The position numbers and the translations under genes are program-made. A stretch of 64,000 nucleotides of DNA from Pseudeuparius sepicola (taxonomy: Eukaryota > Arthropoda > Insecta > Coleoptera > Anthribidae): positions 119,340,035 to 119,404,034 of the forward strand of contig OY987298.1 of assembly GCA_963920635.1 (NCBI GenBank). The letters are read 5' to 3'. Shown in pieces: positions 1 through 64,000 of this stretch. The notes under the pieces were generated by a model. That model was not told where the DNA came from and ran no database searches. It worked only from the letters and a program-made list of their open reading frames with translations. Numbering within the stretch: position 1 is the first letter of the stretch; each line of letters begins with the position of its first letter.

Positions 1-1167
1 ATAATAATGAGTTAGATAATTTGACACTTGAGAAGTGTCTCCAATAGATTTTCTTTTTTCATATCTCCGCCACGGCTAGAACACGGCAGGAGCGGAGGGG
101 TGGGTAACGGGAAGGTGATGAATTTATCACCATATAAATATATCCCTAATGAAATAAACAGTTATATGAAGGCGCCCCACCGGCCCCGGCTCCACGGCAA
201 GTAGGAGAAGAGTAATGCGAGGAGTATGACGATGACAGCGATATTATTAGTGACTTTGGCGAGGCGGACCCTCATCACATAACGAAAGTGATGGAGGGGC
301 CCGTTTTTGGCACAATGTCTTTTGTTGTTATTAAGGCTGGGCCGGACGGCGTATTTTCCAAACATTAACCGCCCGGAATTTTCTAGTAAAATGTAATTTT
401 CCGGTAATTAAACCGTCAGTCAGGTGGCGAGCCGAGAATCGGTTCAAGATGGCGGTCAAGGCTCCTCCCAAGTGTCGATATTCAAAAATTTATAAATGAG
501 AAAAAATAGATTATTTAAAATTCCCGCCACGAATCATTATTTTGATCACGGCGATAATTTCGACAGGTGAGCAACTGTTCAAGTTCATTGAATCCAGTCA
601 TCGCGCAGATAAGCAAAATTTTGCTGAACCGCCAAATTTTTTGACATAACATTTTGCGATTTGTTTTTCGAGTTAACTATGCGAAAATTGGATAACCTGT
701 AAAAAAACATATAAGTGTGTGTTGGAATATAGTCAGCTGCAGCTGTGAAAAGCCAGTTTTGATGAGTTTTTGTCGTTATATACACAAAGCTACACATACA
801 TAGACTGTTGAAATTTCCGCACACTACCCCAAATAGGTATTTTGCATAAAATTTTATATTACAACTAATAACTAAATTAAAATACCTGTACCTCAACTTA
901 GTATCAAGTGCTAAGAATTATTGTAAGACATTACAATTTATCTGTTTAGTTTGTTTTCGCTCCAAAATTTGGGTTTTGGGAGTTTGAAATTTGGTGTTGT
1001 AGGACTTTTTTCGGACGGTTTCAACAATGCTTCTGACTATCTATAGACCCTTTATAATTTGTGGCCTTTATTTGCTTTTGGACTTCTAAATTTTTGAATT
1101 TATTGATATAAACAAACTATATCCGATTCCTATATTATTTGTAATCGATTTACGGAACATATATCTA
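1..1167. other. Non-coding stretch with a GC-rich island
   Basis: No gene is visible. Positions about 60-470 are clearly richer in GC than the flanks and mix AT-rich homeobox-like cores with GC-rich blocks, a texture often seen in insect cis-regulatory DNA. From about 480 onward the sequence is plain AT-rich DNA with stops in all frames. A regulatory role is inference only. Confidence 0.3.
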
Positions 1168-1169
1168 TA

Positions 1170-1760
1170 CAGGGTGATAAAACTTTTAATGACAGAACTT
1201 TAGGAAAACGTTAAAATAAGTAGAATTTTTCTTAAAAACATGTATCGAAATCATGACGTTTTTCGATATAGGTACTCAAATTTCATTTTTTTAAGTTTTT
1301 TAATTTTTCCTAAATGGAGGCAGTTAAAGCAAACATATTTGGCACAATTTAGACTCATTAAATATTATAAATTAAAAATAATTCAGCTCACCTACTTCCA
1401 CCAGTGACGGAGACACGGGGTCAACAATCCTACAGAAAGACTATTCACGACTTTTTTGGTTAAATGTACCATTTTTGAAAAATTTACTTTTGTTCGTTTC
1501 AATTTTTTAGCAGAAGAAAATCAAAGTAGGTCTAGGCTTTCGAAATCGTGCAAACCTACTGAGTTTTTAATTCCGAACAACTTTCCTACATATCATTTAG
1601 TCCTAATATCTACAAAAAAATAATTGTTCGCACCAGTAAAGTAGCCTTTATGTAGGTTTTGCGGCAACATATTATTGTTCAGAATTAAAAACTCAGTAGG
1701 TGTGCAACATTTCGAAAGAATAGAGCTACTTGGACTTTCTCCTGATACTCTTATACCCTG
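1170..1760. mobile_element. Foldback element A, TA-flanked
   Basis: The element starts CAGGGTGATAAAA and ends ACCCTG, and TA lies directly outside both ends, as expected for Tc1/mariner-type insertion. Its second half holds an internal hairpin: about 1531-1600 pairs with about 1660-1730 around a centre near 1630. The hairpin arms match those of the element at 13634-14239. No coding capacity; a non-autonomous element. It abuts the next element almost directly (TATA between them). Confidence 0.65.
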
Positions 1761-1764
1761 TATA

Positions 1765-2747
1765 CAGGGTGTCCAAGGTTTTTTGATCAGGACTTTGACA
1801 TTTTGTAGAAAAATTCATTGTAAAGTGGGTTGCACATATATACATAGGTCCTAAAGTCCTTCTTTGCTGAGACACAGTTCCGTTTTTAAAATTGAATTAT
1901 GGCTATAATATCTAAAAAATAATCAAGCTGCCGCGCCGAACTGAAATTTGGCAGTGTTGTGTTTTTTTGGGAATGGAGAATAAGCAGAAAATGTCAATTC
2001 TAGGTATCTCACAGATTGCGCCGCTTGCACTATTTTCGAATCGTGCTTTACTCCCAACTTTTTTGAGGTTACCTTTTTGGTCTTGCAGGTCCATCATTTT
2101 ACAGCATCTTTTCTTTTGCAACAAAAGTGTGATGTGTTTGATAATGATAAAATCAACCGTTTGGGTTGAAGATTGCCAAAATGTTCCCCAAAACACCTGA
2201 TGTTGACTTCAACATTTGAAACCTAAAATTTTCACCTACCGCTTTCAACGGTGTTGACCAAAATCCATTTGGCATTGTTTTCTTCATTTTGAATGTACAG
2301 TTGGCCTGTGACATTTGATAGTGGTAAGTGTAAAATTTTATGTTTCGAATGTTGAAGTTAACAGGTGTTTTGGGGCACGTTTTGAAAATTCATCTCAAAC
2401 GGTTGATTCTATCCTTATGACATAAGAGTACCTACACTTTTGTTGCAAATACAAAGAGGCACTAAAATGATGAACTTGCAAGACCAAAAATGTAACCTCA
2501 AAAATAGTGATAAGTAGAAATTGACATTTTCAGCTTTTTCTCCATCCACAGAGCCACAACAATGCCAAATTTCAGTTAAGCGGCTTGATTATTTTGGAAG
2601 ATATTGTCATAATTAATTCAATTTCAAAAAGAGAACTATAACTATCTCAGAACGAATAACGTTAGGACCTATGATTATACGAGCAACTCACGTTACAGTT
2701 TTTCTACAACATGTCAAAGTTCTGATTAAAAAACCTGGGACACCCTG
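1765..2747. mobile_element. Foldback element B, long palindrome
   Basis: The element runs from CAGGGTGTCC to CACCCTG, with TA directly outside both ends. It is an imperfect palindrome along its whole 983 bp with centre near 2256: the left end and the reverse complement of the right end share the same run (ACTTTGACAT and beyond), and the block around 1921-1960 reappears inverted near 2545-2590. It is homologous to the element at 15213-16379 and to the half copy at 45581-46110. Reading frames on both strands here are by-products of the palindrome. It is probably moved in trans by a mariner-like transposase with TA target duplications. Confidence 0.8.
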
Positions 2748-2749
2748 TA

Positions 2750-3754
2750 TATCTATAGCATAAATACGTTTTGTTAAAGTATGACGTCTGTTTGCTAGCA
2801 GCTGAAGTAATAGTTAAATAAAAAATTTGGTGTCCTCACATTCCTGCAAATAACTTTAGGTCGACTAAACACCTACTGGAATCTAAAAGTCTGATCCGCA
2901 TTGTGCGGTAACTGCATACATTTTTTGAGCAGGCAACCATTCAACTCTGTAGCTATTTTTAAACCGTAATAAAGTACGCGGAACTACCGAGCAATATTAC
3001 ACGAGCAATTTAAGCCGAGGGCGCTAGAATTTGTGAAACAAGTAAAAAGGATGTGAATGGAATTACAAACGCCTCTATAAATAAACATTAAGCGACGACA
3101 TTAATTGTCGGCGCGTTGTTATAATTCTGCAACACTGTTTCCTTTCGCCGTAAAGCGGACCGAACGGCTTTTAAGGAGTATTTTTCGAGGATTAAGGGGT
3201 CCCGCGACTACTCTTTAACAGTTTTCGTTATAGGGATATTGCTGGGAGATTTCATTTTTGATGGTTTGGGGTCTGAGGAATATGATAAATGATAATAGTC
3301 TCCAGAAAACTTTACATTCTTAACAAGATTGCTAACAGTAACCTTATTATCAATTGTAAAATTTACTAGTTAGTGTTATTGATGTTAAAAAAAATAAGTA
3401 AACAAGTTAAAATGTTGATTGTTTCTGTAATTACAAGTTATATTATTTTTTAGACACAAAAACATCTCCCTCTATTGTTTAGGGTTAGTAAAGATGATGC
3501 ATTAAGACGTTTGTTCGTTTTTTATGTTATAAAATCTCAGTTTGGTCAGTTCAGGCTGCTGATATACAGGATGATATTTTTAGGTCTACCAGCGCCCCAC
3601 AAAAAAAGTAAGAAACAAAATATGTCATTTTCGAACATCTATAGGTGACGCTGAAAACGAAATCGGCATCTATAGAAGACAACTTTTTATTGAAAATTGA
3701 CGGCACTGAGACGGTTTGTGCGACAGGGTGGTCAGATAATTTCACTTAATTACA
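2750..3754. other. Non-coding stretch, small GC-rich island at about 3020-3200
   Basis: No gene seen. The island near 3020-3200 has mixed GC content and homeobox-like ATTA cores within GC-rich DNA (for example the palindromic CGACATTAATTGTCG). The rest is AT-rich. A fragment starting TACAGGATGATA near 3565 resembles a foldback-element end, but I could not find its partner. Confidence 0.25.
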
Positions 3755-3938
3755 CAGGGTCTTCGGTTATCTTGAGGCCTCGAAAATTTCTGTCGATTTG
3801 ATTTTTTTTAGTATTATGCGAAAAGTTGGCTAGGATTCCCATTTCTGTTTCACGTTGGGGTGAAAAATAAACGAGAAAATCGCTTTAATAAAAAATAAAG
3901 AAGAAAAATTCTTAGCCTCAAGAGATCCGAAGACCCTG
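3755..3938. mobile_element. Short MITE with terminal inverted repeats
   Basis: The left end CAGGGTCTTCGG followed by TTATCTTGAGGC is matched by the inverted right end GCCTCAAGA then CCGAAGACCCTG. The element is 184 bp with no coding capacity. TA follows the right end; the base pair before the left end is AC, so a TA duplication is not clean. Confidence 0.6.
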
Positions 3939-4189
3939 TATAATTTTTTGAAACTATTGAAGCACCCAATTTAATAAATATTTTCAGTGACGTCAATTTT
4001 GTATAAAAAAGTTTTCTAGATTATTTCTAACGGAACTCTTAAACAAAACGGGGTGAACATTTTGTGAACAACAGTTTGTTAGATAAAGTTCACGTGTACA
4101 CCTAAATAATACAACTTTAATTAGGTAGTAAGTATTTTTATTTATTTTTATTTTGATAAGCTGCCATTTCGTTACGTATAAAAATAATG

Positions 4190-4396
4190 AGGCGAAATTA
4201 TAGGGTCATAAAGAACCCGATGAGACCTTTAAAAGGAGGTATGGTACGACCCCTATCCCTTATTCAAATTTGGGGGTTGTTCTCCCCTCAGCTAGGGGGT
4301 TAAAGCTACGGGGATGAAAAAAAAACTGAAAAATAGTTCCCCCTCAAATCAAAAATCGACTTGTCCGGGGTGGAAAGTTTCCATTGGCCCACCCTG
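4190..4396. mobile_element. Probable transposon end fragment
   Basis: The block ends CCCACCCTG followed by TA, the same terminal motif as the other foldback elements in the window. The preceding sequence has several short G/C runs and near-inverted pieces. The other boundary is not clear, so this is a remnant rather than a complete element. Confidence 0.35.
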
Positions 4397-4952
4397 TATA
4401 CTTTTATAATTATTATGGAGTGACGATACCTTCCCAACTAACTCTACCTCCGCTTTTTGTCCCATTGTAAAATATTTTCGTGCACTATGCGCGCCGTACA
4501 CATTACACATGCAGTATAAATCCACTAGTTTACAGGCCGTGTACGACGCATAATAATAAAATATATTATCCCCGCTGGAAATTTTTACGCTAGGATTTCA
4601 AAAGCCTTTCCTCATTTTGTTTTATGAATACTTAATTGTATTTCACTGTCCGCTATACGTAATGTAATTCTAGGGCAAATTTAAAAATATGCGCTTCGGA
4701 CAGACTATAGAGCGTCCGGAAAAAGCAGTCGGGCAGTCGAAAGCGTACACAAAGGAACTGGTAAATTTAAAATTCTTAACTACATACGTTTTAATTTCGG
4801 AGAGAAAAAAAGCCGGAGTTTCTGACCGCAGATTTCTACTAATATATCAAATAATCAAAGGTATACATACCTATGCAGTGATTAAGGATTTCCATGCGAG
4901 AATTATTATTATTATTCTCCCTTTCCGATCACTGACAATAGTATATTTCCTA

Positions 4953-5185
4953 ACAAGTGCGGAAAGTGCCACTTTTCCGCACGCGATTGCAGTTGGCTGA
5001 ACGACGCGTAGCGTAGCGAAATTAAAAGTGCACTTTTCCGCACGCTATTTAGTTTAGAAAGTGTCACTTTTCCACAATAGTGCGGAAAAGTAGTGCGGAA
5101 AAGTATTTTTCCGCACTAGTGCGGAAAAGTGACACTTTCTAAACTAAAACGCGTGCGGAAAAGTGTACTTTTCCGCACGATTGTA
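4953..5185. repeat. Hairpin repeat built from GTGCGGAAAAGT motifs
   Basis: The motif GTGCGGAAAAGT and its complement ACTTTTCCGCAC recur many times. Arms at about 5026-5076 and 5119-5170 pair almost perfectly (shared core TTTAGTTTAGAAAGTGTCAC) around a centre near 5098, which itself holds further copies of the motif in both orientations. There is no coding potential. It could be a foldback transposon remnant or a cruciform-forming satellite-like unit. Confidence 0.7.
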
Positions 5186-5697
5186 GAAAAATGATCTAAC
5201 TCCAGGGTGTAGATCAGTAAACCCTATAGAAAGCGATTTTCTGTAACCATCAACTGCCAAAATGGGAGTCCAACCCATTGCCAAAATATATTTTTAAACG
5301 GCGTTTAACACCGAGGTCTGTTGCTTCGTTCAATGGTTAATTTATTCAATATTACACAACCTTATAGGCTGTGTCGAGTGCGGCTGATGGCAACTTGACG
5401 GGAGGAAAAAGGAAACCCGGGAAACATCGATTAGTTCCAATTTGGCTACATAAAAATTTCAATTAACTCCTGTCGCGGGAATCAGTTATCGAGTTAAAAG
5501 TTTGCTCTCGTCTTTAGACTTGGGGTGATAAGAAAACAACGCCGTAGCCTTAAAGATAAGAAATTTTACGTTAAAAAAGTATCAGTTTCTGTTATCTCTA
5601 AATAGGTAGGGATGTGTAATTAAGTAGTAGGTTCACAAAGAAAAATACCAGGATGATGCTATTGTTTCAGAAATTACTATTGGAATCTATTAAAATT
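5186..5697. other. Non-coding stretch
   Basis: No gene. Moderately GC-rich DNA at about 5280-5480 could be regulatory, but nothing specific supports this. The LINE remnant begins at the right end. Confidence 0.25.
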
Positions 5698-6305
5698 TGC
5701 ATGCGACCCAGAAATTTGACTTGAGTTAGAAAAATAAGACAAATAGGATCTAGCAACAGGAAATTAAAAAAATTGTAAGTATTAAAAGACCACTTGTATG
5801 TCTCACAGAAACACATGTAACTCACGAAGTATAACTGATCAAGAACTAGAAGTAACAGATTATGTGTTTATAAAATGCTCAACAAACTCTACTCATACCG
5901 GAGGAATTATTGTTTATATCAGTACTCAATATTTAGTTCTTCAAAATTATGAAAGTTACTCAGTACTTTGTGAATATTGGTTTTGTTATTTACAATTAGA
6001 AATTGAAAGTAAAAATTATGACATATTATTATGCTGTTACTATCGTTCACCAAATGGAAATCCAAAATTGTTTCTACAGTTTCTTGAAAATAATTGTGAA
6101 GAAATTGTTGATCTCGGAAATACAGTGATTAAATTAGGAGATTTTAATTTTGATTGGTGTAAAAATTCATGTGATATAAAACACTTCAAACATATTATTC
6201 AAATTAATGGATTGAAACAAATTATAAATGATTGTACTAGAATAACAAATAAAAGTAAATCACTTGTTGATTTAATATTAACAAATGACCATGATTTATA
6301 TGGAG
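5698..6305 (+). pseudogene. Broken LINE, endonuclease (EEP) part, 5' piece
   Basis: The open stretch from 5798 encodes the endonuclease/exonuclease/phosphatase domain of a CR1/Rex-like non-LTR retrotransposon. Visible family motifs are GGIIVYI, a CYYRSP block, GDFNF (catalytic Asp/Asn) and SLVDLILTN. The domain start is in another frame: just upstream and overlapping, a frame reading PLVCLTETH carries the expected catalytic glutamate, so a frameshift lies near 5830 and the ATG at 5798 is not a real start. The frame is then cut at 6305 by a hAT-like insertion and resumes at 7897. This is a dead mobile-element copy, not a host gene. Confidence 0.8.
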
Positions 6306-7896
6306 CAGGGACTCTTTAAAATAAGGGGACCCAGCATGTCACAGTCTAGCACATAGGAAAAGTGAAGCCTTGTTTTCTGTATATCTCCAAGGAGACCACA
6401 CAAGTGGGCTGGTACAAGGTTATGTTATTTGTCAGTGTCAAACTGCCATCAAGTTTTATGTGACATGCCAGTGCCATAGATTCCAAAGGAGGCAAAATAT
6501 TTCCCATCATAATTCACAATTTTTAAGTTTTCTAACTTCCAGATAGTCAGTTAAAGGCAATGCGGTCGCCTGTAGTAGTCCCAATAATTGCAACCAGATT
6601 TTTCTTGTCTCACCTTTAGTAATCCTACAATTCCCATTACGTGGGCATTACGTATAAGTAAGTAGTTCAAAACAAAAATGGTATTTCCTAAATATTAAAT
6701 TATTAAGCAGGTAGCTTCAGTTAGGTCTTTTTTTTTTAAACAGTTTTTTCTTGAAATCGGCATTAAAATGTCCCAAAATCTTCATTAAAATCACAGAAAT
6801 CGTACAATAATGTAGCCCATTATTGTACGATTTTTTAAATAAGTAGGCCTTGGCGAGATGTAAACATCAAACGTCAGACGCGGAGAAATCGCTCGTCAAA
6901 AGTGACCAAATATTCAAAACCCGGCCGATAAAGGCTCATTTAAGTTTTCGTACACATTGCGAAATTGTTTCCTATAGAATCGCAATCCTTCAGTATACAT
7001 ATTTTAGTAAATTTGAAAATCAATAGATTTGTTGTGTAGGCTGCACAAGAAGCAGCAGTTTGGTTTTTCTGTCAGTAGGTGCCGTACATCATTATACTTG
7101 TCGTAGGTAGAGCGATCGGTAAAGTCAAGCAACGCCGCGCGTAGTCGGTTCGTGGACGGGTGATCCCTTATTATTATTTTCTTGCCTAATAAAACATTTT
7201 TTTTTCGATTTCAAGAAAAATATAATATGTACCTCGGCACTGAAGTTCTTTTTATGACTCATGTGGTTTATTTGCCTCGGCCAGAGGCCTCAGCAACTAA
7301 ACTCCACATGAGTCATAAAAAGTTGAACTTCAGTGCCTTGGTACATAAATAACTATTATCTACAACTATAAGTTTATTTTACGTTTGTGAGGTACCTTGG
7401 GAGAGAAATAAAATTACAAAAATGAGCACCGAGAAAAACTACATGATTAGAACTAAGTACAAGACCCAATCTTATTAGTCAAGAAGAAGAAAGTTCAAGT
7501 ACGTACCTATTATACCTACATAATATTACAAATGGTTTGAGGAACCTGGTAACAAGGTGCAATAGCGACAAGTTCTCAAATAAGCAAAATCAGCACTGAC
7601 TTACCTTACTTATATTGCTTAAATTCCTGGAAATAATTGCAGGAAACCAAATTCAAATATAAAATAAATTTGATTCATTTGGAACTTGCCATATTCTGTT
7701 TTTGTTGACAGAACATTGTCAAGTCTAATTTTTAGAAATCATATTAATTTTTACTAACAATCAAAGTACCTGTTATATCCATAGATTCTCCAATAAAATG
7801 GCATAGTTGGCATCATTGAGAGCATTAGAATGGGGAAAGAAACGGCTTCACTTTGGAAAGTATAATGCTGGGTCCCATTACTTTAAAGGGTCCCTG
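6306..7896. mobile_element. Non-autonomous hAT-like element inserted in the LINE
   Basis: Terminal inverted repeats of about 32 bp are clear: left CAGGGACTCTTTAAA then GGGACCCAGCAT; right, read inverted, CAGGGACCCTTTAAA then GGGACCCAGCAT. The flanking 8 bp are ATATGGAG on the left and AAATGGAG on the right, a 7/8 match, typical of hAT target duplications. The LINE endonuclease frame is interrupted exactly here. I see no transposase inside; the interior includes small hairpins at 6797-6834 and 7229-7348. Confidence 0.8.
7229..7348. repeat. Short hairpin MITE nested in the hAT-like element
   Basis: The sequence reading TGTACCTCGGCACTGAAGTT and then TATGACTCATGTGG is mirrored by CCACATGAGTCATA and AACTTCAGTGCC further right. 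The centre is the short palindrome GCCTCGGCCAGAGGC. The length is about 120 bp. It is either a nested MITE or a structured subterminal region of its host element. Confidence 0.6.
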
Positions 7897-8745
7897 AAAT
7901 GGAGAGATACTGATTGATCCGAAAATTAGTGACCACAACTGGATAATGATTAAATTGGAGTAGGAATGCTTGAACGACGAAGAAAATGTTAAAACCCTCC
8001 AACATTTAGATACTAATATATTATCAAATGAACACAGTGGATTATTATAGCACTATGACATTTTTGACACAAATATACTATACGATCAACTTAAAAGTAA
8101 TATGGTCAACAATTACTAAAATAAAAGAAGATAAAATTACTAAATTAAGAATTAAAGATGTACCCTGGTTACATCCATCCATAGTTTGTGTGAAAAAGAA
8201 GAAAGATGATCTGTATAAGAAATTTAATAATTACAAAAAATGAAGAGGATTGGAAGGAGTATAGGACAGATAAATTATTATAATTTTATTTATTGCGGCA
8301 ATAGAAAAGAAAATATTTTAAGAACAAAATTGATGAGTGTAAAGGAAACTCAAGGAAGATGTTGCAAACGTTAAAAAAACTGGTAAAGCCCAGTCATTGT
8401 GCTGATATTAGGGAGGTGTATTTTGATAAAGATAAAGAAGTTGATCGTGAAGTTATTGCTGATAAATTAAACAAGTACTACATAAACAGTATTAGTAATA
8501 TTGTTAACAACATACCAGATGGATATGAAACTCTTTGCCCCGCCTGCTGAATGCAAGTTTGAACATTCTAAGCCTGCAGGCAGCTGTGGAAGAAAATTCA
8601 AGGGTTAAAGTCTAACAAAAATTCCTCAGAGTATTTTTCCAAAAGGATTTTGACAGAAACTTTTTTAGTATTTGGTTATCCACTATTATATTTTATAAAT
8701 TTGGTATTGAAAACTGGAGAATTTCCCCCAGCAAGAAATTGTTTT
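7897..8745 (+). pseudogene. Broken LINE, 3' piece: end of endonuclease and linker
   Basis: This is the continuation of the reading frame cut at 6305. The first codons after the insertion include Ser-Asp-His (7928-7936), the catalytic SDH motif that closes EEP domains, which confirms that one ORF was split. Further on, frames at about 8028-8243 and 8359-8550 resemble the linker between endonuclease and reverse transcriptase (blocks such as KKKKDDLYKKF and VIADKLNKYYINSI). Several stops and frameshifts separate them. Homology fades at about 8745 before any reverse transcriptase motif, so the copy is truncated at its 3' side or interrupted again. Confidence 0.7.
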
Positions 8746-9693
8746 TATGTATTTTTTATCTCATAAACGAAGCAAGATACGATGAAAATGCAAGAGACAA
8801 AAAAGTTGTATTTTTAGTTGTTTTACCTTAAAAAAATATCGAAATTATTATTATAATTAATTTTATAGGTGGTGTATGTGCTCTCAAACAATCACAAAGT
8901 ATAAAAATCACTCACCAAGAAACCGATGAGAAACAAAGTTCCGGTAAATGCTTTAGTTCACAAGTTATGGGCTAAATTTATTTTTTTTAATACCTACTTA
9001 GAAAAACTGATTTTTAGAAATATTTTTTACTTGGGCAGAATACAAATAGCTTATCTTGTCCAATATGTCAAATGGAGCCAAACTTTAAACGTCAATAATA
9101 ATTAATATATTGTATAGGTTTCTGGAGATCTTCTTTGCCATTGCTAAATTAAGCTATAATAAATTAGGATTGCAGTGTCGTCACATAGTTTATATCTAGA
9201 GAATAATATATCGAGTGTAAGAAATTAGGTAAAAGTTGGGCTCCATTTGACATACTTAACAAAATGAGCTTTCTGTATTCTGTTTTCTCTGGGATTATAT
9301 TGAAAATATTTACTTTACGTGCGATGGATACCAGAAGGGGAGCAATTAGCATGAAAGCCATGTTAATCATTATTAACTATTAGGATTGCGTTAATAAGCA
9401 ATTGTATATGTGCATGTTCGGCTTGTATACACAACTCTGATTTGATTTGATGGGGATGCCTTGTGTACGGTATATGCATCATCACACCTCTGGTATATCG
9501 ATAAACATAAACTATATAAGTAGGTTCTAAGAAGAACTGTTTCTATCAATTCTTCAAAAAGCACTAAGAAACACTTCTTATACAGAACGCGGGAGTTTAA
9601 TATACGAGTACCTACATAGGTACAAACGCCCACCCCTTAATTAACTAACTTATATTTTTAAAGCTCTTCAAAAACTCTTTTCAGCAAGAACAA
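8746..9693. other. Non-coding AT-rich stretch
   Basis: No gene or clear repeat structure seen. Short open frames here have no recognisable motif. Confidence 0.3.
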
Positions 9694-9860
9694 ATTCTAA
9701 AATCAGCTTGAGCAATAATGATATCATTTCGTGGCTTTTTGTTCTGTAACAGATGTAAAAAAATCTATTTTTAATATAATTCTAAAATCAGCTTGAGCAA
9801 TAATGATATCTTTTCGTGGCTTTTTGTCCTGTAAGAGATGTAAAAAAAATATATTTAGAT
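9694..9860. repeat. Direct tandem duplication, 85-bp unit
   Basis: Two adjacent units begin ATTCTAAAATCAGCTTGAGC, at 9694 and 9779. They differ by only a few substitutions (ATATCATTTC versus ATATCTTTTC, GTTCTGTAAC versus GTCCTGTAAG). This is a recent local duplication in non-coding DNA. Confidence 0.85.
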
Positions 9861-10397
9861 AAAACTTGTTTGCTATTAAAAACCCCTTCCGAGTACCACA
9901 TTTCCGTATAAATGGCTTAGATTAATTTTTCATTTGCGAAAACGCTCGTAGCGCTAAAAATAAAAATACACTATATTATCTAGGTATACTGGATAAACTT
10001 TTTTCACCTAGGTACTATAGGAAGAACGAAAATACTGAAAATGCGAAAAGATCAAAGAATGTCGATTAAAATTGTTCGATATCTCTTATATACAGTTTTA
10101 TGTTGACACCAAAACCAGAAAAATCGACCATAAAATAAAAAAAGTTAGTGGGATGGAATTTTTAGTTAAAAAAGGTAATGTCTATAGCATTTGTTCTCAA
10201 ATTTACAAAAATTTTGTGTCACTGTAGAATTCCGTTCGGTCTGAATTTTCTCAAAATATTGTCAAAACTCCGGTCCAAGCTAATGTCAAAGTGACTTAAT
10301 TTTGCACAGAGAGATGTGTAGTCTAAAAATAATGAGTTTTACTGTATCAACGGTGTGGAATGTTCGCGCGGTCATAAGATTTTAAATTCGGGGCCTA
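9861..10397. other. Non-coding AT-rich stretch
   Basis: No gene, RNA or repeat recognised. Confidence 0.3.
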
Positions 10398-10405
10398 CTG
10401 TGGAT

Positions 10406-11346
10406 CATAGGCGTGCGCAGACTTTTGTGTTAGGGGGGGGGGGGGCACAATATAAAGATAAATAAAAGGTACCATTAAATAAAAATGTGTACTTAAAAAT
10501 AACAAAAATAAATATAAATATTCTATAAAATAACAAAAATAAAAAAGAACGTAACCAAAAACACTAATATACAACACAAACATTAACTTTTGTGAGTATC
10601 TATAAACATCACAGGAATAAATTTGGTACAGTTAAATCTACTGTACTTTTTGTGATTTAAAAAAATGCCGCCAAATATCGCCTATTATAGCATTTTTTTG
10701 AGAATCAGTAATTAGTATCCTATTATTCATATGGTTGTGAATAAAATAATTTTGCCATTTTTAAAGTCTCCTCTAGATCTGCTATTTTCCAAGATCGCAC
10801 ATATCTCCTCACATTCGTAATTCACCTAACCTAATGCGACATTGACATATCCTAACAAATAAAATCCAACAACCAATTACTGACTACTTTCAACTTCAAC
10901 GTCAACTTGTCTGCTGCCACTTGTAGTACTACTACTTGCCGAAGTTGATGTGGTTGTGGTTTGCTTTGATTTAACGTTAAAAAAGTTTCTAATATCCATT
11001 GAAACCTGCTCGTATTAAACACAGAAAATCACAAAAACAAATATCTAAGCTAGCATCTAACCTAGCCAACGGATTAAGTGAGTGAGACACTTGGATTCTC
11101 ATCCCCACCGACGAATGCCGAGTCGAGGGTCGAGTGCCATCTTTTGCCGATGATTTAAACTTACGGCGTAACAGAAATCTGCCACAAGCACAAAATCTTG
11201 CTGTAGAAATCAGTGGCGTCGCAAGTGCATTAATTGGTGATAAATGGTTTACAAGTTTTACATAGGTAGATATAGCATTATAGCCTAGACCTCATGGGTA
11301 TTAGGGGGCCTTGGCCCCCCCTGGCCCCCCATTGAGCACGCCTATG
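10406..11346 (-). mobile_element. hAT element, internally deleted, perfect 8-bp target duplication
   Basis: The ends are CATAGGCGTGCGCAG and, inverted, CATAGGCGTGCTC, flanked by the identical octamer CTGTGGAT at 10398-10405 and 11347-11354. An 8-bp duplication with such ends is diagnostic of hAT elements. A G-run near the left end is mirrored by C-runs near the right end. The element is 941 bp, far shorter than an autonomous hAT, and keeps only the start of a transposase gene on the minus strand. Confidence 0.9.
10877..10999 (-). pseudogene. hAT transposase N-terminal remnant, 40 codons
   Basis: A minus-strand frame starts with ATG at 10999 and reads MDIRNFFNVKSKQ followed by a Thr/Ser-rich run, with a stop at 10877. 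The opening (Asp-Ile-Arg-x-Phe-Phe followed by basic and serine-rich sequence) is the usual start of hAT transposases before the BED finger. The BED and catalytic parts are absent, so it cannot encode an active enzyme. It explains the origin of the surrounding element by internal deletion. Confidence 0.65.
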
Positions 11347-11354
11347 CTGTGGAT

Positions 11355-12957
11355 TTATTCTATACTTTGGTGGTGCTCGACTGTATGCTTTTATAAGCTA
11401 GAAATTGATATTGCGTTTGATATTGAATTTGCATTCAACAAATATTAATTTCCTAGTTTCGCTATTCGCTGACTACTACAAAAGAACAAATAATTTAATT
11501 GTGACTGGCAGAGAGGAGCGACACAGTTTTGGAGCGGAGCGTGTAGAACTTCCCAGCGTTCCGGGGTGATTTGTATGTATTTTAAACTATGTCTAAACTT
11601 AAGTCTGAATTAAATAATAGAGAGCAACTCGGAATGGATATGAATAAGGAATGTTCCAAAGTACGTACATTACATAGATTTAACAGCACATCTAGCCTTA
11701 ATAACGACGAACATTCACTTTTGCATTTAGAATATTCTCACTTCATATATTATAATATGAAGAGAGCACCATTTACAAAATACTAAATATTTTGGACGAG
11801 AAAAAGATCGTCATCTGGCAATGTCGGAGATGTTTTGAGGCTTTCACAAACTGACGCAATGCCCATAGTTCAAGTTTATATTGGATTACCTTTTGAGAGA
11901 ACCAATCAATGACTAAAGCTCTAAAGATCTTTACGTGCTGCAACGACATCATATACATCCAGGGATAGTTCCAACTAAATGCAACCCTAAAAACTCAAAA
12001 GCTTTATATTAAAAGGTATAGAATACCGCCGCATGTCTGGCATTTGATTGTGAATACCTATCACTGTGTTCTGTGATCTACAATAACTTTGATCGGGTTG
12101 AGTTGAACAATAGCTGTCAACAATTTCACCTCTGCCAAGAGAATGGAGTTTGCAGGTAAAGACCAGAGTAGTTATACGAGACCACAGTACCTTATGCCTA
12201 TAAATTTTGCCGAATTCATGGCAGCTAACGCAATTGCCAGAAATTTCGCATATATCGTACGGAAGCGCGCTCTCGCCTTATTGCCTTTTATTAAAATTTA
12301 TGCCGTTATTTATCTACACGTCGCAGCGGCGAAAGACGGACGGGGCTGCGTAAATAACAGCGCCGCCTGCTATGATCGGACGGGACGTTTTATCTCGCCC
12401 ATAGATAGCGGGAAAAATTGGGATAATGCGCTGCGAATCAAATTTCCATTTAGACGTGAAACCACTCAGCCACCGGGACCGGGTCCAAGAGTTGGAGTGG
12501 CCCTGATACGCTGTTTACACCGTCTGGAGCATTTTTAGGTTATGTGTTTTGCCATTGCGAGGCAAAATTTTAAAGATGAAACCACGTATTGTCGGAAATT
12601 TTCTTTGTGGCGCAAACAGACCCATTTAATGTTTAATTATATAACATTTACTGTGCGGTGAAGAGCCCAATTAAAAATAAAATGGACAAAAACACGTTTA
12701 CGGCATTGGAATAATTCCAATTCAATTATTGGAATTCACTACCAGATTGCTACAAGCTCGTGTTTACACAGTAACTATATTACAAAATAAAAATATTTAA
12801 TTTGTTCGACTTTTAAACAATATAGTTATTTGTGTGGTCAACTTTAAATGTGAAATTAAAAAAGCTGGTAAAAGGGTTTTTTTATTCTCAATTTTATTTT
12901 CTGCTTTTTAGTACCTATTTGATTCCCATGTCAGGAGGGAATATATAGTAAAGAAAT
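11355..12957. other. Non-coding stretch with GC-rich island at about 12190-12530
   Basis: No recognised gene. The island contains a 131-codon open frame (12143-12538), but its translation has no recognisable domain and its composition looks like GC-rich non-coding DNA. AT-rich homeobox-like blocks (TTTATTAAAATTTATG, GTTATTTATC) sit among GC-rich ones, so a cis-regulatory element is possible. The block AATTTATGnnGTTATTTATC occurs again near 14950. Confidence 0.3.
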
Positions 12958-13290
12958 TTATTCCGCCATCTTGGGGCGGCAGCCATATTGGATTTCGTAT
13001 GAAGTTATTCACCTTATTGTTTTCTACATGTCAAGCCCTTTCATTTGATACCCATATTAAGGGGGTTGACAAAAAATACATCATCCGCCATCTTGGAGCG
13101 GCGGCCATTTTAAAAGTATTACAATATTGGGTATTGCATATTGCATTGTCACCGGAACTAAAGATGCGTATGCAAAGTTTCAGCTCAATCTGATGTCAAG
13201 AAGTGGTTCTAATTCAGCTTGCAAGATGCGACCCACCCTAACAACAGGTGAAGTTAAATAAAAGCTTGTAAAAAAAATCTGTTAGCTTGG
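12958..13290. repeat. Dispersed repeat with TCCGCCATCTTGG modules
   Basis: Two modules beginning with TCCGCCATCTTGG (about 12961) and CCGCCATCTTGGAGC (about 13087) are followed by a region ending GTTAAATAAAAGCTTGT. The same module start and the same tail occur in the tandem array at 16921-17490. Both therefore belong to one transposon-derived family. No coding sequence. Confidence 0.6.
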
Positions 13291-13633
13291 CGTGAGACCA
13301 ACTAAATAAAATCTCTACTAATTTAACTAGGCCCACAAAACCTACTACTGATAATAATTAGTGATTGTATAAAACATCCAATAATAACAGAGTGAATTAT
13401 GCTACCATCAACACCTACGATGATAAAAAAAAATGATTTTACAAATACATCAAAATATATAGGTCGTGCTTTGGATTGTCATACAGTAAAAAAGTTGGAA
13501 TGGAATTTCACTAAAATTAAACTCATTAATGTCTCAATTTCTGAGTAGACAATCGGCTTAGAGAATGAAAATGAAAAAGCAATTTTGAGTAATTGAGTAA
13601 ATCTTTACAATTATTTAATATACAGGGAAAAAA
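13291..13633. other. Non-coding AT-rich stretch
   Basis: Nothing recognised. Confidence 0.3.
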
Positions 13634-14239
13634 TATTCAGTTCATCTACTTCCACCAGTGCCGGAGAGAAAACAATAATATTTTTTAATAACAAAATGGC
13701 ACACCACTGGAAAAATAATCTTTTTTGCTTTCACTAAATTTCCCAATAAATTCTAAGAAAAAACTATTCTTGACTTTTTTTGAAAAATGTACTTTTTTGA
13801 AAAATTCACTTTTGTTGGTTTTAACTTTTTTGCAGAATTAATTGAAAGTAGGTCTAGGCTTTCAAAATTATGCAGACCTACTGAGTGTTTGATTCCGAAC
13901 AACTTTCCTTAATAACATTTATTTGGTCCTAAAATCTAGATTCGAAAAATCATGTGTCCTAGGAATTAAAAAGAAACTAATTTTTCGCACCAATAAAATG
14001 GTTTACGGCAAAATTTTATTAAGGAAAGTTGTTCAGAGTTAAAAACTCAGTAGGTGTGCAAAATTTCGAAAGCCTCGATTTTCTTTGATTTAAAAAAATG
14101 AAAAGTCACAAAAGTTGATTTTTCAAAAACGGTACATTTTTCGAAAAAAAAAATCAAGAATATTTATTTCTTATTAAAAAATATGAATGTTGATCCCCGT
14201 CTCTCCGGCACTGGTGAAAATAAATGTGCTGAATCATTA
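13634..14239. mobile_element. Foldback element D, long palindrome
   Basis: The left arm begins ATTCAGTTCATCTACTTCC; the right arm ends with the inverted counterpart near GCTGAATCATT. The shared blocks CACCAGTGCCGGAGAGA and ACTTTCCTTAATAA appear inverted on both sides of a centre near 13940. The arms match parts of element A (1384-1735) and of the nested element at 39524-40405. A TACAGGG motif lies just outside the left arm, at 13621. Non-coding and non-autonomous. Confidence 0.7.
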
Positions 14240-14487
14240 GGCTTTTTGCGCAAATGCTAATAACGGCCATTGTGATAAATATTTTTAAATAATTTTTGTC
14301 TCAAAATGTGAGTAGGTACCTAATTACTTAGATTAAAATTTTTTGTATTGACCAAAAGTTTAAAATTATTCGTGATACTCGCTACAGATCGAAAAAAGCC
14401 ATTTTATGGGTCAAAATGTTGAATCACCACGCACGTGCTGTACCTACATTGTGTCTTCAGTCGAATTTTTATTGTGATTGTTCAATC

Positions 14488-14515
14488 ACCTTGTCTATCA
14501 ATTTCGATAGACAAG
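14488..14515. repeat. Short perfect hairpin
   Basis: CCTTGTCTATC and GATAGACAAGG pair perfectly (11 bp) around a 6-base loop. It could form a small RNA hairpin if transcribed. No wider context supports a function. Confidence 0.5.
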
Positions 14516-14519
14516 GATA

Positions 14520-15210
14520 TAGCACATTCAACAAAAAGTTGAAACGAAGAATTTTTTTTAAAATGATATTGAGGTTGACAAAAGACCTGACAGGCAGTGA
14601 ATAACTGGGTAATGTAGTTTATTTCCAATAACCTTTCAACCAAAATTGTCATTGCGAATGTTCGAGCACTGAGTTGATGTATACCACCGATGAACATAAC
14701 GTTGAAAGTTCGATTCCAATATGTAATAACTATTGACATTACCAGAAAATAGCGCGGAAATATGAAATCATAGTTTTTCTCAAATTGCCAGTCTGGATTC
14801 CCCTCGGGTGTCTTTCCACCAGGACAGCCGGTAGTAAGTTACTTTTATCGCGCCAGTTTGATTCGGTATCGGCCGACGCTAAATCAAACTAACGCACGGA
14901 ATTTTATACATTTCAGCACAGAGTGGGCTGTCTTATTGCTCTATATTGGAATTTATGTTGTTATTTATCTAGCTGGCCGCCGACTGTGAAGACTGATGAT
15001 CCGCATGCAGTACCTACCCTGGGACTTAAAACATAAAACATTCCATTTCACTAACTTGACAAAGGGTATAACACGAAATATAGCTTTGTATAATATAATA
15101 TAGCTTTGTATACTTATAACATATAATATTTATTAAGAATAGAATTCTGTTACGGCATTCCCTTCCAGAGTTAGGTACACCTTATTGGTCTAAGAGAACT
15201 ACTATGGTTA
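14520..15210. other. Non-coding stretch
   Basis: No gene. A mixed-GC segment at about 14800-15010 may be regulatory DNA; nothing specific is visible. Confidence 0.25.
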
Positions 15211-15212
15211 TA

Positions 15213-16379
15213 CAGGGTGAGTCATTAGTAATAGCACATAGTGCAACCGCATATATTTTGGGCCAAAATATTACGATTGAGGCTATATGCCTTATAGAAA
15301 TTATGTTTGTTTAAGAGATACAGGGCGTTAAATTTCATTTTTTGAAATTGAATTATGTTACATCTCTCGAAATAATCAAGCTGCTGAACTGAAATTTGGC
15401 ACAGCTATGTTTTTGGGGATGGAGAATAAGCTGAAAATGCCAATTTTTACCTATCTTACAAAGGGCGCCAGTTGGTCTGTTTTTGGATGGTGCTTGTACT
15501 CGTAACTTTTTTGAGGTTATCTTTTTGGTCCTGCGGGTCCATTATTTTAGTGCATCTTTTCATTCTGCGAAAAATAGGTACTCTTGTTTCATAACGATAA
15601 AATTAACCGTTTGCGTTGAAATTGCCAAAAACGTGCCCTAAAACACCTGTTGACTTCAAGATTCGAAAAATAAAATATTCACCTACTGCTTTCAAATATT
15701 GCACAGCGATTGTACCATTTAAAGAGAGAAAAAAAAACCCATATGAACAATGTCCCAAAAAATGTTCACTTTCAAAATGGAAAGGATTGAAACTTGACAA
15801 AATTTGGACACCCTATTTCAAGAAAACAAATGTGTTTCGACCAATGTTCACTTGGCATTTTTTTGTACATTTTCAATGTACAGTTGATGTGTAACATTTG
15901 AAAGTAGTAGGTGAAAATTTTATTTTTCGAATATTAAAGTCAACCGGTGTTTTGGGGCACGCTGTGGCAATTTAAACGCAAAGGGTTGATTTGGTCGTTA
16001 TGAAACAAGAGTACCTTCTTGTTGCAGAATAAAAAGATGCACTAAAATGAGTGACCTGCAGGGCCAAAAAGATAACCTCAAAACCGTTAGGAGTAAAAAC
16101 ACGATCCAAAAACAGCGCAGGGCGCCCTCTGTGAGAGGCGTAGAAATGGACTGTTTCAGCTTATTCTCTATCCCCAAAAGCACAGCAGTGCCAAATTTCA
16201 GTTCAGCATCTTGATTAGTTTGGGAGATGTAGCCATAATTCAATTTCAAAAAATAAACTTTAACGCCCTGTATCTCTTAAACAAACAATATTTCTATAAG
16301 CCATATTAGCCTCATTCGTAATATTTTGGCCCAAAATATATGCGGTTGCACTATGTGCCATTACTAATGACTCAACCCG
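15213..16379. mobile_element. Foldback element C, long palindrome, TA-flanked
   Basis: The left end CAGGGTGAGTCATTAGTAAT and the inverted right end match for the whole arm; the right terminus has decayed to CAACCCG. TA flanks both ends (15211-15212 and 16380-16381). The whole 1,167 bp folds on a centre near 15796. Internal blocks are shared with element B and with 45581-46110. Open frames on both strands are shadows of the palindrome. Confidence 0.8.
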
Positions 16380-16466
16380 TATATGTATGTATGATGCCTA
16401 TAAATCACTTTCGGGGGATATTATTTATGTTCACGCGGAATCAAGAAATAACAGAATTTCCTGTTT

Positions 16467-16799
16467 AAATAAATTAAAAGTAAAAAAATATTTTTAAAAA
16501 AAGCTTTTATTTAAATGCGCTAAAAAGAATAAAATAATCTTTTCTTTTAAAACTTTTACTATCAACTTATAACGTCATTCCACAATTTATATGATATAAA
16601 AGCTTGTCGCGAGATTTAAGTAGTGGTATTTACTTAGTTTGAAAACTTAAATCTCGCGACAAGCTTTTATATCATATAAATTGTGGAATGACGTTATAAG
16701 TTGATAGTAAAAGTTTTAAAAGAAAAGATTATTTTATTCTTTTTAGCGCATTTAAATAAAAGCTTTTTTTAAAAATATTTTTTTACTTTTAATTTATTT
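16467..16799. repeat. Perfect inverted repeat, 154-bp arms, 25-bp spacer
   Basis: Arms 16467-16620 and 16646-16799 are exact reverse complements by my base-by-base reading, with no gap or mismatch. The spacer is 25 bp. Part of the arm (TTAAATAAAAGCTTTTTTT inverted) matches the tail of the neighbouring repeat family that ends at about 17490. Such perfection implies very recent formation or ongoing gene conversion. If transcribed it would make a long perfect double-stranded RNA stem. Confidence 0.9.
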
Positions 16800-16920
16800 T
16801 GTAATTTTTAGTTTGGCCAGGTGTCTGAGTCTATTCATCTCAGTTAACGCATCATTGTTGCAAGGTCGTTTGCCGGTTAGTTTAGAACAGTCTAGCTCTT
16901 CAATGAGGAGACCTTCTAAT

Positions 16921-17490
16921 GACCATCTTGGGTGTTCCGCCATGTTGGATTTAGAATGACGTCACACATATAATCATGCATTGTCATCCAAATTAAACGT
17001 GTGTACAAAATTTCAGCTCGATCGGTTGAAATTTAACTAGTCCGCCATCTTGAGTGTTCCGCCATGTTGGATTTAGAATGACGTCACACATATAATCATG
17101 CATTGTCATCCAAATTAAACGTGTGTACAAAATTTCAGCTCGATCGGTTGAAAGTTAACTAGTCCGCCATCTTGAGTGTTCCGCCATGTTGGATTTAGAA
17201 TGACGTCACACATATAATCATGCATTGTCATCCAAATTAAACGTGTGTACAAAATTTCAGCTCGATCGGTTGAAATTTAACTAGTCCGCCATCTTGGGTG
17301 ATCCGCCATGTTGGATTTAGAAAGACGTCACACATATAATCATGCATTGTCATCCAAATTAAACGTGTGTACAAAATTTCAGCTCGATCGGTTGAAGATA
17401 TCTGCTTCAAAATTGAGTTGCAAGATTCCACCCGAACAAATTACATACATACATACATACATACATACATTGCAAGTTAAATAAAAGCTT
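16921..17490. repeat. 122-bp tandem repeat, four copies, with ACATAC tail
   Basis: Four units of 122 bp follow one another (starts near 16919, 17041, 17163 and 17285), each with CCATGTTGGATTTAGAA, a TGACGTCA site (GACGTCA only in the last unit) and TTTCAGCTCGATCGGTTGAA. Differences between units are very few. The array is followed by an ACATAC microsatellite (17441-17470) and the tail AAGTTAAATAAAAGCTTTT, as in the repeat at 12958-13290. This is a transposon-derived structure with internal amplification. Confidence 0.85.
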
Positions 17491-18086
17491 TTAAAAATGG
17501 TGAGTTGTCGTGACAAAATATTAGCATTCGTTCAAATAAGTCGAGGGGAACCTCCAAATCCCTACACTTCCTATAGTGGTTCTCACTGTTTGTAATGCCA
17601 TTAAACACTATGGTTTGTTGTTTAGATTATTGCACCTGCCTAGGGTAATTGTGCAACGTTTGTTTTGAGAATTGGTGCAATTAACACAATGTACTTTGGG
17701 CGCAACCCGCCGATATAACGCTACCGAAACCCATAATATTAGCTTCAATAGCTCAGTGCTGCGCACACAATCCTATAAATTTAATTAAGGGAGTATGCAT
17801 TTAAAATTGGTACTTTGTAGGTATTTTATTTGGGCCTTTATCTGCTAATAAAAATGTTGATTCCTGGAACACGAAGATAACTTAAATTAAAAATATTGGA
17901 CATACTACCTAAAAATTGTGAAACAAAGTCATAACAAAGTGATAAATTAATTAAAGATAATACTCTGGTAAGATCTAATAACACATTGATGTTTTAGAAT
18001 CAAACATGAACGTTGCTTTCATATCCTAGATTATAGTAGTTGTCTACCTATTATTACCTAACCAGAAAAAAAAATAAAAAAATATT
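17491..18086. other. Non-coding stretch
   Basis: No gene seen. A run of A on the plus strand at its right end serves as the T-rich terminator of the adjacent tRNA gene. Confidence 0.3.
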
Positions 18087-18158
18087 GGGTTCGTCCGGGA
18101 TTTGAACCCGGGACCTCCCGCACCCTAAGCGGAAATCATACCCCTAGACCAACGAGCC
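18087..18158 (-). tRNA. tRNA-Pro (anticodon AGG)
   Basis: Read on the minus strand the 72-nt sequence folds as a standard cloverleaf. The acceptor stem is GGCTCGT/ACGAACC, the anticodon stem TCCGC/GCGGG with loop TTAGGGT (anticodon AGG), and the T arm CCGGG-TTCAAAT-CCCGG. The internal promoter boxes are present (TGGTCTAGGGG and GGTTCAAATCC). Just past the 3' end the minus strand has a run of T, the RNA polymerase III terminator. CCA is not encoded, as usual for eukaryotes. Oddity: the acceptor stem has one C-A mismatch at pair 3-70, and pair 27-43 is a U-G wobble. It may be functional or a slightly damaged copy; I lean towards a real gene. Confidence 0.9.
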
Positions 18159-19479
18159 GCCATAAACCAGTTCATAATACTACATTCTCGGCGATATTGA
18201 CCGAGAAATGTAATGCATAACATCAGTGAAGGTCATCAAGTAACAAGATACCTATATCAAGCGTGCAGCAGGCACGCGTCCTCTCCAGCGCCTATCTGAG
18301 ATACCCATACCGGCTAAAATCGGACTGTACTGTACAGTGTACAGGATCATTTTTTTCAAGTTGTTTATATTCACCGCACATAGAATCTCTGTTTGGAGTT
18401 TTTGGTCTGGCAGTTCGGAAGTAGGTTTTGTTTTTCTTCAAAGTAAACATTAGCATCTTTTAACAGATCTTTCACACTTAGAAAAAATCACTCCAGCCGG
18501 AACTGCCGTATAATAGTCAAATATTGTGGGTGGAATAAAAAATAATAATTTTGCATAAGCACAACATAACGAATGATTGCCTTATGTATCCCTCTAACCC
18601 CTCCAATATTTGTATGAAATTCTCTCTTGAATCTGACCGCCACTGACTAAATGCCTCTCCAAACAAATTCTACATGCGATGGAACCAGCATATTTAGGAA
18701 CAGAGAATAGCACCTCAATATGCTATTTTTTACAGACAATAACGACGCCACTGGCGAGGTAACGACCGCGAAGTGGGCTGACTAGAAGCTACATTCTTGG
18801 GCGACGTGCTATGTTGCCGGTTTTAGCTGGTATTCCCCGATCTTAAATAATTTTACCATTTATGCATTTATGAAAGGCCAATTTAATTAAAGTATCAATT
18901 GAACTTACCCTTACTTGCGTTTATTTCAATGATGTTAACTTCTGTTCTTATTCTTGTTAATCCTTGAAAAAATCAGGCGGTGGAGGCGGCCCTTCCGCGA
19001 ATTGTATCGGCAACGTCGCACCGCGAGCAAAACGACAGTCGCCACATCGAGAGGGAGCGCAGAGCGCGACTGCGCAGGAGAGTCGGCCAGTCGGCCATTA
19101 GAAACCAAGAAACCGACAACGCCAAAAGATACGCGGAGAAGGTACTACAATTCCCCTCGGACGCAGGGCTAGTTGAGGTCTAAATTCCGTCGGTGGACGC
19201 CGTGGAAAACTGTAGTACCATATCGTCCGGGCGCTGCCGTGCCGGCGAATTTTTTTTTCGAAACCGGGAGTTTTGTGATAATATGGCAAGTGCGAATGTG
19301 AGTGCGTATCTTACCGATGTGTTACCATTCAACTTACCAGAGGAGGATGGTTTTTAAACCACCTTTCATTTGCTATCAGCGGTTATTATCCTAAAGGGAT
19401 AATAAAAGGTAGGCACATTTAGATAAATCAGTAGATACCTTAAAAGATAAAAAAATATTGAGTGTTTTCCTTGCCTGGC
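18159..19479. other. Non-coding stretch with GC-rich segment at 18975-19260
   Basis: No gene is recognised. The segment at 18975-19260 is GC-rich and open in more than one frame, but none of the translations shows a known domain. A short ATG frame at 19282-19356 (25 codons, then stop) follows. The composition could be a promoter or 5' leader. The Polinton-like element is inserted at its right edge. Confidence 0.3.
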
Positions 19480-19485
19480 GCCGCG
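19480..19485. repeat. 6-bp target site duplication, left copy
   Basis: GCCGCG directly precedes the left inverted repeat and is repeated exactly at 38365-38370, directly after the right one. Six-base duplications are the rule for Maverick/Polinton insertion. Confidence 0.9.
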
Positions 19486-19560
19486 AGTAGTGAGTCAAAG
19501 CGGGTACGAGTCCAAAATGGCCGCCAAGGTCGTCGTTGTTGCGAAGTCGCGATGGGGTGT

Positions 19561-19800
19561 TCAAGGTCAAGGGGCGTGGCTAGAATAGCTTCAAGGTTAA
19601 TTTCCGAGAACCGCTTCAAGGTTTCTGGGAATTGATGTACAAGGTCAAGGGGTGTGGTTTCCTAGAATAGCTTCAAGGTTAATTTCCGAGAATCGCTTCA
19701 AGGTTAATTTCTGGGAATTGAAGGGGGGCGTGGTTAGAATAGCTTCAAGGTTTCCGCGCTTCAAGGTTGAATCGCGGAGGCTTAGAGGTCAAAGTGTGTG
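19561..19800 (+). promoter_or_regulatory. Array of TCAAGGTYA half-sites with GC/CACCC boxes
   Basis: TCAAGGTCA occurs at 19561-19569, ACAAGGTCA at 19639-19647 and TCAAGGTTA at 19591, 19673 and 19698; TCAAGG variants follow at 19616, 19745 and 19761, and AGAGGTCAAAG at about 19784. TCAAGGTCA is the extended half-site bound by monomeric nuclear receptors of the FTZ-F1/HR39 and ERR types. GGGGCGTGG or GGGGTGTGG boxes directly follow both full sites, and GGGGGGCGTGG occurs near 19723. The array sits 60-330 bp upstream of the start site at 19888, so it probably drives the inverted-repeat gene. Binding is inference from motif match. Confidence 0.55.
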
Positions 19801-19854
19801 GCTTCTGGGAATTTGGGTGGGAAGGCATTTCCATTAGCCCCACCCCTCTAGCTT

Positions 19855-19890
19855 TGATAAAAGACAGAGTTTGCTGTTTGGAGTTTCAGT
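19855..19890 (+). promoter_or_regulatory. Core promoter: TATA box and initiator
   Basis: TGATAAAAG at 19855-19863 acts as a TATA box, and TCAGT at 19886-19890 is an arthropod initiator with its A at 19888, about 30 bp downstream. The predicted 5' UTR is only about 11 nt before the ATG at 19899. The identical arrangement is present inverted at 37960-37995. Confidence 0.6.
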
Positions 19891-19898
19891 AGCCGAAG

Positions 19899-20228
19899 AT
19901 GGCTTGCAGCAAAATGGATTTGGAAACCATCAACAAATTTGGTTGCTTGTCTCAGAAACCGACGGTAAAGTTAGTGGAATTGGATGAAGGCGTGCCGATG
20001 AAAATTCTCTCGGGCAAGGTGGTGCAAACGACGTTCGGGGAGACCGTTTTGCTTGAGTTGGAGGAGAGTGTCGTTTTCCTGCCGAACAGAGTGACACAGG
20101 TGTTCAAGCCGTGCATCGAACATTTTTCCAGTGGAAAATACTCGCTGGTTTACAAAGGACAAGTGGATATGGGGAAAAACAAGGCCAATCAGTTCGAAAT
20201 AGTGGAAAATGTCCCCATGGGGGAATAG
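19899..20228 (+). CDS. Small OB-fold-like protein, left inverted-repeat copy
   Basis: An intact 109-codon gene lies wholly inside the left inverted repeat, with TATA/Inr promoter upstream and AATAAA at 20295-20300. The predicted protein is about 12 kDa with no signal peptide or membrane segment. Residues about 20-90 alternate beta-strand-like segments: VKLVELDEG, then FGETVLLELEES (46-57), VVFLPNRV (58-65) and YSLVYKG (81-87). That order (strand, TxFGxxxxLEL, VFLPxR, YxLxYKG) resembles a family of small insect proteins that I recall as repetitive and linked to mobile or viral elements, and it is compatible with an OB-fold single-strand nucleic-acid binder. The fold assignment is inference. 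It differs from the right copy only at residue 14 (Phe here, Val there). Being intact twice while the interior is decayed suggests selection or gene conversion. The real role is unknown. Confidence 0.75.
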   Translation: MACSKMDLETINKFGCLSQKPTVKLVELDEGVPMKILSGKVVQTTFGETVLLELEESVVFLPNRVTQVFKPCIEHFSSGKYSLVYKGQVDMGKNKANQFEIVENVPMGE

Positions 20229-20885
20229 AAAATTAACATGGAATTCTTCATATAGTAATTAGTGTTATAATCTTGAATGTCATAAAACGTGCTTAATAAA
20301 GGAATAGAATGTGTACTTCAAATAGTCTTGTAATTTGTGTTTTAATCTGTAGAAAAATCATGTGAATCCAAGGTTCCTAAAACTGAGAAAAAACTGAGGG
20401 AGGATTCTAGAATTAGAAAATCATTTCAAGGAAATGCCTTCAGTGTTATGTTGTAAATAAAACAAAAAATTCGATTTCCAAATTTATATTTGCTATGACA
20501 ACGGTATGACTCACAACTGGATTAAGCGATCCGACCTTGAAGTCGAAATTCCGATTTTGGGGGAATAGAAAATTAACATGGGGAATTCTTCATATAGTAA
20601 TTAGTGTTATAATCTTGAATGTCATAAAACGTGCTTAATAAAGGAATAGAATGTGTACTTCAAATAGTCTTGTAATTTGTGTTTTAATCTGTAGAAAAAT
20701 CATGTGAATCCAAGGTTCCTAAAACTGAGAAAAAACTGAGGGAGGATTCTAGAATTAGAAAATCATTTCAAGGAAATGCCTTCAGTGTTATGTTGTAAAT
20801 AAAACAAATAATTCGATTTCCAAATTTTTATTTGCTATGACAACGGTATGACTCACAACTGGATCAAGCGATCCATAATTCGATA
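20220..20885 (+). repeat. Tandem duplication of the gene's 3' UTR
   Basis: The block from GGGGGAATAGAAAATTAACA (20219) to about 20533 is repeated almost exactly at 20560-20885, including the poly(A) signal AATAAA and the distal sequence TATGACTCACAACTGGAT. The right inverted repeat has only one copy. The duplication therefore arose after, or escaped, homogenisation of the two ends. A third partial piece (about 20925-20985) follows. Confidence 0.85.
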
Positions 20886-21100
20886 ACATGTGAGAGTCTA
20901 CAATCAAAATAAAAACTCTTGCTGGAATTTGTGTTTTAATCTGTAGAAAAATCTGTAAGGTTCCTAAAACTGAGGACCCACAAGGGTTCTAGAATTACTG
21001 TAGAAAATATCTTCTAATTCTTTTAATAAAGGACCCAGTATTATGTCAACAGAATATTTCAAACCTCATTCTATCTTTACTTGCTGTAAATTAGACAACG

Positions 21101-21440
21101 GTAATTATCCGCGTGATATGCAAAGTCCTCGCATATCAATCTCAACCTTGTAAAAACCGTTGCTGGACAACATAAATTGTTGCCGTTAAGGAAAATCTTA
21201 ATGTTTCGATGTTGGTTAATATAACTTCAAGTCCATTTCTGTAGCGCTTATTAAGTAAGCCTCCCAATGTCAACCTTAATCGGTGCGCCGGCAAAAGATC
21301 TAATAATGTGTTTATTTAAACAAGTTATAAACATCTCCACTCGATCCCCCGGCCAAACTTATATCTCGGTGTTCGGTAGGCAGGCGGACCCGAATGACAT
21401 CATGTGTCCCGGCTGATATTTTAATTAACTAGCGTCAAAG
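21101..21440. repeat. Interior module R1, copy 1
   Basis: This segment (ATCCGCGTGATATGCAAAGT, then CCGTTGCTGGACAACAT, then GGCAAAAGATCTAATAATG) recurs in the same orientation at 22455-22740 and, more diverged, at 34560-34850. Insertions and deletions of irregular length separate the copies, so no shared reading frame is preserved. It is a non-coding or long-dead module of the large element. Confidence 0.75.
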
Positions 21441-21509
21441 CGAAGCCTTGTTTAATCATACACAGCATTATATTTTATAAACTCATAATATCTGAGTGAC
21501 TCACATAGC

Positions 21510-22330
21510 TTATATTTTGTTATTATATAGCTTGAATTAAAGCAACAGTCTCTGTATATGAATAACCGAGAGTTCGCGGCACTTATGACTAATCAGTGTA
21601 ATTTATATCAATTTAAATATTTGCGGGTTACGTGCGAGTGCTTTAAACGTCTGAATTAAAGCGGATCTGCAATAAAAATGTTTGTAGTAATGTTCTAGCA
21701 TAAAAAACAATCACCAAACATATTTATTAATTACACAAACGGGAGGTGAGCCAATGACAACGTAGGTGTGCCTGCGAAACCAACGATGGGGTGTCTGTCC
21801 ACAAAGATTCGTTTGTCCGGTTTAATAAAGGACTAGAATATTAAAATCATCTTGAATAAACTTGTTTGGTGTTTTATTAGCATTAACATGCTTTCAACGC
21901 CCCCATATCAACACACGAATATTGTAATAGATTGAAACAATTATTGAATCTTTTATTCATTATTTACAAGAACAATTTGTAACTGTTTAAAAGCCTGTAC
22001 CACTGTTGTGCTTTATTACGAATTGAAACTTACCGCTCATCTTAAAAGGAAGTTAGTCTAATTAAAACTTCTTTGAATTGTTTAACGAACGCTACAGTAT
22101 ATACATAATACGACAGCTATCAAAAACAGCAACGTAGCAACAACTCCTAAATGTGATATGCATAACATAGGCTCTGAGACACATCCCACTGTATGACTCA
22201 CATCGATCTGCCGCGGCAAAGATCTGAAAGTCTGAATTGAAGTAACTCCTATTAGAGTTGTTTATATCCCGCGCTGGTATCGATGATAAGTTTATATGTA
22301 TAGTTGGTGGCAAATTAAAGCAAGTGGACC
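21510..22330. repeat. Interior module R2, copy inverted relative to 36200-36740
   Basis: Several blocks (AGCTTGAATTAAAGCAAC, GTAGTAATGTTCTAGCA, TATACATAATACGACAGCT, CAACAACTCCTAAATGTG) occur inverted in the right part of the element (36200-36740). The divergence is far greater than in the terminal repeats. This suggests an older, longer inverted-repeat structure of which only the outer kilobase is still homogenised. Confidence 0.7.
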
Positions 22331-22454
22331 TGCGGCAAAGGCTAAATATTTACATGTGAAAATGCTAAAGTAAAAGACCCATACGGAACCTGAACGAGTG
22401 TTTGTTTTATTCTTGGGTTACATACGACCTCCTCAAGGAATTTTGGGTGGCATA

Positions 22455-22935
22455 ATTATCCGCGTGATATGCAAAGTCCTCGCATTTCAATCTCGACTTT
22501 GTAAAAACCGTTGCTGGACAACATAAACTGTTGCTGTTAATGTGTCAGCGTTGGATAATTTATCAAGTTCATTTCTATAGCACTATTCAGTGAGCCAACT
22601 TCCATTTTGGCTGGTACCATCCCAACATCGGTGTACCGACAAAAGATCTCATAATATGTTTGTTTATACAGGCTATATACATTTGCGCTCGGAAGGCAGG
22701 CGGACCCAAATTATGTGCGGTCGACCTTATATCTCGCGGTGCATTTCTTTTTATTTTATAAGCTATTCACATCTCAGAATGATTATGAATAACCGAGAGA
22801 GTTCAATCGCGACACTTTGTGAATCATCAATTTAAACCACTTTAAAATATTTATGCTTTCAGGTACAAACTTTATTTAAAACTCAGAACTGTTAAGATTT
22901 GAATGTTGATGGAACAAAAAATGTTTATATAAGTG
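22455..22935. repeat. Interior modules R1 copy 2 and R2-related segment
   Basis: 22455-22740 repeats R1. 22770-22935 holds the block GTTAAGATTTGAATGTTGAT plus GGAACAAAAAATGTTTATAT, which returns inverted at about 36215-36260. The order R1-R2 on the left is thus repeated twice. Confidence 0.65.
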
Positions 22936-23957
22936 ACGACAATTTACCTTAAGTAAGAAAAGTTTAAAGCATTGGTAAATAACTTCCTATACACGCGCCC
23001 ATTCATTGGGTCGCCTTAGCTCAACAAACAGGGGTAATAATATATGAAATCTACCTAAACATTGATATATGACACATTCGAATTCAGAATAATTCATGCG
23101 CCTTATATACCGATGTGGTCACCGTAATTTGAACTTTACTTATAAGAGAGCAATCATGAAACATGTTCAGAATTGATGAAATTTAAAAATTAAGTACGAA
23201 ATATGATTCCATTATAGAGTAAAATACATACTGCGTTAATTGGTGACAAGAAATTTGAAGTGTTGAAGTATGAAGTACTAAAATAACCAATTATATAATA
23301 CATCTCAAGTTGATGGACGTTATTTTCTGAAAAAAGGTTTTGACTTTATTAGTGCTATATTTGAATCATAATTAATACATCCTCGTTTTACAAAAAGTTT
23401 TTTCTCTCAGTTTTTTAAAAGAAATGGCTCGTGACATATGGAACAGTTTTTGCCTTTGGTTGATTGAATAAAACACAAAAGTTAAAAAGTTTTTACCTAT
23501 TCATCGTAAAATAGCTCACTGTTTTTTATTTTCACACAAAAGTTCTACTGTCACCTAGAGGTGGTTACTTGAATCTTTATCGGTCCTAAATACCCATTTT
23601 GGTTTCGAAGCATTTTACCTCACATGGTTTTCTCTTTGAAAAAGGTAGGGGGCAAATAAAACAATATTATTATATCTTTTATTTACCTATTTCAGCCAAT
23701 AAGAACTATTTAAACAACTCTAGATATACAATAAAGGTAACATTGTCAATAAACCCATTGTAGCAACACTTACGGCCTCAGTGCAGCATTATGCATTGGT
23801 TAGCGGTCTTTTGTTTACAGATAATCTAGATAATCATAAAGTGATGTCTCATCGTACACATTTTAGGTTTACATTGCTCAGTAAATGATTCATATTGCTT
23901 TTAGATTGCTTTTTTGCTTATATTTATCATAACATCAGTGATAAAATTAAAGCTATC
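22936..23957. other. Interior non-coding stretch
   Basis: AT-rich, stops in every frame, nothing recognised. Confidence 0.35.
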
Positions 23958-25070
23958 GTTTATTTCGAGGAGTTCATTTCTGTTTAAATATACGATGACC
24001 CACACGCTGTACAAGCTAAACGGCCGCAGTTCCATATAATTTAGCTAAATTACGAAGTACGACTGTTGACTGAGACTCGCGACGGTCGAAAGCAAAGCGT
24101 ATAAACTACTTGATACGTAGGTTAAACAATAAGTACTTAAAATTGTGAAGTGTAGCATAAAATGAAGGGTAACAAAATTCTGTCATGTTGTTTTTCATTA
24201 ACCTACTTTTTTAATCGCTGAACAAATTTGAGATTTTTTTTACAGCTATATTAAATAAAAAACATACAAAGTTAATAAATCTTTTATTACTCAAATACAC
24301 TTAGGACTAAAATAATCCGAATATGTCACATCTTTGTATAAATTCTTGGTGCTACATGGAATACATGAGGTGTTGGGTTTGTTACTCCGTATATTATACA
24401 TTTATATTACAGGTATGGTTTTGTATTCATTTCAAATACGGTTTTTATATTTACACAAAATTACTCTGATCTAATCCGAGACGGCTTCCTGAAGAGGGAT
24501 TAATTCGTTCAAAATATAGCCATTTCAGTGCATTAGCGTGACTTCTTGATTTTATAATTGTTGGTGTATAGATAGGAAACCAATTTTCACTAAAGAACAT
24601 CGGTAAGAGTACACAAACTTCTTCCAAGTACAACAAATGCGTCATTGCTTTTTCATAAGTTATTCAGCTTCATTCATTCGAGTAGGCTTACTTTTATAAC
24701 GTGTCCCAACCTTTTATTCCGAGGAGATCATTTCTGTTAAATATACGATGACTCATGTGCCATATCAAACGGCCGCAGTTCCATATAATTGAGCTAGTAG
24801 AAGTACGACTGTTGAATTAGGCTCGCGACGGTCGAAAGCAAAGCGTATAAGCTACTTGATACGCAGGTTACAGAATAAGTACTTAAAACTGTGTATAAGA
24901 CAGTATACGGAAAATTAGTGTTAATGTGTATACGAGAGTACCGAAAATCATTTCAACAACCATGTTTTTAAAATGTAGGGCGCCAAAATTCTATCATTAA
25001 AATACAGCCTACTTTTTTAATCGCTGAACAAATTTGAGATTTTCTTTTACAGCTATATTAAAATACAAAT
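23958..25070. repeat. Interior module R3, two direct copies
   Basis: 23958-24260 and 24713-25070 share long blocks: CATTTCTGTTTAAATATACG, ACGGCCGCAGTTCCATATAA, CTCGCGACGGTCGAAAGCAA, TACTTTTTTAATCGCTGAAC. The copies differ by many substitutions and indels. The shared blocks show no common long reading frame. They contain GC-rich palindromic bits (CGGCCG, CGCGACGGTCG) within AT-rich DNA. Confidence 0.75.
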
Positions 25071-27667
25071 AATTAAAAAATGTAGACATCTGAACCATTT
25101 TATAAGTAACAAAATGTAAATAATGGTGATGTTTGTCATAATTTCTCAAAAACAGTTTGAAGTCATTAAAATTTAAATGCATGTCTGAAGAACAAAATTA
25201 ATTACTGGATGGTTGAAAAACACAAAAAGCAACTTCAGAACGTATTTCAATTTGTAAACAATATTATTGAACAACATCCCCGTATTTTATGGAATTATAT
25301 AATGTGGATGCTGTTCGCGTTCCGACGCAGGCTAGTTGTTTATTTAACATTTCGGGACGAGCCCCACTGAAACAACGTGCTATTTCATTGCCCTGACTTG
25401 TTTTCCAGCAACACTTAATAGCAACAGATTATTTTGCACAGCGGTTCGTCGGCGAATCGGTCAACTTTCAAGCGACCTTCGGTACTTGAGATTATACAAG
25501 GCGGTAGATCACTGAAATTAATTCTTAAAAACCAGTAGATGGGTAATTTAAAATACGCATTTGCTTTGCCCCAGTTCAGTTACTTGAGACAATGTAAATT
25601 GTGTGATATATTAGTTTTTGTGAGTTAAAATAATGCGATCTCCAAAATCGTTTGTATAATATACATACGATATATTACTTAGCTTTTTTAGTTAGAGGTA
25701 TTTTATGAAACCAGGAAAATCTCCATCTAAACCGAAAACACCATCCCCTACTACGTAATTTCAACCTATATGCAATCGTGTTCATTTCTCAAATATAGGC
25801 TTGCTTTTTATTTTTTTAAATGGTTTGGGTCGTGGATGTCCAACCTTAGACACCTCTATCAACCGATAGTCAACAGAGACCAATAAACCATCGACTTTAG
25901 TCAATTTCGGGTGAATGTTCAGCTAGTCAATTCCAGAGACTGGACATACACAACCCAAGTCATTTAAAGAGGTTAATATTTGTCATATATTTATACGTGT
26001 TTAAATAGCGGTTGGTAGTGAGATACATGCGTAGGCCCTCTATAATCCGATGCTATTATCTCGAGTGCCGCGTTTTATATAAAATATTATTTTAAACAGT
26101 AATGTTTATTTAAATTTTGGCGGCTTTTAGGAACCATTGGTCAGTGTTCGACATTAAATATCTATATACAAGCAGATGGCACCACCGATACCAATTTAAG
26201 TTTTCATCCAAGGAACAATTTTACTACAAAAATATGAATTAAATATGAAATAAAACACGCATTGGCTAAATTACTAGAGTTCATTCAATCCTTAGGGGCA
26301 TATGGTGTCAAGCAGCATCTTTTTGCTGCCCTGTACACTTAGACATTTATAATGGGTAACTATTTGCTACTTTATAACAGTTTAATCAGTTTACTTGCTT
26401 ACGTTGCAATTTTCAGTACGCTCACGAATGTAGTTTACAATTTAGGGTACCATGTAGTCAACCTTTTCCACTAAATTGACGTCATCATTTAAACGTAAGC
26501 ACTTGACGCTAAGGCGGGCCGATTCTTATTTTAAATTATGGGTAAGCATAACCGAGGATGCCTCTTTAAATAACTGTTCAACTTCTATTTATGTTTACGA
26601 TGCATCAAACCGGTGTACAATTAAATTGAAGATATGGAAGCTGTGAATCTGGACGCACTGTTTATAACACAGAGCACAGAGGCGAGATATAATTTGTAAA
26701 CAATTCTCAACCAGAGTACCCAGAAGCAGCTTGTACGTGGGAGGCACACTATTTTGGTTTCGTTGTATGAGAAATTGTTTTTTTAAAACAGAACTTTAAA
26801 AAATTTATGAGAAACTTTTTTAAGTGAATGCTAGTGTTTCTTGTTGGAGAGAATATTTTCTCATTTTAAATGCACTTTCACAACATCCAACACCTAAATT
26901 TAAGAATAGTGTTATATTCAATTACCCATAATTCCAAATTTGAAAATAACATTATATTCAAATAGAAGTAATAAATATGTATACCTAATTCTTGGATCAA
27001 AACAGTTTCAAGAATTGAAATATTAACGGCATTGTCTTAAAAGAAACAACTGTTATTGTTAGTTTATACTTATATCCAAGTACATCATCCATATTAAGGA
27101 AATCAAATTATAGAAGTATTCAACCAATAATTTTAGTTAGAGCGTGCGGCTACACACACCTCACATTGAAGTTCACATTTGAGCAAGCGATACCATTCCG
27201 TATACAGTAGATAGTTTTTATTTTACGCGTTCTGCAGCACTGTGGCTTCGCGCCAGCCATCATGATAAAAAACACAGACAGTTCTAAAGGTCAACTAGTT
27301 CATGGTGCGTTGGTTATGCTTATGTAACACTAATAACCATATTTTCATTATTTGTGATCTAAAAATTTCATTTTGTTTCGGTGCTCACACTTAGTCGCTC
27401 TGTACATACAACGGTTACATTTATGACACATAAGTTATGTTTATATTATTTTTATTTTCACATGTATATGACAATACGTAAGTAGGTACCTATAGGTATA
27501 GCTTCTTAATGTTACAGACTGAATAATTATAATATATTATCCTATATTTTTAACATAAAATTTTATGTATGTAAAAACTCTTTATTTCGTTTAGATATTG
27601 TCTTCTATACCTACCTGTTAAAATTCAATATCATGTGATAATCACACAACCCTTAAATTGACACACA
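25071..27667. other. Interior non-coding stretch
   Basis: No intact gene. A segment at about 26440-26700 (GGTAAGCATAACCGAGGATG and following) is a diverged relative of 28310-28680 (AAAGCATAACCAAGGTTGC), giving module R4. Otherwise the sequence is AT-rich with short GC-richer patches (about 25340-25500, 27140-27260). Confidence 0.4.
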
Positions 27668-27878
27668 ATGACTTTCATAAAAACAGACGTTTTAAAAACA
27701 ATTATCCAAAAAATTAATCGATGAAATACTTCAAAACAAAGTAACCAAAAACAACCAAAATTCAAAATTGGTCAATGAATTAAACAGCAAAGAAATTATC
27801 TACAAAGCTAAAAAATACATAATGACAAAGTTATTTAATAAACAAAATTCCTTGTTCCGACTAAAATCAAATATATAG
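27668..27878 (+). pseudogene. Possible frameshifted small reading frame
   Basis: An ATG at 27668 opens a frame that stops after about 17 codons. A +1 frame continues from the A-rich run near 27710 for over 50 codons (blocks KLIDEILQNKV and KEIIYKAKKYIM) to a stop at 27878. The join at an A-run is where a frameshift is expected. The combined frame would be a lysine-rich helical protein of about 70 residues. I recognise no family; it may be chance in AT-rich DNA. Confidence 0.25.
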
Positions 27879-30800
27879 ACAGGTAGATAAGAAAACTAGA
27901 ATTATAGTTGAATACAAAAGAAGAATCAATCCTATACCAATAAAACAGAATTAGCACATCACTGAAAACTCATTAGGTACATAATTTTAATTTGAGAACA
28001 ATTCCAATGATTTCAAGTAACAAATTACAAAAAAGACCTATCAATCCTATAAGAGATACTAATAAAACCTGAAAACACATAGTCTTAATTTGAGAAGACT
28101 TCCATAATTTCAATATAAAAATTACAAAAAGACTAATTAATTGAAATCAACAAAAACAATATAAACAAAAAAAGATGATTGGAGTTCAACTATATATTTG
28201 AGTTACCTAACCGCTCTTAGGGTTATACTTGCTTCATCTTCCCCGCTTACACTGACCTGTTCCAACTTGTAATTTTTACTTTAAATCGTTTCAAATGACT
28301 CATGTTATATGGTAATTTAGGGGACTGTGATTACAATCAACCTTTTTCAATGCGCTAGTCGAATGTTTACATTTCCAGTCTGATTCTGTTGACAATTTTG
28401 TGAGTATGAAAAAGCATAACCAAGGTTGCAATTAAGTGGATGTCTCAAGCTAGCGTTATGTATGTGCTATAACCGTTGATTGTTCCTTCTTCCATCCATA
28501 TAACTAAATCGGGGGCAGTAGAAAGCCGAGCTGGAAGTGCTAAAATAATAAACACACCAAGAGTGTCGGTATTTACATTTGCACAGCAAAGACAAATGCT
28601 ACACGTGGAGCGATGCCTAATGAACCACTGAATCGGCTATCAACCGGTTGAAAATTATATACTTAAGAGGGCAAACACTTGTTAATACATAGAGGACCAA
28701 GTTCAAGAAAATAAACATTTCAATGAATTGATTTTTCTAGGGTATAAACTAACCGATAAAATTATATTATTATATTAATATGTCACAAAGCACACTATTT
28801 TATAGTTATTTAAACACAAACACATTTTTTCATATTTTCTGTCATTTCTTTATGATGTTTTACAAACCTCTGGGATTTTTTTAGGTAGATATATCAAAAA
28901 ATTGTCTCTCTCAAACGTGATGGTAACATTTGAAGAAATAACTTAAAATACCAACCTTAAAAGTTTTATACACAAAAGACCTAAAAAATTGGAAATGTTA
29001 CTTTTATGTAAAATTTGTTAACAGAAAAATATAGAAACTTTGTTGGTGACCTGTGAACATCTATTATTTTGTATAGAGTGTTCTGGGAATACTCTATGGG
29101 TTGAAATATTCGACTAAAAATGTAGAGGCAAACCTGACAGTAAAAATTGTTAACCATGAAAGAAAATATCAACCTTTAATATAAGAAATACACCTCTGAA
29201 ATCATAAAAACAAAATAAGTTTTAATTCATACAGTTTATACAAATGAATAGAAATTTGAATATTTTTGATAATGATTACCTATACGAAATTGTAAAATTG
29301 TATTTTCTCATATTATTCAAGGAGCTTTAAATAATATATATATGAATGTCATAGTCAGCTATCTTGGAAATAAGTTTTCTACATACTTGTCAACTTTTCA
29401 TAGTTGTTTGTTATTTTAAAAACCTTCATAGACGTTAATCACAAGCTTAGTCAAAAACTCTCATCTGCAAAGGTACTAAAAAATAGTACAAGATAATAAT
29501 TCATAATGTATCCAAAGAAAGGACTTTAAAAGTGGGGTATAACAGAGTAATATTTTGATAATAAAATATAGGGAGAAACCAAAATCGCTCACTAACCAAA
29601 GGGGTTCTATATGTTTCTCTTAGCAAATTTTAATGAATCGTATTTGGTGATATATGTCTAACCTGGATGCTGATTATATTAAAGACCCGAGCATGACGTC
29701 ATATTTCATTGTTGTTTACGGACTGAGGTGGTGCCACTCGATAAAAAAATGGCGTCTTATAGGGTATTCTGTGGTTATTGGTAAATCAGTTACTGACGTT
29801 TAAAGGGTCCCAAATTTTAAATATCCAGCTTTATTACGATTTGCCTTCTTTTTACGGTAACGAATTGTCTTTGCGTCCAGTATTTAGCAGTTTTATCCTA
29901 TTAACACAGATTTTATAGGTAGATTTGTGTTAACATGAAATTTAAATGCACATGAAGAAAATGGTACACTAAGAATAAGAAATTGTCAGTATTAATTTTA
30001 TACAGAAAATGCAAAATAAAAATTTATGAGTAATATGTCTTTTTTAAGTGAAAGGTGCTAGTGTTTCTTTTTGGAGAGAATATTTTCTAGATTCTAGATT
30101 TGTTTGTGATAACATGAAATTGTAATGCATATGACCACATTAGATGAATTGCAGATGAATAAACACTATTTTAGAATTATGGGACGATCAACCGGCTGCG
30201 AAAATTCTAGATATTATTTTGGAAGAGAATTTTGTAACGTATGTAAGAATGAAAATAGAAAATTTTTAGCTCCAAAGCGAACCACATACCATATAAAAAA
30301 ACTGAAAAATCTAATGTGTTTTTTGCTTGCACTACAACTAGCCATGAACTTCATTTCGAACCAAAAGGTATACCAAATATAATAATGCTTTTTTAGACTC
30401 GCTTTTCTTAGGAAAATGTATGGAAACATGTCATGTGAACTTATCAAATTATAGAGAGACCTAACAAAGAAATATTTTATTTTGAATATATGGATAACAG
30501 ATTTACATGTTTTTATTTTATAGAAGATTCTGCAACAATGGTAACATTAATCCACTGTGTAAATTTGTTTCATCATGTGGCATCAGTGGCGATCGTTTGA
30601 AACAGCGCTATACATAGGTTTTTAATATAGTGTATAGAACTTTTTTAATCAAAGTATTAATAGTTTAAATTTCATGTAATTTACTACACTCTGTGTATTA
30701 CTCTGGTAAAAATATAATTTTATATGGTGCTACCAAGTACATTTTTCTCAATTTTTCACTTATAACTAGTTTTTCTCTCAAATTATATGAGTTAGTATTT

Positions 30801-31160
30801 ATTCTATTTGAATTTATAATTTAATAAGTACTAAGTATATTTTCCACAGGTAACTGCAAATTAACCATTTTACATTGTTCTTATTTAAAAATATGTTCTC
30901 ATATACAGGTCAGCTAGCAACTTATTTCTCTTAAAATGAGTTTCAAAAATTGAAACATAACTACACTTCAGAAAATTAAAATTTACTCACATAAAGACCT
31001 GTCATTTGCATAAACTTCCAAATTCCCCCAAACTTATGACATAACTCTTAATTCAAAAGGAATATGTTGTACACTACAGGTGATTTTTGAGGTCTTAATA
31101 CTGTTATAACGTGGGGAATGGATCTCCCTCTTTGCTGACATGAGGTTTTTTCATAACATT
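27879..31160. other. Interior non-coding stretch
   Basis: No intact gene recognised. It includes the R4 relative at 28310-28680. A frame at 30125-30382 (85 codons with a CNVCKNE pair of cysteines) has no recognisable domain and is doubtful. Confidence 0.35.
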
Positions 31161-31461
31161 CTTTATTTACAACGTCTTATGCTCCAGCGATCTCCCCCAA
31201 ATCAAATTGTTGATTATATTCAACATAGAAAAAATTTTCAACTCACACATGCCTCTTATTTATATTGTTAAGAGACATAAAACTTTTTGGAGGAGCTATA
31301 ATCATATGCGTCTCAGGATATAAAAATGCTCGGTAAATAATGGTTTTTGTCAATTCCTTGGGATAAAGCTCATTCTCAACCGAGAAACCTTGAATGCCGA
31401 ATACAGCTTTTTTCACAGTAGCATTTACTAGCTTAAATGAACTGTAGGTACAGCACGGCAT
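31161..31461 (-). pseudogene. Decayed reading frame of unknown family
   Basis: A minus-strand frame from 31461 is open for 72 codons and contains AVFGIQGFSVENELYPKEL followed by IIAPPKSFMSLN. It stops at 31243 and then stays in the same frame past single stop codons (VENFFYVEYNQQFDLGEIAG). Continuation across isolated stops is the mark of a once-coding sequence. The pattern of a GIQGF-like start, KEL and a PPKSF block reminds me of uncharacterised repetitive proteins of insect genomes; this is memory-based and weak. It may be a former cargo gene of the large element. Confidence 0.4.
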
Positions 31462-32567
31462 TTATATCATGTTTATACCATATAGAGACTTTAAACAAGC
31501 AAGCGTTATCCGAAAACCCGCACTCTGTTTCATTTCTCATAGCAACAGTGTTCATTTAACTGTTTTTAATGTGAGCACTGAATTGACCCATCTAAGCTTG
31601 TATATGTTTCGAAAGCCGACAAAAACTTTCGATTTAGCAGGTCGCTGAAAGTTTCAATTTATACAGTTACCCGGAGGCAACGCTATATTTATAAACAAGA
31701 AAATACTATTCAGTGAACAACAAAGTAGGAGCGGATACCTTGTAAAAGCCTTGATTATGTACCGGGGCTTTGAATTGTATAATTTTAAAAGTGTAGATTC
31801 TGAGTGTTAGACATTTTTTCTCGAAACTATAATAGCTATAAAATAAAACACATTTCAGAGCAACATAAAATATTTAGCAATCGTTCGAAGACTGCAAAGC
31901 GTTAGGTTTTAAGGTTTGCAAAATGTTTTTTGTACAATAACAATACAATGTGCAGTAATTTCGCAATATTACCACCAGAGACCCCAGTACTAGTGGATTA
32001 AAAAGCATCATTTTAGTTAAGTTTTGGAGCCTTCATTTTGTTTTTATTTGTATTATTAATATTTCTGCCTATGGTCATGACTTGAATTATTTAAGATACA
32101 TATTTAATAATAATTGATAGGTTTTAAAATATCGCTAATAATTCATAAATCATGTACTAGAATTTATTTTGTAAATAATTCAAATCCTCTATAGAGAAAA
32201 GTTTTATATAGGTTGGTAAATATTTTTAAAAATCAACACTCTGGGTTTCACTAGTTTCTTGGTTCGGTGGATTGTTACATTATCATTGTTATAAAAGAGC
32301 TGTCCTATCGACGCTCAATTTCTACATGTATGTCTTATGCTTTTTCGCAGAAACTAAACTCATAATACGTCCAGTCCAGATATAACTGCTATTAGTATAT
32401 ATGGTTATGATTGTATAGTCATTTGTGCTCCGACTGTTCTCGAGGATAAAAGTTCCCTTGAATTATCAAAGTTAAATAATGTGGAGTTCTTAATGTCACA
32501 AATTTTCTGAATAGTTATCGCAAAACAGGTTGTTTGAATTTCCTGAAAGAGATAATTCAACGTAGGA

Positions 32568-33029
32568 ATGGAGACAGTTAAAAATACCGACAACGTGGAG
32601 ATCAGATTCTTTTTTGGTGGACAAGCAGTAGACAAAATAAGACAAGAAGTTGGAAGAAATGGTTTTGTAAGAAACATGTTCGAGCAATGGAGTCAAGATA
32701 GGAAAATATCATGCTATATATTGTATGTTAATGCTAAGCCTGTTTCATTTGCCCTAATGTCAAAAATGGATTTTGATCCTTTAAAACAACACACCAACCC
32801 AAAAAATCTCAATTTGATTTTTACACATAAGGAATATCATCGAAAAGGATATGCATCAAGACTAGTGGATCATCTTAAGAAAAATAATCAATTTACGGCT
32901 TTCTGTTATAACACCAATTCAGAAAAACTTTTTAAAAAATGTAATTGTATTTGTTTGCGTTGTTTTTCCTACAAAATTTTATTTGAACCCAACACAACTC
33001 ATCTCAAAAATTTGGATTTATTGTCATAA
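32568..33029 (+). CDS. GNAT-like N-acetyltransferase
   Basis: An intact 153-codon frame begins with ATG at 32568. Residues about 50-66 (YILYVNAKPVSFALM) form the typical GNAT beta-strand pair. Residues about 82-103 form motif A: LNLIFTHKEYHRKGYASRL, where HRKGYA matches the acetyl-CoA loop pattern (R/Q)xxGx(G/A), with His in place of the usual Arg/Gln. Residues 115-126 (NTNSEKLFKKCN) fit motif B. The probable role is transfer of an acetyl group from acetyl-CoA to a small molecule or protein amine; the substrate is unknown. AATAAA follows near 33171. It is convergent with the next gene, tails about 235 bp apart. Base composition is AT-rich like its surroundings. The second half (Cys-rich, 124-135) is less typical. 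It is the only interior frame with a recognisable domain. Confidence 0.7.
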   Translation: METVKNTDNVEIRFFFGGQAVDKIRQEVGRNGFVRNMFEQWSQDRKISCYILYVNAKPVSFALMSKMDFDPLKQHTNPKNLNLIFTHKEYHRKGYASRLVDHLKKNNQFTAFCYNTNSEKLFKKCNCICLRCFSYKILFEPNTTHLKNLDLLS

Positions 33030-33264
33030 TCCTCTATGATACAGTAAAAAATTAGACGACATACGATGTCAGATACATATAAGCATAATAGACATGACAA
33101 GAGAAATCTACATTTTACACAGGTAACCCCACTCAATTCCTTGTATTTGTTGCTATGGATAATATTTTAAATAAAAGACTTAACTTTTTCAAAAGTGTTT
33201 TATTTGCTCACTGTACACAGCTACTACAAAATTCTACAGTTTTTCCATACCAAACAGAACATTT

Positions 33265-33582
33265 TTATTTTCTTAATTCTAAAGGTAAAAATTGTTGTAT
33301 GTTGTCTAAGTAGATTCCCAAATCATATTTTAATAATAAGTTACACAGTTGTTTTATAGAAATATTCCCATCTAGGTAACTTCTGCAGGCTTTTAACCCA
33401 TTTTTATATTTTTCATAATGTTGACGATGTGATTCTATATCGTCATGCACTCTTTGGGTTAACTCTAGTAGGGCATCTATAGTACAAGCTTGTAGTTCAT
33501 CTCTTAGGATCTGAATACTTGAAGCTAAATCTGTCGGGTTTGTCCATCTTTTTACATTGGTAATATAAAGCTGTTCAAACAT
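33265..33582 (-). CDS. Unknown 105-codon helical protein
   Basis: An intact minus-strand frame starts with ATG at 33582. I do not recognise the family. The sequence is amphipathic and probably mostly alpha-helical: residues 17-60 (TDLASSIQILRDELQA, then IDALLELTQRVHDDIESHR) and 75-100 (IKQLCNLLLKYDLGIYLDNI). There is no signal peptide or membrane segment. A poly(A) signal on the minus strand lies at about 33200 (TTTATT on the plus strand). It is convergent with the GNAT-like gene and like it lies well inside the large element. Being open over its length in AT-rich DNA, with a good start and poly(A) signal, supports a real gene. Confidence 0.5.
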   Translation of the reverse strand: MFEQLYITNVKRWTNPTDLASSIQILRDELQACTIDALLELTQRVHDDIESHRQHYEKYKNGLKACRSYLDGNISIKQLCNLLLKYDLGIYLDNIQQFLPLELRK

Positions 33583-33602
33583 GTTGCTATGTTAAAGACG
33601 GA

Positions 33603-34480
33603 TGGCTTTCTAATTTAATTTACTAAAAACGGGTTAGTTTTATACTTCTCTCAATTTTCACCGTAAAAGTTATAAAATTCTGTGTAGTTGGGTAATCGTC
33701 CACCAGTTGTTATTTTTAGTCATTAAATTATCTCTACCCTGTCACGGAAGATGGTCGTTTCTAACAGTTTCACAGTTTTGATATATTTACGTTTTATAGT
33801 TTTGCTCTCACCAACCGTGTTATTCATTTGTTTTTAAATTTATATGTATATTTAGACTTGTAATTAATATTTAAGAACAATTCCCCAAATTTATGGTAGA
33901 AATTAATTTTTTTTCTTAACATGTTTATATTCAAATATGACAAATTATTTGTGTAAAAAAATAAAAACACATTATGTATTATAAACTTAGAGGCATGTTA
34001 TAACTCCTGTTACCTAGTATTGCTGTTTGATACATCCAGAAAAGTAATCTAGCATTATACCTAGCGCTAACTAAGTCTATTAATCAAGGTTACCTTATCA
34101 GATATTCTGTGATACTAAACCGTTACATTTTTGTTTTTTCGCTCCTGCTTTCTAGGCACTAGCACTTAAAATATTGAAGCCTTCTTATATTTAAACGTTT
34201 TGTTCCTCGTAAGAAACCAACTTACATCATATTATTCAAACATGGTCTAAGGTTGATCTTGTTTAGTTTATATTAAGAAAGTTCCAAAAGTCTTCAAAAC
34301 TTCATTGAAACATTGATTTGGAATTCACATTTTCCCCATTTCAGGTCAGATACAACCTTTTAACTAAATATTTTTAACATACAACTATTACGTTTAACAA
34401 AATCAACTTACATCAACTGTTTTATAATGTAGTTACAACAGTTTACCTTAATATAGTGTCACATAAACTACATCTTAAAC
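33603..34480. other. Interior non-coding stretch
   Basis: AT-rich; nothing recognised. Confidence 0.35.
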
Positions 34481-34850
34481 TCAATTTATGCTTACAAGTG
34501 CTGTGAATATGATATAAAGCACAGCATCAGTTTTGTTTAAAATCAGGTTACGCTCGGCGAGAATATATTTATATTGATCCAACCGCTGCATTGCCGCCTC
34601 CAGCCTTACAAAAGCCGTTGTTGGACAACAACATAATTCGTTGCTGTTTGTGTTGAATGTTTCGGCGTTGGATATAGCTTTATATATCTGCTTCTGTAGC
34701 ACCATTAAGTAAGCTAACTTCGGTCTCTCGATCCCCGCCGGTAAAAGATCTAACGACCGCACATGTTTTTGTTTATAGGAGCGCGCTAAATACAAAGCAC
34801 TCGGCCGTCTTCAAATTCACGCGTGGCCGCTAAGATATAAATTATTTCGT
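34481..34850. repeat. Interior module R1, copy 3, with minus-strand open frame
   Basis: This is the third, most diverged copy of R1 (CCGTTGTTGGACAACAAC, GGTAAAAGATCTAACG). Here the minus strand is open for about 100 codons (34795 to 34481) but has no ATG at its start. The other two R1 copies have stops and indels in the matching frame. Either this copy preserves an ancestral gene or the open frame is chance. I call it a repeat, not a gene. Confidence 0.5.
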
Positions 34851-35430
34851 TCGATGCTACGTTATTCATAATCAAATAAGGACAATAATTTTATTTACAG
34901 ATTGTTGAAAAGTACAAGTTCTCTACAAGTACGTCTTATAACTTTTCTAGAATATTTTTATGAGAAATTATTCATAATTTTCTGAAACTTGTGGTTTTAA
35001 CCAACAGTAAATAAAGGTGATAATTTTATCGTTACATGCATTTTATGACTTCAAAATTTTTTTAACTCTATGGCTTTATTTGCCAAAATTGTGAATTTTC
35101 TGAACCTTGTGGTTTTATCCTTCTTATTAGCAAGTGTTTAATTTTGTTCAATATTTCAGCAGTGAATAAGAAACCTGCAAAATAGTATACATATTTTAAG
35201 TGTCAACAGGTGTTTAGTTTTCGATAGATTTTTACGAGAACATAAAAATATTTACTTTGGAAATATTTGAACGGCAGTCCTAATTTATTTCCCCACACTC
35301 GTTTATTTACATATTCGTTAACTGAGGCTTGCCGTATCCACTAGTTTATACGCAGACTTAGATTTCGGACGCTGCAATAAACAGTATTCATTAAGATGTT
35401 AGTAAGCTGGACCTCGATGAAGTCTGTTAC

Positions 35431-36101
35431 CTAATAATTTCTCGAAACCCATTGCTGACTGGTTCTATTCATATAAACTTTAAATTCAAGCAACTCTAAG
35501 AGTTTATAAAAATTCATGTATGAAATACGAGTGGGTTTCAATTCGTAATGAAACACCGACATATGTTTTATTTGCAACTGTAAAAGCTTTCTATTGAAAG
35601 TGATCTGGCGGTTAGAAAACGTCTCGCACCAACTTTGTAGCAAATTTGTTCTGGGTTTTTGCCATCAAATATGAAAACGATTCAAATGCTCGTCTCGGAA
35701 AGTGGCCCCTGCTGTAGAAACTGATCTGCGCAAGTAGATGATTATACAAAGACAATTTTATTATTAAATAACCTTGTAGTTAATACTTTTTAAAAATAAA
35801 ACTACTTTTAGCCTACTGTATTTGTTTTATTTACTTAAAACGAGATATGTATAATACTTAACACACTATGTAAAGTTTGATCCATTAATTTTATTCTATC
35901 TTTGAATCGTGTTTGATCCAAAATGTTGTCTTCTGGTTTTCTAGCCTTTTGATACGCGAAGGACCATGCAACCATAATATGTCTTTGATTTATAGTTTCA
36001 TCAAAAGTTACATGTTTCATGATTGCTCTCTTAACTAAAGTTAAAATTATGGTGACTAAGTGATATTTAACGCTGAATTCAATAGCATTCAGTTGTATCA
36101 C
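35431..36101 (-). pseudogene. Possible decayed reading frames
   Basis: Two minus-strand open stretches (36101-35835 and 35643-35431) have protein-like composition (for example HVTFDETINQRHIMVAWSFA and MSVFHYELKPTRISYMNFY) but no recognised domain, the second lacks an ATG start, and an interrupted region lies between them. They may be remains of one former gene of the large element. Weak evidence. Confidence 0.25.
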
Positions 36102-36189
36102 ATTTGCTCTGTTTGTTTAGCTAAGGTGGTTCCCGATGAATGCAAGCGTGAAGGTTTTGCAGCGGTCGGGTCCAGCTTAGTAAAATCTC

Positions 36190-36740
36190 AATGCAAATTT
36201 CTCTTATACCTATTATATAAACATTTTTGTTCCATCAACATTCAAATCTTAACAACTGTGAGTTTTAATTTAAAGTTTCACTTTCGCATGTAACCCATAA
36301 ATATTAAGTTAGTTTATACTGGACTTGCAGCGGTCGCTCAATGATTCATAAAAGTGTTGCGACTAAATTGAGTGTTCACATCACATTTAAACATAGTACG
36401 TTGCTTTAATTCAAGCTATAGAATTACGTAACGCGTAGTTTACAAAAGGCGATCATAAAGCGGGCTTGCATTAACACTGGCCGCTCGTAATGTGAGTCAC
36501 ACAGTGCCTATGTTAGACATACCACATTTAGGAGTTGTTGATACGTTGCTGTTTTTCAGAGCTGTCGTATTATGTATATACTATAACGTTCGCCACCGCA
36601 GAATAATAAAACAACTCTAATCGATTATAAAACATTAATTTTCATGCATATGACTGTGTTCTAATTCGTAATAAAGCAATTTGTTTGGTGACTGTTTTTT
36701 ATACCTTGCTAGAACATTACTACATTTTTAGAAAAAAAAA
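36190..36740. repeat. Interior module R2, right copy (inverted)
   Basis: It carries the reverse complements of the blocks listed for 21510-22330 and 22770-22935, in mirrored order. Together they form a diverged inner inverted repeat of the 18.9-kb element. Confidence 0.7.
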
Positions 36741-37277
36741 CAAACAACTTTAATTTTCTGAAACTGTTTTTCGAACAGTAAATAAAGGACATTACAAGTT
36801 TTATGATACAAATCAATGCTATACACAACGTTTGAATAACTGACCCCTTTACTGTTAAACCGTATAGTTCTTATGTCAACAGTTAAAGATTGTTGATATT
36901 AGATAAAACTTTCCCAAATTAGAATTACAACCCAAAAGTCCCTGACAAAATGACCAGAAACCTGCTGAAATCCCAGAAAACATCCCAGGTTCCCCGTTAC
37001 ATGCTAAAATTAAATCCTCTTGGGTTTTTCCTGAATTTTCAGTTTTCATCCTTTTAATATTCCAATAACCAATGAATTTTGGTATCCTTAGTTCTACGAG
37101 GATCTGTGTTGCAATTAGGTCCCCTATTTATTCACAACATAAAAGTGTTTTCTATTCCAAGATTTTTTCCCCTATGGTTAATTTTATATTCCCCATTAAA
37201 AAGAGAACATGACAATTTTCAGTCCAACACCGTATGAATGGGTTATTTCACAACAGAGCACGTTACTGTCATTGCTA
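36741..37277. other. Interior stretch unique to the right side
   Basis: No gene. I find no matching sequence at the mirrored position on the left, where the duplicated 3' UTR lies instead. Confidence 0.35.
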
Positions 37278-38364
37278 TCGAATTATGGATCGCTTAATCC
37301 AGTTGTGAGTCATACCGTTGTCATAGCAAATATAAATTTGGAAATCGAATTTTTTGTTTTATTTACAACATAACACTGAAGGCATTTCCTTGAAATGATT
37401 TTCTAATTCTAGAATCCTCCCTCAGTTTTTTTAAGGACCTTTTTAAGGGCCCTCAGTTTTTTCTCAGTTTTAGGAACCTTGGATTCACATGATTTTTCTA
37501 CAGATTAAAACACAAATTACAAGACTATTTGAAGTACACATTCTATTCCTTTATTAAGCACGTTTTATGACATTCAAGATTATAACACTAATTACTATAT
37601 GAAGAATTCCATGTTAATTTTCTATTCCCCCATGGGGACATTTTCCACTATTTCGAACTGATTGGCCTTGTTTTTCCCCATATCCACTTGTCCTTTGTAA
37701 ACCAGCGAGTATTTTCCACTGGAAAAATGTTCGATGCACGGCTTGAACACCTGTGTCACTCTGTTCGGCAGGAAAACGACACTCTCCTCCAACTCAAGCA
37801 AAACGGTCTCCCCGAACGTCGTTTGCACCACCTTGCCCGAGAGAATTTTCATCGGCACGCCTTCATCCAATTCCACTAACTTTACCGTCGGTTTCTGAGA
37901 CAAGCAACCAACTTTGTTGATGGTTTCCAAATCCATTTTGCTGCAAGCCATCTTCGGCTACTGAAACTCCAAACAGCAAACTCTGTCTTTTATCAAAGCT
38001 AGAGGGGTGGGGCTAATGGAAATGCCTTCCCACCCAAATTCCCAGAAGCCACACACTTTGACCTCTAAGCCTCCGCGATTCAACCTTGAAGCGCGGAAAC
38101 CTTGAAGCTATTCTAACCACGCCCCCCTTCAATTCCCAGAAATTAACCTTGAAGCGATTCTCGGAAATTAACCTTGAAGCTATTCTAGGAAACCACACCC
38201 CTTGACCTTGTACATCAATTCCCAGAAACCTTGAAGCGGTTCTCGGAAATTAACCTTGAAGCTATTCTAGCCACGCCCCTTGACCTTGAACACCCCATCG
38301 CGACTTCGCAACAACGACGACCTTGGCGGCCATTTTGGACTCGTACCCGCTTTGACTCACTACT
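37278..38364. repeat. Right terminal inverted repeat of the 18.9-kb element
   Basis: It is the reverse complement of 19486-20533, near identical. It carries a small internal duplication at about 37422-37466 (the CTCAGTTTTTT block repeated) that is absent on the left. It ends in ACT at 38364, directly followed by GCCGCG. Confidence 0.9.
37622..37951 (-). CDS. Small OB-fold-like protein, right inverted-repeat copy
   Basis: Mirror copy of the gene at 19899-20228: 109 codons, identical except Val instead of Phe at residue 14. Start ATG, promoter (TATA at about 37987-37995, initiator 37960-37964), upstream nuclear-receptor-like array (38050-38289, with TGACCTTGA at 38281-38289) and poly(A) signal are all retained. 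With divergent promoters at opposite ends, both genes are transcribed inward. Conservation of the protein in both ends, next to a heavily decayed interior, points to recent homogenisation of the terminal repeats or recent mobility. A single-strand nucleic-acid-binding role is inference. Confidence 0.75.
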   Translation of the reverse strand: MACSKMDLETINKVGCLSQKPTVKLVELDEGVPMKILSGKVVQTTFGETVLLELEESVVFLPNRVTQVFKPCIEHFSSGKYSLVYKGQVDMGKNKANQFEIVENVPMGE

Positions 38365-38370
38365 GCCGCG
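38365..38370. repeat. 6-bp target site duplication, right copy
   Basis: GCCGCG, identical to 19480-19485. Removing the element would join CCTGGC-GCCGCG-ATCTGG as the empty site. Confidence 0.9.
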
Positions 38371-38716
38371 ATCTGGCAACGTCGTAAGGAAGACCTGAAA
38401 CGAATTTGCCTCTCCCTCGTGCCTTAGATAAGCGTCTACCCAATAATAAAATTGAGCGGCTCGTTACGGGAAATATTAAAATTATTTAATTATTTCTAAA
38501 ATATTTCCGAAAAAATTTTCGATTTTTCGCATTTAGACACCTTTCTGAGTATGTGGTTAAAATTATTGTATTTAGGTCTGAAACACCATGTAGGTATTGC
38601 TTAAATAGCCATACTCGGAAACAAATTAAAATAAAAATGAGTGAAGGCAATACAAAAAGCTTCTCTTCTAAGCCGCAATTTTTATTCATTGTGAGTTGCG
38701 TGTCCGTATACACGAA
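38371..38716. other. Non-coding stretch
   Basis: No gene recognised between the large element and the duplicated GC-rich segment. Confidence 0.3.
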
Positions 38717-38905
38717 CAAATCGCGGAAGCCAGCTTATCCGACAATGGTGAGAAAAATGTGGTCCCGATTAATCGGCGATGATAGTGGTGGCTAAGTCAA
38801 ACATAATGATACTTCCTGGCGCCATTGAGCTGTAATGGGCCCCACCTTATTGCCGTATCCTGATTCCTGATGAGGCGGCGGCAGATCCGCTTGTTCCGGA
38901 TGCCA
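38717..38905. promoter_or_regulatory. Duplicated GC-rich non-coding element, copy 1
   Basis: It shares long blocks with 46685-46895 in the same orientation: CCGATTAATCGGCGAT, AAACATAATG, ACTTCCTGGCGC and CCACCTTATTGCCGTATCCT. No transposon ends, no inverted repeat and no shared reading frame are visible. Both copies contain the 12-bp palindrome CCGATTAATCGG with a homeobox TAAT core. The best reading is a duplicated cis-regulatory element. This copy has more changes from GC-rich to AT-rich than the other. Confidence 0.5.
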
Positions 38906-39077
38906 CCGTGTGTTGGGATGTACGGTAGGTATTTGGGAAAGGCATTATGCTCCGTTCGTGTATGCCTAATACAAACCTATAGAATGATTTAAAGGCGACC
39001 GCACGTAGATTGGAAAACTATTTTATGTTTCATCCTCGATCTGTTTTCTTTAGTTTACGATTTTCGTTTCGTCTGTA

Positions 39078-40625
39078 CAGGGTGTCCCCTTTTGGGTGTT
39101 TTTCTCAAAAATCTCGGTTATTATTAAAGCTAGAGGGTTGCGGTTTTCACGTCACTGTACTACTTTTTTGAGAGGAATTTGGGGGACCAATCAGATTTTA
39201 GATAAGTTTTATAGTTTCAGCGCATTGGGGCAGAACTGAAATTTTCGATTTTTTGGAAACCTCTCTCCTGGCTACAACTTATATATATCGACAAATTTAA
39301 TCAACTATTTTTATAGATTTTTTGGCGTAGAATCGAATGGAATAATTGGTTTTTTGGTAGCGTTAATAGTTTTTGAGATATGCACCAAAGTTATATATTT
39401 TTTTTAAATGGAAACCATAGTTCATATCTCAAAAACTATTAACGCTACCAAAAAACTAATTATTCCATTCGATTCTACGCCAAAAAATCTATAAAAATAG
39501 TTGATTAAATTTGTCGATATATACAATGTGTCCACGGATTGAGTGCACGTGGGGTGTAAATGACAAAAAAATTTTGAGTTGAAATTTGAGCTTCTGGGGA
39601 TAAGCCCTGCTTGGTTTTAAACTAATTTGTGACGTAATTTTACTTTCGAAAAATCACGTATGCCTTGAGAATTTTGAAAAAACTAATTTTCCACATCAGT
39701 AAAGTAGGTTTTACGACAAAATGTTTTTAAGGAAACTTGTTCAGAATGAAGAACTGAGTAGGTTTGCGAAATTTCGAAAGTCTAGGCCTACCTTGATTTT
39801 TTGGCGTTTTTTCCCACTTTTCTTTAGAAAAGTGCAGTTTGTGTAGCTTTCACATTAAAATGTTCTTAAGAAAACTTGTTCAGAATGAAGAACTGAGTAT
39901 CTTTGCGAAATTTCAAAAGTCTAGGCCTACTTACTACTATTCTGATTTTTACGAGTTTTAAATTTTTTAGCAGAAAAAAATCAAAGTATACCTAGGCTTT
40001 TGAAATGCTTTCACACCTATCCAGTTTTTCATTGTGAACAAGTTTTCTTAATAACATTTTAATGTGAAAGCTACACAAAGTGGACTTTTCTAAAGAAAAG
40101 TGGGAAAAAATGCCCAAGAATCAAAGTAGGCCTAGACTTTCGAAATTTCGCAAACCTACTCAGTTCTTCATTCTGAACAAGTTTCCTTATTAACATTTTG
40201 TCGTAAAACCTACAGAAAGGGCACTTTACTGATGTGGAAAATTAGTTTTTTTCAAAATTCCCCAGGCATACGTGATTTTTCGAAAGTAAAATTACGTCAC
40301 AAATTAGTTTAAAACCAAGCAGGGCTGATCCCCAGAAGCTCAAATTTCAACTCGAAAATTTTTTGTCATTTACACCCCACGTGCACTCAATCCGTGGACA
40401 CACTGTATATATAAGTTGTAGCCAGGAGAGAGGTTTCCAAAAAATCTAAAATTTCAGTCCTGCGCCAATGCGCGGAAACTATAAAACTTATCTAAAATCT
40501 GATTGGTCCACCAAATTCCTCTCAAAAAAGTAGTACAGTGACGTGAAAACCGCAACCCTCTAGCTTTAATAATAACCGAGATTTTTGAGAGAAACACACA
40601 AAAACACCCAAAATGGGACACCCTG
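39078..40625. mobile_element. Foldback element E with a nested element
   Basis: The ends CAGGGTGTCCC/GGGACACCCTG are flanked by TA. Without the nested insertion (39524-40405) it is a 666-bp near-perfect palindrome centred near 39403: the arm with TAAAGCTAGAGGGTTGCGG and GTAGCGTTAATAGTTTTTGA is repeated inverted. It contains no gene. The family resembles the other CAGGGTG elements. Confidence 0.85.
39524..40405. mobile_element. Nested palindromic element inside element E
   Basis: It runs from CAATGTGTCCACGGATTGAG to the inverted CTCAATCCGTGGACACACTG and is inserted at a TATA site of element E with TA on both sides. It is 882 bp, palindromic around about 39965. Arm blocks such as GCGAAATTTCGAAAGTCTAGG are shared with elements A and D. 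The nesting shows it moved after element E. Confidence 0.85.
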
Positions 40626-40627
40626 TA

Positions 40628-42952
40628 CAATATAACGTTATTGCTGAGGCACCAATTACTTGTGTCGCGTGGATAGTAAACGAAGTGTGTAATATCCAAA
40701 CAGAATAATATTTTTCATACTTTTATAAATTTAATAATGAATTGGGTGCCATAAACGCTAATATTTTTTCACGATCGAGGTGTTTAATTATTCTTTGCAA
40801 GTGAAATGTCATTAAAAATTGGATTTATAGTTTAACATTTTTAAAACACAAATCACGATGATAGACAATGCCGCTGAAGTGTGAGTCGAGACCTATTATT
40901 ACTTAACTTAACCCCAAAAATTACAGGATTTGACTAGAAACTTGGCTTTGTATTCAGAATATAAAAGTTTCTGTTACCTATGTTTCTATGAACTTTTTTG
41001 TTCTTTCGACACTTGCAATCGACTCTCAGTATGATTTGTCGTTTCTAACCATTTGGAAAATAAATTTGAATGTTCGTACAATACAAAAATAATACTTACA
41101 AGTGTTGAAATTAGGTAAGAATAGTGGCCTTTATTTTTTTATTTCCGAACGCTAAATTTATAGTGCCATTTGGTAAGCGATACGCATAGATAGAGATGTG
41201 AAGGAGGAAACGTCATAAGTACAAAAGAGTAGAAAATGGAACGTTCCCTTGAAAATGCTGAATATGCTCGAGCATGAACTTGTGGCGACACTTTGGCAAT
41301 GAATACTAAAGTCTCTCTTTAACTAGACACTAGAAATTGCATTTTTTTAAGTTAGTGTCCCAAAGTTGGAGGCATTGAGACGAGGGGAACGTTAAGCCAC
41401 TTCACATATTGACAGATGTCAGATATTTAACCTAAATTTCTATATGTCTTATATTTATATCGAACTGAAAAAGAATTCTTTATTATAGTGTCGACAATGT
41501 CGACATACTTAATATGCACATCATAGAAAATATATAGGATAGGTACTGAAGAGAGTGTAAAACAAAGTACTTAAATTTCTACACAAGTAATGTTTTTATT
41601 ACATCAGTACAAAAAAAATAATTTGTAGTAATCGACAAATAGTATCTATGACAAAAGAAGACGGAATTTATGTTTGCAATAATAAGAAACTATAACTTTT
41701 GGTATACCTACCTAGTAAAACAGGCAATTCAAAGAAACAAACACAACAAATATATGCGTAGCTAAGAAAGGATTTTACAAAATTCCCACCAGTAATAGTA
41801 AGTAGTAATACTTATTTTCATTTTTGTATTTTTGATTTGTTTAGGATTTTAATGCTCTGCGAAGTAAATATGCAAAAACAGTTGCAATAATTATTGCAAA
41901 CCTCATATTATCGGTCATACCACTCCCGATATCCGATGAGTAGCAAGAATTTTGCTCTGATGGTGGAGGAATAAAAATAGAAAATTTAAGAAGTACCTAT
42001 ACCTTTAGTAAGTAAAAAAAGTGTTTTGCACATAACGTTCATCTCCAAAATAAGCACAGACTTTTATTTTATCCCAACAGATTAAAGTGGTTGTAGAAAA
42101 AGTATCGAACAAATAAAATAATAATATTTATTTACGTATTACATACCTCCTACTATAAAATAAGTTGAGGACAAAGGACAAGAAAGCTTATTTGTTTATT
42201 ATTTACATAATATTTTCATATATTATGTAACGACACTCACATTCAAAGATTTATTTTAGTTTTCAAGTCTTGTTCATCTGAAGAATTATTATAACACTAT
42301 TTTAAAAATCTTGTCAAGCAATATACTTGCATGCAAAAATTCTCCCACAAACTCATTCCAATAAAAGATTGAACATCAAATGGGTTGTACCCTAAGATAA
42401 AACGATAACTTGGAAACATATTTTTATTATTATCACTAAAATATCTTGTTTCTGATCTTAAAGATAATGACAATGACTAAACTCCTAGTTATTTCTAGAC
42501 AAAATTAAAGAGCCCCAAATATATCATCCTTCAGCTCGTACAGTGCAGCAGTATCGTTAGACTGGAAACCCTATAGGTATCGTTATCATTTGGTCATTCC
42601 CTTTTTAGTTATTTAAAATCTTATCATTCAATACAGAATATTAATTTGCACCCTTTTTGTTACGACACTGCGACCTTTGGTCGGAGGTATAATGTTGCCA
42701 TAATATTGGCACTCATTAATTCATACCATTGGATAAAAACTGTCTTTACATAACCTAAAAAATATACAATTTTGTTATATTTTCACATACGAATTATATA
42801 TTTAGTTTAAGTCCTACTTTTTATCCACACTTATAACATTGCAATAAATACACTATTTCTCATTTATTGTTGCTGACTTTTGATTTTTTCTACTATATTC
42901 CTTCACCACTTTGACATTTATAATACTTCAACCTCAAGATACAAAAGGAAAC
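40628..42952. other. Non-coding stretch, 2.3 kb
   Basis: AT-rich DNA with no recognised gene, RNA or transposon ends. Open frames are short and without domain signatures. Confidence 0.35.
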
Positions 42953-42955
42953 TTA

Positions 42956-43113
42956 AGCCTGGTTCATGCAGCTTCTTTATCTTTTAATTTTACTTTATCT
43001 TTAAGAAATAACCGATGGCACTTGTCCCTTGATTTGAACTGACCAATGACATTTAATATTTTTCTTAAAGATAAAGAAAAATTAAAAGATAAAGAAGCTA
43101 TATGAACCAGGCC
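42956..43113. mobile_element. Harbinger-type MITE
   Basis: The terminal repeats read (A/G)GCCTGGTTCAT then AGCTTCTTTATC, with the inverse at the right end. TTA flanks both ends (42953-42955 and 43114-43116). A 3-bp TTA duplication with GGCCTGG-like ends is typical of PIF/Harbinger MITEs. The element is 158 bp and the arms extend inward through TTTATCTTTAAGAA. Non-coding. Confidence 0.75.
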
Positions 43114-43364
43114 TTAGTGTTTCTAAATTATGGTGCCAATGTAATATGTCAGATAGAAAATGTCATTTTGAACAAAAAGTTTCCTATAAACATTGGTCCT
43201 AAAATGCATAATAAGAAAGTTACAGGGTGATAAAAGTATAGTTTAAAGAACATATTTTTGGCAATAACTTCTACAGAAGTAGTACAATTGAAATGAAACA
43301 TGGTGCAGTCCTTTAGTAACTGAAGTGCAAAAATTTTGTGTAAAAACAATTGAAGTCCACTTTT

Positions 43365-43800
43365 GGGTTCGTCATATAAAATTTTTCGATTTGAGGCCTC
43401 CCTGTCGAGATATTCAACTTTGAAAATGGCCGAAAAATCTAGATTTTATTTTTTTTTCTTCAGAACTGTAAAAGTTAGAGATTTGAATTTTGGTACACTT
43501 TCTTAGTTAGTTGAAGCCTATTTTTAGGTGGTACTATTTTTTTCAGGTTATGTTTATGATGGGTATAAATTGACCATCCCTATTTTTATTTCCTCCAGAA
43601 CTTTTTTATACGTTAACTAATTTAAATTAAAAAAATATTTCCTAAAACTTCCTTCAATTTAGAAACTTTTTTTACTCTTCCCATTTTTTCGTATACCTAA
43701 TAGTTTGAACGAAAAATTTTTTTTTATCAAGCACCGTATTGAAATAATTATTGGCCGCACTAATGGTTTATTAAAAACATAGTAGGCGGCTGTCACTCTT
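43365..43800. repeat. Left long inverted repeat of the mariner-like element
   Basis: It pairs with 45082-45516 almost without mismatches, for example through GAGGCCTCCCTGTCGAGATA and TAATGGTTTATTAAAAACAT. There is a small gap near its inner end. Confidence 0.85.
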
Positions 43801-43901
43801 CGTTTTGTCAACAAAGTCCTTGTGTATACTACTAAAAAATAATTATAAAAACATGGTAAAAAGGGGTTGTGAAGATTCTTTTTAATCAACAGCAATCAAA
43901 T

Positions 43902-44985
43902 TCACAATAAGTGTTCAAAGTGGTCACCAGCACAATCTTGACATAACTGTAGTCTTTTAATGAAATTAAAGTTTACAGAACGTAAGGTGTGCACAGAAGC
44001 TCATATTTCTTTCTTATTTCTTAATTCTTTCTTGAAGTTCTTCAATGGTGTTGACTTCTCTCGAATAAATTGTGTTTTTCATGTGGCCCCATAAATAGAA
44101 GTCGAGAGGATTTAAATCAGGAGACCTCGGAGGCCACTGTATGGGTGCATCCTGACCCCTTCCAATCCAACGATCTGGAAAATGTTCGCCAAGCCATTGC
44201 CGAACAACTAGTGAAAAGTGAGCAGGAGCTCCATCCTGCATAAACCACATTTCCTGTCTAAGTTGGAGGGGCAAATCTTCCAATATCTCAAAAAGATTGT
44301 TTTGTAGGAATTCCAAATACTCTGCACCTCCCAAACGTCTAGGCAAAATGAATGGTCCTATTAAAAAATCATTTATTATACCAGCCCAAACATTGAGGGA
44401 AAAGGTATGTTGGTGTTTCCCAGTCATAATACTGTGGGGATTATCATGGGACCATTCGTGCATATTATGGTAATTAAAAATACCGTCTCGTGTAAATAGA
44501 GCTTCATCAGTAAAAAGTATTTTGTTGGTGAACTGTGGATTCCTATTTCGCTTGCGCATTATTTCTCTACAAAACACAACACGAAGATTATGATCCGTAG
44601 GTAATAATTCTTGAACCCTTCTGAAATGAAATGGGTGCAATCCGTTTCTCGACAAAATTCTCCAGATAGTGGTAGAGGGCATATTGAAATGCCTAGATGC
44701 TTCTCTAATGCTTCTTCGAGAGTTTTGTTCGAAAAAATTTAAAAGTGCATATTCTTGTTCAGCACTGACCGCATTTCCCCTTCCTGCATTACGTTGTTGT
44801 CATTTAAAGGACCCTGTTGCCCTTAATCTGATATTAATATTAATAAACGTTCGATAATTTGGAATGTCACGATTGGGAAACCTTTCCATATACATTCTTC
44901 TGGCTTGAAGCGCACTTCCACGACATTCACTATAAATTAAATGCATATCGGCATATTCTTCATTTGTAAAGTGATTGTTATTCAT
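43902..44985 (-). pseudogene. Mariner-like transposase (DUF4817 type), broken
   Basis: The frame starts with ATG at 44985. The N-terminal helix-turn-helix part reads FTNEEYADMHLIYSE then RRMYMERFPNRDIPNYRTF, the DUF4817 pattern. One in-frame TGA follows SFK (near 44807), after which the frame continues through a second helix-turn-helix region (FFEQNSRRSIREASRHFN). The catalytic core has LFTDEALFT, MQDGAPAHF and RSPDLNPLDFYLWG, three aspartates with 38 residues between the second and third. A stop at 44014 plus a frameshift cut off the C-terminus, which reappears in another frame ending GDHFEHLL at 43902. Cut-and-paste DDE transposase, now dead by at least two lesions. Confidence 0.85.
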
Positions 44986-45081
44986 ATTTTGTCTAAATCA
45001 ACTAACCGAAACTTGGATAAACTTCCGCCAAACACTTTGAACAGCAAGGCTAAAGGCAGTGACTTGTGACAAAGAGTGTCA

Positions 45082-45516
45082 GCAGTGACAGCCGCCTACT
45101 ATGTTTTTAATAAACCATTAGTGCGGCCAATAATTATTTCAATACGGTGCTTGATAAAAAAAAATTTTTTCGTACAAACTATTAGGTATACGAAAAAATG
45201 GAAAGAGTAAAAAAAGTTTCTAAATTGAAGGAAGTTTTAAGAAATATTTTTTTAATTTAAATTAGTTAACGTATAAAAAAGTTCTGGAGAAAATAAAAAT
45301 AGGGGTGGTCAATTTATACCCATCATAAACATAACCTGAAAAAAATAGTACCACCTAAAAATAGGCTTCAACTAACTAAGAAAGTGTACCAAAATTCAAA
45401 TCTCTAACTTTTACAGTTGTGAAGAAAAAAAATAAAATCTAGATTTTTCGGCCATTTTCAAAGTTGAATATCTCGACAGGGAGGCCTCAAATCGAAAAAT
45501 TTTATACGACGAACCC
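45082..45516. repeat. Right long inverted repeat of the mariner-like element
   Basis: Partner of 43365-43800. Confidence 0.85.
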
Positions 45517-45580
45517 CCCCTAAAATGGCTCGTAGAACACCCCTTTAAAATATTGTTACATCATTACGGAACACCCTGTA

Positions 45581-46110
45581 TAGCTTTAGGACTTGGCTGC
45601 TCGCATTCATGGGTGCAAGAACCAGACAAGTCCGGGAGTTTCTTTTTCATTTTCCCAAAACTTGTAAACTATGGACTTGTTCGGTTTTTGCACCGAGGTC
45701 TTCAATTTATTCCTATCGACCAGAGGCGGAGGGGCGGGGTAGCACAATGGGTTTTATACACATAACTTTTTGAGCTTATCTTTTTGATCTCGCAGCTTCA
45801 TCATTTTAGTGCTTCTTTTTATTTTGCAATAAAAGGTTACTCTTGTTTCATAACGATAAAATCAACCGTTTGCGTTGAAATCGGCAAAATGTGCCCCAAA
45901 ACACCTGTTAGCTCCAAAATTCGAAAAATAAAATTATCGGCTACCGCATTTAAAGGTTTTACAGATGAATAATTGTACATTCAAAACTAAGAAAAAATGC
46001 CTAATAGATATGGATAAATATGGATTTCAAAATTTTGTCAAGTTCAATCCATTCCATTTTAAAAGCGAAAAATTTTTGATACTTAATTCATAGCGAATTT
46101 TTTGTCACTT
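45581..46110. mobile_element. Half copy of a foldback element of the B/C family
   Basis: It shares the order of blocks seen in elements B and C: TTTTTGATCTCGCAGCTTCA (compare the TTTTTGGTCTTGCAGGTCCA and TTTTTGGTCCTGCGGGTCCA forms), CATAACGATAAAATCAACCG and GTGCCCCAAAACACCTGTTA. Only one arm plus the centre is present, so it no longer forms a full palindrome. It lies directly next to the mariner-like element. Confidence 0.65.
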
Positions 46111-46684
46111 TAAATGGTACAATTATGGTTGTGGTTATGTGGTTATGTGGTTTTTCGGTCGCGGCTAGGGCGAAGGTCAACGATCAGCGAAAGCCGGACA
46201 TCTTCGGAACCCCTCGCGTCGGAGAAAGTCGGGCGGTCTCGCGAAGTCGCGGCGGTTGGTCACGTTTTGACCACGTTTTCGCCCCCATAAGAAATACATG
46301 GAGAAAGTGTGCTAGAACGCACATAGCCTTACTACTACCGCCATTATATTCTTGGTATATTCTTCAGCATTTTAGTAGAAACGTGCTCAAGACGATTCAG
46401 AAATATCAGAATTATCAGGAAAGTCATTTCAGGGCATATTTATTAACCTCTGAAACGAGATCATTTTGCTACCATGAAAGACTTATATATGCTATTTATT
46501 CCAGTTTATTATCGTTCGTGCTCGTGCGTTGTTGCGGAAAATGCGCGAGAATTTTGCATCTCCGCATAACTTATTATCAAAGCCAAGTTTGAGATAACCA
46601 GCTAAACGAACCGAACAAAAACCAAGCCTTCCCCGATCCCCTCCCCCCCAAAAAAAGGCGTAAGAAAAGTTTATTTTTTGCGTG
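46111..46684. other. Non-coding stretch, GC-rich at about 46140-46300
   Basis: A 155-codon open frame (46125-46592) runs through it but shows no domain and changes from GC-rich to AT-rich composition midway, so I do not call a gene. It may be the start of a regulatory region that includes 46685-46895. Confidence 0.25.
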
Positions 46685-46895
46685 CGACCAAATCGCGCGG
46701 AAGCCTTCACAATGGCCATAACGGAGAGAGGACGGACGGCGGATAAAATGCGAGCCCGATTAATCGGCGATTATTGTGGCGCCTCGGCCAAACATAATGG
46801 GACTTCCTGGCGCGATTGAGCCACAATGGACCCCACCTTATTGCCGTATCCTGATGCGGCGGCGGCGGCTGACCGCCCTGTTCCTGTTGTTGCCA
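46685..46895. promoter_or_regulatory. Duplicated GC-rich non-coding element, copy 2
   Basis: Same blocks as 38717-38905, same strand. This copy is more GC-rich. Around the palindrome CCGATTAATCGG it has two Sox-type cores (ATTATTGTGG and GCCACAATGG) and the CGCGATTGAG segment. It has no open frame shared with copy 1. A developmental enhancer or insulator is a reasonable guess, not shown. Confidence 0.5.
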
Positions 46896-47258
46896 ACCGA
46901 CGGCCGGTCGTCCGTCACAGGAGTAGGTGGAAACCGAGAAGGGTTTACGCAGTATCCTCGACACTCTAGAATAACTTAACAAACAGGGGAACACAGGATT
47001 CGTAGCGTCGATCAATCTTTATCGACGAACAAGGTTTAAATCAACAAAGTAAGACGTCACTGAGTACCTAATATGAAATAAGATGGTATAAGAAATCATG
47101 GATAAATACTAAGAAGGAAGGGGATAAACTGGCACATATTGCATAGTATTGGTTATTCTCTCTGAACAATGTCTCCTTGCTTTGATTAATCGTCGAAAAT
47201 GCATCGTCAAAACATATATGAGAGAAAGTAGGCGCAACTTTTCTTCAAAAAGGACTTA
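46896..47258. other. Non-coding stretch
   Basis: No gene. The GC-rich part continues to about 46960, then AT-rich DNA. Confidence 0.3.
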
Positions 47259-47260
47259 TA

Positions 47261-48745
47261 CAGTGACCGGCAGAAAGTTGGACACAAATGGAAAACTTTT
47301 TTATTATTAATTTCTCAGAAAATTTTATTATTGATAAAAGTTGGTGCATCATTTCAAACTCAAAACGCATATACCAAAATTTAAATATCTCTTTTTGGAT
47401 ACGAGGTAGTTTCAAAAATGTCAAAATAGCTCAAGAGTAAACTACCCTTATTTTTTAAAATACGGTAAAAAGTTACTTACAAAAGTTGTTTGGAATCAAA
47501 AGTGGATGTCAGATTTAAAGTCACAGCCACCTAGTAAAAAAAAAAGAAATTTAACTTTTTCGTATTTTTTTTCGATCACCCTGTGTATTACAAAAAAACA
47601 AAATACCGCAAGCGCAACTTATCATCGGATAACACATTAATTTGCTACTTAACTATAATTATGTTCGATTAGCAGCTAGAAATTTAAATTAATCGAAATC
47701 AGAGTTTAAAAATATTAAATTTTTGTGTCCATTGAATAAAATAAGTTGTTTTTTTCGCAAATTTTAATAATAAGTAATTTAAATTAAAACAGTAACTAAA
47801 AATAAATTTGCCAAAAAATTTTCAACTCTGTTTGCCATTTCATTATCTTCGTTACCTGTTACATTTTTTCTATGTGGTAGGTACTTGACATTTATTTTGC
47901 ACTGAACCGAATTTTTGCCACAGTTGAGTAGTTGATGTTTTTGTCTCGATGTCGTTCATTGAAAATATCTGATGTTTCTCGACAAGTATGATAATTATCA
48001 CCGTGTATTAAAACAATTTCAACTTTATCTTGAACACTAAGTGTAGGCATAGTTGCAGAATGACAATAACGGAGTTTGACATGTAAAATAATTCTTCGCC
48101 GACAATTATTGTTTTCAAAGCCAACTTTGCAAGAGTTATTATTGGCAATAGCATGGATTATCCTATTAATCTCGTATTTTGTTGGATAGGTACCTCTAAG
48201 CAAATTTATTTTTAGTTACTGTTTTCATTTAAATTACTTATTATTTATCAAAAAAACTACTTATTTTATTCAATGGACACAAAAATTTAATATTTTTAAA
48301 CTCTGATTTCGATTAATTTTATTTTCTAGCTGCTAATCGAACAAAATTAAAGTTAAGTAACAAATTCATGTGTTATCCGATGATAAGTTGCGCTTGCGGT
48401 ATTTGTTTTTTTTTTGTAATACACAGGGTGATCAAAAAAATACAAAAAAGTAAAATTTCTTTTTTCTTTTACTAGGTGGCTGTGACTTTAAATCTGACAT
48501 CCACTTTTGATTCCAAACAACTTTTGTAAGTAACTTTTTACCGTATTTTAAAAAATAAGGGTACTTTACTCTTAAGCTATTTTGACATTTTTGAATCTAC
48601 CTCGTATCCAAAAAGAGATATTTAAATTTTGGTATATGCGTCTTGAGTTTGAAATGATGCGTCAACTTTTATCAAGAATAAAATTTTCTGAGAAATTAAT
48701 AATAAAAAAGTTTTCCATTTGTGTCCAACTTTCTGCCGGTCACTG
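47261..48745 (-). mobile_element. Foldback element F with transposase remnant
   Basis: The ends are CAGTGACCGGCAGAAAGTTG and its exact inverse, flanked by TA. Arms of about 550 bp (47261-47815 and 48199-48745) are nearly identical when inverted. The unique centre holds the start of a mariner-type transposase on the minus strand. It is 1,485 bp long and non-autonomous, and differs from the CAGGGTG family in its ends. Confidence 0.85.
47892..48050 (-). pseudogene. Transposase N-terminal remnant, 52 codons
   Basis: The minus-strand frame from ATG at 48050 reads PTLSVQDKVEIVLIHGDN then ETSDIFNERH and INYSTVAKI. This is the N-terminal helix-turn-helix of mariner-like transposases of the DUF4817 kind. 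It stops at 47892 with no catalytic domain behind it. It shows that element F arose by internal deletion of an autonomous transposon. Confidence 0.65.
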
Positions 48746-49125
48746 TATAAGTACAGGTATAGGTAGGTACACAGCCGACTCTAGGAAAAGCCCTGAAGTT
48801 GAGAAAGCTGGCAATATGGCTTGCGGGTCTGCGCGGAGTGGTCTGTCACTTCCTGTCAGTTGATTTTACAAGAAATTTACCAGAATTAATTTGTGTAGTA
48901 CGGGTAGTGCTATCGTCGCGAGATTGCTACGACGACGAGGCGGTGTGTCTCTGGGTGGAAACAGACTGCCCGAAGTGTTGGTGACAGCTTTTTTATAAAT
49001 TTGTTTTGTTTGTGCGAAAGTGAAACATTTCTATAAAAGTTCTAAGTGAAGAATCGTGCCTTTACAATTTCAAGCCTCAAGATGCCTAGAATTGCCGAGG
49101 GATACTAGAACCAGTGTTTAGGTAG
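48746..49125 (+). promoter_or_regulatory. Candidate host promoter and 5' exon
   Basis: A CpG-richer stretch (about 48820-48980) carries a perfect initiator TCAGTT at 48856-48861. Downstream sequence has 5'-UTR character and a short upstream frame (MPRIAEGY, then stop). It reaches a good splice donor, TTTAG-GTAGGT, with GT at 49122. A non-coding first exon of about 264 nt (48858-49121) is therefore possible. I see no coding exon in the window that it clearly joins. Inference only. Confidence 0.3.
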
Positions 49126-49325
49126 GTTTACTCATTCGGCTATGCTAGAACTTAGTTATATACCTGGCTGTAAGTCAAATCATAATAATAACTTGAAGTA
49201 GCTAGGTTTTCTTTGCTTGACGGCAGGCGGTAGGTTGACTTATTCTATTCGTTTTGGACTTTTCAAAGGACTAAAATTTAAGAACGAAATGATTACTTAA
49301 CAATTGCATAGACAAACTAAAGTAC

Positions 49326-49375
49326 CCTTTAAAATTAAAGGAGCTTTCTACCTTTAAAATTAAAGGAGCTTTCTA
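49326..49375. repeat. 25-bp tandem duplication
   Basis: CCTTTAAAATTAAAGGAGCT plus TTCTA is present twice in a row. Confidence 0.8.
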
Positions 49376-50667
49376 ACAATCCAAACATTGTTTAATATTG
49401 TTGCAAAAGTTTCTTTACCTAATTTTAAAGTCGAAATAGATTTTAGTTGAATGTATTATGAAATTGACCCCAACTTCCATTTCAATCACAAGAGATATTA
49501 TTCTCCTTCACAACATGCAGTTCTCTGTTCCCTTGTTGCTCGTATTTTTATGAAAATTTAACCATAAGGGAAGGTAGGTAATCATCATTTGCCTGACGGC
49601 TCACTTTGCGAAAAATTCTCACAAATATTCGACTTACAACAAAATGTAGTTCCCAAATTTACCATATTATTTGTCGAAAATGTAACTATCCACACCAGGA
49701 ATCGTACTTATTATTACTTATATTATATTATTATGTGTAGATTTTGTTACTTATTACTGCTTTTTTGTCTGTTAAACAAACGACCCACTTACTTAGGTAA
49801 CCAATTATTGAAACGAAGGTCACAAATTAAAAAGAGGGTTGAACATTTATTAGAAAAGATAAACTAAGCCAAAGTGCAGACTGCTCTAGACTGCATAGAC
49901 CCGTTGAACCGTCCCGCTGCGGCGTTGCCACATGTTTGCACAGGGCTTGTAAAGTTTGAGAAGGTTGTGGTAGGTACATACTGCGCAAAAAAGACTTCCA
50001 ACGGAGGAAACAACTTCGAGGCCACCTTACCCAAAATGAAGCAGGTATTTTAAATAGTCTACGGGATTGTTTTGTAAATTAGTACGTTGACATTAGCTAA
50101 AATATTTATACCTACCCTAACAACGATACAAAATTTTTAAGAAAAGGTAGAACATCTTCTCTTTTAAAGCCAGCTATGCCAAATATAATTTGCAAGAACT
50201 TAACCTAATGGGGACCGCAGTGACACCGGTAAAGTATCAGTCACATAGTTTTCAAATAGTCTGAATAGGTTTGCTCACTAGTTTTCAATTGTAACTAAAA
50301 CCGACAGATCTAAAGTCTGTGGAAACGTGTATAATAATTCATAAAACAGATCGAAATAAAATTATTCTTACCTAAATGTGTGCAAAAAAAGAGCAAATTT
50401 GGAGCAGCTATAAACGTCTATGGGCGACTGACACGTCGCTGCCATTCGCGACAGGACGCGTACAGCACGGTCATCTTTAGTGGAACAGGCCGCGTTTTAG
50501 ACATTTGGCAACAGTGTTTGGTAGTCCGGAAGTTCCTACACGTGGCGGCGCTCCCGCTCATAATTATATTAACCTACATATTGATAAATCTAACTTCCCC
50601 CTGTGGAAAGTTAGTTATATTTACAAAAAGATTTGGCTTTCTTTGAAAGGATACGACTTATTTTTAG
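49376..50667. other. Non-coding stretch
   Basis: No gene recognised. A GC-richer patch at about 50395-50580 precedes the P-element-like pseudogene and could be its former promoter region. Confidence 0.3.
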
Positions 50668-52790
50668 ATGCCCCGTCGGTGCTGTGTACTAGGTTGCAAG
50701 TCGAATTATGATTCATCTTTATCATTTGGTTTTCCGAAGGACCAGAAAAGATTAAAAAGGGATCAAAGCAATAGCGAGAAAAGACTGGACTCCTTTAAAG
50801 AGCAGTGCCGTGTGTGCGAGACATTTTTTAGTCAGTGACATAATCAGTTTTGATACGTTTACTGTATTTGACAATTTGCCGAAATACTTTTCATCCAGGC
50901 CAAAATTTGTTGCATGGAGATCGAGATCTAATCTCAGGCTATGATTATTTAAAAGAAAATGTTAAGCTTAAAATAAATTTGTTATCTTTGGAAGTAAAAT
51001 TAACAGACAAAAAATATTTCTTTACATTTGAAACACCGACGGATATGTTGTCTGTTACAAATTCGATTAATATTGATAAAAATTTACAAATTCAGATTTA
51101 TCTTAAAGGAAATAAACTGTCTCTCTCAATGATTTAAAATGGATTCTAACATGGGATTTAAAATTAAACGTTGGTCTGAGCTTCAAAATTTACTATGGTG
51201 AGTTCCACATTTTAAAGTATGATTGATGTTGTTAATTTGTGACCTGTAACTGTAAATGTGGACAAAACTAAAGAAATTCTAAATTTCGTTCAGGATTGTG
51301 GATTAGAAGTCCTATATGTCACAATCACTGTATAAACCGAATAATGTTTAGGAGCCTGTGGTTTCCAAGCCCAAAAAATCACCAAGCAACTACATATTTT
51401 TCTGTTATTCTATTTTGTTCACATATTTAAAAATATTTAGTAAAATGGGTTAAGCTTGAAAAATCTCTACAATACTTTTGATTTTTGCGACTTATACGAA
51501 GCCGACAAAATAATATACTCAAAATTACAACACTTACAAAATGATTAATAATCTGAAAATAATTTACCAACAAAGCAAGCCTATAAATTAAATTATTATA
51601 ATTGACTATATCCTTCTACTCCAGAAAGGCAAAAAGTTCATTGGCAGAAAATGTGTTACATGAGTCTACAATAGCCTGTTTAAAAACGATTCCAGGCTGT
51701 GAAGACAGGGCTGATTTTTTGGAAACAATAAGGCATTGGTGGGATATAGCCAATAAAAGAAATCTTTTAAAAGGGACTTTAAAAAGAAACGACTGGTGCA
51801 AACCTTTTGAAAATATAGACGAAAATAGAATTAGTTTTTGGAAATACTTGTAGCTTGGTTGGTAAAATGAGATAATATTGAAAATAGCAATGAACACTTA
51901 ACAAAATAAATTTTTCAAGCAATTAGTCAGAGCACGTTTGTTTTAGTACGTCATAAAATATTCTTTTCAAAAGTATCGAATTAAATACTTCTTACCTGGC
52001 GAATTTACCAGTGAAAATTTGAAGAAAAGATTTTATAAGTATATAGACTTTTATATGGATCCAATAATTATATTGGCACGTGTTATCTGAAGATGTAATA
52101 AATGCCAAGAAAATTATAGGAATAAAACATATTTTTAAAAATAATACTATAAGTCTTTCCGACATTAGAGATAATTTTCTTTAATATCTGACCATTACAT
52201 TAAAGAATCTTTTGGCACAGAAGAGATATTAATTAAAGATTTTTTGTTTATATTATTATTAAAGTCAATCTATTTAGTTGTATCTAATATCGATGAATCT
52301 GTAAGAATTTATATCTTATGTAGATATGCCAGTTACCTATACATTTTCAAAAAAATCATTTCTTGTGCATGTTTACTGAACAGAAAATGGGCACACTGGT
52401 AATATATATTTTGATAATTTGCAAAGAGATGGATTATCGATTGCTGCTGACCGAATAGGATACATCTTTTCTCATAATATGGCTTCAATAATGCATTACG
52501 TAACACATTCTAAAGAATGCGAGGCTTTGTTTGTTAAACATCAGCAATAGAAATATCTATTAGCTTACTATAGAAAGTATAATATCAGACCTCTATTATT
52601 TTGAAATTTTAAAGAACTGTTCTTAATGCAATAGCAGGGATCAGACAGTTCTGCTGCAAATATGATTTGTTCATAGTTTTTAGCAATGTGCTCTTAAATA
52701 GTTATGTTAAACTTAAGAGCAATAAGAAGCATGAGCGACAAAAACGAAAAGCAGGAAAAAAGGGGTCTTGGAACTAGAACCATAATATTA
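50668..52790 (+). pseudogene. P-element/THAP9-like transposase, decayed
   Basis: ATG at 50668 opens MPRRCCVLGCKSNYD and then SFGFPKD, the start of a THAP zinc finger (first two cysteines and the FPKD segment). At the second metal pair, around VCE, a frameshift occurs. The adjacent frame goes on with HFLVSDIISFDTFTVF and LPKYFSSRP, the rest of the THAP domain. Further pieces follow in various frames. The frame at 51602-51853 (ESTIACLKTI, ADFLETIRHWWDIANKRNL, KPF) matches the middle/C-terminal part of P-type transposases. Later fragments (about 52390-52550 and 52600-52780, basic C-terminus) are weaker. Many stops and shifts make it non-functional. No intact terminal repeats were found. Confidence 0.7.
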
Positions 52791-53332
52791 TGTATAAATA
52801 ACAAAAACTAAAAAAGATACAAATATTCGCTAATAATTAGCCAAATTACGTTTATAAAATACAAAAACATGGTTACCTACTAAGTAATTTTAGTTCTAGT
52901 TTTTCTTTATTTTGTGTATTAAGCGCACAATGCCACTTTTCAGCCTTATTAAAAAAAATGTCTAGTATGTATACAGTGTGGATAGAAATTGTGGAATATT
53001 GCTTATATTTCTTAAAATATTCCTCATATCAAAAACATTTTTGAATAAAAGTGTTAGGGGAAATTATTTCCCGTTTAGTGATATCAATCAATCTTTCGTA
53101 GCACAAAAAATGTGGTTGCCATGGTAACCGATTTATTTTTTTTAAATGGCACCATATACTTTTTTTGGTGAAAATTGATACATTGGAACTTTCTGAATGC
53201 GATACAATACAATTTTAAAGAGGTCGCATAAGAAAAAATACAAAAAAAATAAGTTTTCTATTATGCTATTGACAATGTTTATCATAATAATTATTAACAT
53301 CAAGTTAGCCATGCCAAAATCAGAACAATGCG
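52791..53332. other. Non-coding stretch
   Basis: A motif TATACAGTGTGG near 52972 resembles transposon ends, but no matching right end was found. Confidence 0.3.
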
Positions 53333-53563
53333 AAACTGCCACTAGCTGTGTAACTGTGTACATTGTTACACTAAACGTACTTTTTTCCTCAATTTTCTGT
53401 GTACTTAAGTACTTAGTATGTTAACCCTATTTTTTCCGTTTCACTTAATTCAAGCGCCATTATAACTTACTAAGTACTTAAGTACACAGAAAATTGAGTA
53501 AAAAAGTACGTTTACTGTAACAATGCACACAATTATAAGCAACTGACAGCTAGTGACAGTTTT
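53333..53563. repeat. Inverted repeat, about 95-bp arms
   Basis: Left arm 53333-53424 and right arm 53462-53563 share ATTGTTAC, TAAACGTACTTTTTT, CAATTTTCTGTGTACTTAAG and TACTTAGTA in inverted order, with a few mismatches and a short gap. The spacer is about 37 bp. It is a MITE-like or hairpin-forming repeat without coding capacity. Confidence 0.75.
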
Positions 53564-56296
53564 AAGATTTTTTTTTATATGAGCATAGGTCCGCAACCGC
53601 TTTATTTCTGAGATACTTGAAACTTAATAAGAAAAATCAGTTTTTCCCAACATTTTTAAAACCGCTTTCTATTTTTTTTTCCAGGATCAAGGTTTTTTAA
53701 TTTTCAGTGGCGTCCCTGTTAACATGCCTTGCAATACGTCTAATCAAAACATGATACGCCACTGTTGTTTTAATAAAATTATTTTTATAAATTGATCCCT
53801 TCTCAAAAAAATTTATCTTGGCTTTTCTTCGTCCAGCGGGCGGTTTTCGATTTAAAAAATAATATACATTCATTTGCTTGTCCCACGATTTTTATAATTT
53901 TATATTAACTACTATTTACTTTATTATTACTGAGAAAAAAATGATTTTTTGTTAAATTTCAACACCCCGTATCTCGTCTTAAAATCATCAAAGGAGTCTT
54001 ATAGCCTTTTAGGATCAGTATTCAATTCTGAAACACCTTGTATATTTATGCTGCGATACTCAAGTTTATAATGTGGCTTCCCAACTGAGGTAGTGACGTC
54101 AAGCTGATGAGACAACGTTCCCTGAATTCAAACAAATACAGAAAATATTGTTTGTGTTTTGCATTTCAAATATTTATTTTATGGAGTTCAAATATAAATA
54201 TATTTTCTTGTAAACGTCCGCATTGTAATATGCGTCGCGATTGACTTTCCTCTTTAATTTAATTTCTCTCGTGAACCAATCAAGCAGATTACTTTTGGCT
54301 GTTACTTACGGGTGTTTACGGGCGGCTTAAATTGGACACTTTTTTATATTTTTCGACATAAGGTAAAGAAAAAATGGATTAAGTGCCATGGGATCGGGTT
54401 TTGAGAACAGTTGAATGGGGCAAAAGGCATCCAAATATTTCGCTTCATAATTTACGTTTTTTTAAATAGAACACCCCCTTGAAACCCATACTTCAATGCA
54501 TGTTCTGGCCTTCTCGGGGTCTAGAAATTTCTTCACGATTCTCAGCTATTATTGTATATCGGGCTTTTTTTATTTATACCTATCTTTTGGTGGTTTTTAT
54601 AAACCACAAAATTGCACATTCAAGATTCCTTTTATTCAAGGTTACTAATAGAGAAGGTTAGGACATAAAGTGACATTACAGTAGGCAAGGGGGTGTGGAA
54701 GGGGCAGGCGGGTGAGGTCCAGTTAGGTAATAATTAATAATCTTGGTCCAAAGTCGACGTATTTTAGTAACCTTTCTAAAAATAAAAAATAACTATAGTA
54801 AAATCGAGCAACTCTTACGTCTGGTGTAAACAAAAGCACGTGAGTTGAAATATTCGCCAGGGCCGCACTGAGGCACGACCTTTATTTAATTTTTACAATG
54901 GTTTACATCGAAATATTTGGGAAAAGAATTATTGGCTTAATTAAAATGGTTCAAAACATCGGTAAAATTGTTTGTGGCAGTGTCTAAATAGCTGAAAACA
55001 ACAAGGTAAAACCGTGTAACTACACTTTTGCGATCGAGTACGTCCCTGTTGCCGACTCGGATCAAACTTTATAGCCTACCGACCAATCGCCGATTGTCAT
55101 TGAACACGTGGTTTTATTTATGCCAGGCGTACGGATTGCTCGATTATCGATCGATTTTTGCTAACTGCTAACAGCAGATAGAGAAACGGGTGGGGGGCAG
55201 TTAAATATGGAGGCACAAAGATGGCGCACGTCCAAACCTTCCCTTTCTAGTAACTTTGCTTTCATTAGAGACTGCCAGCCGCCATCTTTGACAAAATCGA
55301 CCAGGCTACGGCATTTGATGCAGTGCCCTAGTAAGAAATATGAACGCAGACGCAGTTCCAGACTTATCTTGGCTGCCCGTGTTCTTGTGAGTCGACCGTG
55401 TGAAGAGGTCGGCGATAATTAGTCGAAAAACAGACCCCCAGGGTCCCTGAAAGAAAGCGGCCATTAGAAAGCTCCAAGGCGCATAACGAACACATGTCGG
55501 GCGCCCTTATCCCAGCCCCGGACCGCATAAAACAAAAGCCGCATTGTGTTCGTAACCCGATATGAGCCCGTGTAAGTTATTGAAAGACGGAATTAAGTAG
55601 AAGGCCGGGGGCCCGTATCGCGCCGAGCGCAAAAACTGCCAGGCGCTGGGCCATGAATAAGAATTCGGGATTAGGAGCGGGCGGCCGAGGGCGGGCGATG
55701 TTTGCTCGGGATTATGCGCGATTATAGGGTTTGTCCTTGGTGTGTGCCAGATTGTTAATTTGTGCGAAAGTTGCAAGCCAACTTTTTGATTTTTGTTTGC
55801 TTTTGGGCGACCAGCCCGACATACCCGTTGTTCAAATTTGATCCATACACAGGGCGTTCGTCGCCTCCGTTGGATCCACGCAATGAATGATTCCATGAAA
55901 CAAAAATAATGTAATTTTCTTATGATGATATGAATGTCGACATTGATTAATAAGGTGTTTGTACGAGTATATACATACAGCTTTTTATGATCAGTATGGG
56001 GATCTCGGAAACTAGCAGAGATAAAAGGAGGGTTAAATGGGGAAAGAATTGCAGTTTTGTGGGCCCAATTTAAGGCGCCATTTGAATTTTTGAAAAAAGT
56101 CACGGCTTACTAGATATTTTGATAAAACGAAATATTGGTGATTTATTCTAATCCGTCTAGCTTCGTTGTTTCTGATTTTAGATAAAAAGTGTAAATAGCA
56201 AAGTTGGAGGGAATTGTGTCCCCAATGCGGTTATCATGTCCTACGTTCCGTGACAGCTGTCATTTTCGAGATATGACACAAACTTTTTTTTAAATG
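53564..56296. other. Non-coding stretch with GC-rich island at about 55190-55830
   Basis: No gene is recognised. The island includes GGGATTA and GATTATAGGG motifs (Otx/Bicoid-type homeobox sites) and a Sox-type CATTGTG. A 198-codon minus-strand open frame (55507-56103) has no domain and spans a sharp change in composition; I read it as chance. The DNA just left of 56297 resembles the interior of CAGGGTG foldback elements (TTTTTTTAAATGGAAACCA). Confidence 0.3.
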
Positions 56297-56304
56297 GAAA
56301 CCAG

Positions 56305-57016
56305 TATGGTTTCATCAAGTCAAGTAGCTTGACATTTTAACAAATAACTTGACTTGACTTTAAAATCAAGCTTTTGACAAATTAAATATTTGACTTGACT
56401 TGATATTGGAAAATTACTACTTGACTTGAACTTGACTTGATTTCAAGTCAAGGCAAGGCAAGTAGCTTGAATATCAAGTCAAGCCATGAATCTCTAAAAT
56501 TGGCAATAAAATAAAATTTACTTTTACTTGTGAACATGTTTATTTATTATTAACACACAAAATAAAAACCAAGTTATCGAGAAAAATGTTATATACTAAG
56601 AAAAAAAAGTGCTTTGAACCGGTGTTAACGTGAAACAAATACAAGTTTTTGTTGTCTATGTTACACAGACACAGACACCCTAATAGAAGCTTTTGTTGTT
56701 ACACAGACTATACACATAGTTTTGGTACGGACTTAAAATAGTTTATTTTTGTTCTTTCCTAGTTTTGCAAAAAAAAGTGTACAATGCAAAGGTTTATTAT
56801 TATTATTTACCTAACTGTCCTAACTGATAATAGAATTTGAAATTGATGAAAAATCAAGTAATCAAGTAGCTTCAAGAAAAACTTGATTTTTCAATTACTT
56901 GAGAAATAAATACTTGACTTATATATTGGAAAATTACTACTTGATTTGAACTTGACTTAATTTCAAGTCAAGTCAAGTCAAGTAGCTTGAATATCAAGTC
57001 CAGCCATGAATCTCTA
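56305..57016. mobile_element. hAT-type element made of CAAGTCAAG repeats
   Basis: The element is flanked by the identical octamer GAAACCAG (56297-56304 and 57017-57024). The ends are imperfectly inverted (TATGGTTTCAT versus TAGAGATTCATGG). Subterminal regions consist of dense CTTGACTT/AAGTCAAG repeats; TATTGGAAAATTACTACTTG occurs near each end. No transposase inside. An 8-bp duplication points to the hAT superfamily. Confidence 0.75.
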
Positions 57017-57024
57017 GAAACCAG

Positions 57025-60000
57025 GCATTTTTAGAGGTTTCCAACGATATAATACTCGATATGGTTATTCAGAAAAATAACAGTCGTTCTCGATGTCTAT
57101 CTCTGTGATATAGATAATACGAAAATTGATTTCCTTGCCCATATAATAAAATGGAAAACGACATAGGTACCTATCACTCGTTATATTGAAGCATTGCATT
57201 GAGACCAATTATTGAATCCTTTACAAAAAGGCGTTTCGTAAGCATCCGCATTTATTACAGAAAGACAAAAGTATATGAAACAGGTGCCATTATCGTGATG
57301 CTCCAAACCTATTTGCTCCACCCTCAATGTGGCACATAACTTTGCGTTAACGTCAATGATCCCCGTTTGGTGGTTGTTTTGGACATAATTAAAGGCACTT
57401 AAAAGTTTTACTTCCACTCCGGTATACGTCGTCAATTTTTTAACGAGCAGCTCGTAAAAACTAAAAGTTGCCCACTTTAATTATTGCCCTAAATAAAAGC
57501 AACCAAAATAAAAGCAAAAGAAACCAACCGTTACATTAAAGTGAGGAAGGGCCGGCCGCAAAAAAAATCCAAGAACGGCATGAGTTCTGATATAATTTGG
57601 CTGCGGGACTTCATTACAGCCCTTTAATTTTGTTTCGGTTTTTCTCTCGAGTACCCGCAGGCTAAGTGTGGAAGAGGCGAGAGCGCTTCGGTATTCTTGG
57701 AAATGTTTGCGGAGCACATAGGGTTTGTTTTGATTAAAAATGTTGTGCGTCTACACTGGATGCGCCTGTTCAAAATAAGGAAAGTGGGCGGGTTCGGTTT
57801 TAAATTAAGGGCGAGTGTATTTAGTTCTAAAATAAACAGGGGCGATTAGGAAATAAATTTGTGGGTGTTGGGAACACTAAACATACATAATTAGGTGTTT
57901 ATTAGGTGGCGGAAACTAACGTGATACCTAATAAAATTTAACAGATCTAAAATTTATAGACTAACATAGCAGAGGTAAGTACACTTTTAGAACCGCAAAA
58001 GTCGTGAGGTATGAGGCAGACTGTGCACCCTATTTTTAGGAAAATACAAATTTAATACAATACATCTGGCGACGTAACTATATATGAACATAACTGTAAC
58101 TAGATAAACATAAATTATTCTACTTCCAAAATTTTAAAGTGCTCTAGGGCGAAAATTCAGATACGTGTATTTTGTTAAAACATATCGGGAAAAAGTCGGC
58201 CCTAGCCGCAAATGGCAACGAAGACAAAATAACAGTAATTGCCCCCCTCCCCCGCACAAGCATGTGGTTGCTTCTTGGGTACTCCTAGTTTGGAGTATTG
58301 TGAGGGTGAGAATTATTATTAATATTATTATTATTAAATATCTTCTGTACCTACATGCCAATTTAAGCCCGAAATCAGCATAAATACATCCTTTTGATTC
58401 ATATAGGTTTTATGGCAAATTTGGCAGAAAATTATAAACGCTCTGTATGTGATGTTTATTTTTATAAGTTATTACTGGTGCATAATCAAGTCGTCTGGAC
58501 TGCTTTAGGTTATTTTACGTATCTTGTATAAATATTTGGGAACAGAGAAGTCTCCATGCTTATGAGTAATGATTTATCCTCGTGTATCTACAGAAATTTA
58601 TGAACTCGGTATAGAACACCAAAAAAATATATTGGTTGCTCCCGTATATGCACGCTCCTTGTTGTTAAAGTGGTCATTTATATAATAATTAGATAATAAC
58701 TATTGTTGATTTTATCAAACTTTACAAGCTATTCTTAAAAAGGAACATTTTGTATATTCATAGAAAAATTATAACGTTTACTTCCGCTAATTCTCTGTAT
58801 AAATTAGTAAATAATGATATTCCTAGAGCAGGCCTTATCCTCATTATTGAACAATTTATTGCTAAGAAGAAAAATTCTATTGCATAATATAGTTTATTTC
58901 CTGCAATTCTGTACACGAATGACTTTATATATGAGGGCTAATATTTTGTTCGAGAAAAAAAGGACGAGCAATTTTTTGTCTTTCCCATTACACGTTCCCG
59001 GCAGGCATCATAATTTTAATAATTATTGTGCCAAAATAATTACGAAAATGGACCTATAATAAAATTCCCCAAGGGAGGCAAATTACGTAGCATGAAATGC
59101 GAAAACCAGAGAAGAGGGAAATAAAAAATTCGCAATCTTGTTAGTCCCATACAGTCGCAACATGATTTTTTTTTAATAATTTCACTTTCGTTTCAAACGC
59201 CGGCTAATGTGTAATTTTTCATATAGCTGAATAATTAAGCCATTTTTAAATACATTCCATTACCCGAACAATAACACAAATAAACAATATTTAATGCATT
59301 ATGACATTATAATAGTAGGTATTTGGAAAAATATCGTAGCTTAGGTTATGAGTCATTTGTTTTATTTGTCTGAATTGAGGTTATAAATATATATAGTTTT
59401 GCATAAATCAGTTGACTTTGCGCATTATAATAATTTGATACGCGTGCATTATGCTGCGAATATGTTAAATAGCAATAATTGGTCATGTTGGGATTAATAA
59501 TTGCAATTAATCGGGCGCTATAATAATATTGCATGTACATCATGTATTTGGTTACAACACGACACAGTGGAATCAAACAAGTTGTTCGCAATGGTATATC
59601 TAAAACAGCGATAATGGTTTTACCCCCAGAAAATATACGCTACGTTTTGCCACCTCTACATACTTCATCGGTACACTCGCTGTTTCTGCGGGCTTTAGGT
59701 TTTAGCATAGGAGACATAGAAGCATTGTTGAAAGCGTCAGCAAAAAATCCTCTGCCACACCAATTTTCAAACTTTTACTCGATACTAAGTTATTACTGTT
59801 ATTAGTTTACTTGTTGTCGACATGTATATAGCTTTGTCTATATTTTTAGTAATGCGGGTGTCCGAAAACTATAAGCAACAAATTTTTGTGGTGAAACTTT
59901 GGTAAGTTATAAGCAAAAAATTATTAATAAAATAAATTCTGAATTCGTTTTTGAGATAAAGGGCGTCAGAGAATTTTAAAATTTCTACATTCGATGAATA

Positions 60001-61788
60001 TTTTGAAAATTGTTCAAAATCATTACACTATATGCCTAAACTTTTTAGATTTAAAACAACACGTTTGCACTCACTCCGCACTAGTCAGGAAACAATATAA
60101 CGTCGAATGTGTACCCAGCTAAACCAAAGCGGCCGCAGAGTTGTCGGGTAGTGCGATTGTCTAGGAACATCAATATTTTACGAATTTCAACTATAAAAAA
60201 TATATAAAAATAAAGATGAAACCCTAAGTCGGTACAATAATATGATATGAAATAGGAAGAAATATTTACAATCTATATTTTTAATATTCCGCTAAAAAAA
60301 GCCACCTAATTTATCTTATATCTCGTGAATAGTGACAGTGGCGGCTTGTCCATAAGGTGGGACTACAGCCCCCCAGTGGAAGATAGGCCCACAAACAACC
60401 GATAACGTACAGTTCGATTTCGGGCAATCGGGCAATTTAACTGAGTACTTCGCAGGAATGCTCAGAATATTTAGAAAGCATCTTCGTGGATAATTAGCTG
60501 CCTTCTAACTATCCCTACTTCGATCGCTATTAACGACAAAGTTGTCAATTATACGACACCTCTCATTTCAATTCATGCCATACACACGTGAATACATACA
60601 CTAGTCTACATACCCAACTATTTTTTTTTAATTTACCATAGATTGTGTTCTTTTCAAAACGTAGCCCCCTGTGCATTAACCCACGAGCCTCCACTGAATA
60701 ATTTACACGTGGCAATCCCGTCAAATTAACTAAACAGTAAACGAGTTGATGTACCCCACTATTTATTTCTCAAGATAAGTCGTCATTGTCAATAAATTCT
60801 GTGACCATACTCGCCATACTCATGCTCCCACATACCTTGATGTACGTAAGGGCAGATAGAATCAACCTGCTGCACGAGGAGACTGCTACCAGTACATTCT
60901 TATGGCAATATCTCATCATGGATTCGCAGTTTAATTGTACTCCAGTGGTCTTATTATCTTATCATAATAGTTTTTATACGCACTAGGGAGTTCCAAGTCC
61001 TGATGCACCGCCTGTTCGCTCACAAACAGAATAAACATATGTGTGTATAGTCTGTGTAGTCAAGTTGCTGGTGGAATTTTTAACAGCTCCTCTAAATAGT
61101 ATTGGCAGGTAGTGATTTTTGGTGCGTTTTGTATTTTTTGCTGAGTTTTAATTACTGTTCAACGAATTTTTGGACATTACATTAATATTAACAAAAGAAG
61201 AAACTGATTGATATGGGAAAACCAAAAAGGTAATAAATTAAGTTAGACCATGCTCTATTTATTGTTACAGCAGAAAAATGTTTCCCAATAAATTTAAAAA
61301 CCACAAAATATTATCGACCATTAGGTTTTCTCGATATTTCGACATTCTATTCTAGAGGTTTCTGTGGAATCGTGAAGTAAGTATATTTACGATACGTTGT
61401 GCTACTGGCAACTGCGCGCCTGGGCTCACCAGTCTCAGCGCACGAATTTACCAGCTGACCAGCAATAGGGGCCGTTAATTATTATAAGGGTTTTCGTACA
61501 GTTCGGTATACATTTTGTTTACATGTATTATAGTCATCCTGATTTATCGAAACAAAACATAAAATAAAAATGTAAAAACTGATATTATAGTTTTCAGGGT
61601 AATTTAAAATGAACACACTTTCTCTCAATTAATATATATATAGTTTAACATTTCGAGTTATAGGTACCATAGAAGGGCCTTGGTTAAACCCATACAGTTT
61701 GTACGGCCTAAGGTGAAAAATGCGGTCTGAAGCGTGCGAGGGGGTGTGGATTGGGTTTAACTCCAACATCGCGCCGCGCAATTTGGAG
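57025..61788. other. Non-coding stretch, 4.8 kb
   Basis: No gene, RNA or complete transposon recognised. A GC-richer island lies at about 57530-57720. An ATT microsatellite lies near 58310-58337. Open frames present are short and without motifs. Confidence 0.35.
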
Positions 61789-61807
61789 GTGACGCCATAG
61801 GCGTCAC
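61789..61807. promoter_or_regulatory. Palindromic CRE-like site
   Basis: GTGACGCC-ATA-GGCGTCAC is an 8-bp perfect palindrome around a 3-bp spacer, resembling paired ATF/CREB-type half-sites (TGACGCC). It lies in a GC-rich patch (about 61715-61830). A role is inference. Confidence 0.35.
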
Positions 61808-63640
61808 GAGTTTGGCGTTTGAGCGGTCTTCTCCTGAAAAATCTAATTAATGACTCTATAAGAACTCAGAGAGACTCATGGGTGTGAAAAAAAAAATGAA
61901 GAGAAGTACTATACACTACGATAACCAAAAATATATGCAAGAGGGTTTCATCCTGTCACATACGTCAGTTGTGTAAAAAGTGGGTCTGGATCTACGAAGA
62001 AATGGAACTCCATAGAAGGGATTTTATGAACACTATGAAAATTAAACTAAGACTTATTGTTTCCGTTTTAACTGATTTTAGGGACGGGAATAAAAGGTAA
62101 AAAGGAAATTATAACCTCACTAATCTCACAACTCCAAAGCGCTTTAAACTACTCCGCCACTGGTGGCTAGCCAGGCAGAGATAACAGACAGTGAGCCGGG
62201 CGCTGTCGCCAAATGTCTGTAAATCGTCTTTGTTACTCTTTATAGACAGATGTACTAATTTAAATGCGATGTCGTTTAACTGACAACCTTGTCGTCAATA
62301 GCGATCGTAGTAGGGATTTAAGGCAGCCAATGGTGCACCGTGTCCCCACTAGGATGCATTCCAAGCATATATTACTGCGGAGTGTCTAGTTAAATTGTAT
62401 GAACTGTACCTAGCACAGGGTGCTCCTTCTGAGGAATGTATAGTAGGAATGACCCTCTCCAAGCGGCCAACACTACCCAGTTAGCCCTGCGGCCTATAAA
62501 TCCAAGTAACTGTATACATGAATACTAAATAGCGCCGCAGTGGTTCAAGGGCCATTCTCAAATGTTTTAACCCCATAGCGGCGCGTCACGGTGCAATCTC
62601 ACGGTCTCACATTAATTAAGTCAGTGGGAGAGGCAGGATACTTTACGAGATTGCTGATGCTATCGCGGGGGGGCTTTTGATTTTCGGATAGCCGACGGGG
62701 AGGGTCGGTAACAATGCCAGCGTGGCCGCTCTTTTGTCGGATTAAAGTGGATTAATTGTTTCGGCATAAGTAGGTTAGCGGAGTTTTCGGAGTGAACATT
62801 CTACTTAGCACAAAGCAGGTGAACAACATAAATATTGATTTTAACATTTTCTGTGAAAAAAACGTAGCAATCCACTATGTATTTAGATTAGTGTTATCCA
62901 CTAGAAACTTTTATGGGACTAAAATTAATAATATCAATGATTTTGAAGATTTTGTCAAAATACCGGATTTAAAATTTTGTTCTTAGTTGCTTGTGGAAAA
63001 AATTTTACTTTTTAGTAGTTTTACTTGAGGTGAATTTTCAATTGTAACCAAAATCGATGGATTTACCGAAATAAATAAATCATGGCCTATTAAAAAATTT
63101 ATCATTAGTTGCGAAACTGGCGTTTATACTGACCGCGGGTATTTAATTGGGAGCATGAGAAACGAGCGATTTTTTTGCGCACGCAAAATAGTGTTCAAGT
63201 CTCAACAACAGATTTTATGAATGGCTTTCTACGCATAAAAAATGTGTTTGGTATGATATTATAAATTAAATCAATCATCTTTGCCCGGTTTTTTAGTTCT
63301 TAACTACAACTAGGTAATGATAAAATGATAAAAATAATGTAAAAGAACAGATGATTTTGTATTTATATATATATTTTTAATTGCAAACAATTTTTTCTTA
63401 AAATATTTTTCTCAACTACTCAAAATTAGGGTAGGTATCTACTTTACTCTTGTGCAGCATTTAAGTTCTTTACTCTTCTTCTTATATACCGCGATATCAG
63501 CATGAAGTTCTTCGAGCCCTATGTTGGTTTCAGGACATGCCCCCTTAGTCAGTTTTTATTTCAGACCAAAATAAAAAAAAACGTGCTGAAATAAACGGCA
63601 ATTTGTGATACCAAGGTGCCACTTGGTATGTACAGTCGCG
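61808..63640. other. Non-coding stretch with GC-richer islands
   Basis: No gene. Islands at about 62160-62360 and 62570-62790 mix GC-rich blocks with homeobox cores (GGATTAAAGTGGATTAATTG near 62739), compatible with regulatory DNA. The rest is AT-rich. Confidence 0.3.
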
Positions 63641-63790
63641 GACAGTTGGTATCGAACGACCTGAAGAGGTTTCTCGTGGCTATCGTTACAGGGCGCGCGG
63701 AGACGGCAACATCGCGCTGGAGTCTGCAGCCGGCCGGTCTGCTAAAAATAGAACCATAAAATGCAAATTACAGCCTCCAGCCTCTCACAG
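63641..63790. promoter_or_regulatory. Candidate regulatory cluster: MEF2 site and POU octamer
   Basis: CTAAAAATAG at 63742-63751 is an exact MEF2 consensus, followed within 10 bp by CCATAAA and the exact POU octamer ATGCAAAT at 63761-63768. These lie in a GC-richer patch without open frames. The cluster suggests an enhancer. No functional evidence is available from sequence alone. Confidence 0.35.
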
Positions 63791-64000
63791 CAAAGGAACA
63801 AAATTCGAGGAAAATGCAACTTTGTGCTGGTAATAATTCCAACCCCAGTGTTGGTATTTAATATTTCGTACTATTTTATCATGTTACTATACCGTCTAGT
63901 ATTTATGATAATGAAATAAAAAAATAATAAATATCAAGGCTGAGATTAGAATCAACACCACAATAAAAGTTGCTTTTTCTCGAGTTTCCTTCCTTTGCTG
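63791..64000. other. Non-coding AT-rich end of window
   Basis: Nothing recognised. Confidence 0.3.

What the first reader, a model, noticed from the sequence alone, without database searches (positions are those of the whole stretch)
19480..38370. 18.9-kb Maverick/Polinton-like element lacking visible polymerase, integrase, ATPase and capsid genes
The boundaries are exact: identical ends starting AGTAGTGAGT, inverted repeats of about 1.05-1.09 kb and a perfect 6-bp duplication (GCCGCG). Size and duplication fit Maverick/Polinton. Yet the interior has only one recognisable intact domain gene (GNAT-like), one unknown 105-codon gene, and non-coding repeat modules. A giant non-autonomous Polinton derivative carrying its own small promoter-driven gene at both ends would be an unusual class, possibly moved in trans by an intact relative.
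Basis: partly seen in the sequence, partly recalled or inferred. Interest (0 to 1): 0.9.

Follow-up and report, generated by a model that had tools for sequence, protein, structure and literature searches.

The report
Gene-poor Polinton borrowing relatives' machinery
This 18.9-kb jumping element lacks the genes needed to copy and insert itself, yet near-identical copies sit at fresh sites in the same animal genome beside coding Polintons with almost identical ends, so it most likely travels as a parasite of those relatives.

Summary
Observation confirmed. The element is 19486-38364 (18,879 bp), with a perfect 6-bp duplication (GCCGCG), AGTAGT ends and ~1.1-kb inverted repeats. No interior ORF matches polymerase, integrase, ATPase, protease or capsid. 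It is not dead: 33 places in this genome hold its interior (78-100% identical), the closest 99.98% identical over the element, and all 9 copies with both ends in hand have perfect 6-bp duplications.

The genome also holds an abundant coding Polinton family (B) sharing only the terminal ~0.8 kb. Of 51 paired elements, 15 carry this interior's marker and no integrase, 33 the reverse, none both. Best explanation: a decayed, non-autonomous Polinton mobilised in trans by B. Its outer 558 compared positions show no substitution against young B, while its inner repeat follows older relatives: ends are exchanged ("re-capping").

The terminal gene is shared with coding Polintons, is under purifying selection, and has a predicted OB-like fold closest to phage single-stranded-DNA-binding proteins. 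The GNAT gene is dispensable for movement. Paired elements keep Polinton size (none of 51 below 17.5 kb; one 14.7-kb exception lacks a terminal gene), which hints at satellite-like replication or packaging. That, and dependence in trans, are inferred, not shown.

The parts
19480..19485 (.). left target-site duplication GCCGCG
38365..38370 (.). right target-site duplication GCCGCG
19486..38364 (.). whole element, 18,879 bp, AGTAGT...ACTACT ends
19486..20888 (+). left terminal inverted repeat, enlarged by a 342-bp tandem duplication
20218..20874 (+). 342-bp tandem duplication, left end only
37273..38364 (-). right terminal inverted repeat
19486..20045 (+). outer ~560 bp of the repeat: no substitution in 558 compared positions against a young coding Polinton (one 5-bp gap; the left arm has 1, the F/V site)
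19857..19890 (+). TATA-like ATAAAA (19857) and TCAGT initiator (19886) before the terminal gene; both present in 23 of 23 repeats that carry the gene start, spacing 29-30 in 21 and 23 in 2
   Evidence: the core-promoter reading is recalled
19899..20228 (+). terminal gene, left copy (109 aa from the first ATG, 104 aa from the conserved MDLE start at 19914); predicted OB-like, SSB-like protein
37622..37951 (-). terminal gene, right copy (V instead of F at one residue)
32568..33029 (+). GNAT acetyltransferase ORF with a C-terminus altered by a 47-bp deletion relative to other copies
33265..33582 (-). unknown 105-aa ORF, open in 11 of 11 locus rows read (10 places)
31210..31485 (-). relict patch of a Polinton gene (start of the 162-aa gene after the capsid gene in family B), 69% DNA identity
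28232..28416 (-). relict patch around the start of the family-B polymerase gene, 70-73%
24249..24582 (-). relict patch of the region behind the family-B polymerase gene, 72-80%
23039..23149 (-). relict patch matching the right subterminal region of family B, 68%
22086..23212 (+). old, diverged inverted-repeat remnant (partner 35966-36592), 65-90%
35966..36592 (-). partner arm of the old inverted-repeat remnant

Best explanation
The element is a non-autonomous Maverick/Polinton derivative (class A). Its interior is an old, rearranged, decayed Polinton, but it keeps, or has re-acquired, the ends that the coding Polinton family B of the same genome uses. Inferred working: B supplies the protein-primed polymerase, the integrase and probably an SSB; these act on the shared outer ends, copy the A element as linear DNA and integrate it with a 6-bp duplication. 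Because A and B share ends while being copied in the same cells, strands switch or recombine within the repeat, so A elements are repeatedly re-capped with the ends of whichever B lineage is active. Shown: ends, duplications, recent spread, coding partner, mosaic ends. Inferred: dependence in trans, the replicative step, when and where exchange happens.
For: Window copy and C2 copy 99.979% identical over 18.9 kb at sites with different duplications. 33 places with 451 or more of 501 bases of an A-specific interior stretch, window included, 7 of them at 100% as printed and 6 more sharing one identical lower score (40 of 54 candidates scored): several waves. Perfect 6-bp duplications in 9 of 9 A and 6 of 7 B elements with both ends in hand. 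Family B: integrase rve, DJR capsid, A32-type ATPase and PLA2-like domains above Pfam cut-offs, an adenoviral-protease match below its cut-off; polymerase half with 4293 relatives, many named DNA-directed DNA polymerase or carrying PF03175. 17 B ORFs open in 4 or 5 of 5 copies. B integrase: 125 matches, the first 57 rows all 322 aa without stops (124 of 5387 candidates scored). 51 inverted pairs of the terminal gene: 15 GNAT/no integrase, 33 integrase/no GNAT, 3 neither, 0 both. Mosaic ends: at positions 1-560 the window equals young B against an older A copy at 8-43 sites and the reverse at 0; at 561-820 it is 5-6 against 19; Fisher p 2e-4 to 5e-12 for 6 of 6 comparisons. One A element has a family-B-type left end (1 difference in 293 inner positions) and an A-type right end, with an intact duplication. 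A 14.7-kb copy has only 356 bp of repeat on its left, 99.4% B-like, and still a perfect duplication.
Against: No experiment shows that B proteins act on A. The Fisher tests treat linked sites as independent, and the 560 cut was chosen after seeing the profile. The mosaic could come from ordinary gene conversion between chromosomal copies. A codes three small ORFs, one of which (105 aa) has no known function and stays open, so some self-help is not excluded. One B element (C1:126.96 Mb) lacks a matching duplication. Counts rest on capped, best-scoring lists.
Confidence: 0.85

Rival explanations
1. A dead Polinton copied only by segmental duplication or assembly error.
For: Interior decayed, with traces of Polinton sequence; near-identical copies exist.
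Against: Copies lie on different contigs and 9 of 9 testable ones have perfect 6-bp duplications (8 different 6-mers) exactly at the AGTAGT ends; printed flanks differ.
Confidence: 0.03
2. A satellite-like genome: A is not only integrated by B but replicated and packaged in B particles, and its length is held near Polinton size by capsid capacity.
For: A elements stay large although nearly non-coding: 12 of 15 A pairs and 29 of 33 B pairs are 17.5-20.5 kb, none below 17.5 kb (estimated lengths); 16 end-to-end pairs are 18.3-19.65 kb. B keeps capsid and packaging ATPase genes open.
Against: A 14.7-kb copy with a perfect duplication exists. The pair lists hold the best 150 of 2357 candidates and need a gene at both ends, so short derivatives could be missed. 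No particles or extrachromosomal DNA were looked for.
Confidence: 0.3
3. A is autonomous in an unrecognised way: one of its small ORFs (terminal gene, GNAT, 105-aa ORF) is a new mobility protein.
For: The terminal gene and the 105-aa ORF stay open in the copies read.
Against: The terminal gene is shared with coding Polintons, GNAT is broken in 2 mobile copies and altered in 4, and a copy without the left terminal gene still has a perfect duplication. None of the ORFs resembles a nuclease or transposase in Pfam.
Confidence: 0.04
4. The near-identity of outer ends reflects selection on protein-binding sites, not exchange between A and B.
For: The first 147 coding bases vary little everywhere (0-3 differences) while the neighbouring non-coding 213 bp differ at up to ~20 sites.
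Against: Older, once mobile A copies differ from the window at 8-43 outer sites where the window agrees with young B, so the outer sequence is not fixed by function; elements with one A-type and one B-type end exist.
Confidence: 0.12

Closest known systems
Vertebrate Mavericks (PMC8097293; passages and section 7 seen)
   Same: 6-bp duplications, (AGT)2//(ACT)2 end motif, repeats of 46-1,447 bp, size 12.7-24.6 kb.
   Different: Intact vertebrate elements carry 8 (or 7) core genes; this element carries none. [quoted passage not shown]
Coding Polinton family B of the same genome (L009-L012, L019-L020, L025-L028)
   Same: Ends, terminal gene, duplication size, overall length, small relict patches in similar order.
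   Different: B has capsid, ATPase, integrase, polymerase and protease-like genes; its interior otherwise does not align with the window element.
Non-autonomous DNA transposons (MITEs, Pack-MULEs; recalled, Pack-MULEs also in passages of PMC6431247)
   Same: Ends kept, enzymes lost, moved by a relative in trans.
   Different: Those are mostly short or filled with host gene pieces; this one stays ~19 kb and holds decayed Polinton sequence.
SSBs of protein-primed phages (PRD1 P12, phi29/Bam35 group; PMC8276246, passages seen)
   Same: Predicted OB-like fold of the terminal protein, ~100 aa, in a protein-primed-type replicon.
   Different: No sequence similarity detected; structural scores are modest for solved structures.

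Membership tests
Maverick/Polinton (autonomous) | 6-bp target-site duplication | tested here: met
   GCCGCG both sides; 9 of 9 A elements and 6 of 7 B elements
Maverick/Polinton (autonomous) | (AGT)2//(ACT)2 type end motif | tested here: met
   AGTAGT at both ends; motif as described in PMC8097293 section 7
Maverick/Polinton (autonomous) | long terminal inverted repeats and 12-25 kb size | tested here: met
   ~1.1 kb repeats, 18,879 bp
Maverick/Polinton (autonomous) | own PolB, integrase, ATPase, protease and capsid genes | tested here: not met
   143 interior ORFs, only GNAT below E 1e-3; tblastn of family-B ORFs finds only the terminal gene, a terminal non-coding frame and one 70-aa fragment at E 1e-3. 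So it is not filed as an autonomous Polinton
non-autonomous Polinton derivative | shares ends with an autonomous family in the same genome | tested here: met
non-autonomous Polinton derivative | recent transposition without own enzymes | tested here: met
   99.98% identical copies at sites with different duplications
non-autonomous Polinton derivative | mobilised by the relative's proteins in trans | not testable with these tools
   needs an experiment or expression data
single-stranded-DNA-binding proteins (terminal gene) | SSB fold | tested here: inconclusive
single-stranded-DNA-binding proteins (terminal gene) | binds ssDNA | not tested
GNAT acetyltransferase | GNAT domain | tested here: met
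   Acetyltransf_1, 26.4 bits against cut-off 20.7

The most novel reading that the evidence does not exclude
Class A is a satellite of an active polintovirus-like element: a nearly non-coding, full-size genome that is replicated, and perhaps packaged, by family B, that survives by repeatedly swapping its termini for those of the currently active helper lineage, and that keeps an SSB-like gene in each terminus because it travels with the ends. It would be an animal-genome counterpart of a helper-dependent satellite, with length held by capsid capacity.
Probability: 0.3. Interest if true: 0.85.

Novelty: new variant of a known kind. Interest (0 to 1): 0.64.

Why it matters
Why genomes fill with defective Mavericks is called perplexing in PMC8097293 (passage seen). 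This genome offers a concrete, testable case: a full-size, gene-poor Polinton that has multiplied recently beside an abundant coding family with the same ends. It separates what the ends need from what the proteins do (a copy with 356 bp of one end still integrated), shows that ends are traded between coding and gene-poor elements, and reveals a conserved SSB-like gene inside the inverted repeats. If length turns out to be held by packaging, it would be indirect evidence that Polinton particles exist.

Tried and rejected
Terminal protein: single-sequence search of the protein database, phage records, viral contigs, PDB sequence search, PHROGs: nothing usable; the 4-sequence profile then found 11 relatives. 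Single-sequence fold was poor (pLDDT 42) and was not used.

PolB naming: Pfam, NCBIfam, PHROGs and PDB searches of the two halves did not name it; the naming rests on relatives and on motifs that I recalled.

GNAT as the driver of mobility: rejected, since 2 mobile copies are frameshifted and 4 altered. Against calling it plain junk: 19 rows keep an open 146-aa frame; the 0 synonymous: 3 non-synonymous count is too small to decide.

Repeat identity as a clock: rejected, because the left/right F/V difference is inherited in 3 of 3 window-subfamily copies with both ends read.

Target preference for GCCGCG: it occurs in 2 of 9 A elements (window and C1:104.8 Mb, different flanks); 8 different 6-mers in 9 argue against strict preference.

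Literature: one search found 0 papers holding Polinton together with any of the phrases non-autonomous/nonautonomous Polinton or Maverick, or Polinton derivatives; searches listed no title or abstract start describing trans-mobilised Polintons. Only passages of PMC6431247, PMC8097293 (plus its section 7), PMC12910113, PMC8504770 and PMC8276246 were seen. Repbase and Dfam were not searchable, so undescribed here does not mean unknown.

Lengths there are gene-to-gene distance plus 1,250. Repeat alleles were sorted by frame length only.
Full report
What is there. The element runs from 19486 to 38364 (18,879 bp) between GCCGCG duplications. Its arms are 99.7% identical over 922 columns and continue to about 20888 and 37273; the left arm holds a 342-bp tandem duplication. 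Inside are further old, diverged inverted and direct repeats, e.g. 22828-23212 against 35966-36321 at 65%, which look like a formerly longer terminal repeat (inference). Of 143 interior stop-to-stop ORFs of 38 aa or more, only one, GNAT, matches Pfam below E 1e-3. The longest interior ATG-to-stop frames are 153 and 105 codons; the 95th percentiles of a second-order Markov model are 132 for the longest and 102 for the second. The terminal ORF is no longer than chance would allow (109 against a 95th percentile of 123), so its reality rests on conservation, below.

It is a recently mobile family. A query with the first 301 bases gave 40 scored matches of 460 candidates, at 99-100%, forming 16 pairs 18.3-19.65 kb apart. 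Ten of these elements were fetched as half-pieces. Five, plus the window, form class A: over the fetched pieces they are 99.2-99.98% identical to the window, apart from indels. The other five, class B, are ~19.64 kb long and share only ~0.8 kb of repeat at 93-96%. An A-specific interior stretch (29200-29700) has 33 matches covering 451 or more of 501 bases, window included, at 78-100% (40 of 54 candidates scored). Perfect 6-bp duplications: 9 of 9 A elements and 6 of 7 B elements with both ends in hand; the failing one is C1:126.96 Mb. One further A copy could not be tested because my stretch ended before its end.

The likely helper. Class B carries rve integrase, DJR capsid, A32-type ATPase and PLA2-like domains above Pfam cut-offs, and an adenoviral-protease match below its cut-off. 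A 1264-aa frame spans the two pieces (read apart); its C-terminal half has 4293 relatives at E 1e-10 or better among 7977 scored, many named DNA-directed DNA polymerase or carrying PF03175, the closest from beetles. Seventeen B ORFs are open over 95% or more of their length in 4 or 5 of the 5 copies. The integrase query gave 125 matches (124 of 5387 candidates scored), of which the first 57 rows are open 322-aa frames. Seven further rows at 74-75% identity belong to a second family, B2. Of 51 inverted pairs of the terminal gene (150 of 2357 candidates scored), 15 enclose GNAT and no integrase, 33 integrase and no GNAT, 3 neither, 0 both; one of the 3 encloses the A interior.

Origin of class A. 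A sensitive DNA comparison of the A interior with B gave 17 matches at E 0.01 or better and none against reversed B. The larger ones (31485-31210, 28374-28232, 24582-24249, 23149-23039) lie in B order when A is read backwards; others are out of order or inverted. At protein level only a fragment of the 162-aa gene after the capsid gene stands out (E 1.7e-18, 70 columns). So A is a decayed, rearranged relative of B, not a simple deletion of it. Structural variants exist: a 14.7-kb copy whose left repeat is cut to 356 bp, 99.4% B-like, and a copy with a 2,579-bp, 100% identical inverted duplication of interior A sequence.

Traded ends. Against young B, the window right repeat has 0 substitutions in 558 compared positions (one 5-bp gap), then 12/159, 7/92 and 47/96 further in. 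Six other repeats with A-type inner sequence (five A elements and one pair called neither) were compared by site pattern: outer 1-560, window equals B at 8-43 sites and equals the older repeat at 0; inner 561-820, 5-6 against 19; Fisher p 2e-4 to 5e-12. Sites are linked and the cut was chosen from the profile, so the p values are descriptive. The A element at C1:88.8 Mb has a left end of the B 106-codon type (1 difference in 293 inner positions to a B end) and an A-type right end (0 of 262 to another A), with duplication TTTGTG. Seven B pairs also mix two repeat types. Exchange during co-replication is my preferred mechanism; chromosomal gene conversion is not excluded.

Other genes. GNAT: 3' end altered in the 4 window-subfamily copies read, frameshifted in 2, open in the 3 full-length others read and in 19 rows, so it is dispensable for movement but may once have been useful. 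The 105-aa ORF is open in 11 of 11 rows read (10 places). Function unknown; possibly regulatory (guess).

Size. By estimated length, 12 of 15 A and 29 of 33 B pairs lie at 17.5-20.5 kb, none below. Non-autonomous elements of other families are usually short (recalled). The 14.7-kb copy shows the limit is not absolute, and the lists are capped. A packaging or replication length constraint would explain this, hence the satellite reading at 0.3.

Host. Closest relatives of the B polymerase and the terminal protein come from beetles; the host is probably a beetle, not verified.

Noticed in passing
L061 (G000 C1:60418000-60418700) and 39 other places: A different, very young high-copy element carries a GNAT gene about 72% identical to the window's; 40 of 40 scored places (250 candidates) are ~100% identical over 701 bp.
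   Followed up: partly
L035/L036 (G000 C6:26.41 and 26.42 Mb): An A-derived element with a 2,579-bp, 100% identical inverted duplication of interior sequence, apparently an expanded terminal repeat.
   Followed up: partly
L057/L058 (G000 C1:68.89-68.91 Mb): A second Polinton family (integrase 74-75% identical, 7 rows) with the terminal gene at both ends; polymerase frame interrupted in the copy read.
   Followed up: partly
window 19480-19485 and G000 C1:104813577-104813582: Two A elements with different flanks share the same duplication GCCGCG; coincidence or weak target preference.
   Followed up: no
window 19899-20045: The first 147 coding bases of the terminal gene vary at 0-3 positions across the repeats that carry the gene, synonymous sites included, less than the non-coding DNA beside them; possible constraint at DNA or RNA level.
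   Followed up: partly
window 44017-44997 (-): Tc1/mariner-like transposase pieces by eye; several other inverted repeats, e.g. 39517-40412 and 15209-16383.
   Followed up: no
window 16923-17396: Tandem array, 122-bp unit, 3.9 copies.
   Followed up: no
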